A program made the position numbers and the translations under genes. Shown piece by piece: positions 1 to 64,000 of a stretch of DNA of 64,000 nt. This stretch comes from Bartonella sp. CM31XJBT (GTDB lineage Bacteria > Pseudomonadota > Alphaproteobacteria > Rhizobiales > Rhizobiaceae): assembly GCF_028618555.1 (NCBI RefSeq), contig NZ_JAQITD010000001.1:62001-126000 (forward strand), in the 5' to 3' direction. The notes below the pieces were generated by a model. It saw only the letters and a program-made list of their open reading frames with translations, was not told the origin of the DNA and searched no databases. Every line of letters starts with the position of its first letter. Position 1 is the first letter of the stretch.

Positions 1-139
1 ACCGTAAAACAACGCATACCAAAAGATACCATTAAAAACATTTTCCTCTCCCGATTCCGGATACCATAAATAAAATAAATATGAGAAAAACACGCCCTCT
101 CAATAAAGAAAAAGTTTGATAACAAAAACACTGAACATC

Positions 140-510
140 CCTTTAATGGAATCACACCCCTCGCGTAAAATAGAACGCCCTAAATAGAATAGATTTGGAT
201 TACAAATTCATGCGTTTGTTTTAAAAAGGCATCTCGCTCCCCAGCCTATCTCACGACAATGTTCGTAAATGTTATAACTATAAATCCATTAAGCACGACC
301 CTCTTTACACTTAATAAACACTATTATTATATTTTCCTACCCCCAATGTTGCAAAAAACCTTGGAATTTGAGAGCATTCATAAGAGGCATTTTTAGTGCT
401 TTCTTGCACAGTTTTTATCCACACGCCCCCACTTATGACGTGTAAAAGACATTGTTCTGATTGATTCAATATAAAAAATAATAAATTATTAATAATAAAC
501 AATGGCTAGC
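140..510 (+). repeat. Degenerate intergenic repeat, copy 1
   Basis: AT-rich stretch that shares a chain of short blocks, in the same order, with 50810-51110 and 51340-51790, and in reverse complement with 44478-44860, 47700-47915 and 49328-49705. Shared blocks include AATGTTCGTAAATG, CCCAATGTTGC, a CTTTCTTGCACA block and GATTGATTCA. No intact gene is visible; short ORFs in it look random. The remainder of 1-1370 shows nothing else recognisable. Confidence 0.5.
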
Positions 511-1374
511 TTTGTTTATGAGACACATTCATTGCTAAGATAATCATCTCTGTATCAAACATAAAAGTTTCCCCATAGGTGCTGTCGTTTTCATCATAAT
601 CTATTTTGACCTTCTCCTCATCCCACGAAGATTCTTAATTCATACAGATCTGCACACCGTTCATTTTCTTGTCTAAAAGATTCCTCTGGCTCACTATTTT
701 ATGTGATTCAATTAATCTATAGTATATTGATTTATAAAAATAATAATTTTTTTCAATTTGAATCATAACTTCGAATACTGTAAAATTCTTCCATCACAAA
801 CCCTCTTATCAATTAAAATCTCTTTTCTACACGTCACAAGAAGACATGTGAGAAAAAATGATGAAAAACGCTTTCTAATGCTAAAAACTGTAGCAACATT
901 AGAGGCTAGCAAAGTATATAATGAGTGTCGACTTGCACTTTTATTAAGCGTAAAGATAGAGTTGCTCTATGGGTTTTATATTCTTCACAAGGAACTTTAC
1001 TTCTACACCATTCATAAACACCGCCGCGAAATAGATATGACGCGCATTAAAAAATATTTCTAAGAAAGCGTATGAATCTACCATACAAGTGTTTTCTGTT
1101 GTTTGAGATACTCTGTTTTACATGGGGGTGTTACTCCATTAAGACTCTATGAACCAACCTAATATTCACCAAATATCCACACAAAAAAACATCGAATACA
1201 TAAAATTTGATATGAGCCTCGTATCACTACTCTAAAAAACAGTACTTTACGATACAACAAAATAATAAAACTGTTTCAAAATGGCCTTTTGAAAATAAAC
1301 TATTTCTTTTGAAGAAAAATTTCTATCAAGCTTTCAAGCTCCTAAAATGCATCCTCAAAAATACAAGTTCCACC

Positions 1375-1445
1375 AACCTCTACTTGATAGCATAACAGTT
1401 TTAATTGCTGAAAATGCCTCTGTGGTATACCAAAAATAAAAAATC
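1375..1445 (-). pseudogene. Eroded fragment of holA
   Basis: About 70 bp just past the 3' end of holA matches an internal part of holA (about 1700-1770) at most positions in the same orientation, including the identical block AATTGCTGAAAATGCC. It looks like the last trace of a tandem duplicate of holA. It is too short to encode anything. Confidence 0.6.
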
Positions 1446-1462
1446 ATTATATTTCTAGGCTG

Positions 1463-2503
1463 TTAAGCTGCCATCTGGCGTCGTGCAATAATTGTAAGCC
1501 CTAACAAAACTTGACGAATGATAGCTTCGCCCAAAAGTGGATTTTTACGACTGTCTAAAACAGCACTCTGAATTCTTTCCATTGCATAAGAAATTTGTTC
1601 TAATTTCCAATATTTTAAAGCTTGTTCAACGATCTTTTTCCGTTGAAAAAAAATGGGAGGACGAGCTTCAGAAACCACCGTAAAAGGCGATTTTCCTTCA
1701 ACCTCTACCTGATAACGCAATAGCTGTAATTGCTGAAAATGCCTTTGAGCTGTACTCAAAATTAAAAAAAGTGCCCCATGCACTGCTGCATGTCGGTTAA
1801 AATGCGCTTCAAAGCCTGATATATCGCCCAATAAAAGAGCATCAATGACTTCATCTTGAGAAAGAGCACTGACATCGCTTACAACAGCTTTCACATCTTC
1901 AAGAGTAATATGAACATTTGCAGCGTAAAGACAAAGCTTTTCTAATTCACCTCGTGATACAAGGCGATCCGCCCCTAAACATTCATGCAACCATCTACGT
2001 GCATCTAAAGAAAGAGTCTTCTTAAACTGTCCTAAAACCTCATCAATCAACCCGTCAAGAGAACGCATATCATCGGCAAAACAGGGCAAAGCCATCGCTT
2101 TTGATGCCGTTTCAACAGCATTGCGCAACCCTGTTCCTTTTTTTAAATCCCCTGATTCAATGAGTATAAAACAAGCTTCTGGTGGCTTCTCAATTAAAAG
2201 TTTTAAGGCAGCAAGAAAACCTTTTTGATTAGCCGCATTAGAGATCCATATCAAACGATCTCCCCCAAAAAGCGATAACGTACGCGCTTCATTTTCCAAA
2301 CGCGCAGGATCTTTATCAATTTCAGCAGCATCCAAACGAATTGTCGAAAATGGATCTTCTATTGCTACCTGTGTAAGTTTTGCAAAACATTGTGCACGCT
2401 CACAAACAAGACCACGATCTGGCCCATAAATGAGAACAATAGGAAAAGCACGTGAAAAACGCGTTAAAAACTGATCAACTTCATGTGCTTTTTTCTGAGC
2501 CAC
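1463..2503 (-). CDS. holA: DNA polymerase III subunit delta
   Basis: The delta subunit opens the beta sliding clamp within the clamp-loader complex during chromosome replication. The 346-aa length fits the family. The N-terminus (AQKKAHEVDQFL, then VLIYGPDRGLVCERA near residues 23-37) is the pattern of rhizobial HolA proteins, and the rest is helical with the usual C-terminal segment (SRKNPLLGEAIIRQVLLGL). The start is GTG, four bases after the stop of the ABC ATPase gene, with no strong ribosome site, so translation may be coupled. In many relatives holA follows lptE; here it follows a transporter operon instead. Confidence 0.92.
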   Translation of the reverse strand: MAQKKAHEVDQFLTRFSRAFPIVLIYGPDRGLVCERAQCFAKLTQVAIEDPFSTIRLDAAEIDKDPARLENEARTLSLFGGDRLIWISNAANQKGFLAALKLLIEKPPEACFILIESGDLKKGTGLRNAVETASKAMALPCFADDMRSLDGLIDEVLGQFKKTLSLDARRWLHECLGADRLVSRGELEKLCLYAANVHITLEDVKAVVSDVSALSQDEVIDALLLGDISGFEAHFNRHAAVHGALFLILSTAQRHFQQLQLLRYQVEVEGKSPFTVVSEARPPIFFQRKKIVEQALKYWKLEQISYAMERIQSAVLDSRKNPLLGEAIIRQVLLGLTIIARRQMAA

Positions 2504-2507
2504 ATTA

Positions 2508-3302
2508 TTAATCCATTAACAGTTCATCATCATCAAGAACTTCCCCGCGAACTTTCTGAAACATGCCAATTAAATCATTGACATTCAATCCCTTACGCTC
2601 TTCATGACAGACATCCAAAATCACTTTTCCACCATGCAACATCAAGGTGCGATCGCCATAATCAAGAGCCTGACGCATAGAATGAGTCACCATGATAGTC
2701 GTTAATTTTTTCTCTTCAACGATTTTTTCAGTCAACCGCATCACAAAATCAGCCATTCCAGGATCAAGTGCTGAGGTATGTTCATCAAGCAATAAAACAT
2801 CCGCATGTGCTAACGTTGCCATCACAAGACAAACTGCTTGGCGTTGCCCACCTGATAAACTATCCATAGGATTATGAATATATGCTTCAAGACCAATGCC
2901 TAATTGAGCAATTTTCTCTCGAAAAAATTGCCGTTTCTCATAATTTAAAGCTGCACGCAAACCACGACGACTTCCTCGAAGAGCAGCAAGAGCCAAATTT
3001 TCTTCAATTGTTAAAGAACCACAACTTCCCTCTAACGAATCTTGAAAAACACAAGCAATTTTTCCAGCGCGTTCACTGACTGATTGCCTAGAAACATTTT
3101 GTCCATTGATAACCACTTTCCCTGTTGAAGGAAGCGTTGCACCCGCTAAAACACTGAGCAAAGTTGATTTACCAGCACCATTTGAACCAATAACCGTAAC
3201 AAAACTACCCTGATCAATTTTCAGGTTAATATCAATTAAAGCCTGTTTTTCCAAAGGTGTTTGCGGTTTAAATGTGACCCCAACATGAAAAAATTCAATC
3301 AC
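2508..3302 (-). CDS. ABC transporter ATP-binding protein
   Basis: This is the ATPase of an importer encoded with the next two genes. It has a Walker A motif (GSNGAGKST, about residues 39-47), the signature LSGGQRQA and a Walker B (VLLLDEHTSALD). A longer frame opens at 3332, but a GTG at 3300-3302 is preceded by GGAGGAGG at good spacing and gives the expected N-terminus (IEFFHVGVTF), so I place the start there. The gene overlaps the 3' end of the permease gene by 8 bp. The substrate is not evident; related systems are annotated as amino-acid (tryptophan/tyrosine) importers. Confidence 0.88.
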   Translation of the reverse strand: MIEFFHVGVTFKPQTPLEKQALIDINLKIDQGSFVTVIGSNGAGKSTLLSVLAGATLPSTGKVVINGQNVSRQSVSERAGKIACVFQDSLEGSCGSLTIEENLALAALRGSRRGLRAALNYEKRQFFREKIAQLGIGLEAYIHNPMDSLSGGQRQAVCLVMATLAHADVLLLDEHTSALDPGMADFVMRLTEKIVEEKKLTTIMVTHSMRQALDYGDRTLMLHGGKVILDVCHEERKGLNVNDLIGMFQKVRGEVLDDDELLMD

Positions 3303-4191
3303 GTTTACGCCTCCTCCAATAGCGTGGCACAATAAGGGTTAAAATAACCAACAGTGAAGTAATCAACTGAAGATCTGTCGACGTATCAATACCAATTCCA
3401 TTTGCTTCAAATGCAAATTGCACCGCCACACGATAAAGCACAGACCCTACAATACAGCTGATTATAATCCAAAAAATATTGCGCGTACGAAAGAGAGTTT
3501 CACCGATAATCACGGCTGCCAATCCAAAAACAATTGTTCCAATTCCACCGGTAATATCTGTTGCAATCGCAGTTTGAATATAAAGAGAACCACCAAGTGC
3601 CACACACGCATTGGAAAGCCCCATTCCAAAATATATCAATGCTGATGTATGAACACCTTGCGCCGTCGCCATGCGTGGATTAGCTCCCATTGCACGCATA
3701 GCAAGACCAATTTCACTTTCCAAAAAGCGCCAAATCAAAAACGCCATAACGAGCAACACAATACCAACGAAAAGAGGGCGCACAAAAATATCAGACAAAC
3801 CAAACAGATTATAAAAGGGCGTTAACGCCGTATCAGCAAGAGCTAAATTAACATTAGACCCTCCCATAATTCCCATAATACGAAGATTAACCGTATAAAG
3901 TGCCGACATTGTTAAAATAGAAGCTAAAAGATTCAAAATGCCAAAACGCAAATTCAACATAGCCGTTAATAAACCAGCCACCATACCTGCACAAAAAGCA
4001 CATGCCATAGCTGTCCATGCATTGAAACCCAAGAGAATCAAAACACCACAGACACAGGAACCAAGAAGAAACGATCCATCAACTGTTAAATCAGGAAAAT
4101 CTAAAACCCGAAATGAAAGATAAACCCCTATAGCAACAAACGCATAAATAAGGCCTAATTCCACAGCACCAGAAAACGCAAATATATTCAT
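3295..4191 (-). CDS. ABC transporter permease
   Basis: A 298-aa integral membrane protein with roughly eight or nine hydrophobic segments and a basic C-terminus (RRRKRD). It has the layout of permeases paired with PF04392-type binding proteins, distantly like branched-chain amino-acid permeases (VYLSFRVLDFPDLTVDGSF near the start; MRAMGANPRMATAQGV is the cytoplasmic coupling loop). It lies between the binding protein (64 bp upstream) and the ATPase (overlapping), so the three form one operon. The substrate is unknown. Confidence 0.86.
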   Translation of the reverse strand: MNIFAFSGAVELGLIYAFVAIGVYLSFRVLDFPDLTVDGSFLLGSCVCGVLILLGFNAWTAMACAFCAGMVAGLLTAMLNLRFGILNLLASILTMSALYTVNLRIMGIMGGSNVNLALADTALTPFYNLFGLSDIFVRPLFVGIVLLVMAFLIWRFLESEIGLAMRAMGANPRMATAQGVHTSALIYFGMGLSNACVALGGSLYIQTAIATDITGGIGTIVFGLAAVIIGETLFRTRNIFWIIISCIVGSVLYRVAVQFAFEANGIGIDTSTDLQLITSLLVILTLIVPRYWRRRKRD

Positions 4192-4255
4192 GTAAAAACA
4201 ATCTCCATGAAAACTTAACGTATTTTTATAGGATCAACACTTTGATCAATAAAAG

Positions 4256-5233
4256 TTATTGAATCACTTTTGTTGCACGGTCAATAACTGCCTGCGGAAT
4301 AACAATCCCTGCTTTTTGGGCTGCTTTCAAATCAATTCGAATGTCATTATTAGCTGCCTGTACAACATCAATATCACCAGGTTTTTCACCCTTTAGAATA
4401 CGCACGACCAATTTTCCAGCATCAACCCCTACATCATAGAAATTCACACCTTGCGTCATAAAAGGCCCGCGCCCGATAGTATTAGCATCAACAGTAAATA
4501 CAGGCATATTGGCTTCCTCTGAGACCTTTATTGCACCTTCTAAAACAGATAAAATCGTATTATCAGCAGGAACAAAAATAATATCGACCTTACCGATTAA
4601 AGCGCGTGTTGCTGCCTGCACATCTGAAGGCTTTGGTGCCGATGAGGGAATAATTTCAATTCCAGCTTTTTTTGCTACATCCTTTAACGTTTTAAGTGTC
4701 GAAACAGAATTTGCCTCAGAAGCATTATAAAGATAACCAATTTTTTTCAAATCTGGTTTTACTTCTTGTAAAAGTCTAACACTTTCTGCAACATCTATAC
4801 GATCAGAACTCCCCGTCATATTACCGCCAGGTTTGGTAAGTGAAGAAACGATTTTAGCTCCGATAGGATCAGAAATCGCTGCAAAGACGATAGGAATTGT
4901 TTTTGTTGCCGCAAGCATCGTTTGTGCTGAAGGCGTGGTAATTGCTACAATAACATCTGGTTTATCACCAACAAATTTACGTGCAATTTGCGTTGCTGTT
5001 GAAATATTACCCTGCGCTGATAAAAAGGTAAGTTGAAAATTTTCACCTTGCTTATAACCATTTGCTGCAAGCACATCTTCTACACCTTTACGAACAGCAT
5101 CCGCAGCAGGATGGACCATAATTTGCGTTATTGCAACTTTAACGTGTTTAACTTGGTCATCGGCCTTTGCAACACTGTTCATCATAAAAACAGTTGCAAT
5201 GATAATCCCTAATATATTTATTCTCTTCAACAT
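4256..5233 (-). CDS. ABC transporter substrate-binding protein (PF04392 type)
   Basis: Periplasmic binding protein of the importer. The frame opens at 5257, but the ATG at 5233 starts a clean signal peptide (MLKRINILGIIIATVFMMNSVAKA, cut after AKA near residue 23) and has a purine-rich GGAGAGGGGTGG upstream. The body repeats the family pattern: VKVAITQIMVHPAADAVRKG, AITTPSAQTMLAATK, IPIVFAAISDPIGAK and a C-terminal hinge. It is the first gene of the four-gene leftward unit binding protein-permease-ATPase-holA. Ligand unknown; an amino-acid or similar small molecule is likely by family. Confidence 0.88.
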   Translation of the reverse strand: MLKRINILGIIIATVFMMNSVAKADDQVKHVKVAITQIMVHPAADAVRKGVEDVLAANGYKQGENFQLTFLSAQGNISTATQIARKFVGDKPDVIVAITTPSAQTMLAATKTIPIVFAAISDPIGAKIVSSLTKPGGNMTGSSDRIDVAESVRLLQEVKPDLKKIGYLYNASEANSVSTLKTLKDVAKKAGIEIIPSSAPKPSDVQAATRALIGKVDIIFVPADNTILSVLEGAIKVSEEANMPVFTVDANTIGRGPFMTQGVNFYDVGVDAGKLVVRILKGEKPGDIDVVQAANNDIRIDLKAAQKAGIVIPQAVIDRATKVIQ

Positions 5234-5419
5234 TATATTCCACCCCTCTCCATGCAAAAATTAAAAAAGGAATAATTTATTACTGAAGAATTTTCTAAAA
5301 TCAATCTTTATTTCATTTTATTTAAACATGGACAAAATAAATCAAACTAAAATGATATTTTTTTGTTGCAATTCGTAGAAGCCTACGCCATACAGACAAG
5401 ACATATATCGAATCGGTAA

Positions 5420-5494
5420 GCGGGTGTAGCTCAGGGGTAGAGCACAACCTTGCCAAGGTTGGGGTCGTGGGTTCGAATCCCATCGCCCGCTCCA
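5420..5494 (+). tRNA. tRNA-Gly (anticodon GCC)
   Basis: 75 nt with CCA encoded. Acceptor GCGGGTG pairs with CGCCCGC, the D-arm is AGCTCAGGGGTAGAGCA, the anticodon stem-loop is ACCTTGCCAAGGT with GCC, and the T-arm is GTGGGTTCGAATCCCAT. It lies 131 bp outside the prophage end and is intact. It is not the integration site, because the phage is of the transposing type. Confidence 0.97.
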
Positions 5495-5528
5495 TTGAAT
5501 TTTGTATTTATTCGTTCTTGTGTGGAGT

Positions 5529-5604
5529 TATAGCTTGTCATCGGTTGTTGTAGCTGTATGTATCTTGCCAGCAGGTTTTGTATATTTTTCCACTCGGTTT
5601 TGTA
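5529..5604 (+). repeat. Extra phage right-end sites outside the prophage
   Basis: Three 24-bp sites related to the prophage end sites lie just outside its boundary: 5529-5552 (TATAGCTTGTCATCGG...), 5559-5582 (TGTATCTTGCCAGCAGG...) and 5581-5604 (TATATTTTTCCACTCGG...). All end in TTGTA. The pair 5559-5582 and 5581-5604 has exactly the 22-bp register of the true end pair at 5626-5671 and also starts with TG. I read it as the right end of an older related phage; the single site at 5529 may be a third, still older one. Confidence 0.65.
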
Positions 5605-5620
5605 TCAATTTACTTTTTTC

Positions 5621-5625
5621 AAAGT
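5621..5625. other. Target site duplication, left copy (AAAGT)
   Basis: AAAGT directly precedes the TG terminus at 5626 and is repeated directly after the CA terminus at 42825-42829. A 5-bp duplication is what Mu-type transposition produces. Confidence 0.85.
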
Positions 5626-5671
5626 TGTAGCTTGCCAGCAGGTTTTGTATATTTTGACACTAGGTTTTGTA
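5626..5671 (+). repeat. Prophage right-end transposase sites R1 and R2
   Basis: Two 24-bp sites, 5626-5649 (TGTAGCTTGCCAGCAGG...) and 5648-5671 (...TTTTGACACTAGGTTTTGTA), repeat at 22-bp spacing. R1 matches the reverse complement of the left terminus (42801-42824) at about 18 of 24 positions. Adjacent R1/R2 sites of this size are the arrangement MuA recognises at the Mu right end. Between them and dnaB (5672-5772) is AT-rich DNA with direct repeats of the form CAAAGGGTCTTCAAA. Confidence 0.8.
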
Positions 5672-5772
5672 CCAATTTATTTTTTCTCAAAGAGTTTTAA
5701 AGATGTTCTCAAAGGGTCTTCAAATGCCTTTCAAAGGGTCTTTAAAGCTCTCTTTAACGCATTTTTCTGCTC

Positions 5773-7233
5773 CTATTTTTCCAAATCACTAAAGCATGTA
5801 AAATCGGATTGAAAGGCAAGGGGAACGATTCCTGTCGGACCATGGCGTTGTTTTGCTATAATAACCTCAGCTTTACCCTTGGCTTGCTCCATTGCCTCTT
5901 GCCATTTGTTATACTCAGCAGTGCTTTCTTTGGGTTCTTCATTTTTGAGATAATATTCTTCACGATAAACGAACAGAACAATGTCGGCATCTTGCTCTAT
6001 TGAGCCAGATTCACGTAAATCGGAGAGTTGTGGACGTTTATCGGTTCGGTTTTCAACTTGACGTGAAAGTTGTGACAGAGCAATGATGGGAATATTGAGT
6101 TCTTTTGCAAGTGCTTTTAATCCGGTGGTAATGGCTGTAATTTCTTGAACGCGGTTTTCTAATGAACGCTTTGAACCGCTTGTCATGAGTTGGATATAAT
6201 CGATAATCAAGACATCTAGACCATGTTGTCGTTTAAGACGCCTTGCACGGGCGGCTAATTGTGCAAGGGATACACCACCCGTTTGATCAATATAAAGAGG
6301 GATTGTTTGTAAGGAACGCATTGCGTAAATGATGTTGGTAAATTGCTCCTCTGAGATATTACCACGACGCATATCAGAAGAAGAAACCTTTATTTGTTCT
6401 GAGATAATACGAGTTGCAAGCTGTTCGGATGACATCTCAAGTGAGAAGAAACCTACAACGCCCCCTTCATTTTCTTGGCTGTTATCACGCTTACAAGCAT
6501 TGGCAATATTAAAAGCAATATTGGTCGCCAGAGAGGTTTTCCCCATACCAGGGCGCCCTGCAAGGATAATTAAGTCAGATGCTTGTAATCCTCCCATTTT
6601 TTCATCAAGTGTTTTGATATGGGTAGCTATCCCTGAGAGCTTTGAAGAACGCTTTTTTGCAGCGCTTGCCATGTTAAGTGCTTTTGCAATGGCTGTATCA
6701 AAGTTTTCAAACCCACCTCCATATTTTCCTTTTTCGGCGAGCTCAAATAACTGATTTTCAATCGTTTCAATTTGTTGGGAAGGTGTAAGTTCGACAGGAG
6801 CATCAAAGGCTGTATTGGCAACTTCATTGCCAAGATTAATCAAAGACCGGCGGATAAAAAGATCGTAAATGACGCGTCCATAATCTTCAGCGTTAATAAT
6901 AGTGACTGCCTCTGTGGTTAAGCGAACAACATACTGGTATACAGTAATATCTCCAACTTTTTCTTCCATTTGGATATAGGGCTTGATTGTAATGGGGTTT
7001 GCAAGATGACCATTTTGAATAATTTGTAAGACAATCTCAAAGATCTTTTGATGTAGCCTTTCAAAAAAATGTTCTGCTTTAAGAAAGTCTGAAACGCGAT
7101 CGAGTGCATTATTATTAATCAGGATTGCTCCAAGTAATGCCTGCTCTGCTTCAATATTATGGGGAAGTTGACGAAAAGAAGAAGCAAAATTATCTCTTGG
7201 ATTTTCTGTTTTTAGCATGTTCAGTGTTCTCAT
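5773..7233 (-). CDS. dnaB: Replicative DNA helicase, phage-borne DnaB
   Basis: A 486-aa DnaB: N-terminal domain (LPHNIEAEQALLGAIL), linker, then RecA-like ATPase with Walker A GRPGMGKT (about residues 226-233), Walker B LDVLIIDYIQLM, and the DLRESGSIEQDAD and KQRHGPTG motifs. The sequence is of the cellular alphaproteobacterial type, not phage T4/T7 type. I chose ATG 7233 (AAGGGA upstream); 7218 is an alternative and longer frames run into the tail gene. It overlaps the 3' end of the tail hub gene by 44 bp, so it belongs to the late tail transcript, and it is the last gene before the right end, the usual place for accessory genes. Mu-type phages normally borrow host DnaB. Confidence 0.88.
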   Translation of the reverse strand: MRTLNMLKTENPRDNFASSFRQLPHNIEAEQALLGAILINNNALDRVSDFLKAEHFFERLHQKIFEIVLQIIQNGHLANPITIKPYIQMEEKVGDITVYQYVVRLTTEAVTIINAEDYGRVIYDLFIRRSLINLGNEVANTAFDAPVELTPSQQIETIENQLFELAEKGKYGGGFENFDTAIAKALNMASAAKKRSSKLSGIATHIKTLDEKMGGLQASDLIILAGRPGMGKTSLATNIAFNIANACKRDNSQENEGGVVGFFSLEMSSEQLATRIISEQIKVSSSDMRRGNISEEQFTNIIYAMRSLQTIPLYIDQTGGVSLAQLAARARRLKRQHGLDVLIIDYIQLMTSGSKRSLENRVQEITAITTGLKALAKELNIPIIALSQLSRQVENRTDKRPQLSDLRESGSIEQDADIVLFVYREEYYLKNEEPKESTAEYNKWQEAMEQAKGKAEVIIAKQRHGPTGIVPLAFQSDFTCFSDLEK

Positions 7234-8221
7234 TGCTTTCTTTTCCCTTGTCTGGTGCCTCAAAGGTGATTTCTGTGGTATAACCGCTTTGTTTTTCATA
7301 GCAGTGGGTGACGGTCGCAGCTTTCCATGGACCATTGATTTGCCCACGGAACCCTTGAAGAAGCAGAGGTTGATCCGCCATGATTTCAGGGCGTCCCTCT
7401 AAGGTCAAGGAGCCACTGCCCACAGCACGACACAACCTGTCCGACTCGGAAGCAGCAGCAGCTCGTGCTTCCTCCTCACAAGTGTAACAAGTCCGTAAAC
7501 GCCGCACGGGACCGCTAAACCCTGTCTGATGCTTGACTTGGCATTGCTGCCCTTTTGAGCGATCAAAATAAGAAGCTTCAATAGTGCCATATTGCGTGCG
7601 TGGCTCTAACGTAAATTCCCAGTTGGAACAGTCGTGTTTATGAAGTTTGAGTGCTGGTAAATTGTCACCGCTTAAAAACAAAAACTTATTGTCCTTGACC
7701 AAAAAACGTGCCTGCATACGGTCTGCAAGGCGGGTTAAAAAATCAACAGCCGATTGATCCGTACGAATCACATAAGGCAAAGGTTTTTTAGTGAACTGGG
7801 GACTGACCTTTGCTTGATAGCCATGGCGTTTGGCGAGTGTCTCAACAATCTCCCCAACAGTTTTGTGATCAAAATGCTCACTCACCTGTTCTTTGAGCTC
7901 TTTACGCATCGAGGCACTTTTGCCACAAAGACGCAAGATCTCTCCATCACTGCCACCACAACTTACAACCGATTCGACAACAAAACACCCCATAAATGCA
8001 CTGATGCTGTTCTCATAGCCAAAGATCACCTGTAGCGCACTGTTGCTTGAGGGAACCTCTAAATCATTGCCACCATCATCAAATTCTGCTTCAAATGTAT
8101 CGGCTTCATTACCGGCATGGTCAGTGATGGTTGCGGTTAAAAGACGCTGGTAAAAAACCTCATGAACAGGTTTGTCTCCCACCTTGACCACAATAAAGGG
8201 GTGTGTACGCATTAATCCCAT
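7190..8221 (-). CDS. Phage late control gpD / tail hub protein
   Basis: 343 aa, P2 gpD family, which forms the baseplate hub joining tube and spike. Recognised from the N-terminal pattern (HPFIVVKVGDKPVHEVFYQRLLTATITDHAG), the CGKSASMRKELKEQ region and the barrel-domain stretch (RTDQSAVDFLTRLADRMQARFLVKDNKFLF). The C-terminus is a short basic tail (KNRKSKR). It follows gpX with a 10-bp overlap and is followed by dnaB with a 44-bp overlap. Confidence 0.85.
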   Translation of the reverse strand: MGLMRTHPFIVVKVGDKPVHEVFYQRLLTATITDHAGNEADTFEAEFDDGGNDLEVPSSNSALQVIFGYENSISAFMGCFVVESVVSCGGSDGEILRLCGKSASMRKELKEQVSEHFDHKTVGEIVETLAKRHGYQAKVSPQFTKKPLPYVIRTDQSAVDFLTRLADRMQARFLVKDNKFLFLSGDNLPALKLHKHDCSNWEFTLEPRTQYGTIEASYFDRSKGQQCQVKHQTGFSGPVRRLRTCYTCEEEARAAAASESDRLCRAVGSGSLTLEGRPEIMADQPLLLQGFRGQINGPWKAATVTHCYEKQSGYTTEITFEAPDKGKESNENTEHAKNRKSKR

Positions 8222-8466
8222 AACCGCTTCACCATGCTTTGGGGATTAGAAAACACAAATTCAGGCAAAGTAACCGTTAAGCCCCGCGGTAAAAGCACAC
8301 CATATTTGGCAATCTCTGGATTGGCTTCCAATGTAGCTTCTAAATAGCCATTGAGTAAACCAGCTTGCCTCCGGTCTCTGAACACTGCCATGACATGGTG
8401 AAAGCAAAGGAGATCGAGGCTCATATCCTCTAGCTCTACAACAACATGCTTTTCTGGTATCTTCAT
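8212..8466 (-). CDS. Tail protein X
   Basis: 84 aa, P2 gpX family: a small LysM-like tail completion protein. The end contains the LysM-type pattern (EATLEANPEIAKYGVLLPRGLTVTLP). It sits between gpU and gpD as in P2 and Mu-like phages, with 4-bp and 10-bp overlaps to its neighbours. Confidence 0.85.
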   Translation of the reverse strand: MKIPEKHVVVELEDMSLDLLCFHHVMAVFRDRRQAGLLNGYLEATLEANPEIAKYGVLLPRGLTVTLPEFVFSNPQSMVKRLWD

Positions 8467-8924
8467 GGAGTTTGCCCCACTTGGGTTTGTCCCACCTGAT
8501 ATTGTCCTTGTGGTTTTCCGCCATTAAAAAAGGGCAAGAGCGTAATGGAATAGCGGATGCGCTGGGATTGACCAGAGCGACTAATATAGTCGTGGTCTTT
8601 ATTGATCGTGGTGATCACCACGGGTCCATGGAGAAGGACACTATAGGTGGTATCATTGATCCAATGAAGCATCTGCACCGGCTTTGCTCTTCGGATAGTT
8701 GTAGTGATGGCATCAATGGCTACCCGATCACCAAATTCTTCTGGAAACCAAACTCCATGAATGGTCTTTGCATCATTGCCATAGCCGGTAAATTGCAAAC
8801 TGGGTGCCTTGCCAAAACGCTCCATACAAACCCATGAGGCAGAAAGCTCTTCTTCAAAAGATTGGAAATTCAGCCAGTCCACATAAAATTGATGCGGACC
8901 TAACATCATCAAAGGATCTCTCAT
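8463..8924 (-). CDS. Phage tail protein U
   Basis: 153 aa, P2 gpU family, which acts at the tail end during tube assembly. The family features are the N-terminal MLGPHQFYV followed by SASWVCMERFG and the C-terminal strand RYSITLLPFF. The open frame extends to 9047, into the tape-measure gene, but ATG 8924 has GGGGAGGGAG directly upstream and starts 13 bp after the tape-measure stop, so I use that. The C-terminus carries a short direct repeat (QVGQTQVGQTP). Confidence 0.8.
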   Translation of the reverse strand: MRDPLMMLGPHQFYVDWLNFQSFEEELSASWVCMERFGKAPSLQFTGYGNDAKTIHGVWFPEEFGDRVAIDAITTTIRRAKPVQMLHWINDTTYSVLLHGPVVITTINKDHDYISRSGQSQRIRYSITLLPFFNGGKPQGQYQVGQTQVGQTP

Positions 8925-8937
8925 AGGCTCCCTCCCC

Positions 8938-11274
8938 TCATTCTGTCCCGCCATGCAGAGCATTAGCGCGTGCACGTTGAATGGCATGGGCAACCGCACG
9001 ACCAGTGGACACAGGATCACGGGCGCCATTGACATGCACTGTGACATTTTGATTGTGTGTGATGGGGGAGCGCTCTTTGTCTCTTTGCTCTCTCACAGAG
9101 TAATTGGCATACCCCGCCCCTGCAAATTGTGCAATCGGTTGAATGGTTGTTTTGCCTCCCAAAAAACTTGGCAAAAAACCTCTTACATCAATGGACCCAA
9201 ACCACCCCTTAATGCGATGAGGTAAAGATTTACAATAATCCATCAATTGTGAGATAGACGACATAAAGCCATCGACAATCGAATTAGCCAGATCTTCGCC
9301 CGCTTGTTCCATACCAGCCTTGGCACTCTCCGAGAGCTTTTCCTGTGTAAAAAAACTCTTCAACCATTGCCAAAAGTTGGAAAAGCTTTGTTTAACGCCC
9401 TCCCACAAATTGCCAAACCACTCGGCAACAGAGGAAAGCTCTTGTTTAAACTTTTGCCAAACTTGAGAGAAATCAAAAGCAGCAGCAATGATATTTTTCC
9501 ATTTGGTGATGGTGGTGGTATCAGCACCAAAAAAGCGCATAACGGCTTCAAAGGCTTGCCCCCAAGCCCGAGATACCCCCCGTGCCAAACCTTTGACAAA
9601 TGAAGAAAAACGGTCCCAATATTTCCACAAAGCAAAACCAGCTGCCAGTATGACCGCCACAACAGCAGCAATGACCGCCCCTATTGGGGTAAAAATACCC
9701 CCCACAACAGAGGAAAGACTTGCCCCAACCACTTCGATCACTGTCCCCATAAAGCCAAAAGAGGTAGAAAATGCCGCACCTGAAACGGCTATCCCTCGTA
9801 AAGCCCCTACCAGTAAAGTTATGGGGCGAAGAAGACGCAGCGCACTTCCACCAAAGCTTGCTGCTATTAAACCCAGAGAGCGCCCTGCGGCTGCTAAGCC
9901 CCGCCAACTTGCAGAAAGACCACGACTGAGTACTCTAAGCTTAATAAAAGACGTGATCAATTGAAGAAACCCAAGGCGTGTCCCGGCAAGAGTAAAGCGC
10001 AAAACCCGTAGAGCAATATTAAAAGCCATAAGGGCGGCAATGGTTTTGATAATGGCACTTGTTAAAGTGGGATGGGCATTCGCCCACGCCATCAACCCAT
10101 TGGTAAAATTGCCAACACTTTCCATCAAACTGTTGAGGGGGGGCAGAAGCACTTCACCAATGCTAATCCCCAAAGCCACAATGCGGTTTTGCAACAATTC
10201 AAATTGCCGCATGGCACCGGTTGCTTGTTTGTCTGCTTCTTGCTCTACCGAACCTTTAAAGACTTGTGGATCTTTCACATAATCTAAAGCTTGCCCTAAC
10301 AATTCGGGATTGCCCACCAATTTGGCAAAATCACCGGTAAAATCGCGCCCAGCAATGGCAATCAGGGAACGCATCCCCTGTTCGGATTTACCCAACACAT
10401 TAAAAAAGCGCACCAAGGTACCTGTGGCATCTTTGTCCAGATCTTGCATGAATTTTTCGCGAGAAAGCCCGATATTGGCAAAAGCATCTTCAATATGTTT
10501 GCCCCCCGCCTGTATGCGCGCACTCATGGCATTAAAACCACGCGCGGCACTCTCTGGAACAATCCCAGCAGAAATCATCGCTGTACCAAATGCTGCTGTT
10601 TCGCGCGCGGTCAGCTTAAACATGGTTGCCGCACCGGTGGCTCGATTGGTAAAATCAGACACCTCACTTGCCTTTGCCGCCATGTGATTAGAGAGATGAT
10701 TGATAGCATCGCCTAGATCTTCAATGCCTGCTTGATTAAGCTTAAAGACATTGCGCAATTTGGCAAAGCGCTCCCCAATCTGATCTCCCGTCATATCAAA
10801 AGCTACAGCTGCTTTAGCGGCATAGATGCTAAAAGCTTCTAGATCTTGTTCGCCAATCCCTGCTTGGCTGGCACTGGTCATCAATTCTAAGACTTCACGC
10901 GCCGCTAGCGGAATCTTGGTGGAGGTTTCAAGCGCAAAACGGCGCAATTCCTTTAAGCGATCAAGGGGCGCATCCAGAACCTTTTCCAAGCCCTTCATCG
11001 ATTGATCAAATTGCATGGCTTTATAGAGGGGTGCAATTAAGGTTGCTGTTTGCGCAATGGCACCCACCATACGCCCGCGTGCTTGGATAAAAGCATTTTC
11101 CGCATTGGCTGTAGCTTGGCTCAAATGTTCAGGGTCAAACCAATTTTTAAAGTGTTGCCTTGTCTTGTTTTGGAAATGCGCAACATCTGAACTAAAGGCT
11201 GCAAGATCTCGCTTGGCAGAAGCGATCCCCTCTTGCAGATGATTAACAAAACGCACAACAAGGGAAACATCCAT
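8938..11274 (-). CDS. Tail tape measure protein
   Basis: 778 aa. It sets tail length and is chaperoned by the E/E' proteins encoded upstream. The N-terminal half is the conserved TP901-type region (MDVSLVVRFVNHLQEGIASAKRDL; GAATMFKLTARETAAFGTAM), the middle has long hydrophobic, Ala/Gly-rich segments (about residues 390-560), and the C-terminal part is amphipathic with several Trp residues. It lies 9 bp after the E' stop. Its size predicts a rather short contractile tail. Confidence 0.9.
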   Translation of the reverse strand: MDVSLVVRFVNHLQEGIASAKRDLAAFSSDVAHFQNKTRQHFKNWFDPEHLSQATANAENAFIQARGRMVGAIAQTATLIAPLYKAMQFDQSMKGLEKVLDAPLDRLKELRRFALETSTKIPLAAREVLELMTSASQAGIGEQDLEAFSIYAAKAAVAFDMTGDQIGERFAKLRNVFKLNQAGIEDLGDAINHLSNHMAAKASEVSDFTNRATGAATMFKLTARETAAFGTAMISAGIVPESAARGFNAMSARIQAGGKHIEDAFANIGLSREKFMQDLDKDATGTLVRFFNVLGKSEQGMRSLIAIAGRDFTGDFAKLVGNPELLGQALDYVKDPQVFKGSVEQEADKQATGAMRQFELLQNRIVALGISIGEVLLPPLNSLMESVGNFTNGLMAWANAHPTLTSAIIKTIAALMAFNIALRVLRFTLAGTRLGFLQLITSFIKLRVLSRGLSASWRGLAAAGRSLGLIAASFGGSALRLLRPITLLVGALRGIAVSGAAFSTSFGFMGTVIEVVGASLSSVVGGIFTPIGAVIAAVVAVILAAGFALWKYWDRFSSFVKGLARGVSRAWGQAFEAVMRFFGADTTTITKWKNIIAAAFDFSQVWQKFKQELSSVAEWFGNLWEGVKQSFSNFWQWLKSFFTQEKLSESAKAGMEQAGEDLANSIVDGFMSSISQLMDYCKSLPHRIKGWFGSIDVRGFLPSFLGGKTTIQPIAQFAGAGYANYSVREQRDKERSPITHNQNVTVHVNGARDPVSTGRAVAHAIQRARANALHGGTE

Positions 11275-11283
11275 GATCGTCTC

Positions 11284-11825
11284 TTATCCTAACTGATGAC
11301 TTTCATATTCTTGAGCTTTCAGGCGTGCGAGTTCTTCTCGATAGGCAATCACATCCAGCCAATCCATCTGGTTAATCTCTGAAGGCGCCCAGTGATAATA
11401 AAGGGCTAGTTCTGCCCCAAATTGTCTGGCAGAGAGGATTGGCGTTGCGTAAAAAAAGCAAAAAAAGCCTTCAATATTGCGACAATATCCATCACATCAA
11501 CTCGATCAATCAATTCAATAGATTCATGTGACATATCAGCCAAAAGTGCTGTGATGCCTTCTGTTGCCTCACTTGTGAACAAAACTTGAGAAAGCTTCGT
11601 GATAAGCACATCATTGCTCAAAGTTGTTTTTTGCTCTCCAAACTCAGGAAGCAGCAGCTCTGTCAATTGTGGTCCAATGAGCACCGCTAATTGCTTGGCA
11701 TGCTTAAAAGTGGGGCGATAAAAGGTCAGTTTCTTGCAGAGAGATTCTTTGCCACCTTTATCTTGATAAGGAAGCGGAACCTGCAATTCCACGTCAATGC
11801 TGGTTTGTAAACTTGTCATGATCAA
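11284..11825 (-). CDS. Tail assembly chaperone E+E' (-1 frameshift product)
   Basis: The 139-aa frame-0 product (E, 11406-11825) ends with ...AFFTQRQSSLPDNLGQN. A -1 shift on T-runs (TTTTTTT at 11451-11457 and 11460-11466 on the coding strand) continues as YATPILSARQFGAELALYYHW and on to SEINQMDWLDVIAYREEL, stopping at 11284. This is the conserved P2 E' extension, in which a short YYHW segment is typical. The longer form therefore ends 9 bp before the tape-measure start. Expected role: bind the tape-measure protein before tube polymerisation. Confidence 0.85.
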
Positions 11826-11828
11826 TTC

Positions 11829-12347
11829 CTATAAGTTGAGAATAGAGCGGCGGCGAGAACCAATCTCTTGCCCATTGCGGACAAGCCAGCCGCCCCGTTT
11901 AAAAGAAAAGCGGTGCAAAACAGAGCCATCCCAAAATTCCGTATAGTCCCAAACATTTTTGATCTCGCAATCATAGCCTGTCGCTTTTCCAGCCGTTAAG
12001 CCTTCGCTATCCACTTTGACCAAGCGCCCTGTCACATCAATGGAATGCTCATGCTCGCGTCCATCTTCTTCAGAGATCACATGTTTTTTGCCGGTAAATT
12101 TATGACGAAGACCAGGAGGACCACCAAAGATGCCGATAATTTCGGGGGTGTGGCTGCGGATTTTCATTTGCATGCTCAAAGCTTTCACACCAAGACCGCT
12201 CACATCAATTTGCATATCAGAGCCGCCCGGTTGATAGGTTTCAGTGATTTCTTCCAACGTGGGCAGTTTCAATGTCTCAAGATCAAGGTGAAGATTCACA
12301 TCATCATCAACAATCAAGGTAAAACCGCGTACAATGCGTAAAGTCAT
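11829..12347 (-). CDS. Major tail tube protein
   Basis: 172 aa, P2 FII family, the subunit of the inner tail tube. Family-like segments: N-terminal LRIVRGFTLIVDDD, KLPTLEEITETYQPGGSDMQIDV and the strand IKNVWDYTEFWDGSVLHRFSFKRGG. It lies directly after the sheath gene (3 bp gap) and before E, the P2 order FI-FII-E-T. Confidence 0.9.
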   Translation of the reverse strand: MTLRIVRGFTLIVDDDVNLHLDLETLKLPTLEEITETYQPGGSDMQIDVSGLGVKALSMQMKIRSHTPEIIGIFGGPPGLRHKFTGKKHVISEEDGREHEHSIDVTGRLVKVDSEGLTAGKATGYDCEIKNVWDYTEFWDGSVLHRFSFKRGGWLVRNGQEIGSRRRSILNL

Positions 12348-12350
12348 GCT

Positions 12351-13634
12351 TTAACTCCTTGCTGCTTTGCGATAAGTTTCAAGCGTATCGCCAAATTGAT
12401 AAGTCATTTTCTTTTGGATATCTTGCGCCAAACGGTCAAAATAAGCGCTATTGCGCCGGCTGCCGAAACTCAAATCTTCTAAAGGTGGCACTTCTTCTGC
12501 ATCAAATTCCACCCGCAATTTTCCCAATTGTAAAGTGCTGTTGGAATTTAAATCGCGGTCAAACCAAACCCGCCCACCCAAAAGGGCACCACGCGCAATC
12601 ATATCATCAAGAAACTGTGTAAGGCTGCGGGTAATGGCAATAACATGTTGACCGGTCAGATTCTCGTCATTGGCCCAAGGGCGGAAACTGTTGATGATGG
12701 TTTTTTCCAATGCTGCACGGGTGCGCACCACATTGACAAAGCGCCACAATGGGTCACTAGAGGTGGTATGATTTCCCCATAAAATGCGGCCATTGGCGGC
12801 AAATTGACCTTGGGCATTTTGGCTAAGGAGGGCGGGAATAAAGGTCGCAATATCGGCTTGGTTAAGGCGATTTGCCTCATGATCAATTTCACCATCAAAA
12901 TAGCTAATGGGGCGTGCCGTGCCTAAAATGCCTTTAACATCTTGGTTGGAAGGAGACCAAAAAACACCACCCCTTTGCTTATCACGTTTGATAAACATGG
13001 CGGCAGCAAAAGGACTTGCGGGTTTAACACTAACACCCCCCTCACGATTTGCCACCCGTACAAAGGGGTCAATCAAATAACAAAAGCGTGAGGAAAAATC
13101 TGCGCGATAGGCAAGGCTTTCTTCCGCATTTTTACCCCCCGTATCAAACACGGCAATCGCTTGTAGCTTTTCTGCCACTTGTTCCAATGCATCCGCCACG
13201 GGGTTTTTGCCATTATCAAAGCGCCCTGCACTATAAGCCGGTGCCAGTAAAATCCCAGGCTCTACCCCTAAATGCCCCCGCGCATGCGCTAAGGCATGCA
13301 CACCAGTCAAAGCCGTATTGGACCCCACCATCTCAGTTTGTGTCTCAGCAATGGTTGATTTTTCTTCCACACGCACAAGGATAATTTGTGCCTCAATCCC
13401 CTGTGCGCACACGGCTTTAATCACATCAAGAGCCGTGCCTCTTGTTCCAAGCTTTTGGATTTTCTCACCCTCATGGCTAAAAATAAGGACAGGCTCGTCG
13501 AGGGGAAAAATTTGGTTGTCAGCATCAGGGGCTGTAACAACCGCCCCAATGGCGGTCTGATCAAATGTTGCTAAAGGACGGGAATCCTCACCAGCCTCTA
13601 CAATGCGAATCCCATGATTAAATTCTATTGCCAT
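12351..13634 (-). CDS. Tail sheath protein
   Basis: 427 aa, P2 FI family, the contractile sheath subunit. Recognised by NHGIRIVEA at the N-terminus, AVFDTGGKNAEESLAYRADF, an RPISYFDGEIDHEAN region and GNHTTSSDPLWRFVNVVRTRAALE near the end. ATG 13634 is chosen because GGAGAG lies just upstream and the family starts here; the frame itself extends to 13706 across the promoter motif. It is the first gene of the tail tube operon, 50 bp downstream of a late-promoter motif. Confidence 0.9.
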   Translation of the reverse strand: MAIEFNHGIRIVEAGEDSRPLATFDQTAIGAVVTAPDADNQIFPLDEPVLIFSHEGEKIQKLGTRGTALDVIKAVCAQGIEAQIILVRVEEKSTIAETQTEMVGSNTALTGVHALAHARGHLGVEPGILLAPAYSAGRFDNGKNPVADALEQVAEKLQAIAVFDTGGKNAEESLAYRADFSSRFCYLIDPFVRVANREGGVSVKPASPFAAAMFIKRDKQRGGVFWSPSNQDVKGILGTARPISYFDGEIDHEANRLNQADIATFIPALLSQNAQGQFAANGRILWGNHTTSSDPLWRFVNVVRTRAALEKTIINSFRPWANDENLTGQHVIAITRSLTQFLDDMIARGALLGGRVWFDRDLNSNSTLQLGKLRVEFDAEEVPPLEDLSFGSRRNSAYFDRLAQDIQKKMTYQFGDTLETYRKAARS

Positions 13635-13658
13635 CTTGCTCTCCAAATCAATGAAGAG

Positions 13659-13708
13659 AGAATAACAACCATCACCATGCTCCATAAGTCTGACACTGTC
13701 AGTCAAAA
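13659..13708 (-). promoter_or_regulatory. Putative late promoter for the tail operon
   Basis: Contains the palindrome CTGACACTGTCAG (13690-13702, within a 25-bp motif 13684-13708) shared with 25391-25415 and 33146-33170. A TATTCT hexamer on the coding strand (13659-13664) lies about 34 bp from the dyad centre, which would put the dyad near -44, where Mor/C activators bind in Mu. The sheath gene begins 50 bp downstream. The rest of 13709-13838 is AT-rich with AGCTCTTTAAAGG-type repeats. Confidence 0.7.
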
Positions 13709-13838
13709 AGCTCTTTAAAGGGCTTTGAAGGAGCTTTAAAGGGGACTTTATAAGAAGAAACTATACAGTTTACAAGCCATCAGACAATAATTGTCCGTTT
13801 AGAGCGTATCATTCGTTTTTTATACTTGCATAAACCAT

Positions 13839-15197
13839 TCATTCTTTCCATAATCTTATAAGAACGGCACCATCAGCTCCAGCACCGCTTGGAGAGGAAT
13901 CTCCATGAGAGCCAGCACCACCTCCACCAAAACCACCCCCTCCTTTTCCTGAAGCACGAAAACCTTTTCCTGTTCCTCCAGGACCACCTCGAGATGTATC
14001 ACCCCCAGCATCACCTCCACTTCCACTTACACCACCACGATTACCATCTGTTCCAGGATGGCCATTCTCGCCCTTGAAAAGACCGGGGCGATCATTCGTC
14101 GCCAAGCCAAAATTTCCCCCCACTCCTCCAGCTCCACCATTTCCTGGAAAAGATGATGAATAAGCCCCTCCACCACCATGACCTCCTGTTGCTGTGATAA
14201 AATCCTTGCCAATGATTGTTGTTCCTCCAGAGTTTCCTGTCGCACCACGCGAGGCAACAGAAGCTCCTCCTTTTCCAACGATGATAGCTTCATTCCCAGC
14301 TAAACTCGCTTTATAGCCATACCATACTGAACAACCACCACCACCACCTCCTCCTCCTAAACTTGGTGTATCAGATCCACCCCCACTACCGCCGCCGCCC
14401 CATGCTTGGATCTCAACTTTGGTTTTATTGCTTACCCAATCTGGCCACTGAATTTTACCATCCTGCGTATACAGCAATTCAGCATCAGCAAGTTCTGGCC
14501 AATTAATGGGTTTATCAGTAAAAACTTTTTTAAGACTCTTTATTTCTGCCCATATTTCCTGCTTGAGGGCATCCACTTGCGCCTTGGTATAAACAACATC
14601 ACCGTCCACTTTAAGCGGTCCTTTAAGAAAGCTTCCGCTTGTGCTTAAACTGGTAACCATTTCACCATTGTGGATGAGGCTAAACGACGAATTGCCCAAA
14701 AGCTCTAAGGCACCACTCATAGTCACTTTGCTGGTAAATTTATTGTAATTTTTCCATTCATTTGGACTTGTGAGGCGTCCATAGCTTGTCAGATCTTCGT
14801 TGATTTTGGTTCTAAAATCATCAAGCCCCACAATATCTTCGGTTTTATGTTGATGCGCGCCTAACAGAGAGATAGCACTCCCAAAGGTGAAGTTATTATT
14901 GCTTGATTTATAGAGAACATAATTGTTGGCAGCATCTTGTGCACCCTCGATATCACCTAAATCTTTTAAAGTGAAAGTTTTATCCGCTGCCATCTTGCCC
15001 TTCAAGGCTGCTTCAAGATCTGTGACATCACTTATGCTATGCGTGTGTTTTGAAGGCGCTTTTTGGTCTACCTTGTCCTCAATATCAACAATGGCTTGAT
15101 CAATTTTGGTCAAGTTTTCGCGCAAGATTGGGAATTCAGAACTGATAAAACGACCTTCTTTAGGCAATTCCATGTCGAGTTTTTTGGTTTTTGTCAT
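13839..15197 (-). CDS. Tail fibre protein with glycine-rich tip
   Basis: 452 aa. The first 280 residues look like a fibre shaft (HTHSISDVTDLEAALKGKM, FTLKDLGDIEGAQDAANNY, GAHQHKTEDIVGLDDFRTKI), a pattern of short repeats seen in Mu and P2-type fibres. The last 180 residues are very rich in glycine (runs of 4-8 Gly) and end with GADGAVLIRLWKE, the layout of polyglycine-helix receptor-binding tips. ATG 15197 has a weak GGGA upstream and starts 13 bp after the preceding stop; the frame extends to 15311 in overlap. No fibre-assembly gene or invertible segment follows. Confidence 0.75.
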   Translation of the reverse strand: MTKTKKLDMELPKEGRFISSEFPILRENLTKIDQAIVDIEDKVDQKAPSKHTHSISDVTDLEAALKGKMAADKTFTLKDLGDIEGAQDAANNYVLYKSSNNNFTFGSAISLLGAHQHKTEDIVGLDDFRTKINEDLTSYGRLTSPNEWKNYNKFTSKVTMSGALELLGNSSFSLIHNGEMVTSLSTSGSFLKGPLKVDGDVVYTKAQVDALKQEIWAEIKSLKKVFTDKPINWPELADAELLYTQDGKIQWPDWVSNKTKVEIQAWGGGGSGGGSDTPSLGGGGGGGGCSVWYGYKASLAGNEAIIVGKGGASVASRGATGNSGGTTIIGKDFITATGGHGGGGAYSSSFPGNGGAGGVGGNFGLATNDRPGLFKGENGHPGTDGNRGGVSGSGGDAGGDTSRGGPGGTGKGFRASGKGGGGFGGGGAGSHGDSSPSGAGADGAVLIRLWKE

Positions 15198-15210
15198 GTC
15201 TGTTTTCCCA

Positions 15211-18200
15211 TCACAATATGCCGGCGCCAAAATCACACACCATTGACCGCGCTGCTGGTCCACCGGTAAGGGTGAGTTTGAGGCGCGCTTGTTTGGCGCC
15301 TTTATCACCACTGATAAATTTGCGCTCTGTCCAAAGGGGCTCGGATAACTGCTCTGTTTCCTCTAATGTGAGAGGAACAAAAGCACCATCATCCAGTTGC
15401 ATCTCGAGTGTAAATGTTGCACCGCCTGGTAAAAATGTTTTGATATAACTGGTCAACCTTGCCTTTTCCCCAAAGGCAAAAGCACGCGTGACATAAGTGG
15501 CTTCTTTATGGATCTTCCCCGCAACCAATTGAACAGGAGCAAACAAAACAGGTGAGAGTTTCTCTGTTCCTTTAAGAATGGCACGAAGTTTTACTTTTTC
15601 ACTGATATATTCAGTAAGGCTTAGCAATTGAAAGGGCAGGAGTTGATAAATTGTGCCATTGTTTCTTTCAATTTCAAAGATGACAGAACAATCGCTTGAA
15701 GGCAATTCAATCGCTGCGCGTACTTGCAAATCAGAGCAGTCCACAAGATCAAAAGTGCCTAAGTCTACGACTTTTTCTGTTTGTGTGTAGCGTGCCGCCA
15801 GCACCCTAAAAGCTAAAGCCTCATCTTGATGAGCGGTCCAGCTCCTAGCATTGACAGAAGAAAAGCGTGGACCGGTCACGTAAGGGTGGCTCGAGACGTA
15901 TCTTTGGTGTTCTGCATCAAAATCTCCAAGCTTTGCTAAAGAGACGGAATGATCAGCATCATCGGTTTTAATGACAAAAGCCGTTAAACGGTCATCCATC
16001 ACAAGGAGTGGTACATCATAGCGTGCCTCTGCCCAACCTAGCTTTGCGCCCTTCATAGAATAAAAGCTTTGCGCTTGAATATCGGCGGTCGGATAACCGT
16101 TTTCTGTGGTGACCAAATCAATCACCAGATCATGGTTCTGATTGCCGATTTTACAAAGATGAAAGTCAATTCCGGTGATTTGCCGTGTTGCATCAGGGGT
16201 AAAGACTTGCGCTTGTGGGTCCACTTGCGTCCAGATCTTCACCGTGGTGGTGCGCCGCATCACTTTCACATCAATCACGCCTTGCCCTGTAAAAAGACCC
16301 GTAGCAATGGTTCCACCTTTTCCCCGTGCCACAACATTTTTTGTGCCAGCGGTGATATTTTTAGGAATGGTAAAGCTTCCTTCAAGGGTGCCTTTGGTGT
16401 TAGCAACAAGCTTTGTTTTTGGTAAAACATTCACACCATCAAAGGTAAGACTTTCCAAGATTTCGCTACTGCCAAAACCTTCAATTTTAAAGTGAAGGGT
16501 AATTTGTCTTAAAAAGTCGATTTTCTCTTGGGTTGCACTCACCAAATCATCACTGATTTCTGTTTTACGAATGCTTCTCCCACGGTTCCATCCCATGTTC
16601 AGTTGATTGGTGATACCCGAGAGCCAATCTGTGCGTTGTTCATGCCAAAAGTCTGTCGCGGGTTCAAGGGTTACTGTACCAGGCAGGGGTGCAAAATTTT
16701 GATAAGGATTGATTTTTTCGCAAGCCGTTGTCAACTCTTGCGCAATAATCACTTCATTTGTCCAGTCAAGCGTGACAGGCGCTGTAAGATTAGCGGTGTA
16801 AAAGGTTGGGTCAATGGCAAGCTGCAAAATGCCATTGCCTACAGCACCTGTTTGTTGAAAGCCTTCATCTCTGTAACTATCATCAAGAAAAGGGTCTGCA
16901 AACATGCCCTTTTTGGCAACAGGTTCTTTAGAGTCCACATTGCTTTTAATGCGCTCTAATTGCATGAGACGGTCAAGCGAAAGCACCCGTTGAAAATAGC
17001 GCCACATCTCATCATAGGGGGCAACCCGTGTGCCATCATTGACCACAACCGGCGTTTCAAGCCAATTGTTGGTAATGGTTGCAAGGGACAACACATCATC
17101 AGGGACACTGGGTGCCATGGGTTGGTCTACTGAGATACCTTTGATGTAAACCACATTGCCCCCCGTGTTCAGTCCTATGCGGTCAATGCGGGGCAATTTA
17201 TAAGTGTAACTGACGATAATATCACCACCCTCCGCCCCACCTGAGACTGTGATTTCCTTTGCTGTTACCTTATCAGCGGTAATTTTTGCGCGATAGCGAT
17301 AAGTCACCTTATAGCTACTTCCCGCTAAAGGTTCGTCTCCTACGGGCGCCCAATCAATGGTGTCTCCGGTTTTTTTAAAATCTGTGCCTTCTTTAAATTC
17401 CTTGCTTCCTTGAACGACTTTGATAAACGCGGTGATGCTTTTATCAGGAACCCCATCACGCCCTGCGGCAACTGCACCACGGGTGACGTTAACGGTTTTT
17501 TCTTTTGTCAACAAAAGAGACTGAATATCGGCAATAGGAAAATAATAGGGTTTAAAGGTAAAGCTTGTTTTCCCTTTTGAAGGCGCAAAAATATGCGTTT
17601 CGCTTGGAACAACGCTTGTCGAAAAATCTTGCATCTCTTCATGGCGCAAGGCGGCAAGGCGTTTACGTTTAAAGCCATTGATATTGGCTTCTCCTTCTTG
17701 AATACTAAACACTTGGCAACTGTTGTTTGGTCCTAATGCTGTCACACGGCAGCCACTCACGATATAATGCCCATGGGCGCGGTCGTACGTCGCAATAGCT
17801 TGCATGGCGGGTTCAAGCAATGAGGGGGATTTTTGATCAATCAGAACACCATCTTGTAAAATATAAACCGGAAAGAAAGTGCCATTCTGCGCATCCTCTT
17901 TTAGTGCCCAAACAAGCTGTGCTGTTTCGCGTGCGGCACCAGGCTCTCCTTCTGCCAATGTGCCAGGGACTTGCCCCAACAACTCTGGATCATCCTCATG
18001 GGTTATCCATTTTTTTTGCAGCTTCACACCAATTTCCAAGCGCCCAATCATGGCAACATTGTTGAGTACAGCTGGTGCAACGGGGAAAATATCGCCTGCG
18101 ATATAAATCTTGCCATCCGTTAAAGTCACTGTTTGCGTATCTTTGTTGACAAACGCATCTGCTCGTTCAACACGGTCTCCTTCTTTGGCAACAAGGCGCC

Positions 18201-18354
18201 CCAAACGGTCATGCCGTCCCCTTATAATGGTTTGAACCTCATTCAGTTCACCACTTTGAATAAAGGGACGCGTGCCATAAAAGACAACACTTTGTTGTTC
18301 CTCTTTGCCGCGAGATCTGTCAATTGCAAAGGGTAAACCACTTTCATGCTTCAT
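15211..18354 (-). CDS. Large tail/baseplate-associated protein (DUF4815-like)
   Basis: 1047 aa. Located between tail protein I and the fibre, it is probably a long baseplate or fibre component. The N-terminal third (FAIDRSRGKEEQQSVVFYGTR; QSGELNEVQTIIRGRHDRLG; DGKIYIAGDIFPV) fits the DUF4815 type found in Mu-like phages. The remainder is beta-rich, with an Ig-like stretch near residues 635-700 (ILESLTFDGVNVLPKT; GTLEGSFTIPKN). No enzyme motif is seen. The family name is from memory of the pattern and less certain than the structural role. Confidence 0.65.
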   Translation of the reverse strand: MKHESGLPFAIDRSRGKEEQQSVVFYGTRPFIQSGELNEVQTIIRGRHDRLGRLVAKEGDRVERADAFVNKDTQTVTLTDGKIYIAGDIFPVAPAVLNNVAMIGRLEIGVKLQKKWITHEDDPELLGQVPGTLAEGEPGAARETAQLVWALKEDAQNGTFFPVYILQDGVLIDQKSPSLLEPAMQAIATYDRAHGHYIVSGCRVTALGPNNSCQVFSIQEGEANINGFKRKRLAALRHEEMQDFSTSVVPSETHIFAPSKGKTSFTFKPYYFPIADIQSLLLTKEKTVNVTRGAVAAGRDGVPDKSITAFIKVVQGSKEFKEGTDFKKTGDTIDWAPVGDEPLAGSSYKVTYRYRAKITADKVTAKEITVSGGAEGGDIIVSYTYKLPRIDRIGLNTGGNVVYIKGISVDQPMAPSVPDDVLSLATITNNWLETPVVVNDGTRVAPYDEMWRYFQRVLSLDRLMQLERIKSNVDSKEPVAKKGMFADPFLDDSYRDEGFQQTGAVGNGILQLAIDPTFYTANLTAPVTLDWTNEVIIAQELTTACEKINPYQNFAPLPGTVTLEPATDFWHEQRTDWLSGITNQLNMGWNRGRSIRKTEISDDLVSATQEKIDFLRQITLHFKIEGFGSSEILESLTFDGVNVLPKTKLVANTKGTLEGSFTIPKNITAGTKNVVARGKGGTIATGLFTGQGVIDVKVMRRTTTVKIWTQVDPQAQVFTPDATRQITGIDFHLCKIGNQNHDLVIDLVTTENGYPTADIQAQSFYSMKGAKLGWAEARYDVPLLVMDDRLTAFVIKTDDADHSVSLAKLGDFDAEHQRYVSSHPYVTGPRFSSVNARSWTAHQDEALAFRVLAARYTQTEKVVDLGTFDLVDCSDLQVRAAIELPSSDCSVIFEIERNNGTIYQLLPFQLLSLTEYISEKVKLRAILKGTEKLSPVLFAPVQLVAGKIHKEATYVTRAFAFGEKARLTSYIKTFLPGGATFTLEMQLDDGAFVPLTLEETEQLSEPLWTERKFISGDKGAKQARLKLTLTGGPAARSMVCDFGAGIL

Positions 18355-18355
18355 A

Positions 18356-19477
18356 TTAAAACCTCAATAAAATCTTGAATTGTTCGCGAACATCGGCACG
18401 CAAAGGAATATTGATAGGTGTTTTGAGTATCTCGACACCGCCATTTAGTTCATTGGCGTCACACCAAAGCTTGCCAAAGGGGATATCAAGAGGGACATCT
18501 TGTTTGGGAATGCCGTGAACGAGAATAGAAACAAATGCTGCTTGTTTCCCATCAACATCGTGAAAGTCTGTGCGTGCTGCCAGAAACAACAGAGTGCCCA
18601 TCGAGGAGGGCTGAAACCTGACGCCACAATGGCTGTACACACCATCCAAAGCTTGTTCGACAGGCGCTACAGCATAGCATCTGCGATACCCAATCACGCC
18701 ATCTTGGCTGTCTCTTAACACGAGATAAAGCGTGCGACCATGAAACCATTCTGCCATGAGCATATCGCGTTCATGTTTTTTGACCGAACACCACGGAAAA
18801 TTTGCCAAATCCCAAGGATAATCGATTTGGTTCCAGCTTAATTCTTCATCCCCATCATCTATCCAATTGCCAATAAGTTTGCCTTCTTCTCTTGTGAGAA
18901 TGCGCTCTATCTCTGTCGTGCGTCCAAAGGAAAACAAAGTATTCCCAGCTGTTAAGCGCACACCGCTCTCATACTCCAACATGCTGTCATCAAGGCGTGA
19001 CATATTGCCTTCCATGGCTTGCACATCATACCCCGCAACACCACGACGAAAATCGGAGCGCAAACTTTTGGAGAGATCTGTAATCGCTTCAATAGCTTCA
19101 AGGCTTTTGCGTTCAGGCAACTGATCAAAATCAAGTTGAAAGGAATTCCACCATGCTCGCCCTGTCCATGCGGGTTGAAAGCGTGCCGAAATCCCTAGCC
19201 ATTCAAGCCCCATCTCTATTGCCGCAAGGGAGCCGCGAATATTTTGCCATGCAAGACCCTGATCAATTAAATCATAAAGGGTAGAGAAATAAGGGTTTAA
19301 TTCTTGTAAGCCATATTCGTCTATTAAAAAGGGCAACCAAGAAGGCGGACGCGTGATAAATTTCGCGCGGGGTATTTCTTCGAGTGCCGTTTTAACGTGA
19401 GGGTCAAGAGCCATTGCTTCGGCAAAACAACGTTCAAACAAGCTCGAATTTGGAGGCAAAAGTGAGGAAAGCATCAA
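18356..19477 (-). CDS. Tail protein I
   Basis: 373 aa, P2 gpI family, a baseplate wedge component. Seen from the N-terminus (LLPPNSSLFERCFAEAM), the Pro-rich IPRAKFITRPPSWLPFLIDEYGL and WQNIRGSLAAIEMGLEWLG. It is longer than P2 gpI (about 176 aa), with an extra C-terminal domain of about 190 residues. It overlaps gpJ by 4 bp, as in P2 (J-I order). Confidence 0.8.
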   Translation of the reverse strand: MMLSSLLPPNSSLFERCFAEAMALDPHVKTALEEIPRAKFITRPPSWLPFLIDEYGLQELNPYFSTLYDLIDQGLAWQNIRGSLAAIEMGLEWLGISARFQPAWTGRAWWNSFQLDFDQLPERKSLEAIEAITDLSKSLRSDFRRGVAGYDVQAMEGNMSRLDDSMLEYESGVRLTAGNTLFSFGRTTEIERILTREEGKLIGNWIDDGDEELSWNQIDYPWDLANFPWCSVKKHERDMLMAEWFHGRTLYLVLRDSQDGVIGYRRCYAVAPVEQALDGVYSHCGVRFQPSSMGTLLFLAARTDFHDVDGKQAAFVSILVHGIPKQDVPLDIPFGKLWCDANELNGGVEILKTPINIPLRADVREQFKILLRF

Positions 19478-20361
19478 TAAGCACGCCCCCGTTCAGACAA
19501 GACAATATCCCCCAAAGCTACAGCTTCATCAGGTGCGACCAAAATATCCTCACAAGGTTGCGTTATGTTCACATGGTGAACGCCCTCAACCATCAAGCGG
19601 CTTAGTATCCAACTTAAAGACAAATCACGCCCAAGCCTTTGCGCACGCGCCCATTCTGCTCTTAAATTCTGCTCCGCTCTTTCCAAAACAAAGGAGCCTT
19701 CATCCGGTAACAACCAAAAATCAGCAGAAACATTGATCATCCGCTGTACCGCGCTTTTCACAAGGATGTGGTCATTGGTCATTTTAACATGGGGGGCATC
19801 AAGGGCTGCTTGCACCTTTGCAATTAAAGCCTCATCAGCCACCCCTGAAGGGGCGTCACTGAAAAGCGCAACATGAATAAGCGGACTTTTACCCTCACGA
19901 TAAACAAAAGCATCTTTGACATGGATATCGCTTGAGAGGGCAAAATATTGATAACGTGGCGCTGTGCCACCTGTGGAATGTCCTTGTCTATTCAAGCGAA
20001 TGCGGCGGCGCAAACGCTCATCATCTTCATCCAAAAGGCGCGTGACCCCATGAAAATCCCCCAAATGATCCAAACTTGTTCCACGCGCAAATGTGAGTAA
20101 ATTATCCCGCGCCACTTCATTAATTCGCTGGCGCAATAGCAACTCTTCATAAGCCGCCGCTTGCAATTGAATGACAACCGGATCATAAGCCGTCTTTTCC
20201 ACATTATAAGGAATATGATGCGCCGCAAAAAGCTCAGTCAAACGCGTGATCTTTTGCTCTAAAATTGCTTCAACAGAAAGCTCTTCAATAATTTGTGGCA
20301 GAGGGAGTTGTGGAGGGGGAATCTGTGAAAAGGATAAAGGTTCAAACTCAGTCATCACCAA
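19474..20361 (-). CDS. Baseplate assembly protein J
   Basis: 295 aa, P2 gpJ / Mu gp47 family. Typical segments are QAAAYEELLLRQRINEVARDNLL, GTSLDHLGDFHGVTRL and RRRIRLNRQGHSTGGTAPRYQYFAL, followed by the conserved VALFSDAPSGVADEALIAKVQAAL. It overlaps gpW by 14 bp and gpI by 4 bp. Confidence 0.9.
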   Translation of the reverse strand: MVMTEFEPLSFSQIPPPQLPLPQIIEELSVEAILEQKITRLTELFAAHHIPYNVEKTAYDPVVIQLQAAAYEELLLRQRINEVARDNLLTFARGTSLDHLGDFHGVTRLLDEDDERLRRRIRLNRQGHSTGGTAPRYQYFALSSDIHVKDAFVYREGKSPLIHVALFSDAPSGVADEALIAKVQAALDAPHVKMTNDHILVKSAVQRMINVSADFWLLPDEGSFVLERAEQNLRAEWARAQRLGRDLSLSWILSRLMVEGVHHVNITQPCEDILVAPDEAVALGDIVLSERGRAY

Positions 20362-20728
20362 CCTCTAAATCAATACTCATTGGTTCTTGGTGTGACCAAT
20401 CCCCCAAATGCCCATCGGGATAAAAAACACCCGTTAAAACAAAATGGAATGTGCCTTCACGCGTTGCTTTTGTCAGATCAATCCTCTGCAACGAAAACCC
20501 AGGATCTCCACACTCTGGATCATCGAGTGCTTCAACAATTGCTTGATAAAGCTGCATCATCGTCGCAGGATCAGCATTGGCGTCTTGGAATGCTCCAACA
20601 TCACATCCATAATGACGACGCAAAACCCGTGTCCCAATTCTTGTCGTCAGACATTTACGGAGTGACTGTTGACAATGCGCAAAGCCATATAAAAGAGAGC
20701 CATCCTTTTCGCTCATCCCGCACCGCAT
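20348..20728 (-). CDS. Baseplate assembly protein W (gp25-like)
   Basis: 126 aa, P2 gpW / T4 gp25 family, a baseplate wedge protein. The marker is CLTTRIGTRVLRRHYGCDVG near residues 29-48. It lies between the small 66-aa gene (3 bp gap) and gpJ. Confidence 0.88.
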   Translation of the reverse strand: MRCGMSEKDGSLLYGFAHCQQSLRKCLTTRIGTRVLRRHYGCDVGAFQDANADPATMMQLYQAIVEALDDPECGDPGFSLQRIDLTKATREGTFHFVLTGVFYPDGHLGDWSHQEPMSIDLEVGDD

Positions 20729-20731
20729 GCT

Positions 20732-20932
20732 TTAAGCTCCTTTGCTTGTCTTTGTGGTAGAAACAGTTGGGGGCGCAGAAACAACAGGTGCTGGTTTTTC
20801 AGTGATCTGACCAAGCAGCAACGGATATTTAGCCTCTTCCTCACTTAAACAAATTTCCTCACCCTTGCCCGGTGAACGCTTGCCTGCAACAAAATCGGCA
20901 TTGGTTAAAATAACATAAGTGTTCTCACGCAT
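20732..20932 (-). CDS. Small phage protein of unknown function
   Basis: 66 aa, between baseplate genes V and W. The sequence has a conserved-looking core (KGEEICLSEEEAKYPLLLGQI) and a Pro/Thr/Ser-rich tail. Short proteins of this kind occur at the same place in Mu-like phages (near Mu gp38); the function is unknown. A ribosome site (AGGAGT) precedes the ATG. Confidence 0.6.
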   Translation of the reverse strand: MRENTYVILTNADFVAGKRSPGKGEEICLSEEEAKYPLLLGQITEKPAPVVSAPPTVSTTKTSKGA

Positions 20933-20944
20933 GATAAAACTCCT

Positions 20945-21538
20945 TTAAAGGGGGGAAGAGGTTGTGGAGGGACCCATTTTGACCCCACCATGTTTATGGC
21001 TTGCACCAACAGATTTTTGATTGTGCTGCAAATCTTCTGCTTGAATCCGCACACTACCCGTTAATTCAACACGGGTTGCTTGATGAGAAAGCACCAAACC
21101 TTTTTCACTCAAATGGATTTGGTTTTCCCCATGGGAGAGAATAAGTTCATCTTTTGTCATTCGCAAAGCGCCACCGGCATAACAGAGCGCCAACTCTTGG
21201 AAAGAGCGTGCGGGATTAGGTGCATCCTCACTATAACTATCGCGCACCACCAGAGAGGCAGAACCAATTTCGCCATGGGGGTTTAACAACCGCACCGGGT
21301 CACCAACATGGAGGGGCATATTGCTTGAAAGAGCGCCAGAAGCTTCTTGCGCTTGCAACCAAGGCGATAAAACCGCTTGTCCATTGGAACCCTGTTCGGA
21401 AAGTTTCACCCGCACCCTATGTCCATCAACTTCTGCAACCCGCCCAATCATGTGCTGGTTGGCAAGACAGCGTTCAAGCGCATCAAGACGCTTCATGATT
21501 TGCCGCAAGGTGTCACTCAAAAGATGTGCGTCATTCAT
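20945..21538 (-). CDS. Baseplate assembly protein V (tail spike)
   Basis: 197 aa, P2 gpV / Mu gp45 family, the membrane-piercing central spike. N-terminal OB-fold (IGRVAEVDGHRVRVKLSEQG; QAVLSPWLQAQEASGAL) followed by a beta-helical part and the His-bearing tail KSVGASHKHGGVKMGPSTTSSPL, in which HxH residues could bind an apical metal ion. It overlaps the next upstream gene by 4 bp. Confidence 0.88.
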   Translation of the reverse strand: MNDAHLLSDTLRQIMKRLDALERCLANQHMIGRVAEVDGHRVRVKLSEQGSNGQAVLSPWLQAQEASGALSSNMPLHVGDPVRLLNPHGEIGSASLVVRDSYSEDAPNPARSFQELALCYAGGALRMTKDELILSHGENQIHLSEKGLVLSHQATRVELTGSVRIQAEDLQHNQKSVGASHKHGGVKMGPSTTSSPL

Positions 21539-22056
21539 GCCCCCACCTCATTGTCCCATGAAATCAAACCACTTTTGAGTTGTCCTTCATCACAAAAAAT
21601 ATCCTGTCCCAACTGATGCAAATCTTGGTGCCATTCCACCACGCTTATCGATACACCACGCTGCTTAATCGCCGCAGAGATAATCGGTTCAATTTGCACC
21701 TCACGCGGGGCACTCAAATGCGTTAGTCCCCACAATTGCCCGCTATGACAAAGCACCGCAATGGCTTCTGCTAAAAGCCAACTGGAAACATCACGCTCTT
21801 TACCTGTGGTAATAATAAAAGCCCCTAAATGAAGATCAGCACTCATCTGTCCAGAAGCAACAGAAATTAAACGGCTTTCTAACACCGCAACACGCACGGC
21901 TGGAGCCACCAGCATCTGTGTTTCCAATTCTTCTAAGTTAAAACGTCCAAATTGACAGCCGCAATCACGCACATCCGGTAAAGCGCCTTTAAGGCTTCTT
22001 ATCACCGCTTCACGAAACTGATTAATGCGCCCAGCATTTTTAATCGTTTGACTCAT
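21535..22056 (-). CDS. Mu gp37-like tail terminator protein (DUF1834)
   Basis: 173 aa, DUF1834 / Mu gp37 type, between gpG and gpV as in Mu. Segments: LPDVRDCGCQFGRFNLEEL, PAVRVAVLESRL, ADLHLGAFIITTGKERDVSSWLLAEAI. ATG 22056 overlaps the stop of the preceding gene in an ATGA and is preferred over the longer frame to 22077. Confidence 0.75.
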   Translation of the reverse strand: MSQTIKNAGRINQFREAVIRSLKGALPDVRDCGCQFGRFNLEELETQMLVAPAVRVAVLESRLISVASGQMSADLHLGAFIITTGKERDVSSWLLAEAIAVLCHSGQLWGLTHLSAPREVQIEPIISAAIKQRGVSISVVEWHQDLHQLGQDIFCDEGQLKSGLISWDNEVGA

Positions 22057-22547
22057 GAAAAGACCCTTTCCAGCCAATCTTCTGTCGCTTTGACAATTTC
22101 CACTTTATTGTGCTCTGAAAGCCCCAAATAAGGGCGTGCGGGCATGGTCACTTGATGCACACAAACAAAGCGGTGTGCATTGCCGCTTTTAAGAAAAAAG
22201 CGCAGTGTCTTGCCATTTTTCGGGCGAATAACCCCACCCAATTGATGAATCCGCGCATAAACCAACCCAGAGCCCACAATCACCTGTTCTGGTGAAGCTT
22301 TCATATCAATGGAGCGTGAAAGCGCCCCACTGGCATAAAGAATGGAGGTGCGGGCATGATTGTTTTTCCACTTCTCTCCTTGAGCAGACATTTTTTCACT
22401 TTGAATCCGCCGCCTTGTGCTTTCTTGGATGAGACGCCCAACCCCTTGTGCCAAAGTCCCCATCGAGCTATCAGCTCCCTTTTGCAAAAAGGATAAAGCC
22501 GCTTCAAGCCCTGTCTCTTTAATCTCAATATGGGTTGCAACAGACAT
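22053..22547 (-). CDS. Virion morphogenesis protein (Mu gpG-like)
   Basis: 164 aa, phage virion morphogenesis family (Mu gpG), which acts in tail completion or head-tail joining. Typical segments: IQESTRRRIQSEKMSAQGEKWKNN, SILYASGALSRSI, VYARIHQLGGVIRPKNGKTL and ARPYLGLSEHNKVEI. Confidence 0.85.
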   Translation of the reverse strand: MSVATHIEIKETGLEAALSFLQKGADSSMGTLAQGVGRLIQESTRRRIQSEKMSAQGEKWKNNHARTSILYASGALSRSIDMKASPEQVIVGSGLVYARIHQLGGVIRPKNGKTLRFFLKSGNAHRFVCVHQVTMPARPYLGLSEHNKVEIVKATEDWLERVFS

Positions 22548-22548
22548 A

Positions 22549-22971
22549 TTATCTTCCCATCAAACGCGGCTTGGCATGGAAGAAAGCCCCATCACGCACG
22601 GGACCATCTTCGCTCATAATTTTAGGTTCATCTATGCCTAAACCCGCTTTGCCTTCGGCAATACGTTTCAGCAAATCAACCGCCTGTTTGTAACGATCTT
22701 CAATAGTCGTGGTCAGTGCCGTATGGCGTATGGCTAAATTATAAACAGCAATATTGACACAGATCATACCCAGAGCCGCTGGCTGTCCAGCAATGGGGAC
22801 GCAGTAGCGATGAGACAAATGCACATCAATCTCACCACTTGCCTGTTCGAGCGCGCGGGCAATGGCTTGCTCTGAAAAAACTGGATCAGAGTTCTCATCC
22901 ATCCCACACAAATCATCCAAGAAGTCATCACCCCAGAGCTCTTCAATCAATGTTTTGCTTGCATAAGCCAT
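22549..22971 (-). CDS. Mu gp36-like head completion protein (DUF1320)
   Basis: 140 aa, DUF1320 family. It begins MAYASKTLIEELWGDDFL and has the conserved EQASGEIDVHLSHRYCVPI and AVYNLAIRH helices. These proteins are neck or head-completion factors by analogy with other gp36-type proteins. It lies 15 bp after the capsid gene. Confidence 0.82.
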   Translation of the reverse strand: MAYASKTLIEELWGDDFLDDLCGMDENSDPVFSEQAIARALEQASGEIDVHLSHRYCVPIAGQPAALGMICVNIAVYNLAIRHTALTTTIEDRYKQAVDLLKRIAEGKAGLGIDEPKIMSEDGPVRDGAFFHAKPRLMGR

Positions 22972-22986
22972 GTTTAAAAGTTTCCC

Positions 22987-23952
22987 TTAGACAACTTCTT
23001 GCAACAAAACACCGGCATCTTTTGCGGCAACCAATTCACACACACGTTCCCCCACACGCACCCGTTTACCACCCGACAAGCCGATATCTGGATCTTGGAT
23101 CACTCCAGACAAACGCTCGCCCAACTGGGCGCTAAAGCCCCAACTGATCACCGAACCATCTGCCTGTTGTTTGGTAGGGTCAATATAAAGCAGTGCAATC
23201 TTATTGCCCCACACGCGTGCCAATTGTGCCGAACGCCCTTTACGTGCCAAATTCACTTGCGATTCACCAATGAGTAAACGATCGGGGTGTATTTCCATCA
23301 GATCAGCAAATTGCGCCTTGGTGATAAAACCATCAGCAGTGCCACCCCCTTTAACGGCTTTAATGATTTTGGGATGACGTTTGAGTTTTGACCAAACAAC
23401 TTTACCCATCACAATGGTGTTGGGCGTATAGACGAGAGCTTTATCCATCGCCTCATCTAAAGTGGCATAAGGATCAGATTTCTCATAATCACTGAATTTA
23501 TTCTCACCTTTGAGCGTTATCACGCGCTCTGGTGCGTAATTTTCACTTCTTTGCACAAGGGCTGCAACACGCACTTCACGCCCCAATTCTAGCAAATTGG
23601 CAAGTCCTTCCACAGCTGTCTTTTCGGGGTTATAACGAGAGCGTCGCTCCGCCCTGGCGCGTGCCGCTGCTTCAATATCTGAATTGGGGATAAGATCATC
23701 AAGTCCGTAATCTTTGACACTGGCTTCCCGTTCAAAGGCAGAAAATTCCACCACATTCGGGCGCCCTTTTCGCCCAACCTCAAGTTCAGGCACCGTAAAA
23801 TTTTCCGCTAAAGGAAATTCACTATATTTAAACACCTCACTTAAAACACAAACGCGTGGCAAAACTTTATCGCCAATAAGAGAACCTGCTGGATTGCGAT
23901 AACCAATAGCAATAGCAGTGAGTGTTGGATCAATGGGAAAAGGTCTGTTCAT
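22987..23952 (-). CDS. Major capsid protein
   Basis: 321 aa, in the capsid position after the protease/scaffold and decoration genes. Features are those of the non-gpT class of capsid proteins in Mu-like phages: DPTLTAIAIGYRNPAGSLIGDKVLP near the start, SAFEREASVKDYGLDDLIPN, TPNTIVMGKVVWSKLKRHPKI and the C-terminal GGKRVRVGERVCELVA. An HK97-like fold is expected but cannot be shown here. It is preceded by a good ribosome site and 12 bp of spacing. Confidence 0.82.
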   Translation of the reverse strand: MNRPFPIDPTLTAIAIGYRNPAGSLIGDKVLPRVCVLSEVFKYSEFPLAENFTVPELEVGRKGRPNVVEFSAFEREASVKDYGLDDLIPNSDIEAAARARAERRSRYNPEKTAVEGLANLLELGREVRVAALVQRSENYAPERVITLKGENKFSDYEKSDPYATLDEAMDKALVYTPNTIVMGKVVWSKLKRHPKIIKAVKGGGTADGFITKAQFADLMEIHPDRLLIGESQVNLARKGRSAQLARVWGNKIALLYIDPTKQQADGSVISWGFSAQLGERLSGVIQDPDIGLSGGKRVRVGERVCELVAAKDAGVLLQEVV

Positions 23953-23964
23953 TTTAAGCCTCGA

Positions 23965-24306
23965 TTAATTAATTTTAAAAGGAATAACATCACCAGCAGA
24001 ACCATCACTCATGGCAATACCAATGGTGCGGTCTGCTGCTTCTGCCTTTATGGCGTGCCCTTTGGGGTCAGAGGTTAAAAAATCACCAAAGGAAACATTG
24101 CCCCCACAAACAACTTCACCCCAACCACATTGGCCAACATCAATCATCTCACCAGCCTTGGCTTCACAAGACCCTGCAGTCCCTAATAATTTATCACCCT
24201 TACCAGAAGCCGTTGCCACCATTCCCTCAGTGCGGGCTGCAACAATGCAATAAGGTGAGATCACATCTCCAGCGCGAAAAGATTTAATCAAAATCATCGT
24301 ACTCAT
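23965..24306 (-). CDS. Capsid decoration protein (DUF2190-like)
   Basis: 113 aa, beta-rich and Gly-rich, between protease and capsid. It resembles capsid cement proteins (FRAGDVISPYCIVAARTEG; NVSFGDFLTSDPKGHAIKAEAADRTIGIAMSDGSAGD). It overlaps the protease gene by 4 bp. Confidence 0.75.
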   Translation of the reverse strand: MSTMILIKSFRAGDVISPYCIVAARTEGMVATASGKGDKLLGTAGSCEAKAGEMIDVGQCGWGEVVCGGNVSFGDFLTSDPKGHAIKAEAADRTIGIAMSDGSAGDVIPFKIN

Positions 24307-25334
24307 GATTGGCGCTCCTTTTGCTCGCTAATATACTCAACCGCTTGGCTAATGGTGATGTCGAAGCCTTTTTGCTTCTGCTCTTGTTGATAATGGCGTG
24401 CCGCAAGGGCAACCTCTTCTGGCGCAAGCTTTGGTTCTTGTGCTAAGGCACACACTTCTAAAGGGCTTGTTGAGGCAAGCGCCGGCAACTTTTCGACCAA
24501 ACTTTTAAAATGCTCCATCCCCCCTTCAAGGCTACAGAGCGCACGATATTCTTCGCGAGCAGCCGGCAAAATCTTGCCCTCTTCAATGGTCTTATCTAAA
24601 AGACTCTCAATGGCACTGTTTTTTTGCTCTTCTTGCAAAAGCGCTAAATCTTCTTGCGCTTTTGTTAATTGGGCGTTTAATTCCACGCGTTCCTTTTCGC
24701 GCGCTTTAAGCGTTGCTAAAACCTCATCCGCTTTAGCATCTTCTGCCAGCGATAGTGCACTGGCAATGGCTGTCAAATCCATCTTTTTCTCCGTCAAAGT
24801 TATAGGGGAAGGCTGTTCACGGCTTAAAGCCGTCATGACAAGGGCTGGACGGTTCACCAAACCAGCACCGGCTAAATTCAAAATTTCACCTTTCTTGGAA
24901 TGGCGAAACTCAGGCGAAAGATAGCGATATTCTCGGGCAATAATTTTTTTGGTAGCCATATCGGTCCATTTAACGCGTCCCCAAATCGCACCATCCCGCT
25001 CTGCTAATTCTTCAATCCAACCACTAGCAGGCGCTTCTAAACCATTTCTCGCACGGTGATGTTGCCCATGCTCATAATCAATCACAAGCGGTCCTTTATT
25101 GGCTGCAAAGGCTTTTAAAATGGTTTGCGGGTTATAATGCCATTGTCGTCCATCACGTGCCTTCACATGGGGCGCTTTGGGCAAAAGCTCTACCCATTCA
25201 GGCGCTTGGCTAACGGTGGCGTCTTCACATGAAATGTCTTCACATAAAACGTCTGGGCAAAGATCTATTAACGCAGCATGAAATATCTCAGCATGCTCAT
25301 CTTCGCCATTTTCGTGAAATTCCTGTTCCATCAT
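24303..25334 (-). CDS. Prohead protease / scaffold (Mu gpI-like)
   Basis: 343 aa. The N-terminal half matches the Mu-like protease family (LPKAPHVKARDGRQWHYNP; GPLVIDYEHGQHHRARNG; ASGWIEELAERDGAIWGRVKWT; EYRYLSPEF). The C-terminal part from about residue 180 is charged coiled coil (LSLAEDAKADEVLATLKAREKERVELNAQ...) and could act as scaffold; an internal start there (MDLTAIASAL, near 24783) could give a separate scaffold protein, as Mu gpZ does. First gene of the capsid operon, about 57 bp after a late-promoter motif. Confidence 0.85.
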   Translation of the reverse strand: MMEQEFHENGEDEHAEIFHAALIDLCPDVLCEDISCEDATVSQAPEWVELLPKAPHVKARDGRQWHYNPQTILKAFAANKGPLVIDYEHGQHHRARNGLEAPASGWIEELAERDGAIWGRVKWTDMATKKIIAREYRYLSPEFRHSKKGEILNLAGAGLVNRPALVMTALSREQPSPITLTEKKMDLTAIASALSLAEDAKADEVLATLKAREKERVELNAQLTKAQEDLALLQEEQKNSAIESLLDKTIEEGKILPAAREEYRALCSLEGGMEHFKSLVEKLPALASTSPLEVCALAQEPKLAPEEVALAARHYQQEQKQKGFDITISQAVEYISEQKERQS

Positions 25335-25390
25335 TGCCTATTGCTTTACAATTATCATTGGCAATACAATGCATGAAACTTACTCCCACT

Positions 25391-25415
25391 ATAAGTCTGA
25401 CACTGTCAGTCAAAA
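25391..25415 (-). promoter_or_regulatory. Putative late promoter for the capsid operon
   Basis: Second copy of the 25-bp motif with palindrome CTGACACTGTCAG (25397-25409), 57 bp upstream of the protease gene. The -10 element is not obvious: CATTGT or TGTATT on the coding strand near 25363-25371 lies at about the right distance. Confidence 0.65.
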
Positions 25416-25488
25416 GAGCATTTCTCAAAAAAGCACTCTTTTCCCTATTATTCTCCTTGTAAGAAAAACCTCCGTGCCAAACCATCCC

Positions 25489-26057
25489 ATAAAATCGTTT
25501 TCAAAGGCACTTCAAAGGCGATAGAGCGCCGTTGTGAAGTGAAAGGTACGAATTTATCACTCCACACAAAAAAGCCTCTCTCAAGCCGTTTTTTTAAGAT
25601 TGCTTTTTGGCTTAAAAACATTATATCATGGGATGTAAGGCGTGAGCCAGTTTTGCCAGGACGGTTTTACCGGACCTGCGAGGAGTTGACCGCCCTCCAC
25701 GCCTTCTCATTTCACAAAAGCCAACAGGTCTTTCCGGTGTTCTCTTTACAACAACCGTTCATTCTTCTTTTCCCTTTTAAAGAAAACACCCCCAGTCAAA
25801 CACTCTTAATAAAAGTCAAACACTCTTATAAAATTGTTTTCAAAGACACTGGCGATAGAGCACCATTTTTTTAAAAGATTGCTTTTAAACTTTTAAACTG
25901 TTACTTCTATCCACGAGGCGTGAGCCAGTTATACCAGGACGGCTTTTCCGGATCTGCGAGGAGTTGACCGCCCTCCACGCCTTCTCGTTTTTCCTCACAC
26001 ACCGGTTCCTTCTCACAAACACCAACAGAGCTTTACGGTATTCTCTTTACAACAACC
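25489..26057 (+). repeat. Tandemly duplicated intergenic element with branched-stem cores
   Basis: Copy A (25489-25756) and copy B (25828-26057) align over almost their full length with substitutions and indels. Each holds a core of about 69 nt: A 25637-25705, B 25916-25983. The cores have an outer stem AGGCGTG/CACGCCT, an inner hairpin CAGGACGG...CCG(G)...CTG and a GAGG...CCTC hairpin. Copy B ends with the last codons of the gpF gene, so copy A carries a stray copy of those codons. No gene is seen in 25416-26046. Confidence 0.7.
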
Positions 26058-27252
26058 TCTCGCCCTTTTTTTCAGCCGCATCCAATAAGCGTCCAATTTC
26101 TCTAGAGCTTTTTTTATGCATGGAGGTCAACCACCATTCTTGTTTGCTTGCTACCCATTTAACCACAAAGCGCCACCATGTCCCACCACTTTCACCAAAA
26201 AACATAACACCCTGCGTATCTTTACGTCTGATAACGCCATAGGGCTTTATGAAGGTTTGAATGGCACCTCGAAAATCCTCCAAGTGAAGAGACCGCGCTT
26301 GATGCTCTAACAAAATATGTTTCACACTGTCTGAAGATAAGCGAATAAGAGAACTTTCTGTTGTAAAAGCGTCACGCACCTTTTGTGGTATAGGTGCAAT
26401 GGGTATAAACCCGCGAGACATCCGTCCTTCAAACATGGCTTCCAAAAGTGGTGAGCCCACAATATCTTCAATGGCAATACGCTTGTCATTGTCCTCCATT
26501 ACAGAGACTTTATCACTCAAAAATCGGCTTAAATTTTGCGCACGATGTTTCCCAGGATTAGAATGCCATCCAGGATCAATCCCTACGGGTATCTTTTCAA
26601 CTTGTCCCGTCCGTTTATTGCGCCAAACCTGCTTTTCAACATGAAGTGGCTCTACCCCCTCTTCATAGCCTAAATTGTCCGCCTCATAACGGCTTACCTG
26701 TCGCACACTGCATTTACACCGCCAACCATTGGGGGGATAAAGCCAATCCCAAATGGGATCATCAACAGGTGCCGTAAACCCCACCCAACTTTCATGTTCT
26801 AAACGCTTATGTTCTGAACTCGACAAAGCATAGGTGAGATAGGGCAAAAATTCTTTATTATTTTGTGTGCGCTCCCATTCACCTGCTGCATGCGCACTCA
26901 TGGTATTGGCCCAATAGACTGTTTCTAAACGCCGTGGGCTGCCCAATTGCACCACGCTCTTTTCACCCGTTTTCGGGTCAATGGCAGTCTTTTTACCCCA
27001 CCAACCCTTTTCCTGTAAAATCGGCATCAAATTTTTTTGAAACTCTTGGAAAGGAACTTGATGTTTTATGGCCTCTCCAACCGCTCGCTTAAAATCATCC
27101 AAAATGTCATAGCCTACCGATTTTGCCACCGTAAAGGAAAAAGCATGTTCTTCTGGTGCCACATCACGCCAATCAAAGCTTGGAACAAGTGCCTTGGCTT
27201 CAAAATAACGGGTAACCTCTTTAGGGGCGGTTTTAAAAAGTTCCTCATCCAT
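26047..27252 (-). CDS. Minor head protein, Mu gpF-like
   Basis: 401 aa. Mu gpF / SPP1 gp7-type minor head protein, bound near the portal and possibly injected. Recognised by FDWRDVAPEEHAFSFTVAK, VYWANTMSAHAAGEWERTQ, YPPNGWRCKCSVRQVSRYEA (the conserved PPNGWRCRC motif) and DPGWHSNPGKHR. ATG 27252 overlaps the portal stop by 8 bp and is preferred over 27273. The C-terminal 90 residues (HILLEHQARSLHLEDF...KWVASKQEWWLTSMHKKS) resemble a barnase/EndoU-like or PBECR-type toxin or nuclease fold, which is common in such proteins; that part is inference. Confidence 0.85.
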   Translation of the reverse strand: MDEELFKTAPKEVTRYFEAKALVPSFDWRDVAPEEHAFSFTVAKSVGYDILDDFKRAVGEAIKHQVPFQEFQKNLMPILQEKGWWGKKTAIDPKTGEKSVVQLGSPRRLETVYWANTMSAHAAGEWERTQNNKEFLPYLTYALSSSEHKRLEHESWVGFTAPVDDPIWDWLYPPNGWRCKCSVRQVSRYEADNLGYEEGVEPLHVEKQVWRNKRTGQVEKIPVGIDPGWHSNPGKHRAQNLSRFLSDKVSVMEDNDKRIAIEDIVGSPLLEAMFEGRMSRGFIPIAPIPQKVRDAFTTESSLIRLSSDSVKHILLEHQARSLHLEDFRGAIQTFIKPYGVIRRKDTQGVMFFGESGGTWWRFVVKWVASKQEWWLTSMHKKSSREIGRLLDAAEKKGERLL

Positions 27253-28846
27253 GATACCCCAGTCCCCGCGCAATCATTTGCACCTTTGCCAAGCGCGCTG
27301 CTAATGCGTGATGATCCATCTCGCCCAACAATTCATCTAAGCCTTTGAGGATATCCTCATAACTTTTTGCTTCTCTCACAAGCTTTTTAAAAGGCTCTAA
27401 AAGGGGTTCTAAATCCTCTTCCCAGTCACTTAAAGCTTCTTCAGAAAGTCGGTCCAATTCATCGTGATATTTCCCACCCTGCTTTTTTCCACCCTTGCCC
27501 TCTCTTGTCACAGAAACATCAACAGCACCCCCACAATCAGCACAAACATGAGCTTTTTGTTGCCCCGCATCATCCTCTTGTCCCCTCTCTTCATCAGGCG
27601 CATTATCAGGAGCCTTTAAAACATCTTCTTCTTTTGTTGGTTGCGAAAAGCCAATCTTATTGCGCACTTCTTGCGCCCCAACACGCAAACCTAAAGGAAC
27701 AAGTTTTTCCAGCGCATCACTAATCGCTTTAATATCTTCATTTTCCGAAATCGGCCAATAGACAAGGGGGGTGCGCTCTTGGCGCCCAAAATTAATCTCA
27801 ACAAAAGGCACAATCAAATCACGATTGGCCGTCAAAGCCAATTGCCGTGCATCAGCTCTGGCAATATCATGGCGCACATTTTCATGAATGCGCGCTTGCG
27901 AAAAGGACGACCCATCATCCGTCGTCATCGTTTGTCCCAACACACCCTTTGAAATCTGCCGATCTAAATATTCAGCCTTTGCGGCAAAAACCGCATTGCC
28001 ACTGCCCCCTGCCGCTTCAATAAATTCAATCTCCATCTCTTTGGGAATAATCGCTGCCGCATCACTAGATAAATCACGCACCGCTTGAATGAGAACCCGC
28101 CGTTCCTCATGAGAAGAACTCGCACCATATTTCCCCACACGCAACGGCATGCCGTAAACTTCTAAAAAAGCCATCCAATCTTTTAAGGTATAAGACTTAA
28201 ACAAAAATGCCCAAGCTGCAAGGCGTGCAAGCCCCGTGCGGATAGGTAAACCACTTTTTAACTTTGGGCGGTGAATGGAAAATTTATAAGCAGGCAACTC
28301 AATCCCATAGTGAGACCCCTCTTCTTTTAAACGCAAATGAAAACCATCCCGTCGATCTAATTGAAAAAACCGCTGGTCACGCCATTTCCAAGCAACCGGC
28401 CACCATTCCTTAGCACTCTTGTCCCATAAGGTTTCAACAACCGCATAGCCTTTTCCCAAAGCATCTAATAAATCCGTCACATAATCATCAACAAAGGTGG
28501 GCGCACTAATCATTTCTCGCACCGCATCTGCTATCTTTTTGTCCTGTGTACTGTTACTTGCTGCAATCACTCCAGGCTCCACCCCTGTCAAAGCATTTTT
28601 ACGCATGCCAAGCACAGCACGATAATGCAAATCACGCTCTTCCATATCATCGGCAAGTTGGAAAAACTGTTCTGGATAACCCCGTGCTGCCTGTTGTAAA
28701 ATATCGGCAAGTTGCGCAGGGGTTAAACCACTCACAATGGTTTGTGACCACACATCACGAACACCATTAATGCTAGGCGCTGCCACCTCCCGCTCTAGCC
28801 CTTTGATATTAAGCGCCCTGCCCCACTGATCTAAAAGTTTTACCAT
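27245..28846 (-). CDS. Portal protein, Mu gp29-like (DUF935)
   Basis: 533 aa, DUF935 family, which forms the DNA entry ring. Segments: TPAQLADILQQAARGYPEQFFQLADDMEERDLHYRAVLG, VETLWDKSAKEWWPVAWKWRDQRFFQ, DWMAFLEVYGMPLRVGKY and GQTMTTDDGSSFSQARIHENVRHDI. The C-terminus has a small CADCG motif after a charged linker. It lies 12 bp after the terminase gene. Confidence 0.92.
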   Translation of the reverse strand: MVKLLDQWGRALNIKGLEREVAAPSINGVRDVWSQTIVSGLTPAQLADILQQAARGYPEQFFQLADDMEERDLHYRAVLGMRKNALTGVEPGVIAASNSTQDKKIADAVREMISAPTFVDDYVTDLLDALGKGYAVVETLWDKSAKEWWPVAWKWRDQRFFQLDRRDGFHLRLKEEGSHYGIELPAYKFSIHRPKLKSGLPIRTGLARLAAWAFLFKSYTLKDWMAFLEVYGMPLRVGKYGASSSHEERRVLIQAVRDLSSDAAAIIPKEMEIEFIEAAGGSGNAVFAAKAEYLDRQISKGVLGQTMTTDDGSSFSQARIHENVRHDIARADARQLALTANRDLIVPFVEINFGRQERTPLVYWPISENEDIKAISDALEKLVPLGLRVGAQEVRNKIGFSQPTKEEDVLKAPDNAPDEERGQEDDAGQQKAHVCADCGGAVDVSVTREGKGGKKQGGKYHDELDRLSEEALSDWEEDLEPLLEPFKKLVREAKSYEDILKGLDELLGEMDHHALAARLAKVQMIARGLGYHG

Positions 28847-28858
28847 CTCATTATCCCA

Positions 28859-30481
28859 TCAATAAATCTTTGATCGCATTGTTGAAAAAAAAGGGGTTGA
28901 AAAGAGTGAGCTTTCATCAAAACGATAAGCCTCTCTCACAGGTGTATAATCATAAATTTCAGGCGTCTGGCGGCTGGCAAAATAAGCCAAAGCGCAAGCA
29001 ATCGCGCTATCACCATGACGCATAAAACCATCACTGCCTTTAAAACGATGATTGTCTGGAATTTTCACAATGCCATTGACATAAGCAAGCGCTTGATGAT
29101 CCGCAACAATGTCACTATCGCGCGGCAAAACAATGGACCCATCCCCAAAAGCTTCCAAATAAGCCGGCATCTCTTTGCCATACCAACTTTGCGACAATTG
29201 CACTTCCCGCACCAGCCCCCCATAACGCTGCGCCGCTTTTTCGGCTAAATAAGCCCCATTGCCCCGTGCATCCAAAGCGCCCCCCAACAAACGCGGCAAG
29301 CCATTCACCACATAAAATAAAATCTCTCTTTGTTGGTCAAACGGCGTATTGCGCAATTCCACCATAAACCGGACACGGCGCACCAGATCTTGTCCCACTT
29401 CCATCACAACAATCGACGTCGCATCACCCGATCTGGCAAAATCAACGCCAAAAACATGTTGGCGCCGCCGGTCAAGCCCAATATGAAGAGGTTTTATATG
29501 TTTCTCACACCAAGCAAAAGCAGCAACACTTCGTTGATGTTCCGATTGATTTTTAAAATCATCCACACAAGAAAAACGCAGCACCGCAATATCAGGCGCA
29601 CAACAATTTTCAATCTGTAAGCGTGTTAAAGCCGCCCCTTCTTGATCGGCCGGTATCGCATCTAATTCTTGGCGCATAGCAGCCAAACGCACCCCATAAG
29701 AGGCACGGATTTGCTTTTCCCATTGTTGTTCAGATGCTAAACTCCACACCTCCCCCTTCATAGCACAAACTCGTTTAAACAAGCCATTTTTAACAGCTTC
29801 ACCAAAGGGGTAACAATGCACCGAAAAAGGCACTTTGCCTGCGCGCGCCTCACGGATCAATTCATTGAAAGGGTTTAAAACACCGTTATGGGTGGAGATC
29901 ACACGGATCTTGCCTCCCCAAATCAACAAAGCATTGACCGCATCCAAAACAGAGCGCACATCTTGATGAAACGCCGCCTCGTCAATCACTACAATACCTT
30001 GTAACCCACGGATATTTTCAGGGCGGCTCGAAAGCGCCTCAATCCGAAAACCTGAAGCAAAACGCACCCGATAAGCAGAGATATATTTTGTTGACCCATC
30101 CCCCCTTTGATCAGAGAATAAAAATTCCTCCACATCCCCACTATGGCTCGTAATTGCCGAAGCAAAATTGCTCACATAGCCAATAAATTCCCGCCCCTTG
30201 TCTTTGGTGTCTCCAATATAAAAAACATTATCGCCCCTCGCTTCACGCGTTGCTGCCGCAATCAGTGTATCATCCAAAGCTTCCGCAAAAGTAATGCCGG
30301 TCCGCCGCCCCTTTTCAACCAATTTTAATGGAGACTTATCTTCAATCCATGCGCGTTGATGCGCCATCAAAATCCCTTCCGCTAAAGGATCTTGCTCTTT
30401 TGGAAAAGTACTCGCCTGCCAAATATCAAAACCACTTTGATGATCAAAGACATGACTTTTTAAGGGAAGCCTTTCAGTCAT
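28859..30481 (-). CDS. Terminase large subunit, Mu gp28-like
   Basis: 540 aa packaging motor. ATPase part: deviant Walker A EKGRRTGITFA, Walker B IVVIDEAAFHQD; nuclease part: VFGVDFARSGDATSIVVMEV with Asp residues, and a later DARGNGAYLAEKAAQRYG. The frame extends to 30694 but that region codes for the small terminase in another frame. ATG 30481 overlaps that gene's stop and gives the expected N-terminus (MTERLPLKSHVFDHQSGFDIWQ). Confidence 0.92.
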   Translation of the reverse strand: MTERLPLKSHVFDHQSGFDIWQASTFPKEQDPLAEGILMAHQRAWIEDKSPLKLVEKGRRTGITFAEALDDTLIAAATREARGDNVFYIGDTKDKGREFIGYVSNFASAITSHSGDVEEFLFSDQRGDGSTKYISAYRVRFASGFRIEALSSRPENIRGLQGIVVIDEAAFHQDVRSVLDAVNALLIWGGKIRVISTHNGVLNPFNELIREARAGKVPFSVHCYPFGEAVKNGLFKRVCAMKGEVWSLASEQQWEKQIRASYGVRLAAMRQELDAIPADQEGAALTRLQIENCCAPDIAVLRFSCVDDFKNQSEHQRSVAAFAWCEKHIKPLHIGLDRRRQHVFGVDFARSGDATSIVVMEVGQDLVRRVRFMVELRNTPFDQQREILFYVVNGLPRLLGGALDARGNGAYLAEKAAQRYGGLVREVQLSQSWYGKEMPAYLEAFGDGSIVLPRDSDIVADHQALAYVNGIVKIPDNHRFKGSDGFMRHGDSAIACALAYFASRQTPEIYDYTPVREAYRFDESSLFSTPFFSTMRSKIY

Positions 30482-31055
30482 TTTTAACCCCCAACACTTG
30501 CGCGCGAATAGCCCGCGCCCGCTCTTTAGAGAGCCCCGCCGCTGCTGCTGCCACCTCAACCGCTTTACTTGCTTTGGAGGCAAAATCCTTTTCCAACTTT
30601 TGCCGCCTCGTGGTCGACAAATGTTCAGCCGCCAAAACCCCTTTGAGCGCATTGGCCAATTCTTGTGCCGCTTTTGGTGAAAGGTTTTTGCCACTGCTTA
30701 ACGTGGAAAAAATCAGTTCTTTAATCGCCGCCGCCGTCAACAGAGTAATATTATCAGAAGCTTTGGCATCAAAGCGCTGCGAGAGGCTTGCTGCAATTTC
30801 TCTTGTCTGTTCTAAGCGCCGTGACATCACCGCTAAACGCAAAGAATAACGATTAAAACTGGAAAAAGAGGGAATGGAAAAGCTTAAACCCGTTTCCTTT
30901 TGTAAAGCCTTCAAAGCCGCTTTAAACTCACTATAAATAGCCATTTGTGTCTTCTCACGCCCGTTTAAAGCCTCAGCAGCTGCAGCAATGATTTGATCAC
31001 AAGCTTGCGGCAATAAATCAATCGCCGTTAAACGTCCACGCCCGACCTTGCGCAT
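30474..31055 (-). CDS. Terminase small subunit, Mu gp27-like (DUF3486)
   Basis: 193 aa, DUF3486 family. It has the typical start MRKVGRGRLTAIDLLP and SFSSFNRYSLRLAVMSRRLEQTREIAASL, followed by a long Ala-rich helical region. It overlaps the upstream gp26-like gene by 38 bp and the large terminase by 8 bp. Confidence 0.88.
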   Translation of the reverse strand: MRKVGRGRLTAIDLLPQACDQIIAAAAEALNGREKTQMAIYSEFKAALKALQKETGLSFSIPSFSSFNRYSLRLAVMSRRLEQTREIAASLSQRFDAKASDNITLLTAAAIKELIFSTLSSGKNLSPKAAQELANALKGVLAAEHLSTTRRQKLEKDFASKASKAVEVAAAAAGLSKERARAIRAQVLGVKND

Positions 31056-31374
31056 CCTTCACCTCGTCTTTTATTGATGAACGTTTAGGCCGCTTAATCC
31101 CCTCAATGGAAAAGCTTCGGTCTAAATGACGCGCTCCCCGTTCTGTTAAAGCCGCAAGAAAAACCGAACCTGCCTGTTTTAACGTGACAGCACCTTGATC
31201 TTCCATAAAAGCCAGTTCATTATGCACAAAATCGCGATCGCGCCGGATACCATAACTGTATAAAAGCCGCTCAATCATTGCACTCGATAAAGTTTCACTG
31301 CGCTCACAAGCAAGCCCTTTTAAAATAATCAGCCGCGCTTCTTCACGGATGATTTTATCCATATCTGCTTTCAT
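31018..31374 (-). CDS. Mu gp26-like winged-helix protein
   Basis: 118 aa. Likely winged helix (LILKGLACERSETLSSAMIERLLYSYGI; VHNELAFMEDQGAVTLKQAGSVFLAALTERG), the VpaChn25_0724/gp26 type that sits between gp25 and gp27 in Mu-like phages. Its start forms an ATGA overlap with the gene before it. Confidence 0.78.
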   Translation of the reverse strand: MKADMDKIIREEARLIILKGLACERSETLSSAMIERLLYSYGIRRDRDFVHNELAFMEDQGAVTLKQAGSVFLAALTERGARHLDRSFSIEGIKRPKRSSIKDEVKDAQGRAWTFNGD

Positions 31375-31685
31375 TTCTTGGCATTCTCCAGTAAAAACTC
31401 TTGCAAGCGCTCACCAATCGCCCCCACCGTTTGTAATTGTGCAGAAAGCGTATTGAGACGACCATCTAAACGTTCCATATTCACTTCCAACCTTTGCAGC
31501 GCATCACGATCAGGCAAAAAGTCCATCTCTGTTTCTAACTTTTGCACACGCTCTTTAAGCGTCGTGATATCTTTCAGCATTTCCCGCGCACCAGAAGAAA
31601 AATAGGCTCTCAAAACCCCACAAATCGCAATAACCGATAACAATAAAGACAACCAGCCATTGGCAACACTGATATCCAAATTCAC
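31371..31685 (-). CDS. Mu gp25-like membrane protein (DUF2730)
   Basis: 104 aa, with one N-terminal transmembrane segment (WLSLLLSVIAICGVLRAYF) followed by a coiled coil (ITTLKERVQKLETEMDFLPDRDALQRLEVNMERLDGRLN). The DUF2730 family is found here in Mu-like phages. Function unknown. Confidence 0.82.
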   Translation of the reverse strand: MNLDISVANGWLSLLLSVIAICGVLRAYFSSGAREMLKDITTLKERVQKLETEMDFLPDRDALQRLEVNMERLDGRLNTLSAQLQTVGAIGERLQEFLLENAKK

Positions 31686-31966
31686 TTGAAAGCCCCCTCC
31701 CTCTTGCCTAAAAGCGCTCTCTCCGCTGCTTTTCTGCGCTGTTCGCAGATCAATAAAGCTGCGCGATCACGGCTCCAATAATGCACCACTTCGCGCCCAT
31801 TCAAAGCACGCTCTGGCAGTAAAGATGGGCGGGCACACGCCATGCGAACAACAGGCGGCAATTCAACCGATAAAAACTGATACGCAAAACTATCCCTTGG
31901 CTTGGGTGTTGAGCAAGCGCACACGCTCAAGCCCAATAGCACAGCCAGTAGTTGGCAATACTGCAT
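31682..31966 (-). CDS. Outer-membrane spanin lipoprotein (Rz1-like)
   Basis: 94 aa. Signal sequence with a lipobox-like end (LLGLSVCAC, lipidated Cys followed by STPKPRDS) and a Pro-containing short mature part. ATG 31966 has GGAGGAGG just upstream; the frame extends to 31987. It overlaps the Rz-like gene by 77 bp out of frame, the classic spanin arrangement. Expected to fuse inner and outer membranes at the end of lysis. The C-terminal part is longer than in lambda Rz1. Confidence 0.72.
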   Translation of the reverse strand: MQYCQLLAVLLGLSVCACSTPKPRDSFAYQFLSVELPPVVRMACARPSLLPERALNGREVVHYWSRDRAALLICEQRRKAAERALLGKREGAFK

Positions 31967-32228
31967 TGACCTCCTCCATTTTCTCAAGCTTTTGTTCCAA
32001 AGCCGAAATCACCCCTTGCGCTCGATGCTCAGCTTCAAACGCGGCTTGCCTTTGTCGCTCTTGTACAAGCAGTGCACGTGCAGAAGCCTTGGCAATCTCC
32101 AACTGCCAATACAAATCACGCGCCTTTTCCGCCTTTAAAATTTGCGCTTTCATAAAGCCAAAAGCCGCCAACATCACACTGACCAAAAAAAGCAGACCAA
32201 AAGACAGTTTTGAAACAGAGCTAAACAT
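31890..32228 (-). CDS. Inner-membrane spanin (Rz-like)
   Basis: 112 aa. One N-terminal transmembrane anchor (LSFGLLFLVSVMLAAFGFM) followed by a long coiled coil (KAEKARDLYWQLEIAKASARALLVQERQ...SALEQKLEKMEEVNAV) and a short tail. It overlaps the preceding membrane-protein gene by 8 bp and the Rz1-like gene by 77 bp. Together with the lipoprotein it would span the periplasm. Confidence 0.75.
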   Translation of the reverse strand: MFSSVSKLSFGLLFLVSVMLAAFGFMKAQILKAEKARDLYWQLEIAKASARALLVQERQRQAAFEAEHRAQGVISALEQKLEKMEEVNAVLPTTGCAIGLERVRLLNTQAKG

Positions 32229-32508
32229 TGCGCTTATCCCCCCACCCCGTTATCTCCACCCCATCATAGGAACTGCTATGCCGCTTATGGGAATGTTTCC
32301 TATTGGAAAAATCCACAGAACCAAAACCGCGGTGCACACCCAAATTGCCAACGATAATCGCCACCATCGAAGGAATAGAAATGCTGGCCATATCAACAAT
32401 ATGCGGTGCCCCCCACAAGCCACCAGAAATGAGCAAAAAAATAACCCCCCAAGCAAACCAAAAGGACCACCATAAATAAAGCCTAGAACCACGATAAGAC
32501 GGTTTCAT
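32221..32508 (-). CDS. Small membrane protein, possible holin
   Basis: 95 aa with two hydrophobic segments (LYLWWSFWFAWGVIFLLISGGLW and IPSMVAIIVGNLGVH) and a basic hydrophilic tail (RKHSHKRHSS). It lies between endolysin and spanins and overlaps the endolysin by 4 bp, so a holin role is likely by position. The sequence family is not certain. Confidence 0.65.
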   Translation of the reverse strand: MKPSYRGSRLYLWWSFWFAWGVIFLLISGGLWGAPHIVDMASISIPSMVAIIVGNLGVHRGFGSVDFSNRKHSHKRHSSSYDGVEITGWGDKRNV

Positions 32509-33086
32509 GCCTTCACCTCGCCTCCAATCCCCAAAAGCTTTTTGGCGCGATTAAGATACGTCAAACGTTGCACAAGTCCATTCTTGCCCCCATTAATTGC
32601 CTTGGTAATCCTCACGACATCATCTTGGTCAGCAAACCTATTCAAACCTTTCGTCTGCCAAAACCAAACAGCAGACCAAAGAGCAGCTGGAAACTGTTCC
32701 ACCACTTCTGGAAATGCTTCACAATCAACCGCTTGTTCATCGACTAAGCGCCAAAACTTCGTAAAACGGCGATAATTATTCCGCCCCGTTAATTGGATCA
32801 AACCACGCCCCTTAAAATGCACCCCATCCCCAGGGTTGACATTGCCTAAATCACGCCGCCCCTCATAAGCGCGCCCTGAGGCATATTCACAAACGGTAAA
32901 AAAGCCATCACTCTCATGGGCACATTGGCTTAAAAAATGCGCAACACGCAATGGTGTCGTGATCGCACCATAAGACAAAGCTTCAGGCAACACACGTGCC
33001 ATTTCAACAATAATAAAATCTTGGCGCGCATGATGCGCCAATTTAGGCGCAAGGCGATGAAGAAAAGAGGCATCTATTGAAACCAT
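32505..33086 (-). CDS. Endolysin, glycoside hydrolase family 19
   Basis: 193 aa, chitinase-class I (GH19) fold used by many phages to cut peptidoglycan. Catalytic Glu is in the HESDGFF motif (AHFLSQCAHESDGFFTVCEY), with FKGRGLIQLTGRNNYRRF typical of the family and YASGRAYEGRRDLGN between them. No signal peptide is seen, so a holin is needed. First gene of the lysis operon, 60 bp after a late-promoter motif. Confidence 0.92.
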   Translation of the reverse strand: MVSIDASFLHRLAPKLAHHARQDFIIVEMARVLPEALSYGAITTPLRVAHFLSQCAHESDGFFTVCEYASGRAYEGRRDLGNVNPGDGVHFKGRGLIQLTGRNNYRRFTKFWRLVDEQAVDCEAFPEVVEQFPAALWSAVWFWQTKGLNRFADQDDVVRITKAINGGKNGLVQRLTYLNRAKKLLGIGGEVKA

Positions 33087-33121
33087 AACAAACCACTCAA
33101 TGAATAAAAATCCATTCGCAG

Positions 33122-33170
33122 TTTATCGGGTCTCACTCCCCCAATATAAGCCTGACACTGTCAGTCAAAA
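33122..33170 (-). promoter_or_regulatory. Putative late promoter for the lysis operon
   Basis: Third copy of the 25-bp motif (33146-33170; palindrome 33152-33164). GATAAA on the coding strand (33122-33127) lies about 34 bp from the dyad centre, which would place the dyad near -43. It starts 4 bp after the activator gene stop and 60 bp before the endolysin gene. Confidence 0.72.
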
Positions 33171-33173
33171 CTC

Positions 33174-33581
33174 TCAATACTCATAAAACTCTGGAAATAA
33201 TAAACCTTGTGGTTCTTGCAAAGAAATTTTCTTCTTCAAGCGATAGGCTGTACGCACATGCATACCAGAAACAGCAGCTGCAGTATCCACCGACCAGCCT
33301 TTTTGCAACGCTTGCACCATTTTTTGCCGCCGTTCAGCATCTCTGCCAAGGGGGATAAGAAGGCGCACACCAGAACCATTAAAACAAAAATGGTTGATCA
33401 ATTGCTGCGCCTCTTCAAACCCAACAATTTCAATCAACCAATCCGCACTCTCAAGACGCCCGGGTATATAAACTTCTCGTCCACCAAAAGCCCGCATCAT
33501 ATTCCATGCTGCTTCACTGCCCGCAACATCAGCTATTTCACGCAATAAGGCAGGAAAATCGCTATAGATTTCCTCTTGCAT
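33174..33581 (-). CDS. Mor/C-type transcriptional activator
   Basis: 135 aa, Mor family, which switches on middle or late phage transcription. Seen from the N-terminal dimerisation part (GSEAAWNMMRAFGGREVYIPGRL) and the C-terminal helix-turn-helix (KMVQALQKGWSVDTAAAVSGMHVRTAYRLKKKI). It stops just before the lysis promoter motif, the place of gene C in Mu. No second Mor/C gene is seen, so one activator may serve all three late promoters. Confidence 0.88.
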   Translation of the reverse strand: MQEEIYSDFPALLREIADVAGSEAAWNMMRAFGGREVYIPGRLESADWLIEIVGFEEAQQLINHFCFNGSGVRLLIPLGRDAERRQKMVQALQKGWSVDTAAAVSGMHVRTAYRLKKKISLQEPQGLLFPEFYEY

Positions 33582-33587
33582 ACATGC

Positions 33588-34205
33588 TTACCCCTCGCTT
33601 TTAACACCTTTACGGATTTTCCGCCCCCAAACATTCATAACTTCTCTAAAGTCGCCCCCATTCATCTCACCCAAAGCTTTACCACTTAACGCCATAACAC
33701 TTTGGTGAAAAGCCCCAAGATCAAACACAGCATCGGGATTCAAACACTTCCATTGGGCACACAAAATCAAATATCCTGGCATTTTCTGCCAAGAATCTTG
33801 AATCTTTTTCCCTTTCCAGTCAACCCCACCCTCACGCTGCAACCAACCTTTCAACGCCTCAATAGCTCTGCATGCATCATCGCTATCGCGTAAAAAACGA
33901 ATATGATCAATCCCTGTCTGTCTTTTCACAAAGGCAAGCAACGCCTTGTCTGAACGATCACGAATAATGCCAAGATTCCACCCAGCAATCCAGAGCGCCT
34001 GTAACTTCTTAGCATATTTACCCTCTAAACGCTTCACATTCGGCTCAAAACCACACGCTTTCATTTCAGCGACGACTAAACGCTTCTCTAAAACACTCAA
34101 ATCTTTCGCCGATTGCTTGCCTGTTAAGCGATAGAGCAGTGCGCGATAGGTCTCATCATCAAGACCTAACGCGCGTTTTCCCATATGAAGGACAGCTAAA
34201 GACAT
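33588..34205 (-). CDS. Mu gp16-like protein (DUF1018)
   Basis: 205 aa. Begins MSLAVLHMGKRALGLDDETYRALLYRLTGKQSAKDL, the standard DUF1018 opening (an HTH-like regulator of Mu-like phages), followed by SDKALLAFVKRQTGIDHIRFL. The frame extends to 34235; ATG 34205 directly after a G-rich ribosome site fits the family start. Confidence 0.82.
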   Translation of the reverse strand: MSLAVLHMGKRALGLDDETYRALLYRLTGKQSAKDLSVLEKRLVVAEMKACGFEPNVKRLEGKYAKKLQALWIAGWNLGIIRDRSDKALLAFVKRQTGIDHIRFLRDSDDACRAIEALKGWLQREGGVDWKGKKIQDSWQKMPGYLILCAQWKCLNPDAVFDLGAFHQSVMALSGKALGEMNGGDFREVMNVWGRKIRKGVKSEG

Positions 34206-34215
34206 CTCTCCCCCC

Positions 34216-34839
34216 TCACGTCTTCGCCAGATCAATGGTTACAGCACGCCAAGCGCTTTCTAATGTTTCACGCTCATAAAAACGCACATATTCCTTAGAT
34301 GTCGTCACACGAATGGCTTCACGGATCGCACGCATCGCCTCTTTCCAGCGTGGATCATCAATATCCAAACGCAACAGCATAAAGATCTCCCCCCGATTCA
34401 CCTTGCCTTCTTTATCCGTATTAAAAGCACGCGTAATAATCGCACGGATTTCAGGGCGCGCATCCGCAGACCACTCATTCAAGCACTCATCAAGAAGGCT
34501 TTTGGCAATTTGCAATTGCGGTCCAAAATCAACACTCTCTTGAACTTGCACCTTAATGCGTTGCAAACCATCAAAGCTTGTGTAAGTACAATTGCCCTTT
34601 TTGCCACGCCGCTCCACACCATATTCTTGCGCAAGCAAGCTATCAAAATCACTCAAATCCGCAATCGTATGGTTGTTAAAACGCGCAATCCTTGCCGATA
34701 ACTCTTTCGCAAAAACCATAATTTTGCGCACCGTTTCATCCTCTAACAAATCCGCAGGGCGGATCAGGTTTACCGGCACCAAAGCCCCTTTTGCATCCTT
34801 CATATAACGCGTACCTTCAAGTTCAATTTGTGGATTCAT
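34216..34839 (-). CDS. Conserved early phage protein (DUF3164)
   Basis: 207 aa. DUF3164-type pattern: GTRYMKDAKGALVPVNLIRPADLLEDETVRKI, FDSLLAQEYGVERRGKKGNCTYTSFDG and ESVDFGPQLQIAKSLLDECLNEWS. Common in the early region of Mu-like phages, function unknown. The start at 34839 (MNPQIELEG) is chosen; the frame opens further upstream at 34932. Confidence 0.8.
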   Translation of the reverse strand: MNPQIELEGTRYMKDAKGALVPVNLIRPADLLEDETVRKIMVFAKELSARIARFNNHTIADLSDFDSLLAQEYGVERRGKKGNCTYTSFDGLQRIKVQVQESVDFGPQLQIAKSLLDECLNEWSADARPEIRAIITRAFNTDKEGKVNRGEIFMLLRLDIDDPRWKEAMRAIREAIRVTTSKEYVRFYERETLESAWRAVTIDLAKT

Positions 34840-34853
34840 CACCAACTTCCTCC

Positions 34854-35105
34854 TTATGTTTTTTGAAACCGACGAAATGGCACAACATCCCCTGAAGAAG
34901 GCGCACATCCCGCTTTCAATTGCCAACGACACCGCATAAGCTCATGACCTAAAACGTGGTTATAGCCTGCCAAACGACGCAAATACTCATTCAATTCTCG
35001 AACATCTTGTCCATGCAAAAAAATCCCATCCATTTCATGTTTTAACAAGGCAGAGCGCAAAGCAATCAAGCTATCTCTCACCATATAGGGGTTGCGTTCC
35101 ATCAT
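34854..35105 (-). CDS. Small early phage protein
   Basis: 83 aa, no recognised family. Helical N-terminus (MVRDSLIALRSALLKHEM) and basic C-terminus (PFRRFQKT). It overlaps the upstream gene by 4 bp within the tight early operon, which supports it being a real gene. Confidence 0.6.
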   Translation of the reverse strand: MMERNPYMVRDSLIALRSALLKHEMDGIFLHGQDVRELNEYLRRLAGYNHVLGHELMRCRWQLKAGCAPSSGDVVPFRRFQKT

Positions 35106-35365
35106 TTGCTTCCTCCAAAATCCATATAAATCACACGATTGCTCTCATCCGCATCAGAGCCTTCACACTCAGCCAAAACTTCTGAAACTTGGCCTTCCAA
35201 AACCGCATCCGCTTCCCCCAAACGGTGAACACTCAACTCCAATTCAAGCAATAACGCCAAATCAACACACAATTTAAGCTGTTCTCCAATATCAAAACCG
35301 CATTGATAATCGTCATAAAGACCAACAAGCGTATCGGATAATTCTTTGTCGCATAAAGAGATCAT
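35102..35365 (-). CDS. Small acidic early phage protein
   Basis: 87 aa, acidic, no recognised family. It overlaps the MuB gene by 4 bp upstream and the 83-aa gene downstream, so it is very probably translated from the early transcript. Confidence 0.6.
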   Translation of the reverse strand: MISLCDKELSDTLVGLYDDYQCGFDIGEQLKLCVDLALLLELELSVHRLGEADAVLEGQVSEVLAECEGSDADESNRVIYMDFGGSK

Positions 35366-36393
35366 GCCAATTCCTCCACGTCACGGTTTTTCCATGCCGC
35401 TTTGACATGTTTCAGGGTCACCTCACACCCATCTCCAAGCGCTGCCATGCGTGCCAACATCATGGTTTTGTCAATTTGCCGCAAAGCACCAGCCTTTAAG
35501 CCAATCCCTGTCAAAAACTTTATCGCACCAACATCTTCAATCCCCCAATCATGAATGCGCGCAGCAATATCCTCACTATAGGGCTTGCGACGCTTCAGAT
35601 GCATCGCCAATCGGCTTTTAATTTGCGCATAAGAGGGACCATTTTGACGGTGAACCAACCGCCCCGAAATTTCATCATTACCAACCAAAGCGAGCCCCGT
35701 ACCATTGATATCAACAAAGTGGCGCAACTGATTAATCGCTTCATCCGTTAAATTTTGCGCCTCATCAACGATCAACAACGTACCACTGCCCACGCGCTCT
35801 AACTTTTTGCCAATCGCACGCGTTAAGCGGGTGGGATTATATTCCACCACTTCCAATTCTGCTGCCATATCATTCAAAATACCGTGAACACTGCGCGTAT
35901 GCGGGCTGGCTGTCACCAGATAAACATGCGGGCGGGTAGAGCGATAATGGCGGCAGGTTTCGGTCTTACCACTGCCCGCATCAAGCGTAATCATCACCAT
36001 ATCCCCCGTACTTTGTGCCAGTGTTAAAGTATCAATAATCTCACTGGCAATTCGATTTCTCTGAAAGGCTGGTTTTTCAGGAATGCGCTCCAAAAACCCC
36101 GCCGTTTCCTTTAAAACCTCAACCCATTGTTGAACCTTTGCATTTTGCTTCCCCAACTGTCCCGCATAACTGCCCGCATACCATTGCGAAAACGTCCCAT
36201 CCGGCATGCCAATGCGCCGCGCCACCTCTGCTTTCGACCAATCATTCATTTGTCCCAAAGCTCTCACCGCATCCACAAGCTCATTCCATAAAGCAATGTC
36301 ATCACTGTTGCGGTTTTGTGCTGTTCCATTAGGCTGGATTTTAGGTCGCGCCCAAGGATTTTTATCGACCGTTGCATTTATCGCGTTTTTCAT
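35362..36393 (-). CDS. MuB-like AAA ATPase (transposition target selector)
   Basis: 343 aa. N-terminal helix-turn-helix (WSKAEVARRIGMPDGTFSQWY, about residues 52-72) for DNA binding, then an AAA ATPase with Walker A DAGSGKT (138-144) and Walker B GTLLIVDEAQNL (about 195-206). MuB loads on target DNA, activates MuA and gives target immunity. ATG 36393 has AGAGGGG upstream; the frame extends to 36480. Separated from MuA by 337 bp, unlike the tight rest of the operon. Confidence 0.9.
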   Translation of the reverse strand: MKNAINATVDKNPWARPKIQPNGTAQNRNSDDIALWNELVDAVRALGQMNDWSKAEVARRIGMPDGTFSQWYAGSYAGQLGKQNAKVQQWVEVLKETAGFLERIPEKPAFQRNRIASEIIDTLTLAQSTGDMVMITLDAGSGKTETCRHYRSTRPHVYLVTASPHTRSVHGILNDMAAELEVVEYNPTRLTRAIGKKLERVGSGTLLIVDEAQNLTDEAINQLRHFVDINGTGLALVGNDEISGRLVHRQNGPSYAQIKSRLAMHLKRRKPYSEDIAARIHDWGIEDVGAIKFLTGIGLKAGALRQIDKTMMLARMAALGDGCEVTLKHVKAAWKNRDVEELA

Positions 36394-36485
36394 GTATATT
36401 CCCCTCTGTATTGATTTTAGACTATTGATAAGGGGAAGGGCTCCCACCCGCCCCTTATCTTTTGTCTTTAGAATGAACATTTAAA

Positions 36486-36690
36486 AGCCGTACGCGATAC
36501 TAAAACGGCTAACCTTGCAAATCCCCTCTCTTTCTCACACATCAGGGAACTTGCTAACTCCACGCATCTCACCCGATCAGGTAAAGATACCTAGAAACTT
36601 CATGTATTGATTAGACTTTTAAAGGATTAAGATTCCTCCCCCCCTTTCTTTGTTAACGCTTCAAGCTGATACGCGATACAAAACCAGCTT
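36486..36690 (-). repeat. Paired hairpins between transposase and MuB genes
   Basis: Two hairpins share the loop segment ACGCGATAC.AAAAC but have different, each self-complementary stems: 36486-36510 (AGCCGT/ACGGCT) and 36663-36690 (AAGCTG/CAGCTT). Both are followed on the + strand by CAAATCCCC-type pyrimidine runs. The stem change is compensatory, which argues for a conserved structure or dyad operator. No gene is seen in 36394-36730. Confidence 0.6.
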
Positions 36691-36730
36691 CCTTTTGAGA
36701 ATTCTTACAAATCCCCCCTCTTTCCTTATT

Positions 36731-38710
36731 CTATTGCTTGGGAAACTTGATCACCTCACGCCCCTCATCAGAGGCGGAAAGCTTTCTCAAAGCTTTATGC
36801 AAGTGTTGACTGAATTCTTCCTCCCCCAAAGCCTCATCATCGTCTTCTTTCAAAGCTAAATTCCCCACATTGTTTGGCATCAAGCGGCTCACCTTTGGCT
36901 TTATCGGAAGCTTAGATTTGAACGCTTCATCCTTTTTCTCAAGGCGCCCATAAACATCGGCCAAGTGATCAGGCGCAAGCTTTGCCGCTAGCTGTTTTTC
37001 TGCTTTAACAGCCTTCACATATTCTTTACGCAAACGCCCATTCAAGCGCGCCGCCTGCTGGTCATAAAAACCTACATCAGAAAGGCATGGTGCCAAACAA
37101 AGCAACCGATTATTCAAATCATAAACCCGTAAATCTTGATGCAAATTATCCGGATCAAAGCGTACAATCACCTTTTGCCCCGCATACTGGTTAAGTTCAC
37201 GCGCCCAATAACGATTGCCATAAAAATGGATCTCGCCCGTACCCTTTTGCGCACGCAATGCCTCAGAGGTTAAAAGCCATAAAGCCCGTTGTGCTGCCGT
37301 TGCTTGCCGAATAATCGTCCCCTCGGCTTGCAAGCTCTCAGTAAAGGTCTCATCAAAACTGCGCCCCGCACAATTAACCGCCTTACGCCCTGCTTGCGCA
37401 TTATGCGCCACAATTTGCGCACCAACATGGGCTTTAAACGCTTCAAATCCTATCGCGCGTTTTCCATAATCTTCAGGCTTGGCATCCGGTTTATTGCCCG
37501 TATAAGCCCCCGCACAAAAGGGATGTTTCGAAATCACTTCTGCCAGATCACGCCATGCCCGCTCAATCGGTTTAGACTGTCCGCTATAAGGGGTGGTCCA
37601 TTGCAATTGCACACCCAAGCTCGTCAAAAGCCCCTGCGGATCATCCGGCTTAATCTTAAAACGAAAACGGTTTTGCACACCTCCAGAAATCCACTTGCTG
37701 GTAAAAGCGCGCCCATTATCCAAGGTCATACGCTCTGGTATGCCATAAGCTTCCACCATGTCCCCAATCACCAAACGCACGATTTCCCAAGTCTCAGCAT
37801 CCGACAGGCGCCACGATAAAATCTTGCCCGAATAAAGATCTTGTATCGCTATCAGATAAAGCCGCACAGGCTTCTCTGTCCAAGGAACGCTCACAAAAAC
37901 ATCCAGCTTATGCCCGTCCATATTCACTGCTTGCAATGCATGCAAGCTCGAGCGATCACGCCGTTGGGCTGGATAAAGCTTTTTTGCCTTTTCTTCTCCC
38001 TCACGCGCTAAAACCACAACCGCTTTGGAAACTTGCGCCTTAAAACGACGCCGCAAAGCCCGCTCTGAAGGAATGGGCTCAAAACCCCGCTCCTGTGCAA
38101 CCGAAACCATCCGCCGATAACACGCCGAAAAAGCAGGTTTAGAGGGGCGCAAATAATCCGAACAAAAAACCTCCCACGCCCCCTCATGACACGGCGCAAA
38201 TTGCGAAACATTCTCCTCACCATAACAAGGCGCTAAAGCTGCCAACCAATCAGGGCGCTCATACCCCTCCACCATCTGCCGCCAATTAAAAAGCGACATC
38301 CGGCTCACACCAAATTGCACCGCACTCAAACTTGCCGCATCATGCACACCCATACCGGCATGGAGTAAATCTTCCCAAAAGCAAAGTGCCTTCAAACGCT
38401 CTTCACAGCGCCTTTTATGCGCCTTGGAAAGCCCCTCATAACGCACCCAAATGCTTGCCTTTTGCTCCCCTTGCGTTTGTTTCACATCAACAGCCCCACC
38501 AAACCGCACCAACAATGCCGCCCGCGCCCCCTCCGGCAATAAAGAAATGTGATACTCCCAAACCGGCTTGGTTTTGCCTCCCACTTTCCTCGAAAGTTCA
38601 GAGTTTTTTCTCCAATATGCCCGTCCGTGGTTTTCAAGACTTTTATATGTTTTCGGCAACCCTGGCAAAGCTGCTTCAGCCAATTCGGCAATAGTAAACC
38701 ATTCCTTCAT
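36731..38710 (-). CDS. MuA-like DDE transposase
   Basis: 659 aa (Mu A is 663). N-terminal winged-helix end-binding part (WFTIAELAEAALPGLPKTYKSLENHGRAYW), then a core with the catalytic triad D265 (MDGHKLDVF), D331 (TLDNGRAF) and E383 (KPIERAWRD), and a C-terminal domain for MuB and ClpX contact. It would bind the 24-bp end sites, pair the ends and join them to target DNA. It overlaps the upstream 152-aa gene by 4 bp. Confidence 0.95.
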   Translation of the reverse strand: MKEWFTIAELAEAALPGLPKTYKSLENHGRAYWRKNSELSRKVGGKTKPVWEYHISLLPEGARAALLVRFGGAVDVKQTQGEQKASIWVRYEGLSKAHKRRCEERLKALCFWEDLLHAGMGVHDAASLSAVQFGVSRMSLFNWRQMVEGYERPDWLAALAPCYGEENVSQFAPCHEGAWEVFCSDYLRPSKPAFSACYRRMVSVAQERGFEPIPSERALRRRFKAQVSKAVVVLAREGEEKAKKLYPAQRRDRSSLHALQAVNMDGHKLDVFVSVPWTEKPVRLYLIAIQDLYSGKILSWRLSDAETWEIVRLVIGDMVEAYGIPERMTLDNGRAFTSKWISGGVQNRFRFKIKPDDPQGLLTSLGVQLQWTTPYSGQSKPIERAWRDLAEVISKHPFCAGAYTGNKPDAKPEDYGKRAIGFEAFKAHVGAQIVAHNAQAGRKAVNCAGRSFDETFTESLQAEGTIIRQATAAQRALWLLTSEALRAQKGTGEIHFYGNRYWARELNQYAGQKVIVRFDPDNLHQDLRVYDLNNRLLCLAPCLSDVGFYDQQAARLNGRLRKEYVKAVKAEKQLAAKLAPDHLADVYGRLEKKDEAFKSKLPIKPKVSRLMPNNVGNLALKEDDDEALGEEEFSQHLHKALRKLSASDEGREVIKFPKQ

Positions 38711-39165
38711 GGCTGCCCCCTTTTAATGCGAACCGGCGTTGCGCGCATGGCTTTCAATTGCGCCGCAATCTCCCGCTGTTCCTGCTGAAGCCGCGCAATT
38801 TCTGCTAACCGCGCCTCATCCCCTTGCAACAGCAACAATCCATCTTCACTCACCACCTCATCCCAGAGCCAAAATGCCTCTGTCGCCCGCACAAATGCCT
38901 TAAACCGTGGCAGGGAAATATCCACCTGCTTACTTTCTGCCACATAAGCATCCAAACTCGCCTTACTTAAACACCCAATCCCTAAATAATGCGCCATACG
39001 CTCCGCAATCACACTGCGCTCATGCCGGCATTCTCTCAAAGCCCGCGCCATCGCACGCTTAATGCGCGAGCGAAACCGCCCTAAATCAATCTGCGCAACG
39101 GGTTCACGGCAGGGAAAAACCGGCTTTTGGAAAAAATCAAGCTGCCCGCAACCATGCCTCTTCAT
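38707..39165 (-). CDS. Early phage protein of unknown function
   Basis: 152 aa between the ParB-like gene and the transposase, overlapping each by 4 bp. It has a basic middle (RFRSRIKRAMARALRECRHERS) and a C-terminal coiled coil (ARLAEIARLQQEQREIAAQLKAM). Proteins of this size and position occur in other alphaproteobacterial Mu-like phages. No function assigned. Confidence 0.7.
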   Translation of the reverse strand: MKRHGCGQLDFFQKPVFPCREPVAQIDLGRFRSRIKRAMARALRECRHERSVIAERMAHYLGIGCLSKASLDAYVAESKQVDISLPRFKAFVRATEAFWLWDEVVSEDGLLLLQGDEARLAEIARLQQEQREIAAQLKAMRATPVRIKRGQP

Positions 39166-40169
39166 GACAGCACCTCCCCCGATTGCTTGTTCAAATAATC
39201 ATAAAACCGCGCCTTTGTCTGCGCATCCGCCCTCTGCCACACCCCTAATAACTGAGCAAAAATCCGTTCCTGTTCATTAATTTGCGGAGGTGTATTAATC
39301 CCATTGACCAAATCAACAGCCCGCCGTAAATCTCCCTCAACCTGTTGGAGCGCAATCGCCACCCGCCGTTGCGCAACCGGCTCCATCTTGGCTAATTTTA
39401 ACAACTGCGCTTGATTATCAGCCAATGCCGTCCCCCGCAAAACAGAGCGTAATTCTGGCTGTAAATGCTGGGCAATACAGTTGAGACGTTTCACGACATC
39501 TTGAGAGAAACCAATGCGGTCCGCCACATGTTTAGCAAAAGATAAAGTTCTCCTCTTGCCATCTTCTCCCTCCATTTGAGCAATAGGGACAACTTGTCCC
39601 AATTGCTCACCACCGATCAAAGGGACAAGTTGTCCCTTTGATTTTTCATCCCCTTCACTCCCGATTTTATTGTGATCTGAAGTTGCATTGCTGTCCCTTT
39701 GAGAAATAGGTGCAAGTTGCACCAATTTCTCAAAATCTGTCTCACCACCGATCAAAGGTGCAACTTGCACCTTTGATTTTTTATTTCGACCAACCTTAAT
39801 CTCCCCATACTTCTTTTCCCACAATTCGCGGTAAGTTTGCACAAAAAGCGCACGATCAATCACCGACAATTCATTGCGAAAGAGGTTTTCAGCCACTTCT
39901 AAAAGCGCAGCATTGTCCTTATCCGCCTGCACCACAACCGCATCAATTTCGCTATAGCCTAAAAGCTCCGCAGCACGAAGCCGATGCGCACCAGCTATAA
40001 GCGTGTAATTACCCTCTTTAGCATTGGGGGTATGGCGCACCGTAATCGGATTCATCAATCCCTCCCGCGCCATTGATTGCGCAAGTGCCTTGGCATGCTC
40101 ATCATCCACAGGGCGTATACGCTCCGGCACCACAATCACATCAAGAGCAAGCTTTTGAAACTGTGCCAT
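39162..40169 (-). CDS. ParB-like protein with palindrome-encoded insert
   Basis: 335 aa. ParB/Srx N-terminal domain with the box GAHRLRAAELLGY and ENLFRNELSVIDRALF, a linker (about residues 125-200) and a helix-turn-helix/KorB-like part (FAKHVADRIGFSQDVVKRL). The linker holds two related peptides, SKVQVAPLIGGE...KLVQLAPISQ and SKGQLVPLIGGEQLGQVVPIAQ, encoded by four long palindromes (39578-39777). A role in early regulation or partition-like DNA binding is inferred; Mu itself has no ParB. Confidence 0.82.
   Translation of the reverse strand: MAQFQKLALDVIVVPERIRPVDDEHAKALAQSMAREGLMNPITVRHTPNAKEGNYTLIAGAHRLRAAELLGYSEIDAVVVQADKDNAALLEVAENLFRNELSVIDRALFVQTYRELWEKKYGEIKVGRNKKSKVQVAPLIGGETDFEKLVQLAPISQRDSNATSDHNKIGSEGDEKSKGQLVPLIGGEQLGQVVPIAQMEGEDGKRRTLSFAKHVADRIGFSQDVVKRLNCIAQHLQPELRSVLRGTALADNQAQLLKLAKMEPVAQRRVAIALQQVEGDLRRAVDLVNGINTPPQINEQERIFAQLLGVWQRADAQTKARFYDYLNKQSGEVLS
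39578..39777. repeat. Four palindromes in tandem pairs inside the ParB-like gene
   Basis: 39578-39608 (core GGGACAACTTGTCCC), 39616-39642 (GGGACAAGTTGTCCC), 39698-39734 (GGTGCAAGTTGCACC) and 39751-39777 (GGTGCAACTTGCACC). Arms extend to 13 or more bp each side (for example ATCAAAGG...CCTTTGAT, TTTGAGAAAT...ATTTCTCAAA). Pair 1 and pair 2 have the same layout with a CACCACCG spacer, but the core differs at two positions on one arm with matching changes on the other. Confidence 0.9.
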
Positions 40170-40573
40170 TACGCCGCCGCCTTTCTGATCTCTTTAAAGA
40201 ACAAATCCATCGCACGCCCCGCCCATCTTCGATAAGCTTTCGCAAAAACGGGTTCTTCCAAACGCCGGTTAATCACTTGCATAGATAGAGAAATAGAAGT
40301 CCGCTGACGTGCCTGTATCGCAACAATACGCCGCCGTGGCACCTCAAACTGATAATGCAAAATATGAATAACAATCTGTCGTGCTAACGCCGCATCAAAT
40401 AAGCCATGCGGAGGGTCAATAATATACCGGATCGGCAGATGCTTAAATCCACTACTCACGGCTTTTAAAGAACAGGAAAGCATCACCTGTAAACGTTCAA
40501 CTTCTGAATAAGGATTAACGATATCGTTTCTGACATCTGGCATCCATAAATTACAAGCAGCAACCATAACCAC
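40169..40573 (-). CDS. DnaA domain IV-like DNA-binding protein
   Basis: 134 aa. The C-terminal half (FDAALARQIVIHILHYQFEVPRRRIVAIQ and the following helices) resembles the DnaA C-terminal HTH, in which an ARQIA-type helix leads to a DNA-contact loop, and which is known as a stand-alone domain in rhizobial phages. The start is uncertain (MPDVRND at 40543 is an alternative). Overlaps the ParB-like start by 1 bp. Region 40574-40764 upstream is AT-rich without a gene. Confidence 0.6.
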   Translation of the reverse strand: MVMVAACNLWMPDVRNDIVNPYSEVERLQVMLSCSLKAVSSGFKHLPIRYIIDPPHGLFDAALARQIVIHILHYQFEVPRRRIVAIQARQRTSISLSMQVINRRLEEPVFAKAYRRWAGRAMDLFFKEIRKAAA

Positions 40574-40764
40574 CCCCTATAAAAACAATATGACCACCAT
40601 TTAATCGCCAGAACCAACCCATCCAAACGGCTGTTCTATGATGCAACTCTATGCAATTTATCTTGCCTATTTCGTACTGATCTTTAGACATTGATAAACC
40701 TTTTTATCTTATGGTATTTAAATTCATGGCAAATGCGCAAAAACGCAAAGCCGTGTAACGAAGT

Positions 40765-41058
40765 TTAAGCAGCATTACCGCGCAAAGCAGAATGCGCACG
40801 CGAATCTGTGTTGGCATGTTTTGCTGCTTTAAAAATGCGACGGCGACTTTTGGGGTAGCGGTCGCTAAAAACCTGCTCAACGGGCAAACCGATAAAATCG
40901 GCAATAGCACGTTCGGCTTTCTCGTTAGACCGTGTCCAAATGTGTTGAACACTGGATGACGAGAGTTGATAAGCTTTCGCGAGCTCCGCCAAGGTCATGT
41001 TACGGCGGCGTAGCTCGGCTAAAATACTATGGCGATCCCATTTTTGTGTGGTTGTCAT
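40765..41058 (-). CDS. Ner-like early repressor
   Basis: 97 aa, Ner/Nlp family helix-turn-helix (WDRHSILAELRRRNMTLAELAKAYQLSSSSVQHIW) followed by the typical AERAIADFIGLPVEQVFSDRYP. In Mu, Ner turns down early transcription and the repressor promoter. It is transcribed leftward, divergent from the repressors, with AGGAG 8 bp before ATG. Confidence 0.93.
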   Translation of the reverse strand: MTTTQKWDRHSILAELRRRNMTLAELAKAYQLSSSSVQHIWTRSNEKAERAIADFIGLPVEQVFSDRYPKSRRRIFKAAKHANTDSRAHSALRGNAA

Positions 41059-41076
41059 AACTTTCGCTCCTGCTTC

Positions 41077-41101
41077 AAACGGATGCTCAAACCATCCGTT
41101 T
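41077..41101. promoter_or_regulatory. Inverted repeat upstream of ner, possible operator
   Basis: Perfect 9-bp arms AAACGGATG / CATCCGTTT with a 7-bp loop, just upstream of the ner ribosome site in the divergent ner-repressor region. It could be a Ner or repressor operator or a leader hairpin. Confidence 0.5.
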
Positions 41102-41155
41102 TTTGTGGGGTTAATTGTAAAATATCTGCCCTCTATATCGGGCGGTAATTAGATG

Positions 41156-41161
41156 TATAAT
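41156..41161 (+). promoter_or_regulatory. -10 element of the repressor promoter
   Basis: Perfect TATAAT (41156-41161); no good -35 is seen, so the promoter may be weak or activated. It covers the ATG at 41160, so that ATG cannot be the translation start; the transcript would begin near 41168. Confidence 0.5.
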
Positions 41162-41210
41162 GCCAAATTCGGCTTTTGTAAATACCGAAAATGGATTTGG
41201 AGTGATTTTT

Positions 41211-41741
41211 TTGGCACGCCCTGAAAAAGAACCTACAACAGAACTGGCAAAACGATTGCGTGAAATACGGCACACCCTTGGTTTTACAGAGCGCAAACAA
41301 TTTGCTAAACATTTTGAAATCCCCGAAACGACTATGCGCAATTATGAAACGGGTTTGCAAGAACCCCCTGCATCTATAATGCGAATATATAAAGATCGCT
41401 GTGGAATATCCTTAGACTGGCTTGTCACTGGTGAAGGCGAAATGTTTAGTGACATGGCAAAAGCGAAAGCAGCAGGCTTTAAAGCACCTACCATTCCTAC
41501 TGGACTCATGAAAAAGCTTGGTCGCATAGCTTATACAACCTATCGCGATGCTAAAATAAAACTCCCCCCTGAAGATATAGCGGAACTCGCGGCGGAACTT
41601 TATGGAAAACTGCAAGAGCTTGTTCAAGACATCAACGACACGGAAGAAGTCGAAGCGACTTTCTCTCTTCTTAAAATTCATTTAAAGCGTCAAATAGAGG
41701 CTGAAAGAGTACATCTAGAAACTACACAAAATACGGCTTAA
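41211..41741 (+). CDS. Phage repressor 1 (XRE-type)
   Basis: 176 aa from a TTG start at 41211 (GGAG upstream, and the same start context as its neighbour at 41823); the ATG at 41160 lies inside the promoter. N-terminal helix-turn-helix (LAKRLREIRHTLGFTERKQFAKHFEIPETTMRNYETGLQEPP), then the CI-like linker GISLDWLVTGEGEMF and a C-terminal multimerisation domain. Probably keeps early genes silent in the lysogen. Strongly similar to the next gene (identical FSDMAKAKAAGFK and QELVQDINDTEEVE). Confidence 0.85.
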   Translation: MARPEKEPTTELAKRLREIRHTLGFTERKQFAKHFEIPETTMRNYETGLQEPPASIMRIYKDRCGISLDWLVTGEGEMFSDMAKAKAAGFKAPTIPTGLMKKLGRIAYTTYRDAKIKLPPEDIAELAAELYGKLQELVQDINDTEEVEATFSLLKIHLKRQIEAERVHLETTQNTA

Positions 41742-41822
41742 TGCCTCTCTAAAATGAATGGGGAAATCTCTTTTTAAAATCCCGTAACTTAAAACAAACC
41801 TCAATATGAATAAGGAGCATTT

Positions 41823-42341
41823 TTGGCACGTTTAGAAACAGAACCTAAAACACCATTGGCAAAACGCCTGCGTGAAATAAGACGAATCCTCGGAAACGAA
41901 GAACGTGGTGCTTTTGCAAAATCTCTTGATTTGGCGAAAAATACGCTTGCAAATTATGAGCTCGGTATAAATGAGCCACCAGCATCTATCGTAATTGCCT
42001 ATCACAAAATTTATGGTGTAGACTTTCATTGGCTTCTCACTGGTGAAGGCGAAATGTTTAGTGACATGGCAAAAGCGAAAGCAGCTGGTTTTAAACCACA
42101 AACTATCCCTACTGGTCTCATGAAAAAGCTCGGTCGCGTGGCTTATACAACCTATCGCGATGCAAATATAAAAATCCCCCCTGAAGATATAGCGGAACGC
42201 GCGGCGGAACTTTGTATAAAGTTGCAAGAGCTTGTTCAAGACATCAACGACACGGAAGAAGTAGAGCTTATTTTACCTCTTTTAAAACTGCATTTAAAGC
42301 GTCAAATAGAAGCTGAAAATGCACATCCAGAAACTACATAA
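41823..42341 (+). CDS. Phage repressor 2 (XRE-type), paralogue of repressor 1
   Basis: 172 aa, TTG start with AAGGAG six bases upstream. Same domain order as repressor 1; C-terminal halves are nearly identical, while the helix-turn-helix half has diverged (IRRILGNEERGAFAKSLDLAKNTLANYELGINEPP). The two could bind different operators but mix through the shared C-terminal domain. It lies 81 bp downstream on the same transcript. Confidence 0.85.
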   Translation: MARLETEPKTPLAKRLREIRRILGNEERGAFAKSLDLAKNTLANYELGINEPPASIVIAYHKIYGVDFHWLLTGEGEMFSDMAKAKAAGFKPQTIPTGLMKKLGRVAYTTYRDANIKIPPEDIAERAAELCIKLQELVQDINDTEEVELILPLLKLHLKRQIEAENAHPETT

Positions 42342-42448
42342 GATACAGCTTAATGCCTCTTTAATATGAAAAATGAAAGTGGAAATCTTTTTACATTAAA
42401 AAAATTATATAAATTATTGATAAACAATACTTTTTACTCAATTTTTAG

Positions 42449-42479
42449 AGATTTCCACTTATATATGGAAATCTTTTTT
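42449..42479 (+). terminator. Rho-independent terminator after the repressors
   Basis: Stem AGATTTCCA / TGGAAATCT (42449-42457, 42466-42474) with an 8-nt loop, followed by TTTTTT. 108 bp after the second repressor stop. Confidence 0.8.
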
Positions 42480-42824
42480 GCTTTTTTGGTTATTTTTGGC
42501 TGATTTCGGAGTGAGCTTCACAATTTACCGAATTTTTTTCACAGGGTCTTCAAAGGCGGTTTTCTGGGCTTTCACAGACTTTTCAAAATTTTTCACAGGG
42601 TTTTCAAAGACCTTTCAAAGCCTTCTCTCATTTTTACCATGAAAACGCACTTTTTTCTGATTTTCGCTCTTTTTAGCTCTTTTTTACAATTTTAGGTGTC
42701 AAAATCTATTTTGACAAAACGCGCATTTAATGCTAAATTTTATACATAAAAACAACAAATTATCACGTATTCCTACCTAATCCTACCTCTTCCCACTTAG
42801 TATAAAACCTAGTGTCAAACTACA
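42480..42824. repeat. Prophage left end with transposase sites
   Basis: Non-coding. The terminal site L1 is 42801-42824 (reverse complement TGTAGTTTGACACTAGG...); a weaker internal site lies at 42685-42708 (...AGGTGTCAAAATC..., reverse complement TTTTGACACC), about 115 bp in, the spacing of Mu L1-L2. Upstream (42539-42630) are direct repeats of the form TTCACAGGGTCTTCAAAGGC similar to those at the right end (5700-5760). Confidence 0.7.
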
Positions 42825-42829
42825 AAAGT
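42825..42829. other. Target site duplication, right copy (AAAGT)
   Basis: Matches 5621-5625 and directly follows the CTACA terminus. Confidence 0.85.
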
Positions 42830-43079
42830 TTTTCTAAGATTCGTAATTTCTTGTGAAGCATCTATTGGATTGGGGGCTTAGATCTAAGATAATAATTTTT
42901 AACTTAGACGGATTTTTTTACAGCCCCCGTATAAAAGATTAATTAGAAATGATGAGCAATAACAAGAAAAACAAATGTTAAACAAATCAAAAATTGACTT
43001 ATCATTAGAGAATAATTTTTGTTCAAAAGTACGTTTTTTACCAAAATTGTGCCCTAAAATAAAGGTTGTTTATTTTTAA

Positions 43080-43788
43080 AATGGCGTATCTTCTATTAAT
43101 TCAACATTTGCTTCAGATACATTCAATATTATCTCTGCTAAAAATTTACAAGAAACTATACCGGTAGAGCAGGCAAAATCTATAATCGCTTCCTTTAATG
43201 CGCAGAAACTACCTTTAGCTTGGTGGGTTGGACCTCATTCGTCTCATTATAAAGTTGATGAAGTTCTCTTATCTATTAGCTTAGAGCATGTTGAAACAGA
43301 GGTAGGCATGGCAGCTTTAGCGCAAAATATAGACTCACATGTTACTTCTATGCCGGATAACTTCAAAATCAAGGAAGTTGAATCACTTCAAGATTTTAGA
43401 GATTATGGAAATGTTATGGCATCAGTCTTCGAGCCTTTTGATGAAGAAGCAGTTATATTTTATGAAACAATAGGCCGTTGTTATAAATAAAGACTCTGAT
43501 GTAGAGATGTTCGTTGGTTATATAAATAACAATCCTATAGCAATATATTTTTGTATTAAAGCAGATGGAGTTGGTGGAGTGTATGATATTGTCACCAATC
43601 CAGATTTTCAGAAAAGAGGTGTCGGGTCATTCATGACAAAAATTGCTATTGAGCATTTAAAAAGAAAGAAATGTCATGTTATTGGTATGCAAGCCTCTCA
43701 CGAGGGAATTGGCATTTATAAAAAATTGGGCTTTACAAACTTTGGTGAATTTAAAATTTATTCCAATAAACACATGGTCATTGAGTGA
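43080..43788 (+). pseudogene. GNAT acetyltransferase, truncated and frameshifted
   Basis: Frame 1 (about 43083-43490) reads SSINSTFASDTFNIISAKNL...LAWWVGPHSSHYKV...FDEEAVIFYETIG; near 43470-43477 a one-base change moves the frame, which continues VINKDSDVEMFVGYINNNPIA, then the acetyl-CoA site region PDFQKRGVGSFMTKIA. The first part has no start (a stop, TAA at 43077, precedes it in frame). Together they form most of one GNAT protein. Between the prophage (42830) and this relic there is only AT-rich DNA. Confidence 0.75.
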
Positions 43789-44477
43789 TGAATTCTTTTT
43801 TGCTCATCAACTAAAAGAATTTATTATTTTCAGCAGAGCTCAAATATGATCAAGCAATCGATAAAACCAAGGACGCTTGGCCAATCCCCTTGACTACTGA
43901 TAGTGAAAAGCTAAAATCATTGACAAATATAATTGTTTTAAATGACTCACTCAAATTTTCTTATTTTCTTACTTTGTCTTAAATAAAGATATCTATCACA
44001 AATCTAAGTTGAATAAGTGTAAATTTTTTATATGATCAATAATCTACTGTTTGTTACTGATAATTATGAAGAACTCGAAAGCAAATATTTAGAACGACAG
44101 TTGCATTATAGTTTGTTAGATGGTTAGTCTGTTAGTTAATTAATAGAAAAAATTTTCGCTTTATAAAATAACCAAAGGAGCTTAAAAAAACTTTCAAAGA
44201 GCATTTAAAGGTCCTTTATGTGTATTGTTTCTTTTTTATATCACAGTTGATGATCAGAAATTTCTCACGCTAATTGTATTATTTTTACACGAAATAAACT
44301 GTTTTCACCTATTATGTAGAGTAAATTAAGTTTTTGGGATTTCTGGCACATCATTTGAAAGACAAAAGAAATTTTCCCTTGTACTTGTGCAAACAGCGTG
44401 GACATCATTTGGTAATCCTCTTGCTTGAACAAATTCTTATCCAGAATAATCTTCAACACAAAAATAAATTAACAACT

Positions 44478-44860
44478 TGATTTATAAAGATAATTTATAA
44501 TTATTCATATTGAGCAAGCGTCTCAAATATCATAGGACTATCTCATTTCAAATCTCTATACATTAAAATCACTCACAATCATCTTCTCACGCATAACAGG
44601 CAAAATTGACGTATCGATAAAATTCACTTGAAGAAAGGAATAAAAACTCTTCTTCTGAACGCTCTGAAATACCAAAGATTATCGCAACATTGGGAGCTAA
44701 AATAGTATAGGGGGGGGACCCCTTTCACCTTGAAAACGTAAAAATGGGAAGCATAATAGTTTTATACACTTCATAGAGGCTTTAGACCATTCACGAACAT
44801 TATTATAAAATGGATGTTACACACCTTGAGAGAAATCTCTTTAAAATAAACATGTGAATT
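44478..44860 (-). repeat. Degenerate intergenic repeat, copy 2 (reverse)
   Basis: Starts TTGATTTATAAAGATAATTTA, includes CTCATTTCAAATCT and CGCAACATTGGGAGC, and ends near ACGAACATTATTATAAA. These blocks recur in the same order at 49328-49705 and in reverse at 140-510. The preceding 43789-44477 holds no gene I can identify; about 43843-43935 is open (AELKYDQAIDKTKDAWPIPL) but unrecognised. Confidence 0.55.
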
Positions 44861-44899
44861 AACAATATAAGTGCATTCTATTTTACATGAGGAACATAA

Positions 44900-45445
44900 C
44901 TTTAATCAAGATAAGGTAACATAAGGTGTTGAAACCGTCATAGCGCACAATAAAATCAGGCCATTTTAAATGTTTAATGGTAACATCTGCTAAACAACAG
45001 AATAAAAATTCAATTTTGAAAAGATTAAACCATACGCTACAGGTCTATTGAAACTCCGATTGTACGATCGACTATCTTCTCGCTAAAATTTAATCACTAT
45101 AAATATAAAAACCTTAAAACCCGCTCTAAATGCGTGAAAGTTTCTAGATCTTGCTGTATTAAATATTGAAACTCCTCATGGCTACTCATCTGAAACGCCA
45201 ATAATTCCATAAAGCAGTTCCATAAAAAGGATAATGACGTTGTAATATCCGAAAAAAATTTACCACATCACCTGAAAGATCATTGATAATTCCATCAGAA
45301 AGTATCAATTTCTATTTAGAAAACCCTATCCATGCCGACAAAAAACTCTGTAAATGTTAGATATCTTCAATAATTTTGATAACGATTTTGGCTCATCCTG
45401 TTTTGCCACCAATATAAGAAACAGCAAATATAGTGGGATCAGACA
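44900..45445 (-). pseudogene. Decayed D12-class DNA adenine methyltransferase
   Basis: Reading across many frameshifts and stops on the - strand gives AVSYIGGKTG and AKIVIKIIEDI (the N-terminal SAM-binding GGK motif region), then NDLSGDVVNFFRILQRHYPF, MSSHEEFQYLIQQDLETF and THLERVLRFLYL, and VTIKHLKWPDFIVRYD followed by FNTLCYL where the catalytic DPPY should be. This is the D12 (Dam-like) family as found in phages. The gene is dead. Its orientation matches the late genes of the neighbouring prophage type. Confidence 0.7.
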
Positions 45446-45727
45446 GCTTTAATATTGGTCTTTCCCTCTATCCTTTTTTCTATCAAATCCTGATTTTACA
45501 ATTCCTTTCTCTCTCTTTTTTTATACTCAAAATTGCCTCTGAAACAGGATAGATTAATCGTAAAAAATATATAAAAGAAACAAATTATAAAATTTTTTTC
45601 TCATCCTTCTTAATACAAAATAACTGTTAAGCTACAATGCGCTAACACTTATAGTCATAAGTCCAAAACAGCATATAATGACGAAACAAATTCATAGAGT
45701 GAAGATTTTTCACTATCAATCGTTGTA

Positions 45728-46582
45728 TTAATCTTTCCATAATGCATAAAAATGATGAAGCGGCCCTCGCCCTTTCCCTACTTTTAAAGCATCTGAGGCA
45801 GTTAAAGCGCCATGCAAATAATCTTTTGCTTGTTTAACAGCGCAATCCAAAGGTTGGGTAGGTAACAGAGCTGCAATGGCAGCAGAAATGGTACACCCTG
45901 TCCCATGATCATGAGTGGTTGAAAGACGAGAGGCTTCAAGTATAACAAGGTTTTCACAATCACAATAAAGATCTGGACTAGAACAATCGTAATTTTCTGT
46001 ACTATTTCTGGTAAGCGTATTCAAATGTCCCCCTTTTAACAAAACTGCATGACACCCTAGCGCCAAAAGTCGTGGAGCGTATTGATACATAGTCTCTAAA
46101 GACCATTGCACTTCACATCCCAATAACAATGCAGCTTCAGGCAAATTTGGCGTGATCAAAGTTGACATCGGCACAAGAACATCACGCATAATTTCAATTG
46201 CATCAGACTTTAAAAGAACATCACCACTTTTTGCAACCATAACCGGATCAAAAACAATAAAACGCGCTTTATGATAAGCAAGACGTTCTGCAATAACCTG
46301 TGCAATCTGAGCATTTGCAACCATACCAATTTTAACAGCATCAACATGGATATCCTCAAAAACAGAATCAATTTGATCTGCAACAAAAGAAGCATCTAAT
46401 GCCTGAAAAGAACGCACACCCTGAGTATTTTGTGCAACAACAGCTGTAACCACACTCATACCATAAGTTTTCATAGCTGAAAAAACCTTCAAATCCGCCT
46501 GCATTCCAGCGCCACCAGAAGGATCTGTTCCCGCAATAGATAAAATCCGTGGAATAAAAAGTTTATCTTTTTGTAATTCCAT
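45728..46582 (-). CDS. thiD: Hydroxymethylpyrimidine/phosphomethylpyrimidine kinase
   Basis: 284 aa (a second ATG lies one codon upstream at 46585). Phosphorylates HMP and HMP-P for thiamine synthesis. Family motifs: ILSIAGTDPSGGAGMQADLKVF at the N-terminus, VAQNTQGVRSF, KIGMVANAQI, FDPVMVAKSGDVLL, TPNLPEAALLLG and the anion hole HDHGTGCTISAAIAALL. No TPP riboswitch is visible upstream (46586-46710). Stands alone among non-coding DNA. Confidence 0.93.
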   Translation of the reverse strand: MELQKDKLFIPRILSIAGTDPSGGAGMQADLKVFSAMKTYGMSVVTAVVAQNTQGVRSFQALDASFVADQIDSVFEDIHVDAVKIGMVANAQIAQVIAERLAYHKARFIVFDPVMVAKSGDVLLKSDAIEIMRDVLVPMSTLITPNLPEAALLLGCEVQWSLETMYQYAPRLLALGCHAVLLKGGHLNTLTRNSTENYDCSSPDLYCDCENLVILEASRLSTTHDHGTGCTISAAIAALLPTQPLDCAVKQAKDYLHGALTASDALKVGKGRGPLHHFYALWKD

Positions 46583-46710
46583 CAACCTCTTTCCTTCTGT
46601 TTTTAAATATCGGAAAATGAGTTACCGAAAAATAGATGCTTGAAAAAATATAAAGAAGATGTTTTCTCATGTGAATTATATTATATACGAAGTCTTCTTA
46701 TAGATATAAA

Positions 46711-47517
46711 ATGGAAAATGTAGTGCTTATCCTTCGTTCTATTCTTTTTACGTTCGCTTTTTATACAACAACTTTCATACAAATGATTCTTTACGCTCCC
46801 GTTTATTTTTTAATGCCCCGCAAAAAGGCATGGATTGTCCCTAAAACATGGGCGCGCGTTACTCTCTTTTTGCAAAAATACATCGCAGGCACAAGTTATG
46901 AGATTGAAGGTTTAGAAAATCTTCCCAAAGGACCCTACATCATTGCTCCAAAGCATCAATCGGCTTGGGAAACTTTCAGTCTTGTTCCCTATTTTGATGA
47001 TCCCACTCTCATTTTAAAACGTGAATTGATGTGGATTCCATTGTTTGGCTGGTATATGGCAAAAACGCAAATTATCCCCATTAACCGCACAACACCCATC
47101 AAAGCCTTAAAAATGATTATACAAAAAGCAAAAGAGAAAGTAAAACAAGGGCGCCAAATCTTGATTTTTCCCGAAGGAACACGCCGACAACCCGGTCAAG
47201 AACCAGATTATAAGTCAGGAATTGTCGCGCTCTATAATGAATTAGGACTTCAAGTTGTTCCTATTGCACATAATGCGGGTTTATATTGGCCACGCAATAA
47301 TTTTCGCCGCTATCCTGGAACAATTCGTGTCCGTATTCTTCCCCCGATAGAGGCTGGTTTAAGCAAACGTGATTTTCTAGATCAACTTGTCCAAAAAACT
47401 GAAAAAGCGTGTGATGAACTGCTTCTCTTAGCAGCTCAAGATCCTACCCCTCCTCCTATGCCACCATACGCTGTTCAGAAACTTCAAAAACTAAATCATC
47501 ATGAAACAATGCACTGA
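46711..47517 (+). CDS. plsC: 1-acyl-sn-glycerol-3-phosphate acyltransferase
   Basis: 268 aa. Makes phosphatidic acid in the inner membrane. One N-terminal membrane segment, then the catalytic motif KHQSAWET (Glu in place of the usual Asp, a variant also common in some proteobacteria), the substrate motif FPEGTRRQPG and VPIAHNAGLYWPR. No clear ribosome site precedes the ATG. Confidence 0.9.
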   Translation: MENVVLILRSILFTFAFYTTTFIQMILYAPVYFLMPRKKAWIVPKTWARVTLFLQKYIAGTSYEIEGLENLPKGPYIIAPKHQSAWETFSLVPYFDDPTLILKRELMWIPLFGWYMAKTQIIPINRTTPIKALKMIIQKAKEKVKQGRQILIFPEGTRRQPGQEPDYKSGIVALYNELGLQVVPIAHNAGLYWPRNNFRRYPGTIRVRILPPIEAGLSKRDFLDQLVQKTEKACDELLLLAAQDPTPPPMPPYAVQKLQKLNHHETMH

Positions 47518-47699
47518 TTGATAAGAATAATGCATCACTTTGTATATTGAGCGGAGTATAGGGAACAAAAATATAAGAAAGATACTTCAAACTTTCTAAT
47601 TCAAAATTATAAAACACATGTACATGATAAGAAATAATCAATGTGTAAATTTTTTTGAAAAAGAATTCTTCCTCTCTTTAAAATCATTTAAATAACATA

Positions 47700-47915
47700 C
47701 ATCTCATTGATTTATAAGGATATTTTAGCGTTATTCAACTTGAATGAGAACCCTGAATACCGTAAGATTTTCTCATTTCAAATATACTCTAGGTTGAATC
47801 AATTAGAATTATTTTCTTGCACATTACAAACGGGGATACCTCGTGTGAATAAAACGATACAAGAAAAGATTAAAATACTTTTTACGAACCGTCTCAAATA
47901 CCAAGGGCTGTCCTA
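47700..47915 (-). repeat. Degenerate intergenic repeat, copy 3 (reverse)
   Basis: Near-identical over about 80 bp to the reverse complement of 51030-51110 (TTATTCAACTTGAAT, AGAACCCTGAATACCGTAAG). A 69-codon frame across it looks accidental. The rest of 47518-48210 shows no gene. Confidence 0.65.
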
Positions 47916-48210
47916 ATAGGAAAGCAAGAAAAATGTATGATTATGCAGATTCGTTCCTTCCTAAGAAACATCAATCCCCCAAGAATCTGAAATCTTGTAC
48001 AATCTTCATTATTTAAAAAGTATTTCTTGAGATACTTAAGTCATCAAACCAAATTCAAGGGGAAAATAAAAATGAGTGTTGTTTTTTATCCCACATACAC
48101 AACGGATACAGCAATTAACCATCTTTCCTCCTTATCCTAGACTTAAAAGCTTTGTGTGCTACATTAAAACAATTCTAAATAACGAATAAGAGGGAACTAG
48201 ATTTAAATTA

Positions 48211-49308
48211 ATGCAACGTCTCTTCTATAATTTATTTTTTTCTGTGATTTTGAGTTTATCCAGCGCTGTTGCTCTAGCGCAGCCTTTTATTTCTGTTGAT
48301 GTTACAACGAGGCGTATCTTAAAACATAATCAAGCTTTTGAGCGTTGGTATCCTGCTTCCTTGACAAAATTAATGACCGCTTATGTTATTTTTCGTGCCA
48401 TGAGCCGAGGGGAAGTTTCACCAAACAAACATATCACCATCAGCGAATACGCCGCAAAAGCTCCCTCATATCGTTCAGGCTATAAAGCTGGTTCTGTACT
48501 CACACTTGATACAGCCTTAAGTATTACCATGGTTAAATCTACCAATGATTTAGCCATTGCCATGAGTGAAGCTATTGCGGGTTCACAGAAAGATTTTGTA
48601 CGTAAAATGAATAGCGAAGCTAAACGTTTAGGCATGTTTGGCACCCATTTTGCGAACGCAAGTGGTTTACCAGATCCTCAAAACTACTCCACGGCACGCG
48701 ATATTGCTCTTTTAGCCGTTCAAATACGTCGAGAATTTCCACAATATGCTCATTATTTTTCTATTCCAGCCATTGATTTTGGTAATAATCGAAAAATCCA
48801 ACATAACTCAAACAACCTCATTGGCCGTTTTTATGGGATAGACGGTATGAAAACAGGCTTTATTTGTGCCTCTGGTTTTAATCTTGTTGCCTCAGCCACC
48901 CGCAATAAACGTACAATTATTGCTGTCATTCTAGGTGCTAACAACATAAGTGAAAGAGAAGAAAAAGCTGCACAACTTCTTGAAACAGGATTTTTGCACC
49001 AAGGAAACCCCCAATTAACACTAGCAACATTAAAACCTTATGGGAGCAACATAACACAAGCCAACAATATGAGACAACAAACATGCACACCTGAAGCCAT
49101 AAAAATGCATGCAAATTCATATGATGATCAAGGAAATATTATTCTCACCTCACCTTTTATCACTGCTCCACCTTCTTTTTCTCATCCTTTATTAGTACAT
49201 CTCATTCGTACGCCACAAACACCTAAAATGACAGTAAAACCACTAAGAAAACCCTATATTCCGTATAAAAGGCACGCAAACCATTCTATAAAAAGTCATA
49301 AATCATAA
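48211..49308 (+). CDS. D-alanyl-D-alanine carboxypeptidase (low-mass PBP)
   Basis: 365 aa. Signal peptide (LFFSVILSLSSAVALAQ), then the S11 family motifs ASLTKLMTAY (catalytic Ser-x-x-Lys), STNDLA (SxN) and GMKTGFI (KTG). Trims peptidoglycan pentapeptides in the periplasm. The part after residue 255 is not a typical PBP5 C-domain; it is Thr/Pro/Lys-rich and ends basic (KPLRKPYIPYKRHANHSIKSHKS). Confidence 0.9.
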   Translation: MQRLFYNLFFSVILSLSSAVALAQPFISVDVTTRRILKHNQAFERWYPASLTKLMTAYVIFRAMSRGEVSPNKHITISEYAAKAPSYRSGYKAGSVLTLDTALSITMVKSTNDLAIAMSEAIAGSQKDFVRKMNSEAKRLGMFGTHFANASGLPDPQNYSTARDIALLAVQIRREFPQYAHYFSIPAIDFGNNRKIQHNSNNLIGRFYGIDGMKTGFICASGFNLVASATRNKRTIIAVILGANNISEREEKAAQLLETGFLHQGNPQLTLATLKPYGSNITQANNMRQQTCTPEAIKMHANSYDDQGNIILTSPFITAPPSFSHPLLVHLIRTPQTPKMTVKPLRKPYIPYKRHANHSIKSHKS

Positions 49309-49327
49309 TCTAAAATTAATTATAATA

Positions 49328-49705
49328 CTTTGATTTATAATGATAATTAATTATTTTGTACCTTATGTCAGAACCACAAGTATTGTGAGATTCTCTCATT
49401 TCAGATCTGTATTTGTTGAAGCAATAAAAACCAGTTTCTTGCCACCACAAGGTGGATAAACATGTAGATAAAATAATTAAAACAAAGAATAAAAATTCTT
49501 CCTATAAGTCCTTTCAAGAACCAAGAATTATCGTAACATTGACGCTAAAAAGTGTATGATATACCCACGTGCACCTACCTTTATAAGCGTAAAGATAGTG
49601 GTACAATGGATTTCATGGGGGATTAACCATTATATCCCTCACGGACACCATTATAAATTGGTTAGACATAGTGAGATATATTTTTTAAAAACAAAACTAT
49701 GATTG
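49328..49705 (-). repeat. Degenerate intergenic repeat, copy 4 (reverse)
   Basis: Same block order as 44478-44860: TTGATTTATAATGATAATTAA, CTCATTTCAGATCTGTAT, AAGAATAAAAATTCTTC, ATCGTAACATTGACGCTAAAA and a final CACCATTATAAATTGG. It fills nearly all of the gap before the COG0523 gene. Confidence 0.55.
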
Positions 49706-49714
49706 ATGATTAAC

Positions 49715-50776
49715 ATGAAAATAAAGCGCATCCCCCTCACGCTTATTACAGGTTTTTTAGGCTCTGGCAAAACAACTTTGCTCAACCGTATGCTACAAGA
49801 CCCTCTTTTAACAGAATGTGCTGTTATCATCAATGAATTCGGCGAAATCAGTATTGACCACCTTCTGGTTGAAAAAACGACAGAAGGAATTATTGAGCTT
49901 GCCAATGGCTGCTTATGCTGCAATTTACGCAGTGATCTCATCGACACATTAATTGATTTAATAAATCGCGTTCAGACAGGACAGATCAAACAACTCCATC
50001 ATATTATCATTGAAACCACAGGGATAGCTGATCCCACCCCTATTTTACAAATACTTTTAAGCCACCCGTTGTTTATTCAAACATTGTCCATAAATGCTGT
50101 TCTTGCAACATTTGATACATTAAGCCCGCTTTCCATATGTGAGCGCTATCCTGAAATATATAAACAATTAATATTTGCTGATAAAATCATTCTCACCAAA
50201 ACAGATCTTAGAGACCCACAAACGCTTTCAGATACACTCCTTAGCACACTTAAAACAATGAATCCTACAGCACAAATCATTGACGCCCATTCTGAAGATT
50301 TCTGTTCAAATCTATTAATAAATAACACATTATGGGCTGAAAAAGTAGAAAATACAAAACTTAAACAAAATCTTACGACTACCCCGCATGATCATACCCC
50401 CCATAAAACCATTCGTACCTTTTCACTAAACTGTGAGGGTCCTGTTGATTACGCCACAATTGAAGCCTTTTTAGATCTCCTACAAGAGCGTTATGGTACA
50501 AAATTATTACGTATTAAAGCAATTATCGCATTGCGTGATGACCCTTATCGCCCACTCGTATTACATGGCGTACAAACATTTTTTCACCCTCCCATAAGAT
50601 TGCCAGCATGGCCAAAAGGAATAAAACAAACACGTTTCGTCATCATTGCTGATGGTGTTGAAAAAGAAGCTATACAAAAACTCCTCAATGCTTTTTTTAA
50701 TAAACCAGCAATAGATACTGCAGACAAAACAGCTCTCTTAGAAAATCCTCTGGTCATTCCAGGAATAAAATTTTAA
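49715..50776 (+). CDS. COG0523 (CobW-type) GTPase / metallochaperone
   Basis: 353 aa. N-terminal G domain with Walker A GFLGSGKTT, the metal-binding CLCC motif in LANGCLCCNLRSDL, a Mg-binding ETTGIADP and the base-specificity motif LTKTD. C-terminal CobW_C domain (IRTFSLNCEGPVDYATIEAFLDLL; HPPIRLPAWP). A short His stretch (TPHDHTPHK) lies between domains. Probably inserts or delivers a metal (zinc or cobalt). ATG 49703 is an alternative start. Confidence 0.9.
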   Translation: MKIKRIPLTLITGFLGSGKTTLLNRMLQDPLLTECAVIINEFGEISIDHLLVEKTTEGIIELANGCLCCNLRSDLIDTLIDLINRVQTGQIKQLHHIIIETTGIADPTPILQILLSHPLFIQTLSINAVLATFDTLSPLSICERYPEIYKQLIFADKIILTKTDLRDPQTLSDTLLSTLKTMNPTAQIIDAHSEDFCSNLLINNTLWAEKVENTKLKQNLTTTPHDHTPHKTIRTFSLNCEGPVDYATIEAFLDLLQERYGTKLLRIKAIIALRDDPYRPLVLHGVQTFFHPPIRLPAWPKGIKQTRFVIIADGVEKEAIQKLLNAFFNKPAIDTADKTALLENPLVIPGIKF

Positions 50777-50809
50777 TTTTTTCTCCTCTTCAATGATATA
50801 GCATTAAAT

Positions 50810-51110
50810 TCATTGACACCACCATCTTTATGTTTTTAAAGGAGCAAACCGGCACATCATTACACACTTTGCTAATTCCCAATGTTGAAATAGCTTTTGG
50901 CACTTGAAACGGTTTGTAAAAAGCATTTTAGTCTTTCTTGTACAATTTCACCCACGCAGCAATCCTCGCTTGTAATGTGCAAGCAAATGGTTTTAATTTA
51001 TTCAACATGCAACAGCTTTGAAATGTGGAATCTTACGGTATTCAGGGTTCTAATTCAAGTTGAATAACACTAAATTATCTTTATAATCAATATGTTATAA
51101 ATTTATAAAA
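50810..51110 (+). repeat. Degenerate intergenic repeat, copy 5
   Basis: Forward copy: CCCAATGTTG, AAAAAGCATTTTAGTCTTTC, then CTTACGGTATTCAGGG and AAGTTGAATAACAC, mirrored at 47700-47780. AT-rich, no gene. Confidence 0.6.
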
Positions 51111-51204
51111 AACTTTCATAAATATTTCTATTCAAGTTTATTAACATAATGGAATAAAAAATAAGAAAATACACATTTTTAACAATGCTTTCTGCACAAT
51201 AATG

Positions 51205-51300
51205 CCTCTCATAAAATTATTCGTACCTTTTCACTGAGCGGCAAAATCCCCATAGACTACCACAATTGAAACTTTTTAGCTCTCTTACAAAATCACATGC
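51205..51300 (+). pseudogene. Eroded fragment of the COG0523 gene
   Basis: About 95 bp matches 50394-50495 of the COG0523 gene in the same orientation (ATTCGTACCTTTTCACT identical) with many changes. It is the trace of a downstream tandem duplicate. Confidence 0.6.
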
Positions 51301-51339
51301 CGGAAAATGACTATCTATTAAAACACTCCAGCGCTAACA

Positions 51340-51790
51340 TATTACCCTTATCTGTAAAATCGTCGCCCTCACACAAAATAGAATACCATTGTATCACGAA
51401 TTCACGCACTCGTTTAAAAACACCGTCTCTCAATACGCATTATTCCTATTTCAAGACGCTACCCATAAATAATATAATACAAAATTCTCCATGAAATGTA
51501 TAAGGCCCATTCTCCATCTTTACTCTATAAATATGTAAACTGATCGCCTCATACTTTTGCCAGTTAAAAATGTTTTGAAAAAACTTGGCACTTTAGAGTA
51601 CTCATGAGAACTATCTGTACTCCTTTCTTTAAAAATTTTATTCACATGCCAATCCAATTTTATGGCGTGCAAAAAATGGTTTCGATTGATTCACCATAAA
51701 CAAATTTTAAGATAAAAGGATCTTATGATATTTAGTCCCTAATTCAAACTGAAGAATTATAAACTATCATTATAAATCAAATTGTTATGA
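51340..51790 (+). repeat. Degenerate intergenic repeat, copy 6
   Basis: Blocks AAAATAGAA, GAATTCACGC, TTTAAAAA near the start and GATTGATTCA, ATTCAAACTGAAG, ATTATAAATCAAATTG near the end match the other copies. The following 51791-52355 is AT-rich without a recognisable gene. Confidence 0.5.
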
Positions 51791-52355
51791 TAAAAATTTT
51801 CAATATCCATCAATCTGTAAACAGATTGTTTTCTCTCTAAATGCGCTTCATCTGCAAACCACTTCATGTGATTCATTTCACAGACAGATTGGCCAAATTC
51901 TTGGTTCTAAAATATTCTGCTCAACTCTATATTTATTCAAGCTAATTGAAATCAAAATCCCTGTTAAGAAAAAAACCAAAATCAGACAGAGGCAATATCG
52001 CATTTTAAAATATGTGAATGTATCTTATATAACAGCACGACAAGACAATATTTTACAGCATAAAAGAATAAAACTCTTTGAAAGAAATAAAAAGAGAGGT
52101 GCATTTTATGTTAACTTACTCTTCACTAAAAACGAAGATTGACACCAGTGCCGATGTGCAAACAATCCAACTTCTTTGAGAAAATTCCTCTTGGCTTCCC
52201 ACCTCATCTGATTTACTTACATAAGGCTCTATGAAAAAACTCTGCGCTTTAAAATATTGACTACTCACTTAAACACCTTATGTGCAAAGTTTTTGCATAT
52301 CCTGTATCGCCATTATTAAGTGATAGTGTTACAGTGCAATAGAATACAATAACAC

Positions 52356-53105
52356 TCACGGCATTCGAGAAACTGAAGTTTTATCAATATCGCGATTAAA
52401 AACGTAACGTTTTCCATAAACCTCAACAGTTGGAGGTTGACGATTTTTTTCAAAAAAATCATAACCTTTCTTAAGCATAACCCAGAATTGATAATGAGGA
52501 TCCTTGCTATGACGTGACATATTATCCTCGGTCATGCGGAAAGGAAAAGCCTGTAACTGAAACTCTCTTTGTCCTCCTTTAAAAGCATCCCGTGCAAACG
52601 CATAAATCTGAGCCATGTTCTTATCACTCATAGAATAACAACCTGCGGAAAAGCAAGAACCATGCACCATAAGATTGCTTCCTGTGCGACCATTTTCTTG
52701 ATCATAAAGGTTAGGAAATCCTATATTAAAAGAAAGATAATATTTTGAATAAGGATTCATTTGGTTTGCGCTAATAGTATAAAAACCCTCTGGTGTCTGA
52801 AGATCCCCTTCTTTATATTTAGGTCCAAGCTTACCAGACCATTTGCAAATACCATAGCGAGCAACCAAGATAAAAGGTCCTGAACGAGATTGTTTCCAAA
52901 CTTCAGCAAGATTTTCTTCCTTGAAAAATCGCATTACAATTGGTGCATAAGGATCAATATCGTACAAAGCCATTCTATTCTGGATTTCTTGCGGCAACGG
53001 CTGCTCAACCTTAGCACGAATAGAAGCTGGTAATCTTCCTTCACATGCTGTCAATATTCCCATTACAAACAACATGCACACAGCGAGGAATCTGCTAAAT
53101 GTCAT
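52356..53105 (-). CDS. L,D-transpeptidase family lipoprotein (YafK-like)
   Basis: 249 aa. Signal with lipobox (CMLFVMGILTAC, Cys near residue 20), then a YkuD domain with the active site HGSCFSAGCYSMSD (His and Cys). The DLQTPEGFYTISANQMNPYSKYYLSFNIGFPN stretch is typical of the YafK subgroup, which acts on peptidoglycan cross-links or attached lipoprotein. The frame opens at 53135; ATG 53105 gives the lipoprotein signal. Last gene of the leftward unit xerD-accA-this gene. Confidence 0.87.
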   Translation of the reverse strand: MTFSRFLAVCMLFVMGILTACEGRLPASIRAKVEQPLPQEIQNRMALYDIDPYAPIVMRFFKEENLAEVWKQSRSGPFILVARYGICKWSGKLGPKYKEGDLQTPEGFYTISANQMNPYSKYYLSFNIGFPNLYDQENGRTGSNLMVHGSCFSAGCYSMSDKNMAQIYAFARDAFKGGQREFQLQAFPFRMTEDNMSRHSKDPHYQFWVMLKKGYDFFEKNRQPPTVEVYGKRYVFNRDIDKTSVSRMP

Positions 53106-53145
53106 CGAATAAAACTCCAATCCAACACCCCTCACAAAAAATAAC

Positions 53146-54102
53146 CTATGTTAGAGATCGACCAATTTGAAGATATTTTTCCCTTCGCTCTTGTTTAAGA
53201 GCTTCCCCATCTTTTCCAGCCATAGCTTTTAAAGCCTCTGAAATAACATCACCCGTTGCATCAATGGCAATCTCTTTGCCACGATGTGCTCCCCCTAAAG
53301 GTTCCGAAATAATGCCATCAATAATCTTTAAGCGATACAAATCTTGAGCGGTAATACGCATATTCATTGCAGCATCTTTCGCACGAGCTGGATCACGCCA
53401 TAAAATAGAAGCTGCTCCTTCTGGTGAAATAACAGAGTAAATTGCGTGCTCCAACATATAAACTTTATTGGCAGCCGCGATTGCTATCGCCCCTCCAGAA
53501 CCGCCTTCTCCAATAACAACGGAAACTACAGGAACTTTCAAACGCAAAGTTGTAGCTGTTGATTGGGCAATTGCTTCTGCCTGCCCCCGTTCTTCAGCAC
53601 TCACACCAGGATAAGCGCCTGCCGTATCAACAAAAGTGAGAAGTGGCAAACCAAAACGATCAGCCATTTCCATAATACGTACAGCTTTACGATAGCCTTC
53701 TGGACGTGCAGAACCAAAATTATAGCGCAAACGTGTTTGCGTGTCATAACCTTTCTCTTGACCGATATAAGCAACGGCCTCACCTTTAAAGCGTGCAAAC
53801 CCCGCTTGAATAGCCTCATCTTCAGCAAACTTGCGATCTCCGGCCAAAGGCGTAACGTCACTCAATAGGCGTTTAGAATAGTCCATAAAATGGGGACGAT
53901 TAGGATGACGAGCAACTTGCGTTTTTTGCCACGGCGATAATTTTTTATAAATATCGCGCAAGGCTGTTTGGGAACGCGTTTCAAGGCGAGCAATCTCATC
54001 GCTCATATCAAGACTGCCTTTTTCCTGAGAAATTTTTTTTAATTCAAGAATTTTCCCATCAAGATCAGCAACTGGTTTTTCAAAATCAAGATAATTATAC
54101 AT
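53146..54102 (-). CDS. accA: Acetyl-CoA carboxylase carboxyltransferase subunit alpha
   Basis: 318 aa, the normal length. Begins MYNYLDFEKPVADLDGKI. Carries the AccA core (RPHFMDYSKRLLSDVTPLAGDR; GRPEGYRKAVRIMEMADRFGLPLLTFVDTAGAYPG; VIGEGGSGGAIAIAAANKVYMLEHAIYSVISPEGAASILW). Makes malonyl-CoA with AccD and biotinylated AccB. The frame opens at 54126, but the family starts at 54102. Confidence 0.96.
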   Translation of the reverse strand: MYNYLDFEKPVADLDGKILELKKISQEKGSLDMSDEIARLETRSQTALRDIYKKLSPWQKTQVARHPNRPHFMDYSKRLLSDVTPLAGDRKFAEDEAIQAGFARFKGEAVAYIGQEKGYDTQTRLRYNFGSARPEGYRKAVRIMEMADRFGLPLLTFVDTAGAYPGVSAEERGQAEAIAQSTATTLRLKVPVVSVVIGEGGSGGAIAIAAANKVYMLEHAIYSVISPEGAASILWRDPARAKDAAMNMRITAQDLYRLKIIDGIISEPLGGAHRGKEIAIDATGDVISEALKAMAGKDGEALKQERREKYLQIGRSLT

Positions 54103-54180
54103 TTGTGTCAACTCATTCAGTGTCACTTATACACTTATAATTTGCTTTATAAAGTCTTTTTCAAAAACATCACCTTTTCT

Positions 54181-55119
54181 TTAACGAGCCTTTTGCTCAT
54201 CGGCAAGTGGATGATGCTCATTGACTAAACGATAAAGTCCCTCTTCCAACACATGGGTATAAATCTGAGTAGTAGCAATATCAGAGTGACCTAACAAATG
54301 TTGAACGGCACGCAAATCAGCACCATTTTGCAAAAGATGACTAGCAAAAGCATGACGCAACACATGGGGAGAAAAGCTATCACTTTCTATTCCTGCTCTT
54401 CTAGCGAGATTTTTCAACTCCCGCGCAACGACTTGACGAGCAATATATCCTGTCTCGGAATGCGCGGGAAAAAGATAAGAACTCGTAGCACCCTTTCCCT
54501 GATCACGCAAGTTTAACCACTGTGAAAGAACTTGGCATGCTTTTTTTGATAACAGCACCATTCGTTCTTTTTTGCCCTTACCACGAACCAAAACGCTGTA
54601 CTCCTTCCTTCGAACAGACTGAACCGGCAGACTCACCAACTCACTGATGCGTAATCCCGTTGCATACAGCATTTCAATCAATAGCTGAAGACGTAGTGCA
54701 CGGAAATACTCTTTGGACCCATAATCTGCTTGATTGACTTCTAACTGTGCCAAATCAAGCAATTTTATCACTGCATCTTCACTCATGATTTTGGGCAAAG
54801 GACGCCCCTGACGAGGTGCATCAATATCATGAGAGGGATCATCTGCTCTCAACCCTTCAGCATAAAGAAATTGATAAAACTGACGCAAAGTCGATAAACG
54901 GCGCGCTTGCGATGATGCCGCAAAACCAAAAGTATGCATAAGCGACAAAAGGGTAATTAAATCTTCTTTTTGTGCTGAAAAAAGCGAAACAGAGTGTGAA
55001 GACAATTCGTCTTGTGCCCACTGCAAATCATGCTGATAAGCCGCAAGTGTATGAGGTGAAGCCCCTCTCTCCGCGCTCATCATCTCAAGAAAATGATCTA
55101 TCACAGCACCACTTTTCAT
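54181..55119 (-). CDS. xerD: Tyrosine recombinase XerD
   Basis: 312 aa. Resolves chromosome dimers at dif with XerC. N-terminal SAM-like core-binding domain (FLEMMSAERGASPHTLAAYQHDLQ) and catalytic domain with Arg (ATGLRISELVSLP), Lys (RGKGKKER), HVLRHAFASHLLQNGADLRAVQHLLGH and Tyr in IYTHV. Ahead of accA as in other rhizobia; it is a host gene and not tied to the prophage. Confidence 0.93.
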   Translation of the reverse strand: MKSGAVIDHFLEMMSAERGASPHTLAAYQHDLQWAQDELSSHSVSLFSAQKEDLITLLSLMHTFGFAASSQARRLSTLRQFYQFLYAEGLRADDPSHDIDAPRQGRPLPKIMSEDAVIKLLDLAQLEVNQADYGSKEYFRALRLQLLIEMLYATGLRISELVSLPVQSVRRKEYSVLVRGKGKKERMVLLSKKACQVLSQWLNLRDQGKGATSSYLFPAHSETGYIARQVVARELKNLARRAGIESDSFSPHVLRHAFASHLLQNGADLRAVQHLLGHSDIATTQIYTHVLEEGLYRLVNEHHPLADEQKAR

Positions 55120-55120
55120 T

Positions 55121-55282
55121 TCATTGATTCACTTCCGTAGAAAGATTCCATGAATCCAAGGGAACATCAATGTACATATCCACAGTTACTGGTTCAACCC
55201 AAACCACAAGAGCACCCATTATAATGAAAAAAACAGAAAACAAAATGAAAAGAATCATCAAAAATCTAGTCAATGTTGGCAT
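55121..55282 (-). CDS. Small membrane protein
   Basis: 53 aa, one long transmembrane segment (FLMILFILFSVFFIIMGALVVWV) followed by a short periplasmic tail (EPVTVDMYIDVPLDSWNLSTEVNQ). It stops 1 bp before the xerD ATG region, so it may be the first gene of that unit. Small proteins of this layout occur between aroK and xerD in related genomes. Weak ribosome site; the longer frame to 55411 overlaps aroK and is unlikely. Confidence 0.55.
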   Translation of the reverse strand: MPTLTRFLMILFILFSVFFIIMGALVVWVEPVTVDMYIDVPLDSWNLSTEVNQ

Positions 55283-55355
55283 AAGACAATAACCTACCCA
55301 AAAATATTCTATCTCGTATAATGCCTCACAAAGATTAACAGGAATTGACTTTAAG

Positions 55356-56012
55356 ATGGATAAATGCCGAAATAAAGTTATGAAAAGCAATCGACCAAAA
55401 CGAATCCCCATAACACAAATAAAGAATCAGCTCTTATCGTCCCTTGATAAAAGAGCACTTGTCCTTGTTGGCCTTATGGGGGCAGGCAAATCAGTGATCG
55501 GAAAACGCGTCGCCACCATGCTTCGTTTACCCTTTTATGATTCTGACCAAGAAATTGAAAAAGCTGCACAAATGACAATCACGGAACTCTTTGAAATTTA
55601 TGGTGAATCCGAATTTCGTGCTCTTGAACAGCGTGTTATTCTAAACCTCATGAAAAAAAGTCCCCTTATTTTAGCAACAGGTGGTGGTGCCTACATAAAT
55701 GAAAATATCCGAAAAGCCATTCACAAAAATGGTATATCTATATGGCTAAAAGTCGATCTTGATATCCTCATGCAACGTGTCTCAAAGCACCCGACACGTC
55801 CCCTGCTTAAAACAGCCAATCCTAAAGAAACCATGCAAAAACTCATGGAACAGCGTTATCCTATCTATGAAAAGGCAAACTTAACAATTAACAGTCATAA
55901 AGAAAGCCGTCATACCGTAGCACAAAATGTTATACGATCCGTACAGCACTACCTATACACAGAAATTAACAATAGGGATAACCAGCATGCAAACCAAAAC
56001 CGTCACTGTTAA
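55356..56012 (+). CDS. aroK: Shikimate kinase
   Basis: 218 aa; starts at 55356 or 55380 ([12 protein letters not shown]). P-loop [15 protein letters not shown], shikimate-binding [26 protein letters not shown] and the lid RPLLK. Fifth step of aromatic amino-acid synthesis. Overlaps aroB by 26 bp, the usual aroKB operon; divergent from the xerD unit. Confidence 0.94.
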
Positions 56013-57120
56013 ACTGGACAAACACTGTTACGATATCATCATTGGTCCGGGTCTGATTACACAAGCTGCTTCACAGATTAAACATGCTCTTAACAAAAAA
56101 GATCCTTATCCAACGCGCTTTGCACTTGTTACAGATACAAATGTTGCTTCCCTTCATTTGGAGATATTGCAAGCAGAATTAACAAAAAATAAAATTCATA
56201 CTGTCCCTATTATTGTAGAAGCGGGAGAACAATCAAAATCATTTTCAACCCTGCAAGTTGTCATCGATCAAATTCTTGCTGCGCGTTTAGAAAGAGGCGA
56301 CTGTGTTATTGCTTTTGGCGGTGGTGTCATTGGCGATCTAGCAGGATTTGCGGCAAGTATAATCCGCCGTGGTATGAACTTCATTCAAATGCCCACAACG
56401 CTTCTTGCACAAATTGATTCCTCTGTTGGTGGAAAAACGGGCATCAACAGCCGATATGGCAAAAATCTTATTGGTGCTTTTTTTCAACCGCAATGCGTTA
56501 TTGCTGACACCTGTGTTCTTGATACCCTATCACTGCGTGAATTTCGTGCTGGTTACGCGGAAATGGTCAAATATGGACTCATTAACCAGCCTGATTTTTT
56601 TGAATGGCTTGAAAAAAATGGACAAGAAGTCTTTTCTAATGGCCCTATGCGAACAGAAGCCATTGTCCGCTCATGCCAATTTAAAGCTGCCATTGTAGCA
56701 CGTGACGAACACGAAACAGGAGAGCGCGCACTCTTAAATCTCGGCCATACATTTGGACACATGCTTGAAACAGCAACCGCTTATGACTCAAAGCGTTTAA
56801 TTCACGGTGAAGCTGTAGCAATTGGAATGATTCTAGCGCATCAATTTTCTGCTCAATTAAATTTAATAAGCCCCACGCTTACACAACGCGTTGAAGCACA
56901 CCTTAAAGCAATAGGATTACCTACACAATTAAAGGATATCCCAGGGTGTCTACCAGATGCTGAAACTTTAATGACTCTCATTGCCCAAGATAAAAAAGTT
57001 TTACAAAATAATTTGACCTTCATCTTAACGCGCGGACTTGGCCAATCATTTATTGCAAAAAATGTTTCACCAGATGCAGTTTTATCCTTTTTGGAACAAA
57101 AATTAACAGAAATTCGTTAA
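55987..57120 (+). CDS. aroB: 3-dehydroquinate synthase
   Basis: 377 aa from ATG 55987 (AGGGA upstream); the frame extends to 55927 inside aroK. NAD-binding [20 protein letters not shown], the [19 protein letters not shown] motif, metal ligands in [16 protein letters not shown] and HGEAVAIGM. Second step of the shikimate pathway. Confidence 0.95.
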
Positions 57121-57179
57121 TTCATATTGAATATAATTGATTCGTTTTTATACTTCTATTAAAGATTAAATATGATGAT

Positions 57180-57482
57180 GTCTGCGTAGCTCAGTAGGAT
57201 AGAGCACAGGATTCCTAAAGAAATTGGGCACTTTGAGGAGAAATCCTCAAAGTGAATCTGCTCAAATTCGGGGAAAGCTTCATGGGCGACTATATGCCAA
57301 TCCCGAGCCAAGTCTCTCTTCAAATGAGAGAAAGGTGTAGAGACTGAACGGGCAGCACCTAAAGAGCAAAAGCTTCAAGGTGAAGAGACAGTCCAGACCA
57401 CAAACAGCCGATAAGGCTGGCGGTGAAAATCGAAGTGGTATGAATCCTGGGGTCGCAGGTTCGAATCCTGCCGTAGACACCA
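57180..57482 (+). tRNA. tRNA-Arg (CCU) split by a group I intron
   Basis: Exon 1 is 57180-57216, exon 2 is 57443-57482. Joined, they give a normal 77-nt tRNA: acceptor GTCTGCG/CGTAGAC, D-arm AGCTCAGTAGGATAGAGC, anticodon arm CAGGATTCCTAATCCTG with CCT, T-arm GCAGGTTCGAATCCTGC, CCA encoded. The intron sits right after the anticodon. Confidence 0.93.
57217..57442 (+). ncRNA. Group I self-splicing intron
   Basis: 226 nt, no protein frame of note. Conserved core elements in order: P (AAATTCGGGGAAAGC), Q (CAATCCCGAGCCAAG), R (GTAGAGACTGAACGG) and S (AAGAGACAGTCC). The 5' site follows U of the CCU anticodon and the last intron base is G, as group I splicing requires. A homologous intron in the same tRNA is known from Agrobacterium. 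Confidence 0.92.
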
Positions 57483-57536
57483 TCGTATCAGTCAAATTAT
57501 TCTTTGTGCACAATATTAGGAATATAGGGAAGCATC

Positions 57537-57932
57537 ATGAAAAAAACTTTGCACATTTTAGGATTTTTCACCGCTTTAAGTTTATCACTCTTCAGCTCAA
57601 ACAATAGCTTAGCTGGTTCTTTAATCATTGAAGTACCAGACAATCCAGAGCCCAAAACAGAGATCATTACCTATCAGTGTGATACTGAAACAGGTAAAGA
57701 GCGCGTTGAGGCAGTCTATCTTAATGCTGATAATATTTCGTTGGTTGATTTCAAATGGAACGGTGATCGTGTCATTGCTGCTAATGTCATCGCTGCGACA
57801 GGAGCAAAATTTGCAGGAGCTCAGTATATCTGGTGGGAGAAGAACAAAGAAGTCACGCTTTATGACCTTGCTCAGGATCCAGAAGAAAAAAAACCTATCC
57901 TCTGTAAAGATGAGTCAACATTATTATTTTAA
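57537..57932 (+). CDS. MliC-like secreted protein 1
   Basis: 131 aa. Signal peptide (ILGFFTALSLSLFSSNNSLA), then an MliC/PliC-type C-type lysozyme inhibitor pattern: TYQCDTETGKERVEAVYLNAD, ISLVDFKWNGDRVIAANVIAATGAKFAGAQYIWWEKNKEV. Two Cys could form the disulphide of the family. Such proteins protect peptidoglycan from host lysozyme. Followed 17 bp later by a paralogue. Confidence 0.75.
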   Translation: MKKTLHILGFFTALSLSLFSSNNSLAGSLIIEVPDNPEPKTEIITYQCDTETGKERVEAVYLNADNISLVDFKWNGDRVIAANVIAATGAKFAGAQYIWWEKNKEVTLYDLAQDPEEKKPILCKDESTLLF

Positions 57933-57949
57933 ATAACACGGGAAATATT

Positions 57950-58342
57950 ATGAAAAAAATTTCTTTTACTAAACAATTTTTCATTACTTTAAGTGTGTTC
58001 CTCCTCGGTTCAATTAATGCATTAGCAAGTTCTTTAGTCATTAAAGTACCAGATGATCCAGAACCAACAACAGAGACCGTCTCCTATCAATGCGATATGG
58101 GAACAAGCAAAGAGCATGTTGAAGCAACTTATCATAATGCTGGCAATATTGCGCTTGTTGATTTAAAATGGAACGGTAAGCGCATCGTTGGTTCTAATGT
58201 AATTGCCGCTTCTGGAGGAAAATATGTGGGTGGTCAATACATTTGGTGGATAACTAAAAATGAAGCCATATTTTACGATCTTATTAATGATCCAAAAGAA
58301 GAAAAGCCCATCCACTGTGTAGAAGAAAAAAGCACAGAATAA
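57950..58342 (+). CDS. MliC-like secreted protein 2 (paralogue)
   Basis: 130 aa, about half identical to the upstream gene along its full length, with the same layout: signal (FFITLSVFLLGSINALA), SYQCDMGTSKEHVEATYHNAG, VIAASGGKYVGGQYIWW, and paired Cys. The tandem pair arose by local duplication and has diverged. Confidence 0.75.
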   Translation: MKKISFTKQFFITLSVFLLGSINALASSLVIKVPDDPEPTTETVSYQCDMGTSKEHVEATYHNAGNIALVDLKWNGKRIVGSNVIAASGGKYVGGQYIWWITKNEAIFYDLINDPKEEKPIHCVEEKSTE

Positions 58343-58346
58343 GGAA

Positions 58347-58367
58347 GGTTCTTACATTTCAAGAACC
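58347..58367. terminator. Hairpin between convergent genes
   Basis: GGTTCTT / AAGAACC with a 7-nt loop lies between the second MliC-like gene and phaG and includes the phaG stop. No long T-run follows on either strand, so terminator activity is uncertain. Confidence 0.4.
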
Positions 58368-58769
58368 GCGCTGGCTCTCATCTCTTGATGTTCCTTCTGA
58401 TGTGGGTAACTTTTCCTCCGTCTGGTGTAATAAAAGAGCCAGCGGTTTTTCTGACTGTTCTTCTGAATGATGTCGATAAGCTGCTGTATGTGAAAGCAAC
58501 ATAGAAGCTATCGGCGCTGTTAAAAACAAAAAAAACATCAGCAACGCTTCATGAAAAACAAAATAATGGTCCACAAATATTGAATAAAGAAATGAAGAAA
58601 TAAGAATACTACCAACGCCCCAACTCGTACATACTGAAAGCATATGCAAACGCTTATAAAAATTGGAAAAACGCACCAAACCTATTGTTGCGATCAATGT
58701 CAGTCCCGACCCTAATATTAAGAAAATCGTGATAGCAATAGCAACCACAAGCGATACATCATCTTTCAT
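58359..58769 (-). CDS. phaG: Monovalent cation/proton antiporter subunit G
   Basis: 136 aa with three membrane segments; PhaG/MrpG family (GLTLIATIGLVRFSNFYKRLHMLSVCTSWGVGSILI). Last gene of the pha operon. Its C-terminal tail is hydrophilic and lies in a hairpin shared with the convergent gene. Confidence 0.87.
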   Translation of the reverse strand: MKDDVSLVVAIAITIFLILGSGLTLIATIGLVRFSNFYKRLHMLSVCTSWGVGSILISSFLYSIFVDHYFVFHEALLMFFLFLTAPIASMLLSHTAAYRHHSEEQSEKPLALLLHQTEEKLPTSEGTSRDESQRGS

Positions 58770-59047
58770 TCAATAATCTCCCCTCGCATGAGAAATTTCG
58801 CCAAAGCAATACTCGAGACTGGACCCAACAACCCAATAATGAGAGCTGCGACAAAATAAATGGTTGTTCCAGAACGAATATCGAATGTAAGAAACAAAAG
58901 AATAGTGGTTATATAAAGGGCATCCAAACCAACAATTCTATCCTGTGCCCGTGGACCACGAATCAACCGAAACAGCGCGAAAATCACCGCTAAACTTAAA
59001 AAAAACTGTGAAAAGAAAAGCCCCCAATAAAGAATCACCATACTCAT
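58766..59047 (-). CDS. phaF: Monovalent cation/proton antiporter subunit F
   Basis: 93 aa, three membrane segments; MrpF family core RLIRGPRAQDRIVGLDALY. Overlaps its neighbours by 4 bp each. Confidence 0.9.
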   Translation of the reverse strand: MSMVILYWGLFFSQFFLSLAVIFALFRLIRGPRAQDRIVGLDALYITTILLFLTFDIRSGTTIYFVAALIIGLLGPVSSIALAKFLMRGEIIE

Positions 59048-59529
59048 AAAAAAATCTCCAAAAGCAATTGCTCATACCGTTGTTTGATCAACTGTTTGTA
59101 ATCATATCCATTTTTTAAATTTAAGACATGAAGCAAAAGTTCACCCTTTTTACTATTATAGGCAACCCAAGCAGTTCCAGGGGTTGCCGAAAGGATGCAC
59201 GCTAAAATAGCCAAAGCAGTGCGATTATGAAGCAGAAGAGGTACTACAATAAAACCAGATTTCTGCTCTCGAGACCTTTTTGTTAAAACAAACCAAGCCA
59301 CCGAAACATTTGAGAATATAGAATCTATAAATACTCGAAAAACGAGACGAAAAACCGCACTCCAGCTTTTAATAACAGCCTTCTCTGGCTCCAGAAGCCG
59401 TATCATCCAACCACAAAACAAAGCGGTTAAAATCCCTAAAAGCAATTGCCCTAAACTAAAACCATTTAAAATAAGCCACATAAGGACAATGCCACCACTG
59501 AAAAAAGGGGAAGTATAAAAACGATTCAT
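59044..59529 (-). CDS. phaE: Monovalent cation/proton antiporter subunit E
   Basis: 161 aa; MrpE family with an N-terminal membrane pair and the SATPGTAWVAYNSKKGELLLHVL motif. Overlaps phaD and phaF by 4 bp. Confidence 0.9.
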   Translation of the reverse strand: MNRFYTSPFFSGGIVLMWLILNGFSLGQLLLGILTALFCGWMIRLLEPEKAVIKSWSAVFRLVFRVFIDSIFSNVSVAWFVLTKRSREQKSGFIVVPLLLHNRTALAILACILSATPGTAWVAYNSKKGELLLHVLNLKNGYDYKQLIKQRYEQLLLEIFL

Positions 59530-61148
59530 TTACTCATCTCCCTATTTTCGAGAGAAAAATCCGTTAAAACGCTCCCAATATAGTTTTGAGGTTCATACAA
59601 AGTCTTAGCGGTTTCAGACATATAATGACTAACAGGACTGGCTACAATTGTTATAAGAAAACACAAGGCAAGAAGAACGGCAATAGGTGCAAATTCTATC
59701 ACCTGCACACGGGGAACGCGACCTTCAAGAGAAATCCAAAAAGTTCGGATACCCGTTCGTGTCAGTGCAATCAAAGCTGCAAATCCAGAGAGGGTGACAA
59801 AAACTACAAAAAGCCAATCTTGGTAAACCGGAAGAGAGGCAAAAAAATCCTCTCTACTATGGTTTAAAATTGCCATGAACATCATAAGTTTAGCAACAAA
59901 ACCAGAAAAAGGTGGCAATCCAATAATCAAAATGGCACAGATACCAAAACAAGCCCCAAGAATTGCCAAGGTTACAGGGAAATATGTGCCAACTTCATCT
60001 TCTTCCTCCTCTTCATCGTCGCCATAAACCTCCATTGTGACAGCAAGAACATTAGCAGCCACATCTTGACAGCGCTCAACCAACTCTACCAAAAGAAAAA
60101 AAGCTCCCAGTGCTAAAGTTGAAGAAACAATATAAAAAAGTGCACCTGCTGTCAGTGCTGCATTGCCGATGCCGATCGCGGCCAACAATGTACCAGAAGA
60201 GACAAGGACACTATAAGCTGCCAAACGCACCAAAACTTGACTCGCCAATACCCCAATAAAACCAACAATCATAGTGGCAAGCCCACCATAAAACAAAACC
60301 GTATGACCAAAATGGTTAAAATATTCACTTTCAGGACTAAACCATAGCAACGTTAAACGTAAAATAATATAAATACCCACCTTGCTCAAAAGTGCAAAAG
60401 AAGCTCCAACGGGTGCTGCTACTGCACTGTAAGTTGGCACCAACCAAAAATTAAGCGGCCACATACCCGCTTTAAGCAAAAAAGCAATACCTAAAAGTGC
60501 AACACCTATTTCGAACAAAACAATATCTGTAGAAGATATATATTTTATTTTAACAGCCAAATCGGCCATATTAAGAGTACCAACGACTCCATAAATGAGC
60601 GCTATACCCACTAAAAAAAATAATGAAGCAACAAGATTAACCACGACATAATGCAACCCTGCGCGCACGCGTGTCTGACCAGAACCATGCAAAGCAAGCC
60701 CATAGGAAGCCGTTAACATAACTTCAAAAAACACAAATAAATTAAATAAATCGCCGGTCAAAAAAGCACCATTTATTCCCACCATAAAAAATTGCATTAG
60801 TGACTGAAAATGAGAACCAGCTTTGTACCAATGAGCCCGCGCAAAAACCAACACGCTAGTCACCAACAAGCTGGAAAGTAAAAGCATCATAGCGCTTAAG
60901 CGATCAAGGACTAAAACAATTCCAAAAGAAGACGGCCAATTACCAAGTCGATAAACATCACAAGCCGGTGCTATTTCAAGAGTACGTATAATCAATAAAA
61001 TGGCAGTAACGACCAACAGTCCCGCAGAAGAAAGACTGATGAATGATTTAAGTTTTGCACGACGTTCATCATAAAAAAGAAGAAGTGCTCCAGTGATTAA
61101 CGGCAAAAGAATAGGCAAAATAAGGAGATGATGCACCCCTACTTCCAT
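59526..61148 (-). CDS. phaD: Monovalent cation/proton antiporter subunit D
   Basis: 540 aa, about 14 membrane segments; NuoN/MrpD-like proton-channel subunit. Typical: ITGALLLFYDERRAKL, FFVFFEVML-type helix (LFNLFVFFEVMLTASYGLALHG) with the key Glu, FLLKAGMWPLNFWLVPTYSAVAAPVGASFALLSKVGIY. An acidic insert DDEEEEEDE lies in a loop near residue 380. Confidence 0.93.
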   Translation of the reverse strand: MEVGVHHLLILPILLPLITGALLLFYDERRAKLKSFISLSSAGLLVVTAILLIIRTLEIAPACDVYRLGNWPSSFGIVLVLDRLSAMMLLLSSLLVTSVLVFARAHWYKAGSHFQSLMQFFMVGINGAFLTGDLFNLFVFFEVMLTASYGLALHGSGQTRVRAGLHYVVVNLVASLFFLVGIALIYGVVGTLNMADLAVKIKYISSTDIVLFEIGVALLGIAFLLKAGMWPLNFWLVPTYSAVAAPVGASFALLSKVGIYIILRLTLLWFSPESEYFNHFGHTVLFYGGLATMIVGFIGVLASQVLVRLAAYSVLVSSGTLLAAIGIGNAALTAGALFYIVSSTLALGAFFLLVELVERCQDVAANVLAVTMEVYGDDEEEEEDEVGTYFPVTLAILGACFGICAILIIGLPPFSGFVAKLMMFMAILNHSREDFFASLPVYQDWLFVVFVTLSGFAALIALTRTGIRTFWISLEGRVPRVQVIEFAPIAVLLALCFLITIVASPVSHYMSETAKTLYEPQNYIGSVLTDFSLENREMSK

Positions 61149-61489
61149 TATTGCACCTCACGTCCATCAACGTGATCAGAACCCGTTAAACCACGTGAAA
61201 CCAACAAGATAACTAAAAATAAAGCTGTTGTTGCAAAACCAATCACAATCGCAGTTAACACCAAGGCTTGTGGGAGAGGATCGACATAATTAGCTGGATT
61301 AATAACAGTGGTAGGATCAACAATTGGAGCAGCATTACTACGCGGTCTACTCATTGAAAATATAAAAAGATTAACACCATAGGAGATCAAGGACAAACCA
61401 AGAATGACTTGAAAAGTACGTGGACGCAAAACAAGCCAAATACCTGATCCGACAAAAACACCAATACCCAAAGAAAGAACAATTTCCAT
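61148..61489 (-). CDS. phaC: Monovalent cation/proton antiporter subunit C
   Basis: 113 aa, three membrane segments; NuoK/MrpC-like (VILGLSLISYGVNLFIFSMSR; PLPQALVLTAIVIGFATTALFLVILL). Shares one base with phaD and phaA. Confidence 0.92.
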   Translation of the reverse strand: MEIVLSLGIGVFVGSGIWLVLRPRTFQVILGLSLISYGVNLFIFSMSRPRSNAAPIVDPTTVINPANYVDPLPQALVLTAIVIGFATTALFLVILLVSRGLTGSDHVDGREVQ

Positions 61490-64000
61490 TAATTTTCCTT
61501 CTCTTTTAAAATAGGTTTCTTACCGATTCGGTAACTCCGAATTGACTGGTGTGCAAGTGCAATTAAAATGAGAACAGTTGCTCCCAACACAAGAGAAAGT
61601 ACACCAAAATCAAACAAAAAAGCAGATGTCATGGGAACTTTCCCAATTAACGGAAGATGAATATATCGAAAAAAGGATGTTAAAAAAGGATATCCAAAAA
61701 ACCAAGAGCCCATCCCCGTTACAACTGACAACAATAAGCCAAAGCCTATCCAACGCAAAGGTAAAACTCTCAAATGCGTTTCCACCCACCGAATATCGCG
61801 TGCAAGATATTGTAAAATAAACCCTATCGCCAAAGTAATACCACCGACAAATCCACCTCCTGGCAGATCATGCCCTCGCATGAATAAATAAATAGCAAAA
61901 GCAATAATAATCGGAAAGAGCCAACCCATAATAACAGCAGGAACAGCTAAATAATTTAATACTGTATCTCCCACATTTCGATTAGGCTGTGCTATATCAA
62001 AGGCTTTCTGGATACGTTGTTGAAAAGGCGCATCAATACTCTCAGGCGCAGGACGAAAACGTCGTAAGAGGGCAAAAACAGTAAGGGAAACAACACCCAA
62101 AACCACAATTTCTCCCATGGTATCAAAACCACGGAAATCAACCAACAACACATTCACAACATTGCGACCACCAGCATCTGAGTAAGCATGCGTTAGAAAA
62201 AAATCAGAAATCGTTGTACCTTGAGGACGTGTCATCACTGCAAAAGAAAGCCATGCTACACCAGCACCTCCTACAAGGGATATGATGAAATCACGGAAAC
62301 GACGCAAACGAATCCAAAAATGAACAGCAGCTGGCCCAGGATCATGCAAACGTTTAGGCAACCACCGTAAACCAAGCAATAATAAAACGACTGTAACAAC
62401 CTCAACAACCAATTGTGTTATTGCTAAATCAGGAGCAGAAAGCCATAAAAAGGTTGCACAAGTCATCAAACCAGCTCCCCCTAAAAGCATAAGTGAAGCA
62501 AGACGATGAAACTTTGCTCGCCAAGCAACTAAAAGCGCACATAATCCGCCAACCAGCCAAAGAGCGAGAAAAGGAATATCAAGTGGAAAAAGCGGTAATG
62601 TCCCCACTGGAATGAAACCATCGCACCAAAGTAAAAGACCAACAAATGCAAAACAGACCCAAAAAATCCAATGCAACTGGATCTGCAAACGGCGTGTTGA
62701 CAAAGCAGATTCCACCGCACGGGCCCATTTCCAAGAAATAATTACGAGAATGCGTTCAAAAATACGCGGTCCTTTTAAGTGACGGAAAAAAGGAGCCCCA
62801 TCATCACAGGATAAAAAATAACGATGCCCGACAGCATAGAGCAATCCGCCCCCTAATAATGCAACAAAACTCATCACTAATGGAGTGTTAAACCCATGCC
62901 AAACAGCCAAACTATAAGGAATTGTCATTGGTCCTAAAACAGACACGACCGCATTATCTAAAATAGGTCCTATTGTTAAATTAGGAAAAATACCAACCGC
63001 TAAACAAATAAACACCAAAAGCTCCATTGGTAAACGCATAAAATGCGGTGGTTCATGGGGAGTCTTGGGTAAATTGTCAGGCTTTGGTCCTAAAAAAACA
63101 CCGTGAATAAAGCGTATAGAATAAGTCACACTAAACAGACTAGCTAGCGTTGCCACATAAGGCGCAATCCAATCGAGCCATGATTCCATATGCGTTTCAA
63201 CAGCTTCAGCAAAAAACATCTCTTTCGATAAAAAACCATTCAACAAAGGAACCCCAGCCATCGCTGCACTCGCAACTAAAGCAAGAGTTGCTGTAATAGG
63301 CATAGAACGATAAAGCCCTGACAGTTTACGCATATCACGTGTTCCTGTCTCATGATCAATAATGCCAGCAGCCATAAATAAAGAGGCCTTAAAAGTAGCA
63401 TGATTGGCCATATGAAAGATCGCCGCAACACATGCAAGTGGACTACCAAGACTTAAAAGCGTTGTAATTAATCCAAGATGACTAATAGTCGAGTAAGCAA
63501 GCAGTCCTTTTAAGTCTTGCTGAAACATGGAAAAATAGGCACCTAGCAGCAATGTCGAGAGTCCTGAAAAGCCAACCAGCCAAAACCAAGATTCTGTTCC
63601 AGAGAGCACAGGCCATAAACGAACAAGCAAAAACAATCCCGCTTTTACCATTGTTGCCGAATGCAAATAAGCCGATACGGGGGTTGGAGCAGCCATCGCG
63701 TTGGGTAGCCAAAAATGAAAGGGAAATTGCGCGCTTTTTGTTAACCCTCCCAATAAAATACAAATAAGGATAGGACTATAAAGAGAACTTGACCGGATCA
63801 TATCTCCAGACTGTAGCACCTTATCCAAATCAAAACTGCCAACAGTATACCCAATCAATAAAACTCCAATAAAAAGGGCAAAGCCGCCAAAACCTGTGAT
63901 CGTTAGAGCCATACGCGCACCCTCACGCGCACTTGCATTATGGTACCAATAGCCGATCAACAAAAAAGAAAAAATACTGGTGAGTTCCCAGAAAACAACC
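61489..64000 (-). CDS. phaA: Monovalent cation/proton antiporter subunit A/B fusion (partial)
   Basis: C-terminal 837 codons; the N-terminus is beyond the window edge. The first codons visible read VVFWELTSIFSFLLIGYW, a conserved NuoL/MrpA helix. Then AQFPFHFWLPNAMAAPTPVSAYLHSATMVKAGLFLL (Lys and His of the channel). The end (from about residue 690, MGWLFPIIIAFAIYLFMRGHDLPGGGFVGGI) is the MrpB domain, so A and B are fused, as in rhizobial Pha systems. The complex exports K+ or Na+ in exchange for protons. Confidence 0.93.
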   Translation of the reverse strand, partial: VVFWELTSIFSFLLIGYWYHNASAREGARMALTITGFGGFALFIGVLLIGYTVGSFDLDKVLQSGDMIRSSSLYSPILICILLGGLTKSAQFPFHFWLPNAMAAPTPVSAYLHSATMVKAGLFLLVRLWPVLSGTESWFWLVGFSGLSTLLLGAYFSMFQQDLKGLLAYSTISHLGLITTLLSLGSPLACVAAIFHMANHATFKASLFMAAGIIDHETGTRDMRKLSGLYRSMPITATLALVASAAMAGVPLLNGFLSKEMFFAEAVETHMESWLDWIAPYVATLASLFSVTYSIRFIHGVFLGPKPDNLPKTPHEPPHFMRLPMELLVFICLAVGIFPNLTIGPILDNAVVSVLGPMTIPYSLAVWHGFNTPLVMSFVALLGGGLLYAVGHRYFLSCDDGAPFFRHLKGPRIFERILVIISWKWARAVESALSTRRLQIQLHWIFWVCFAFVGLLLWCDGFIPVGTLPLFPLDIPFLALWLVGGLCALLVAWRAKFHRLASLMLLGGAGLMTCATFLWLSAPDLAITQLVVEVVTVVLLLLGLRWLPKRLHDPGPAAVHFWIRLRRFRDFIISLVGGAGVAWLSFAVMTRPQGTTISDFFLTHAYSDAGGRNVVNVLLVDFRGFDTMGEIVVLGVVSLTVFALLRRFRPAPESIDAPFQQRIQKAFDIAQPNRNVGDTVLNYLAVPAVIMGWLFPIIIAFAIYLFMRGHDLPGGGFVGGITLAIGFILQYLARDIRWVETHLRVLPLRWIGFGLLLSVVTGMGSWFFGYPFLTSFFRYIHLPLIGKVPMTSAFLFDFGVLSLVLGATVLILIALAHQSIRSYRIGKKPILKEKEN

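Follow-up and report, generated by a model that had tools for sequence, protein, structure and literature searches.

Different mobile elements are known to settle beside tRNA genes. Retrotransposons of yeast and Dictyostelium reportedly use the flanks of tRNA genes as integration sites in compact genomes; they are eukaryotic retroelements with other machinery, and integration at tRNA flanks is what they share with the phage clade described here. Tn7-like homing beside tRNA genes can use TniQ/TnsD. Homing of Tn7-like elements and CASTs beside tRNA genes by means of a CRISPR guide is reported in the available part of the source, and transposition next to tRNA genes is their likeness to the clade (PMC11656645). 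In Desulfovibrio piger, 13 of 18 prophages lie in or next to tRNAs and three groups have Mu-like proteins, which is their likeness to the clade, but the accessible portion of that report states no transposase mechanism (PMC12724379).

Insertion of phage Mu is described as random, whereas the clade to which the present prophage belongs inserts in one orientation and is linked to tRNA genes; the same source, as far as its text was available, describes biased integration for two Mu-like phages of Citromicrobium (PMC12486242). The phage phiA occupies a 40-bp zone of one hypothetical gene in all 24 strains, and phiB uses six hotspots, both with 5-bp duplications; replicative transposition of phiA occurs chromosome-wide despite the biased integration (PMC12486242). 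Both phages are like the tRNA-targeting clade in biased integration and 5-bp duplications, but the phiA zone is in a hypothetical gene, and the tRNA sites given in the available text belong to integrase phages (PMC12486242). Biased Mu-like integration and Tn7-like homing by tRNAs are already in print; for Mu-type transposition aimed at tRNA genes, a search of open-access literature returned no report. The reading put forward, with a probability of about 0.9, is that a Mu-like clade, mainly of Hyphomicrobiales, uses DDE transposition to insert in a zone that extends from about 0 to 130 bp beyond the 3' end of tRNA genes, its R end toward the tRNA, and that newcomers split the R ends of residents. 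Positions, orientation, duplications, uninterrupted states and split older ends were observed directly.

The window, i.e., the whole stretch of 64,000 nucleotides analysed from Bartonella sp. CM31XJBT, contains a Mu-like prophage at 5626..42824 with its late genes on the minus strand. The R tip (TGTAGC..) starts at 5626 and the L tip (..CTACA) ends at 42824, and they are flanked by matching copies of the target duplication AAAGT at 5621..5625 (R side) and 42825..42829 (L side). The live R end (5626..5692, plus strand) has two sites in a 22-bp register, and the L end occupies 42690..42824 (minus strand). A MuA-type DDE transposase (36731..38710, minus strand; DDE_2 and Mu-transpos_C Pfam matches) and a MuB-type AAA ATPase (35362..36480, minus strand; Phage-MuB_C match) belong to a gene set, mostly on the minus strand, that also includes GemA, a Mor-like regulator, portal, terminase, sheath and tape measure; the GemA match is present and the Mor match is below the Pfam cut-off. 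TniQ was not detected among ten window proteins scanned against Pfam. The prophage is like Mu and Mu-like phages in its MuA, MuB, GemA and Mor-type genes, its head and tail genes, its TG-tipped ends and its 5-bp duplication, and its assignment to the Mu-like phages rests on MuA/MuB-type genes, TG..CA tips with a 5-bp duplication, Mu-type regulators and a head-tail module. Its MuA is closest to that of Bartonella taylorii (93% over 648 columns) and is about 36% identical to those of Mu and D108. A DnaB-like replicative helicase gene (5773-7347) adjoins the R end; the 3' end of a DnaB-like gene also flanks the R ends of loci L004 and L005, and L002 differs there.

Further ends lie outside the live one. 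A direct repeat relates 5559-5618 to 5626-5685 (54 of 60 positions identical, spacing 67), each copy starting with TG and having two sites in the 22-bp register, which confirms the second TG-starting R1/R2 pair that the first-pass annotation had read outside the right end. The outer copy is a 67-bp R-end stub of an older relative (5559..5625, plus strand), whose last 5 bp form the target duplication. The single site that had been proposed still further out, at 5529..5552 (plus strand), also stood up, as the oldest, decayed R1-like site or stub: it agrees in 21 of 24 bases with R1 of L007, another R end of the same genome, and just three 24-mers, among all those of the window on both strands, score at least 20 against this query. 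The strings TGTAGC and TGTA at 5549..5558 (plus strand), which overlap this site, are suggestive only of very short stubs; the string of 5549..5558 stands ahead of the old R end in genome G053 too.

The other side of the split end is found beyond the L tip, where 42830..42911 (plus strand; end point taken from the alignment) is the interior continuation of the older R end. The segment 42825-42917 matches genomes G053 and G021 at 94-95%, and in both its counterpart directly adjoins an R end, so that the old end is uninterrupted there; this old end leads into a fragment resembling the 3' end of the DnaB gene at the right end of the live phage. The uninterrupted R end of G021 adjoins tRNA-Gly; in G053 the contig opens on the L end of a further copy, immediately outward of the old R tip, which leaves no room for the tRNA to be seen. 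This tRNA-Gly is followed in G040 by a short element that runs from an R to an L tip within about 350 bp. Alignment of the joined window flanks to G021 and G053 thus recovered the uninterrupted old end, and the flank, rather than matching host DNA only, is continuous with a phage R end, as expected from the earlier suggestion that the sequence from 42830 onward is the inside of an older end. The serial insertion into an older relative at one spot that had been proposed on these grounds is accepted, because G021 and G053 keep the uninterrupted state and the same architecture occurs in other species. The live prophage interrupts the R end of an older relative at a depth of 67 bp, and the tRNA-Gly locus is one that was hit repeatedly; at least one older end, and probably two or more, preceded the live prophage there.

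An origin of the outer copies in local duplication or in host repeats, instead of in earlier insertions, is scarcely credible. The two copies in the window are indeed adjacent and 90% identical, but the likeness of the outer one to G021 and G053 carries on over the junction, into the phage interior and the DnaB fragment, and R. sophoriradicis, R. chutanense and R. paknamense keep the rest of the outer end beyond the L tip. A host intergenic repeat as the source of the outer copies was ruled out, because the repeats are tips of phages and run on into their interior.

From about 42912 the window consists of a flank common to many Bartonella genomes, as far as the thiD side. A GNAT-type acetyltransferase gene in this common flank (43082-43788) looks broken; the names GNAT and thiD are in part our assumption. 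The dead phage-type methyltransferase that had been listed after the older end is in fact a remnant on the late-gene strand (about 45052..45440, minus strand), where tblastn with gp30 of phage POA1180 gave 37% over 95 aa and 48% over 54 aa as separate pieces, but it does not continue the old end. Because the shared, GNAT-bearing flank from about 42912 intervenes, the remnant is assigned to a separate older phage, and its membership in the same old end was rejected. Matches to 44173-45425 are found at numerous places across the genus, and some of these sit just inside R ends.

The target gene of the nested ends is tRNA-Gly(GCC) (5420..5494, plus strand; ARAGORN), with its 3' end toward the R tips and the live R tip 131 bp outside it; the first-pass annotation had made no mention of this gene. 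Four further R ends of the same genome lie behind tRNA-Ser(TGA), tRNA-Met(CAT), tRNA-Gln(CTG) and tRNA-Gln(TTG), the 3' end of the tRNA again toward the R tip, and R-end matches were found in at least 44 of 71 Bartonella genomes. Among the matches listed, 95 R-end places were examined, comprising 80 stretches, ten places from the following rows and five in the own genome. The 80 stretches were taken in listed order, the own genome apart; G053:C1:147, which is close to the start of its contig, and G021:C1:262647, the uninterrupted old end at tRNA-Gly, are not among them, and two of the 80 have two listed rows each (G040 1408850/1409053 and G028 26678/26781). Among the rows from which the ten places came, G067:C11:203 and G067:C10:965 were passed over, and four places (G054:C23:109123 and, in G066:C2, 2531135, 1484639 and 1343563) had already served in the duplication test. 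The own mini-element L006, which has no tRNA, was left out of the own-genome places; five further R ends (L238, L242, L244, L237 and L233) and three G040 mini-elements (L402-L404) are outside the 95.

A tRNA in the same orientation was found at 77 of the 95 places, with the closest R tip -1 to 131 bp from its 3' end, so that random or near-random integration, which is typical of Mu and optional for membership among Mu-like phages, is not what Bartonella presents. The tRNAs are Gln CTG (24), Met CAT (17), Ser TGA (16), Gly GCC (11), Pro GGG (4), Lys CTT (4) and Gln TTG (1), and no opposite-strand tRNA occurs within 300 bp. A random position would satisfy a criterion of 150 bp plus orientation with a chance probability of about 0.0014, a figure that is not a p-value since the copies share descent. 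Two nested R ends were seen by BLAST in 15 of the 95 places. For the five R ends outside the 95, a tRNA was found at three (L238, Gly, 102 bp; L242, Ser(CGA), 13 bp; L244, Met, 50 bp) and none in the stretch examined at L237 and L233.

Nine of the remaining 18 places sit just 3' of an exact 16-nt tRNA-Ser 3' end, and L145 adjoins a variant of it. The R ends with the tRNA-Ser(TGA) 3' end alone are L117, L135, L138, L145, L151, L159, L164, L169, L173 and L187. These fragments may be att copies of another integrating element that parted the flank from its tRNA. Seven of the 95 places have neither tRNA nor fragment (L154, L160, L161, L165, L177, L180 and L405); L154 has a tRNA-Thr at 527 bp. Rfam, applied to 17 tRNA-less places (L405 not among them), detected only two tRNAs, none near a tip. 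The R end of L125 (G021:C13) abuts an L end. Tandem phages were observed at L125, where 4 bp separate an L tip from the R tip of another copy, and at L233 (G066), where this gap is about 50 bp.

Mini-elements were observed as well. One in the own genome (G000:C1:274479-274770, L006/L009) has R and L tips within about 290 bp, and three in G040 (L402, L403 and L404), of about 250-350 bp, have R and L tips and little else; no tRNA occurs in the stretches examined around any of them. The flanking 5-mers agree at four of five positions in L403, L404 and L009, and the G000 mini-element and L403 look like the same old insertion.

Duplications speak for transposition. An exact 5-bp duplication together with an L tip TGTTG.. 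or TGTAG.. was found in 16 of 23 named relatives (for L378 the upstream stretch searched was 5.6 kb only), and duplications were also found in Roseibium (CCGCT), R. paknamense copy b (ACCAA) and the order genomes G288 and G439. Among ten Bartonella pairs, five have one, namely the window, three of four pairs in G066, and G030; the matched G066 copy with TCGAC has no tRNA within the 340 bp examined outside its R tip. No duplication was found in seven of the 23 named relatives, in G090, or in the other five Bartonella pairs. A given 10-mer of this kind is estimated to occur by chance about once per fifty 10-kb stretches. L tips were sought as any TG or TA start after the duplication, ranked by likeness to R sites, which did better than a TGTAG tip rule (few L ends found); inverted-repeat BLAST was of little use for the L ends of relatives. 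Likeness to R sites was 12-18 of 21 against a background best of 11-15, which separates poorly by itself; all 16 accepted L tips start with TGTTG or TGTAG, a feature noticed afterwards, and this is what separates them from background.

Because the duplications differ between sites, the insertions have no common att sequence. Integrase prophages at tRNA genes have their crossover within the tRNA and long att identity, whereas this prophage has its live tip well outside the tRNA and a duplication of 5 bp; integrase-type integration at the tRNA was rejected on the tips outside the tRNA and the 5-bp duplications differing between sites. These phages insert by DDE transposition, with a fixed orientation, in the zone behind the 3' end of tRNA genes.

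The same pattern is found beyond Bartonella. MuA relatives occur in 20 of 397 genomes sampled from the order (own genome counted) and at 74 loci of named records (Bartonella counted). The 26 non-Bartonella loci of the 74 with enough contig on the R side, which hold 27 MuA copies in 25 genomes, were tested over the stretch 20-40 kb past MuA; Bartonella loci, loci near contig ends, and L317 and L354 (the records of G090 and G439) were left out. The R end lies 16-102 bp behind a tRNA in 25 of the 27 copies. In 24 of them the tRNA is on the predicted strand 20-40 kb past MuA, and beyond its CCA comes an R end TGTAG.. with a second site about 22 bp further; the live tip is 16-102 bp from the tRNA in 23, and the 24th copy, R. 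paknamense b, has three stacked tips at about 17, 54 and 91 bp. The anticodons of the 24 are CAT (21), Leu(TAG) (2) and Ser(GGA) (1). Five of the CAT tRNAs start with GGCGGAG, which we take to be elongator Met, and 16 with GGGCC, presumably Ile2.

Three copies remain. In Roseibium the R end follows a CAT tRNA at a distance of 37 bp, this tRNA being only 15.5 kb beyond MuA; in R. paknamense copy b stands between copy a and the tRNA; and in Pannonibacter a 3' fragment of tRNA-Met is 30 bp away from copy b, with tRNA-Met 12.4 kb beyond. Order genomes G288 (Ser), G090 (Met) and G439 (Thr) fit the pattern. In G189 the first copy has an R end without a tRNA, followed by a second MuA-like gene, and tRNA-Met in this genome has another R end 80 bp away. 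G456 has a plausible R end by inverted-repeat BLAST, with no tRNA there. A tRNA-Pro (G439) and a tRNA-Arg (G212) called by ARAGORN were judged false by their sequence.

Split residents recur in these species. R. sophoriradicis (L377/L322) and R. chutanense (L379/L362) have a stub TGTAGCCGG between the tRNA and the live tip; on the far side of the prophage, past its L tip, come GCCGGAC.. and the remainder of an R end that differs slightly. In both, the newcomer went into a relative already resident there, at its first site. In R. paknamense the sequence beyond the L tip of copy b picks up exactly where a 37-nt tRNA-side stub ends, copy a with its own MuA lies further out, and a third R tip within the end of copy b is another event. 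The newcomer of R. straminoryzae (L386/L338) is between the tRNA and older tips, and two Martelella loci have three and five stacked tips. The 9-nt stubs TGTAGCCGG, TGTAGCGCG and TGTAGCGTG recur across species (L377, L378, L379, L401, L391 and L387), as if the first site of the resident R end had a preferred entry point.

In the mechanism proposed, the zone would be defined by the tRNA and not by the sequence at the insertion point, and a later relative would land on or beside the R end of the resident. A newcomer landing inside the resident deprives it of its R tip and leaves a short R-end stub at the tRNA, after which the resident is presumably immobilised and decays. Repeated insertion at one spot would follow because the zone 3' of tRNA genes is targeted. 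It is very improbable that insertion is as random as in Mu and that selection keeps only harmless sites, such as those behind tRNA genes. Some copies are found elsewhere than behind tRNA genes, and lytic Citromicrobium Mu-like phages transpose chromosome-wide according to the available text (PMC12486242), both of which suit such selection, but it ought to allow both orientations and other intergenic sites, whereas the insertions have a single orientation, a narrow distance and the same bias across many genera.

Targeting coincides with one lineage of transposases. In a MuA tree with midpoint root, all tRNA-targeting copies fall into one 39-row group (support 100/99), which also holds POA1180, Aussie and Mwe-Yong1, counted apart from them, and eight controls fall outside. 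The controls have no believable tRNA 20-40 kb past MuA (20-30 kb in G362), their R ends being mostly not located; in control G416 the opposite strand bears a tRNA-Met at 18.4 kb. The isolated phages POA1180 (Ochrobactrum), Aussie and StopSmel (Sinorhizobium) have a MuA 50-53% identical to that of the prophage, and they carry p134.

The protein p134 (40169..40573, minus strand; phrog_9734), a small early protein, is the candidate target selector and is predicted to be a stand-alone DnaA-domain-IV-like protein. Homologues were found in 33 of 34 named non-Bartonella loci tested, including the records of G090 and G439 (the exception being L348, with none, and L304 having a weak one at 28%), and also in G288, G189, POA1180 and Aussie. 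A comparison with 50,697 phage records matched p134 in POA1180 (two records), Aussie and StopSmel and in no others. No homologue was detected at 11 distant loci of order relatives (G212, G456, G144, G196 twice, G416, G304, G140, G155, G362 and G422), or in the stretches of Mwe-Yong1, which is inside the MuA group, and RhkSP1. A Pfam scan gave no match for p134 or p152, and the p134 alignment gave weak SduA_C matches only (2 of 38 members). The predicted structure (pLDDT 87.1, pTM 0.78) resembles DnaA domain IV (1j1v, Z 12.2, rmsd 1.9 A over 92 residues; 3pvp, Z 12.6), the best non-DnaA row being at Z 5.6. The 12 best Foldseek rows are DnaA, with weak E-values (0.075 at best), and Z scores like those of the DnaA rows can also arise between unrelated helical proteins.

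The link of p134 to targeting is a correlation from one clade only, seen in sequences. A phage protein, most likely p134 with the MuB-type ATPase, may read the tRNA gene, pass the site to the ATPase and fix the orientation. Tentatively, and at less than even odds, p134 might be one half of a split DnaA-like selector that reads a tRNA feature and recruits the MuB-type AAA ATPase, giving the set distance and orientation; insertion would then be an inter-phage weapon, and the stub ladders would log the invasions. It is somewhat less likely that the state of the tRNA gene (strong transcription, termination, downstream supercoiling) attracts the phage, and not a sequence-reading protein. The insertions downstream along transcription and the wide sequence variation of the tRNAs used would fit attraction by gene state, but p134 has a predicted DNA-binding fold and is nearly confined to the clade, and no shared feature was noticed at the seven tRNA-less Bartonella places, whose neighbours were not analysed.

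Mu is the textbook case of near-random transposition, and the clade, of which the isolated members Aussie, StopSmel and POA1180 are on record, lets the gain of target specificity by a Mu-type machine be tested. For annotators, a prophage next to a tRNA need not imply an integrase. The stub ladders are a readable log of serial invasion at single loci and, if the reading is true, the clade would be a phage counterpart to the tRNA-targeting retrotransposons and to Tn7-like homing.
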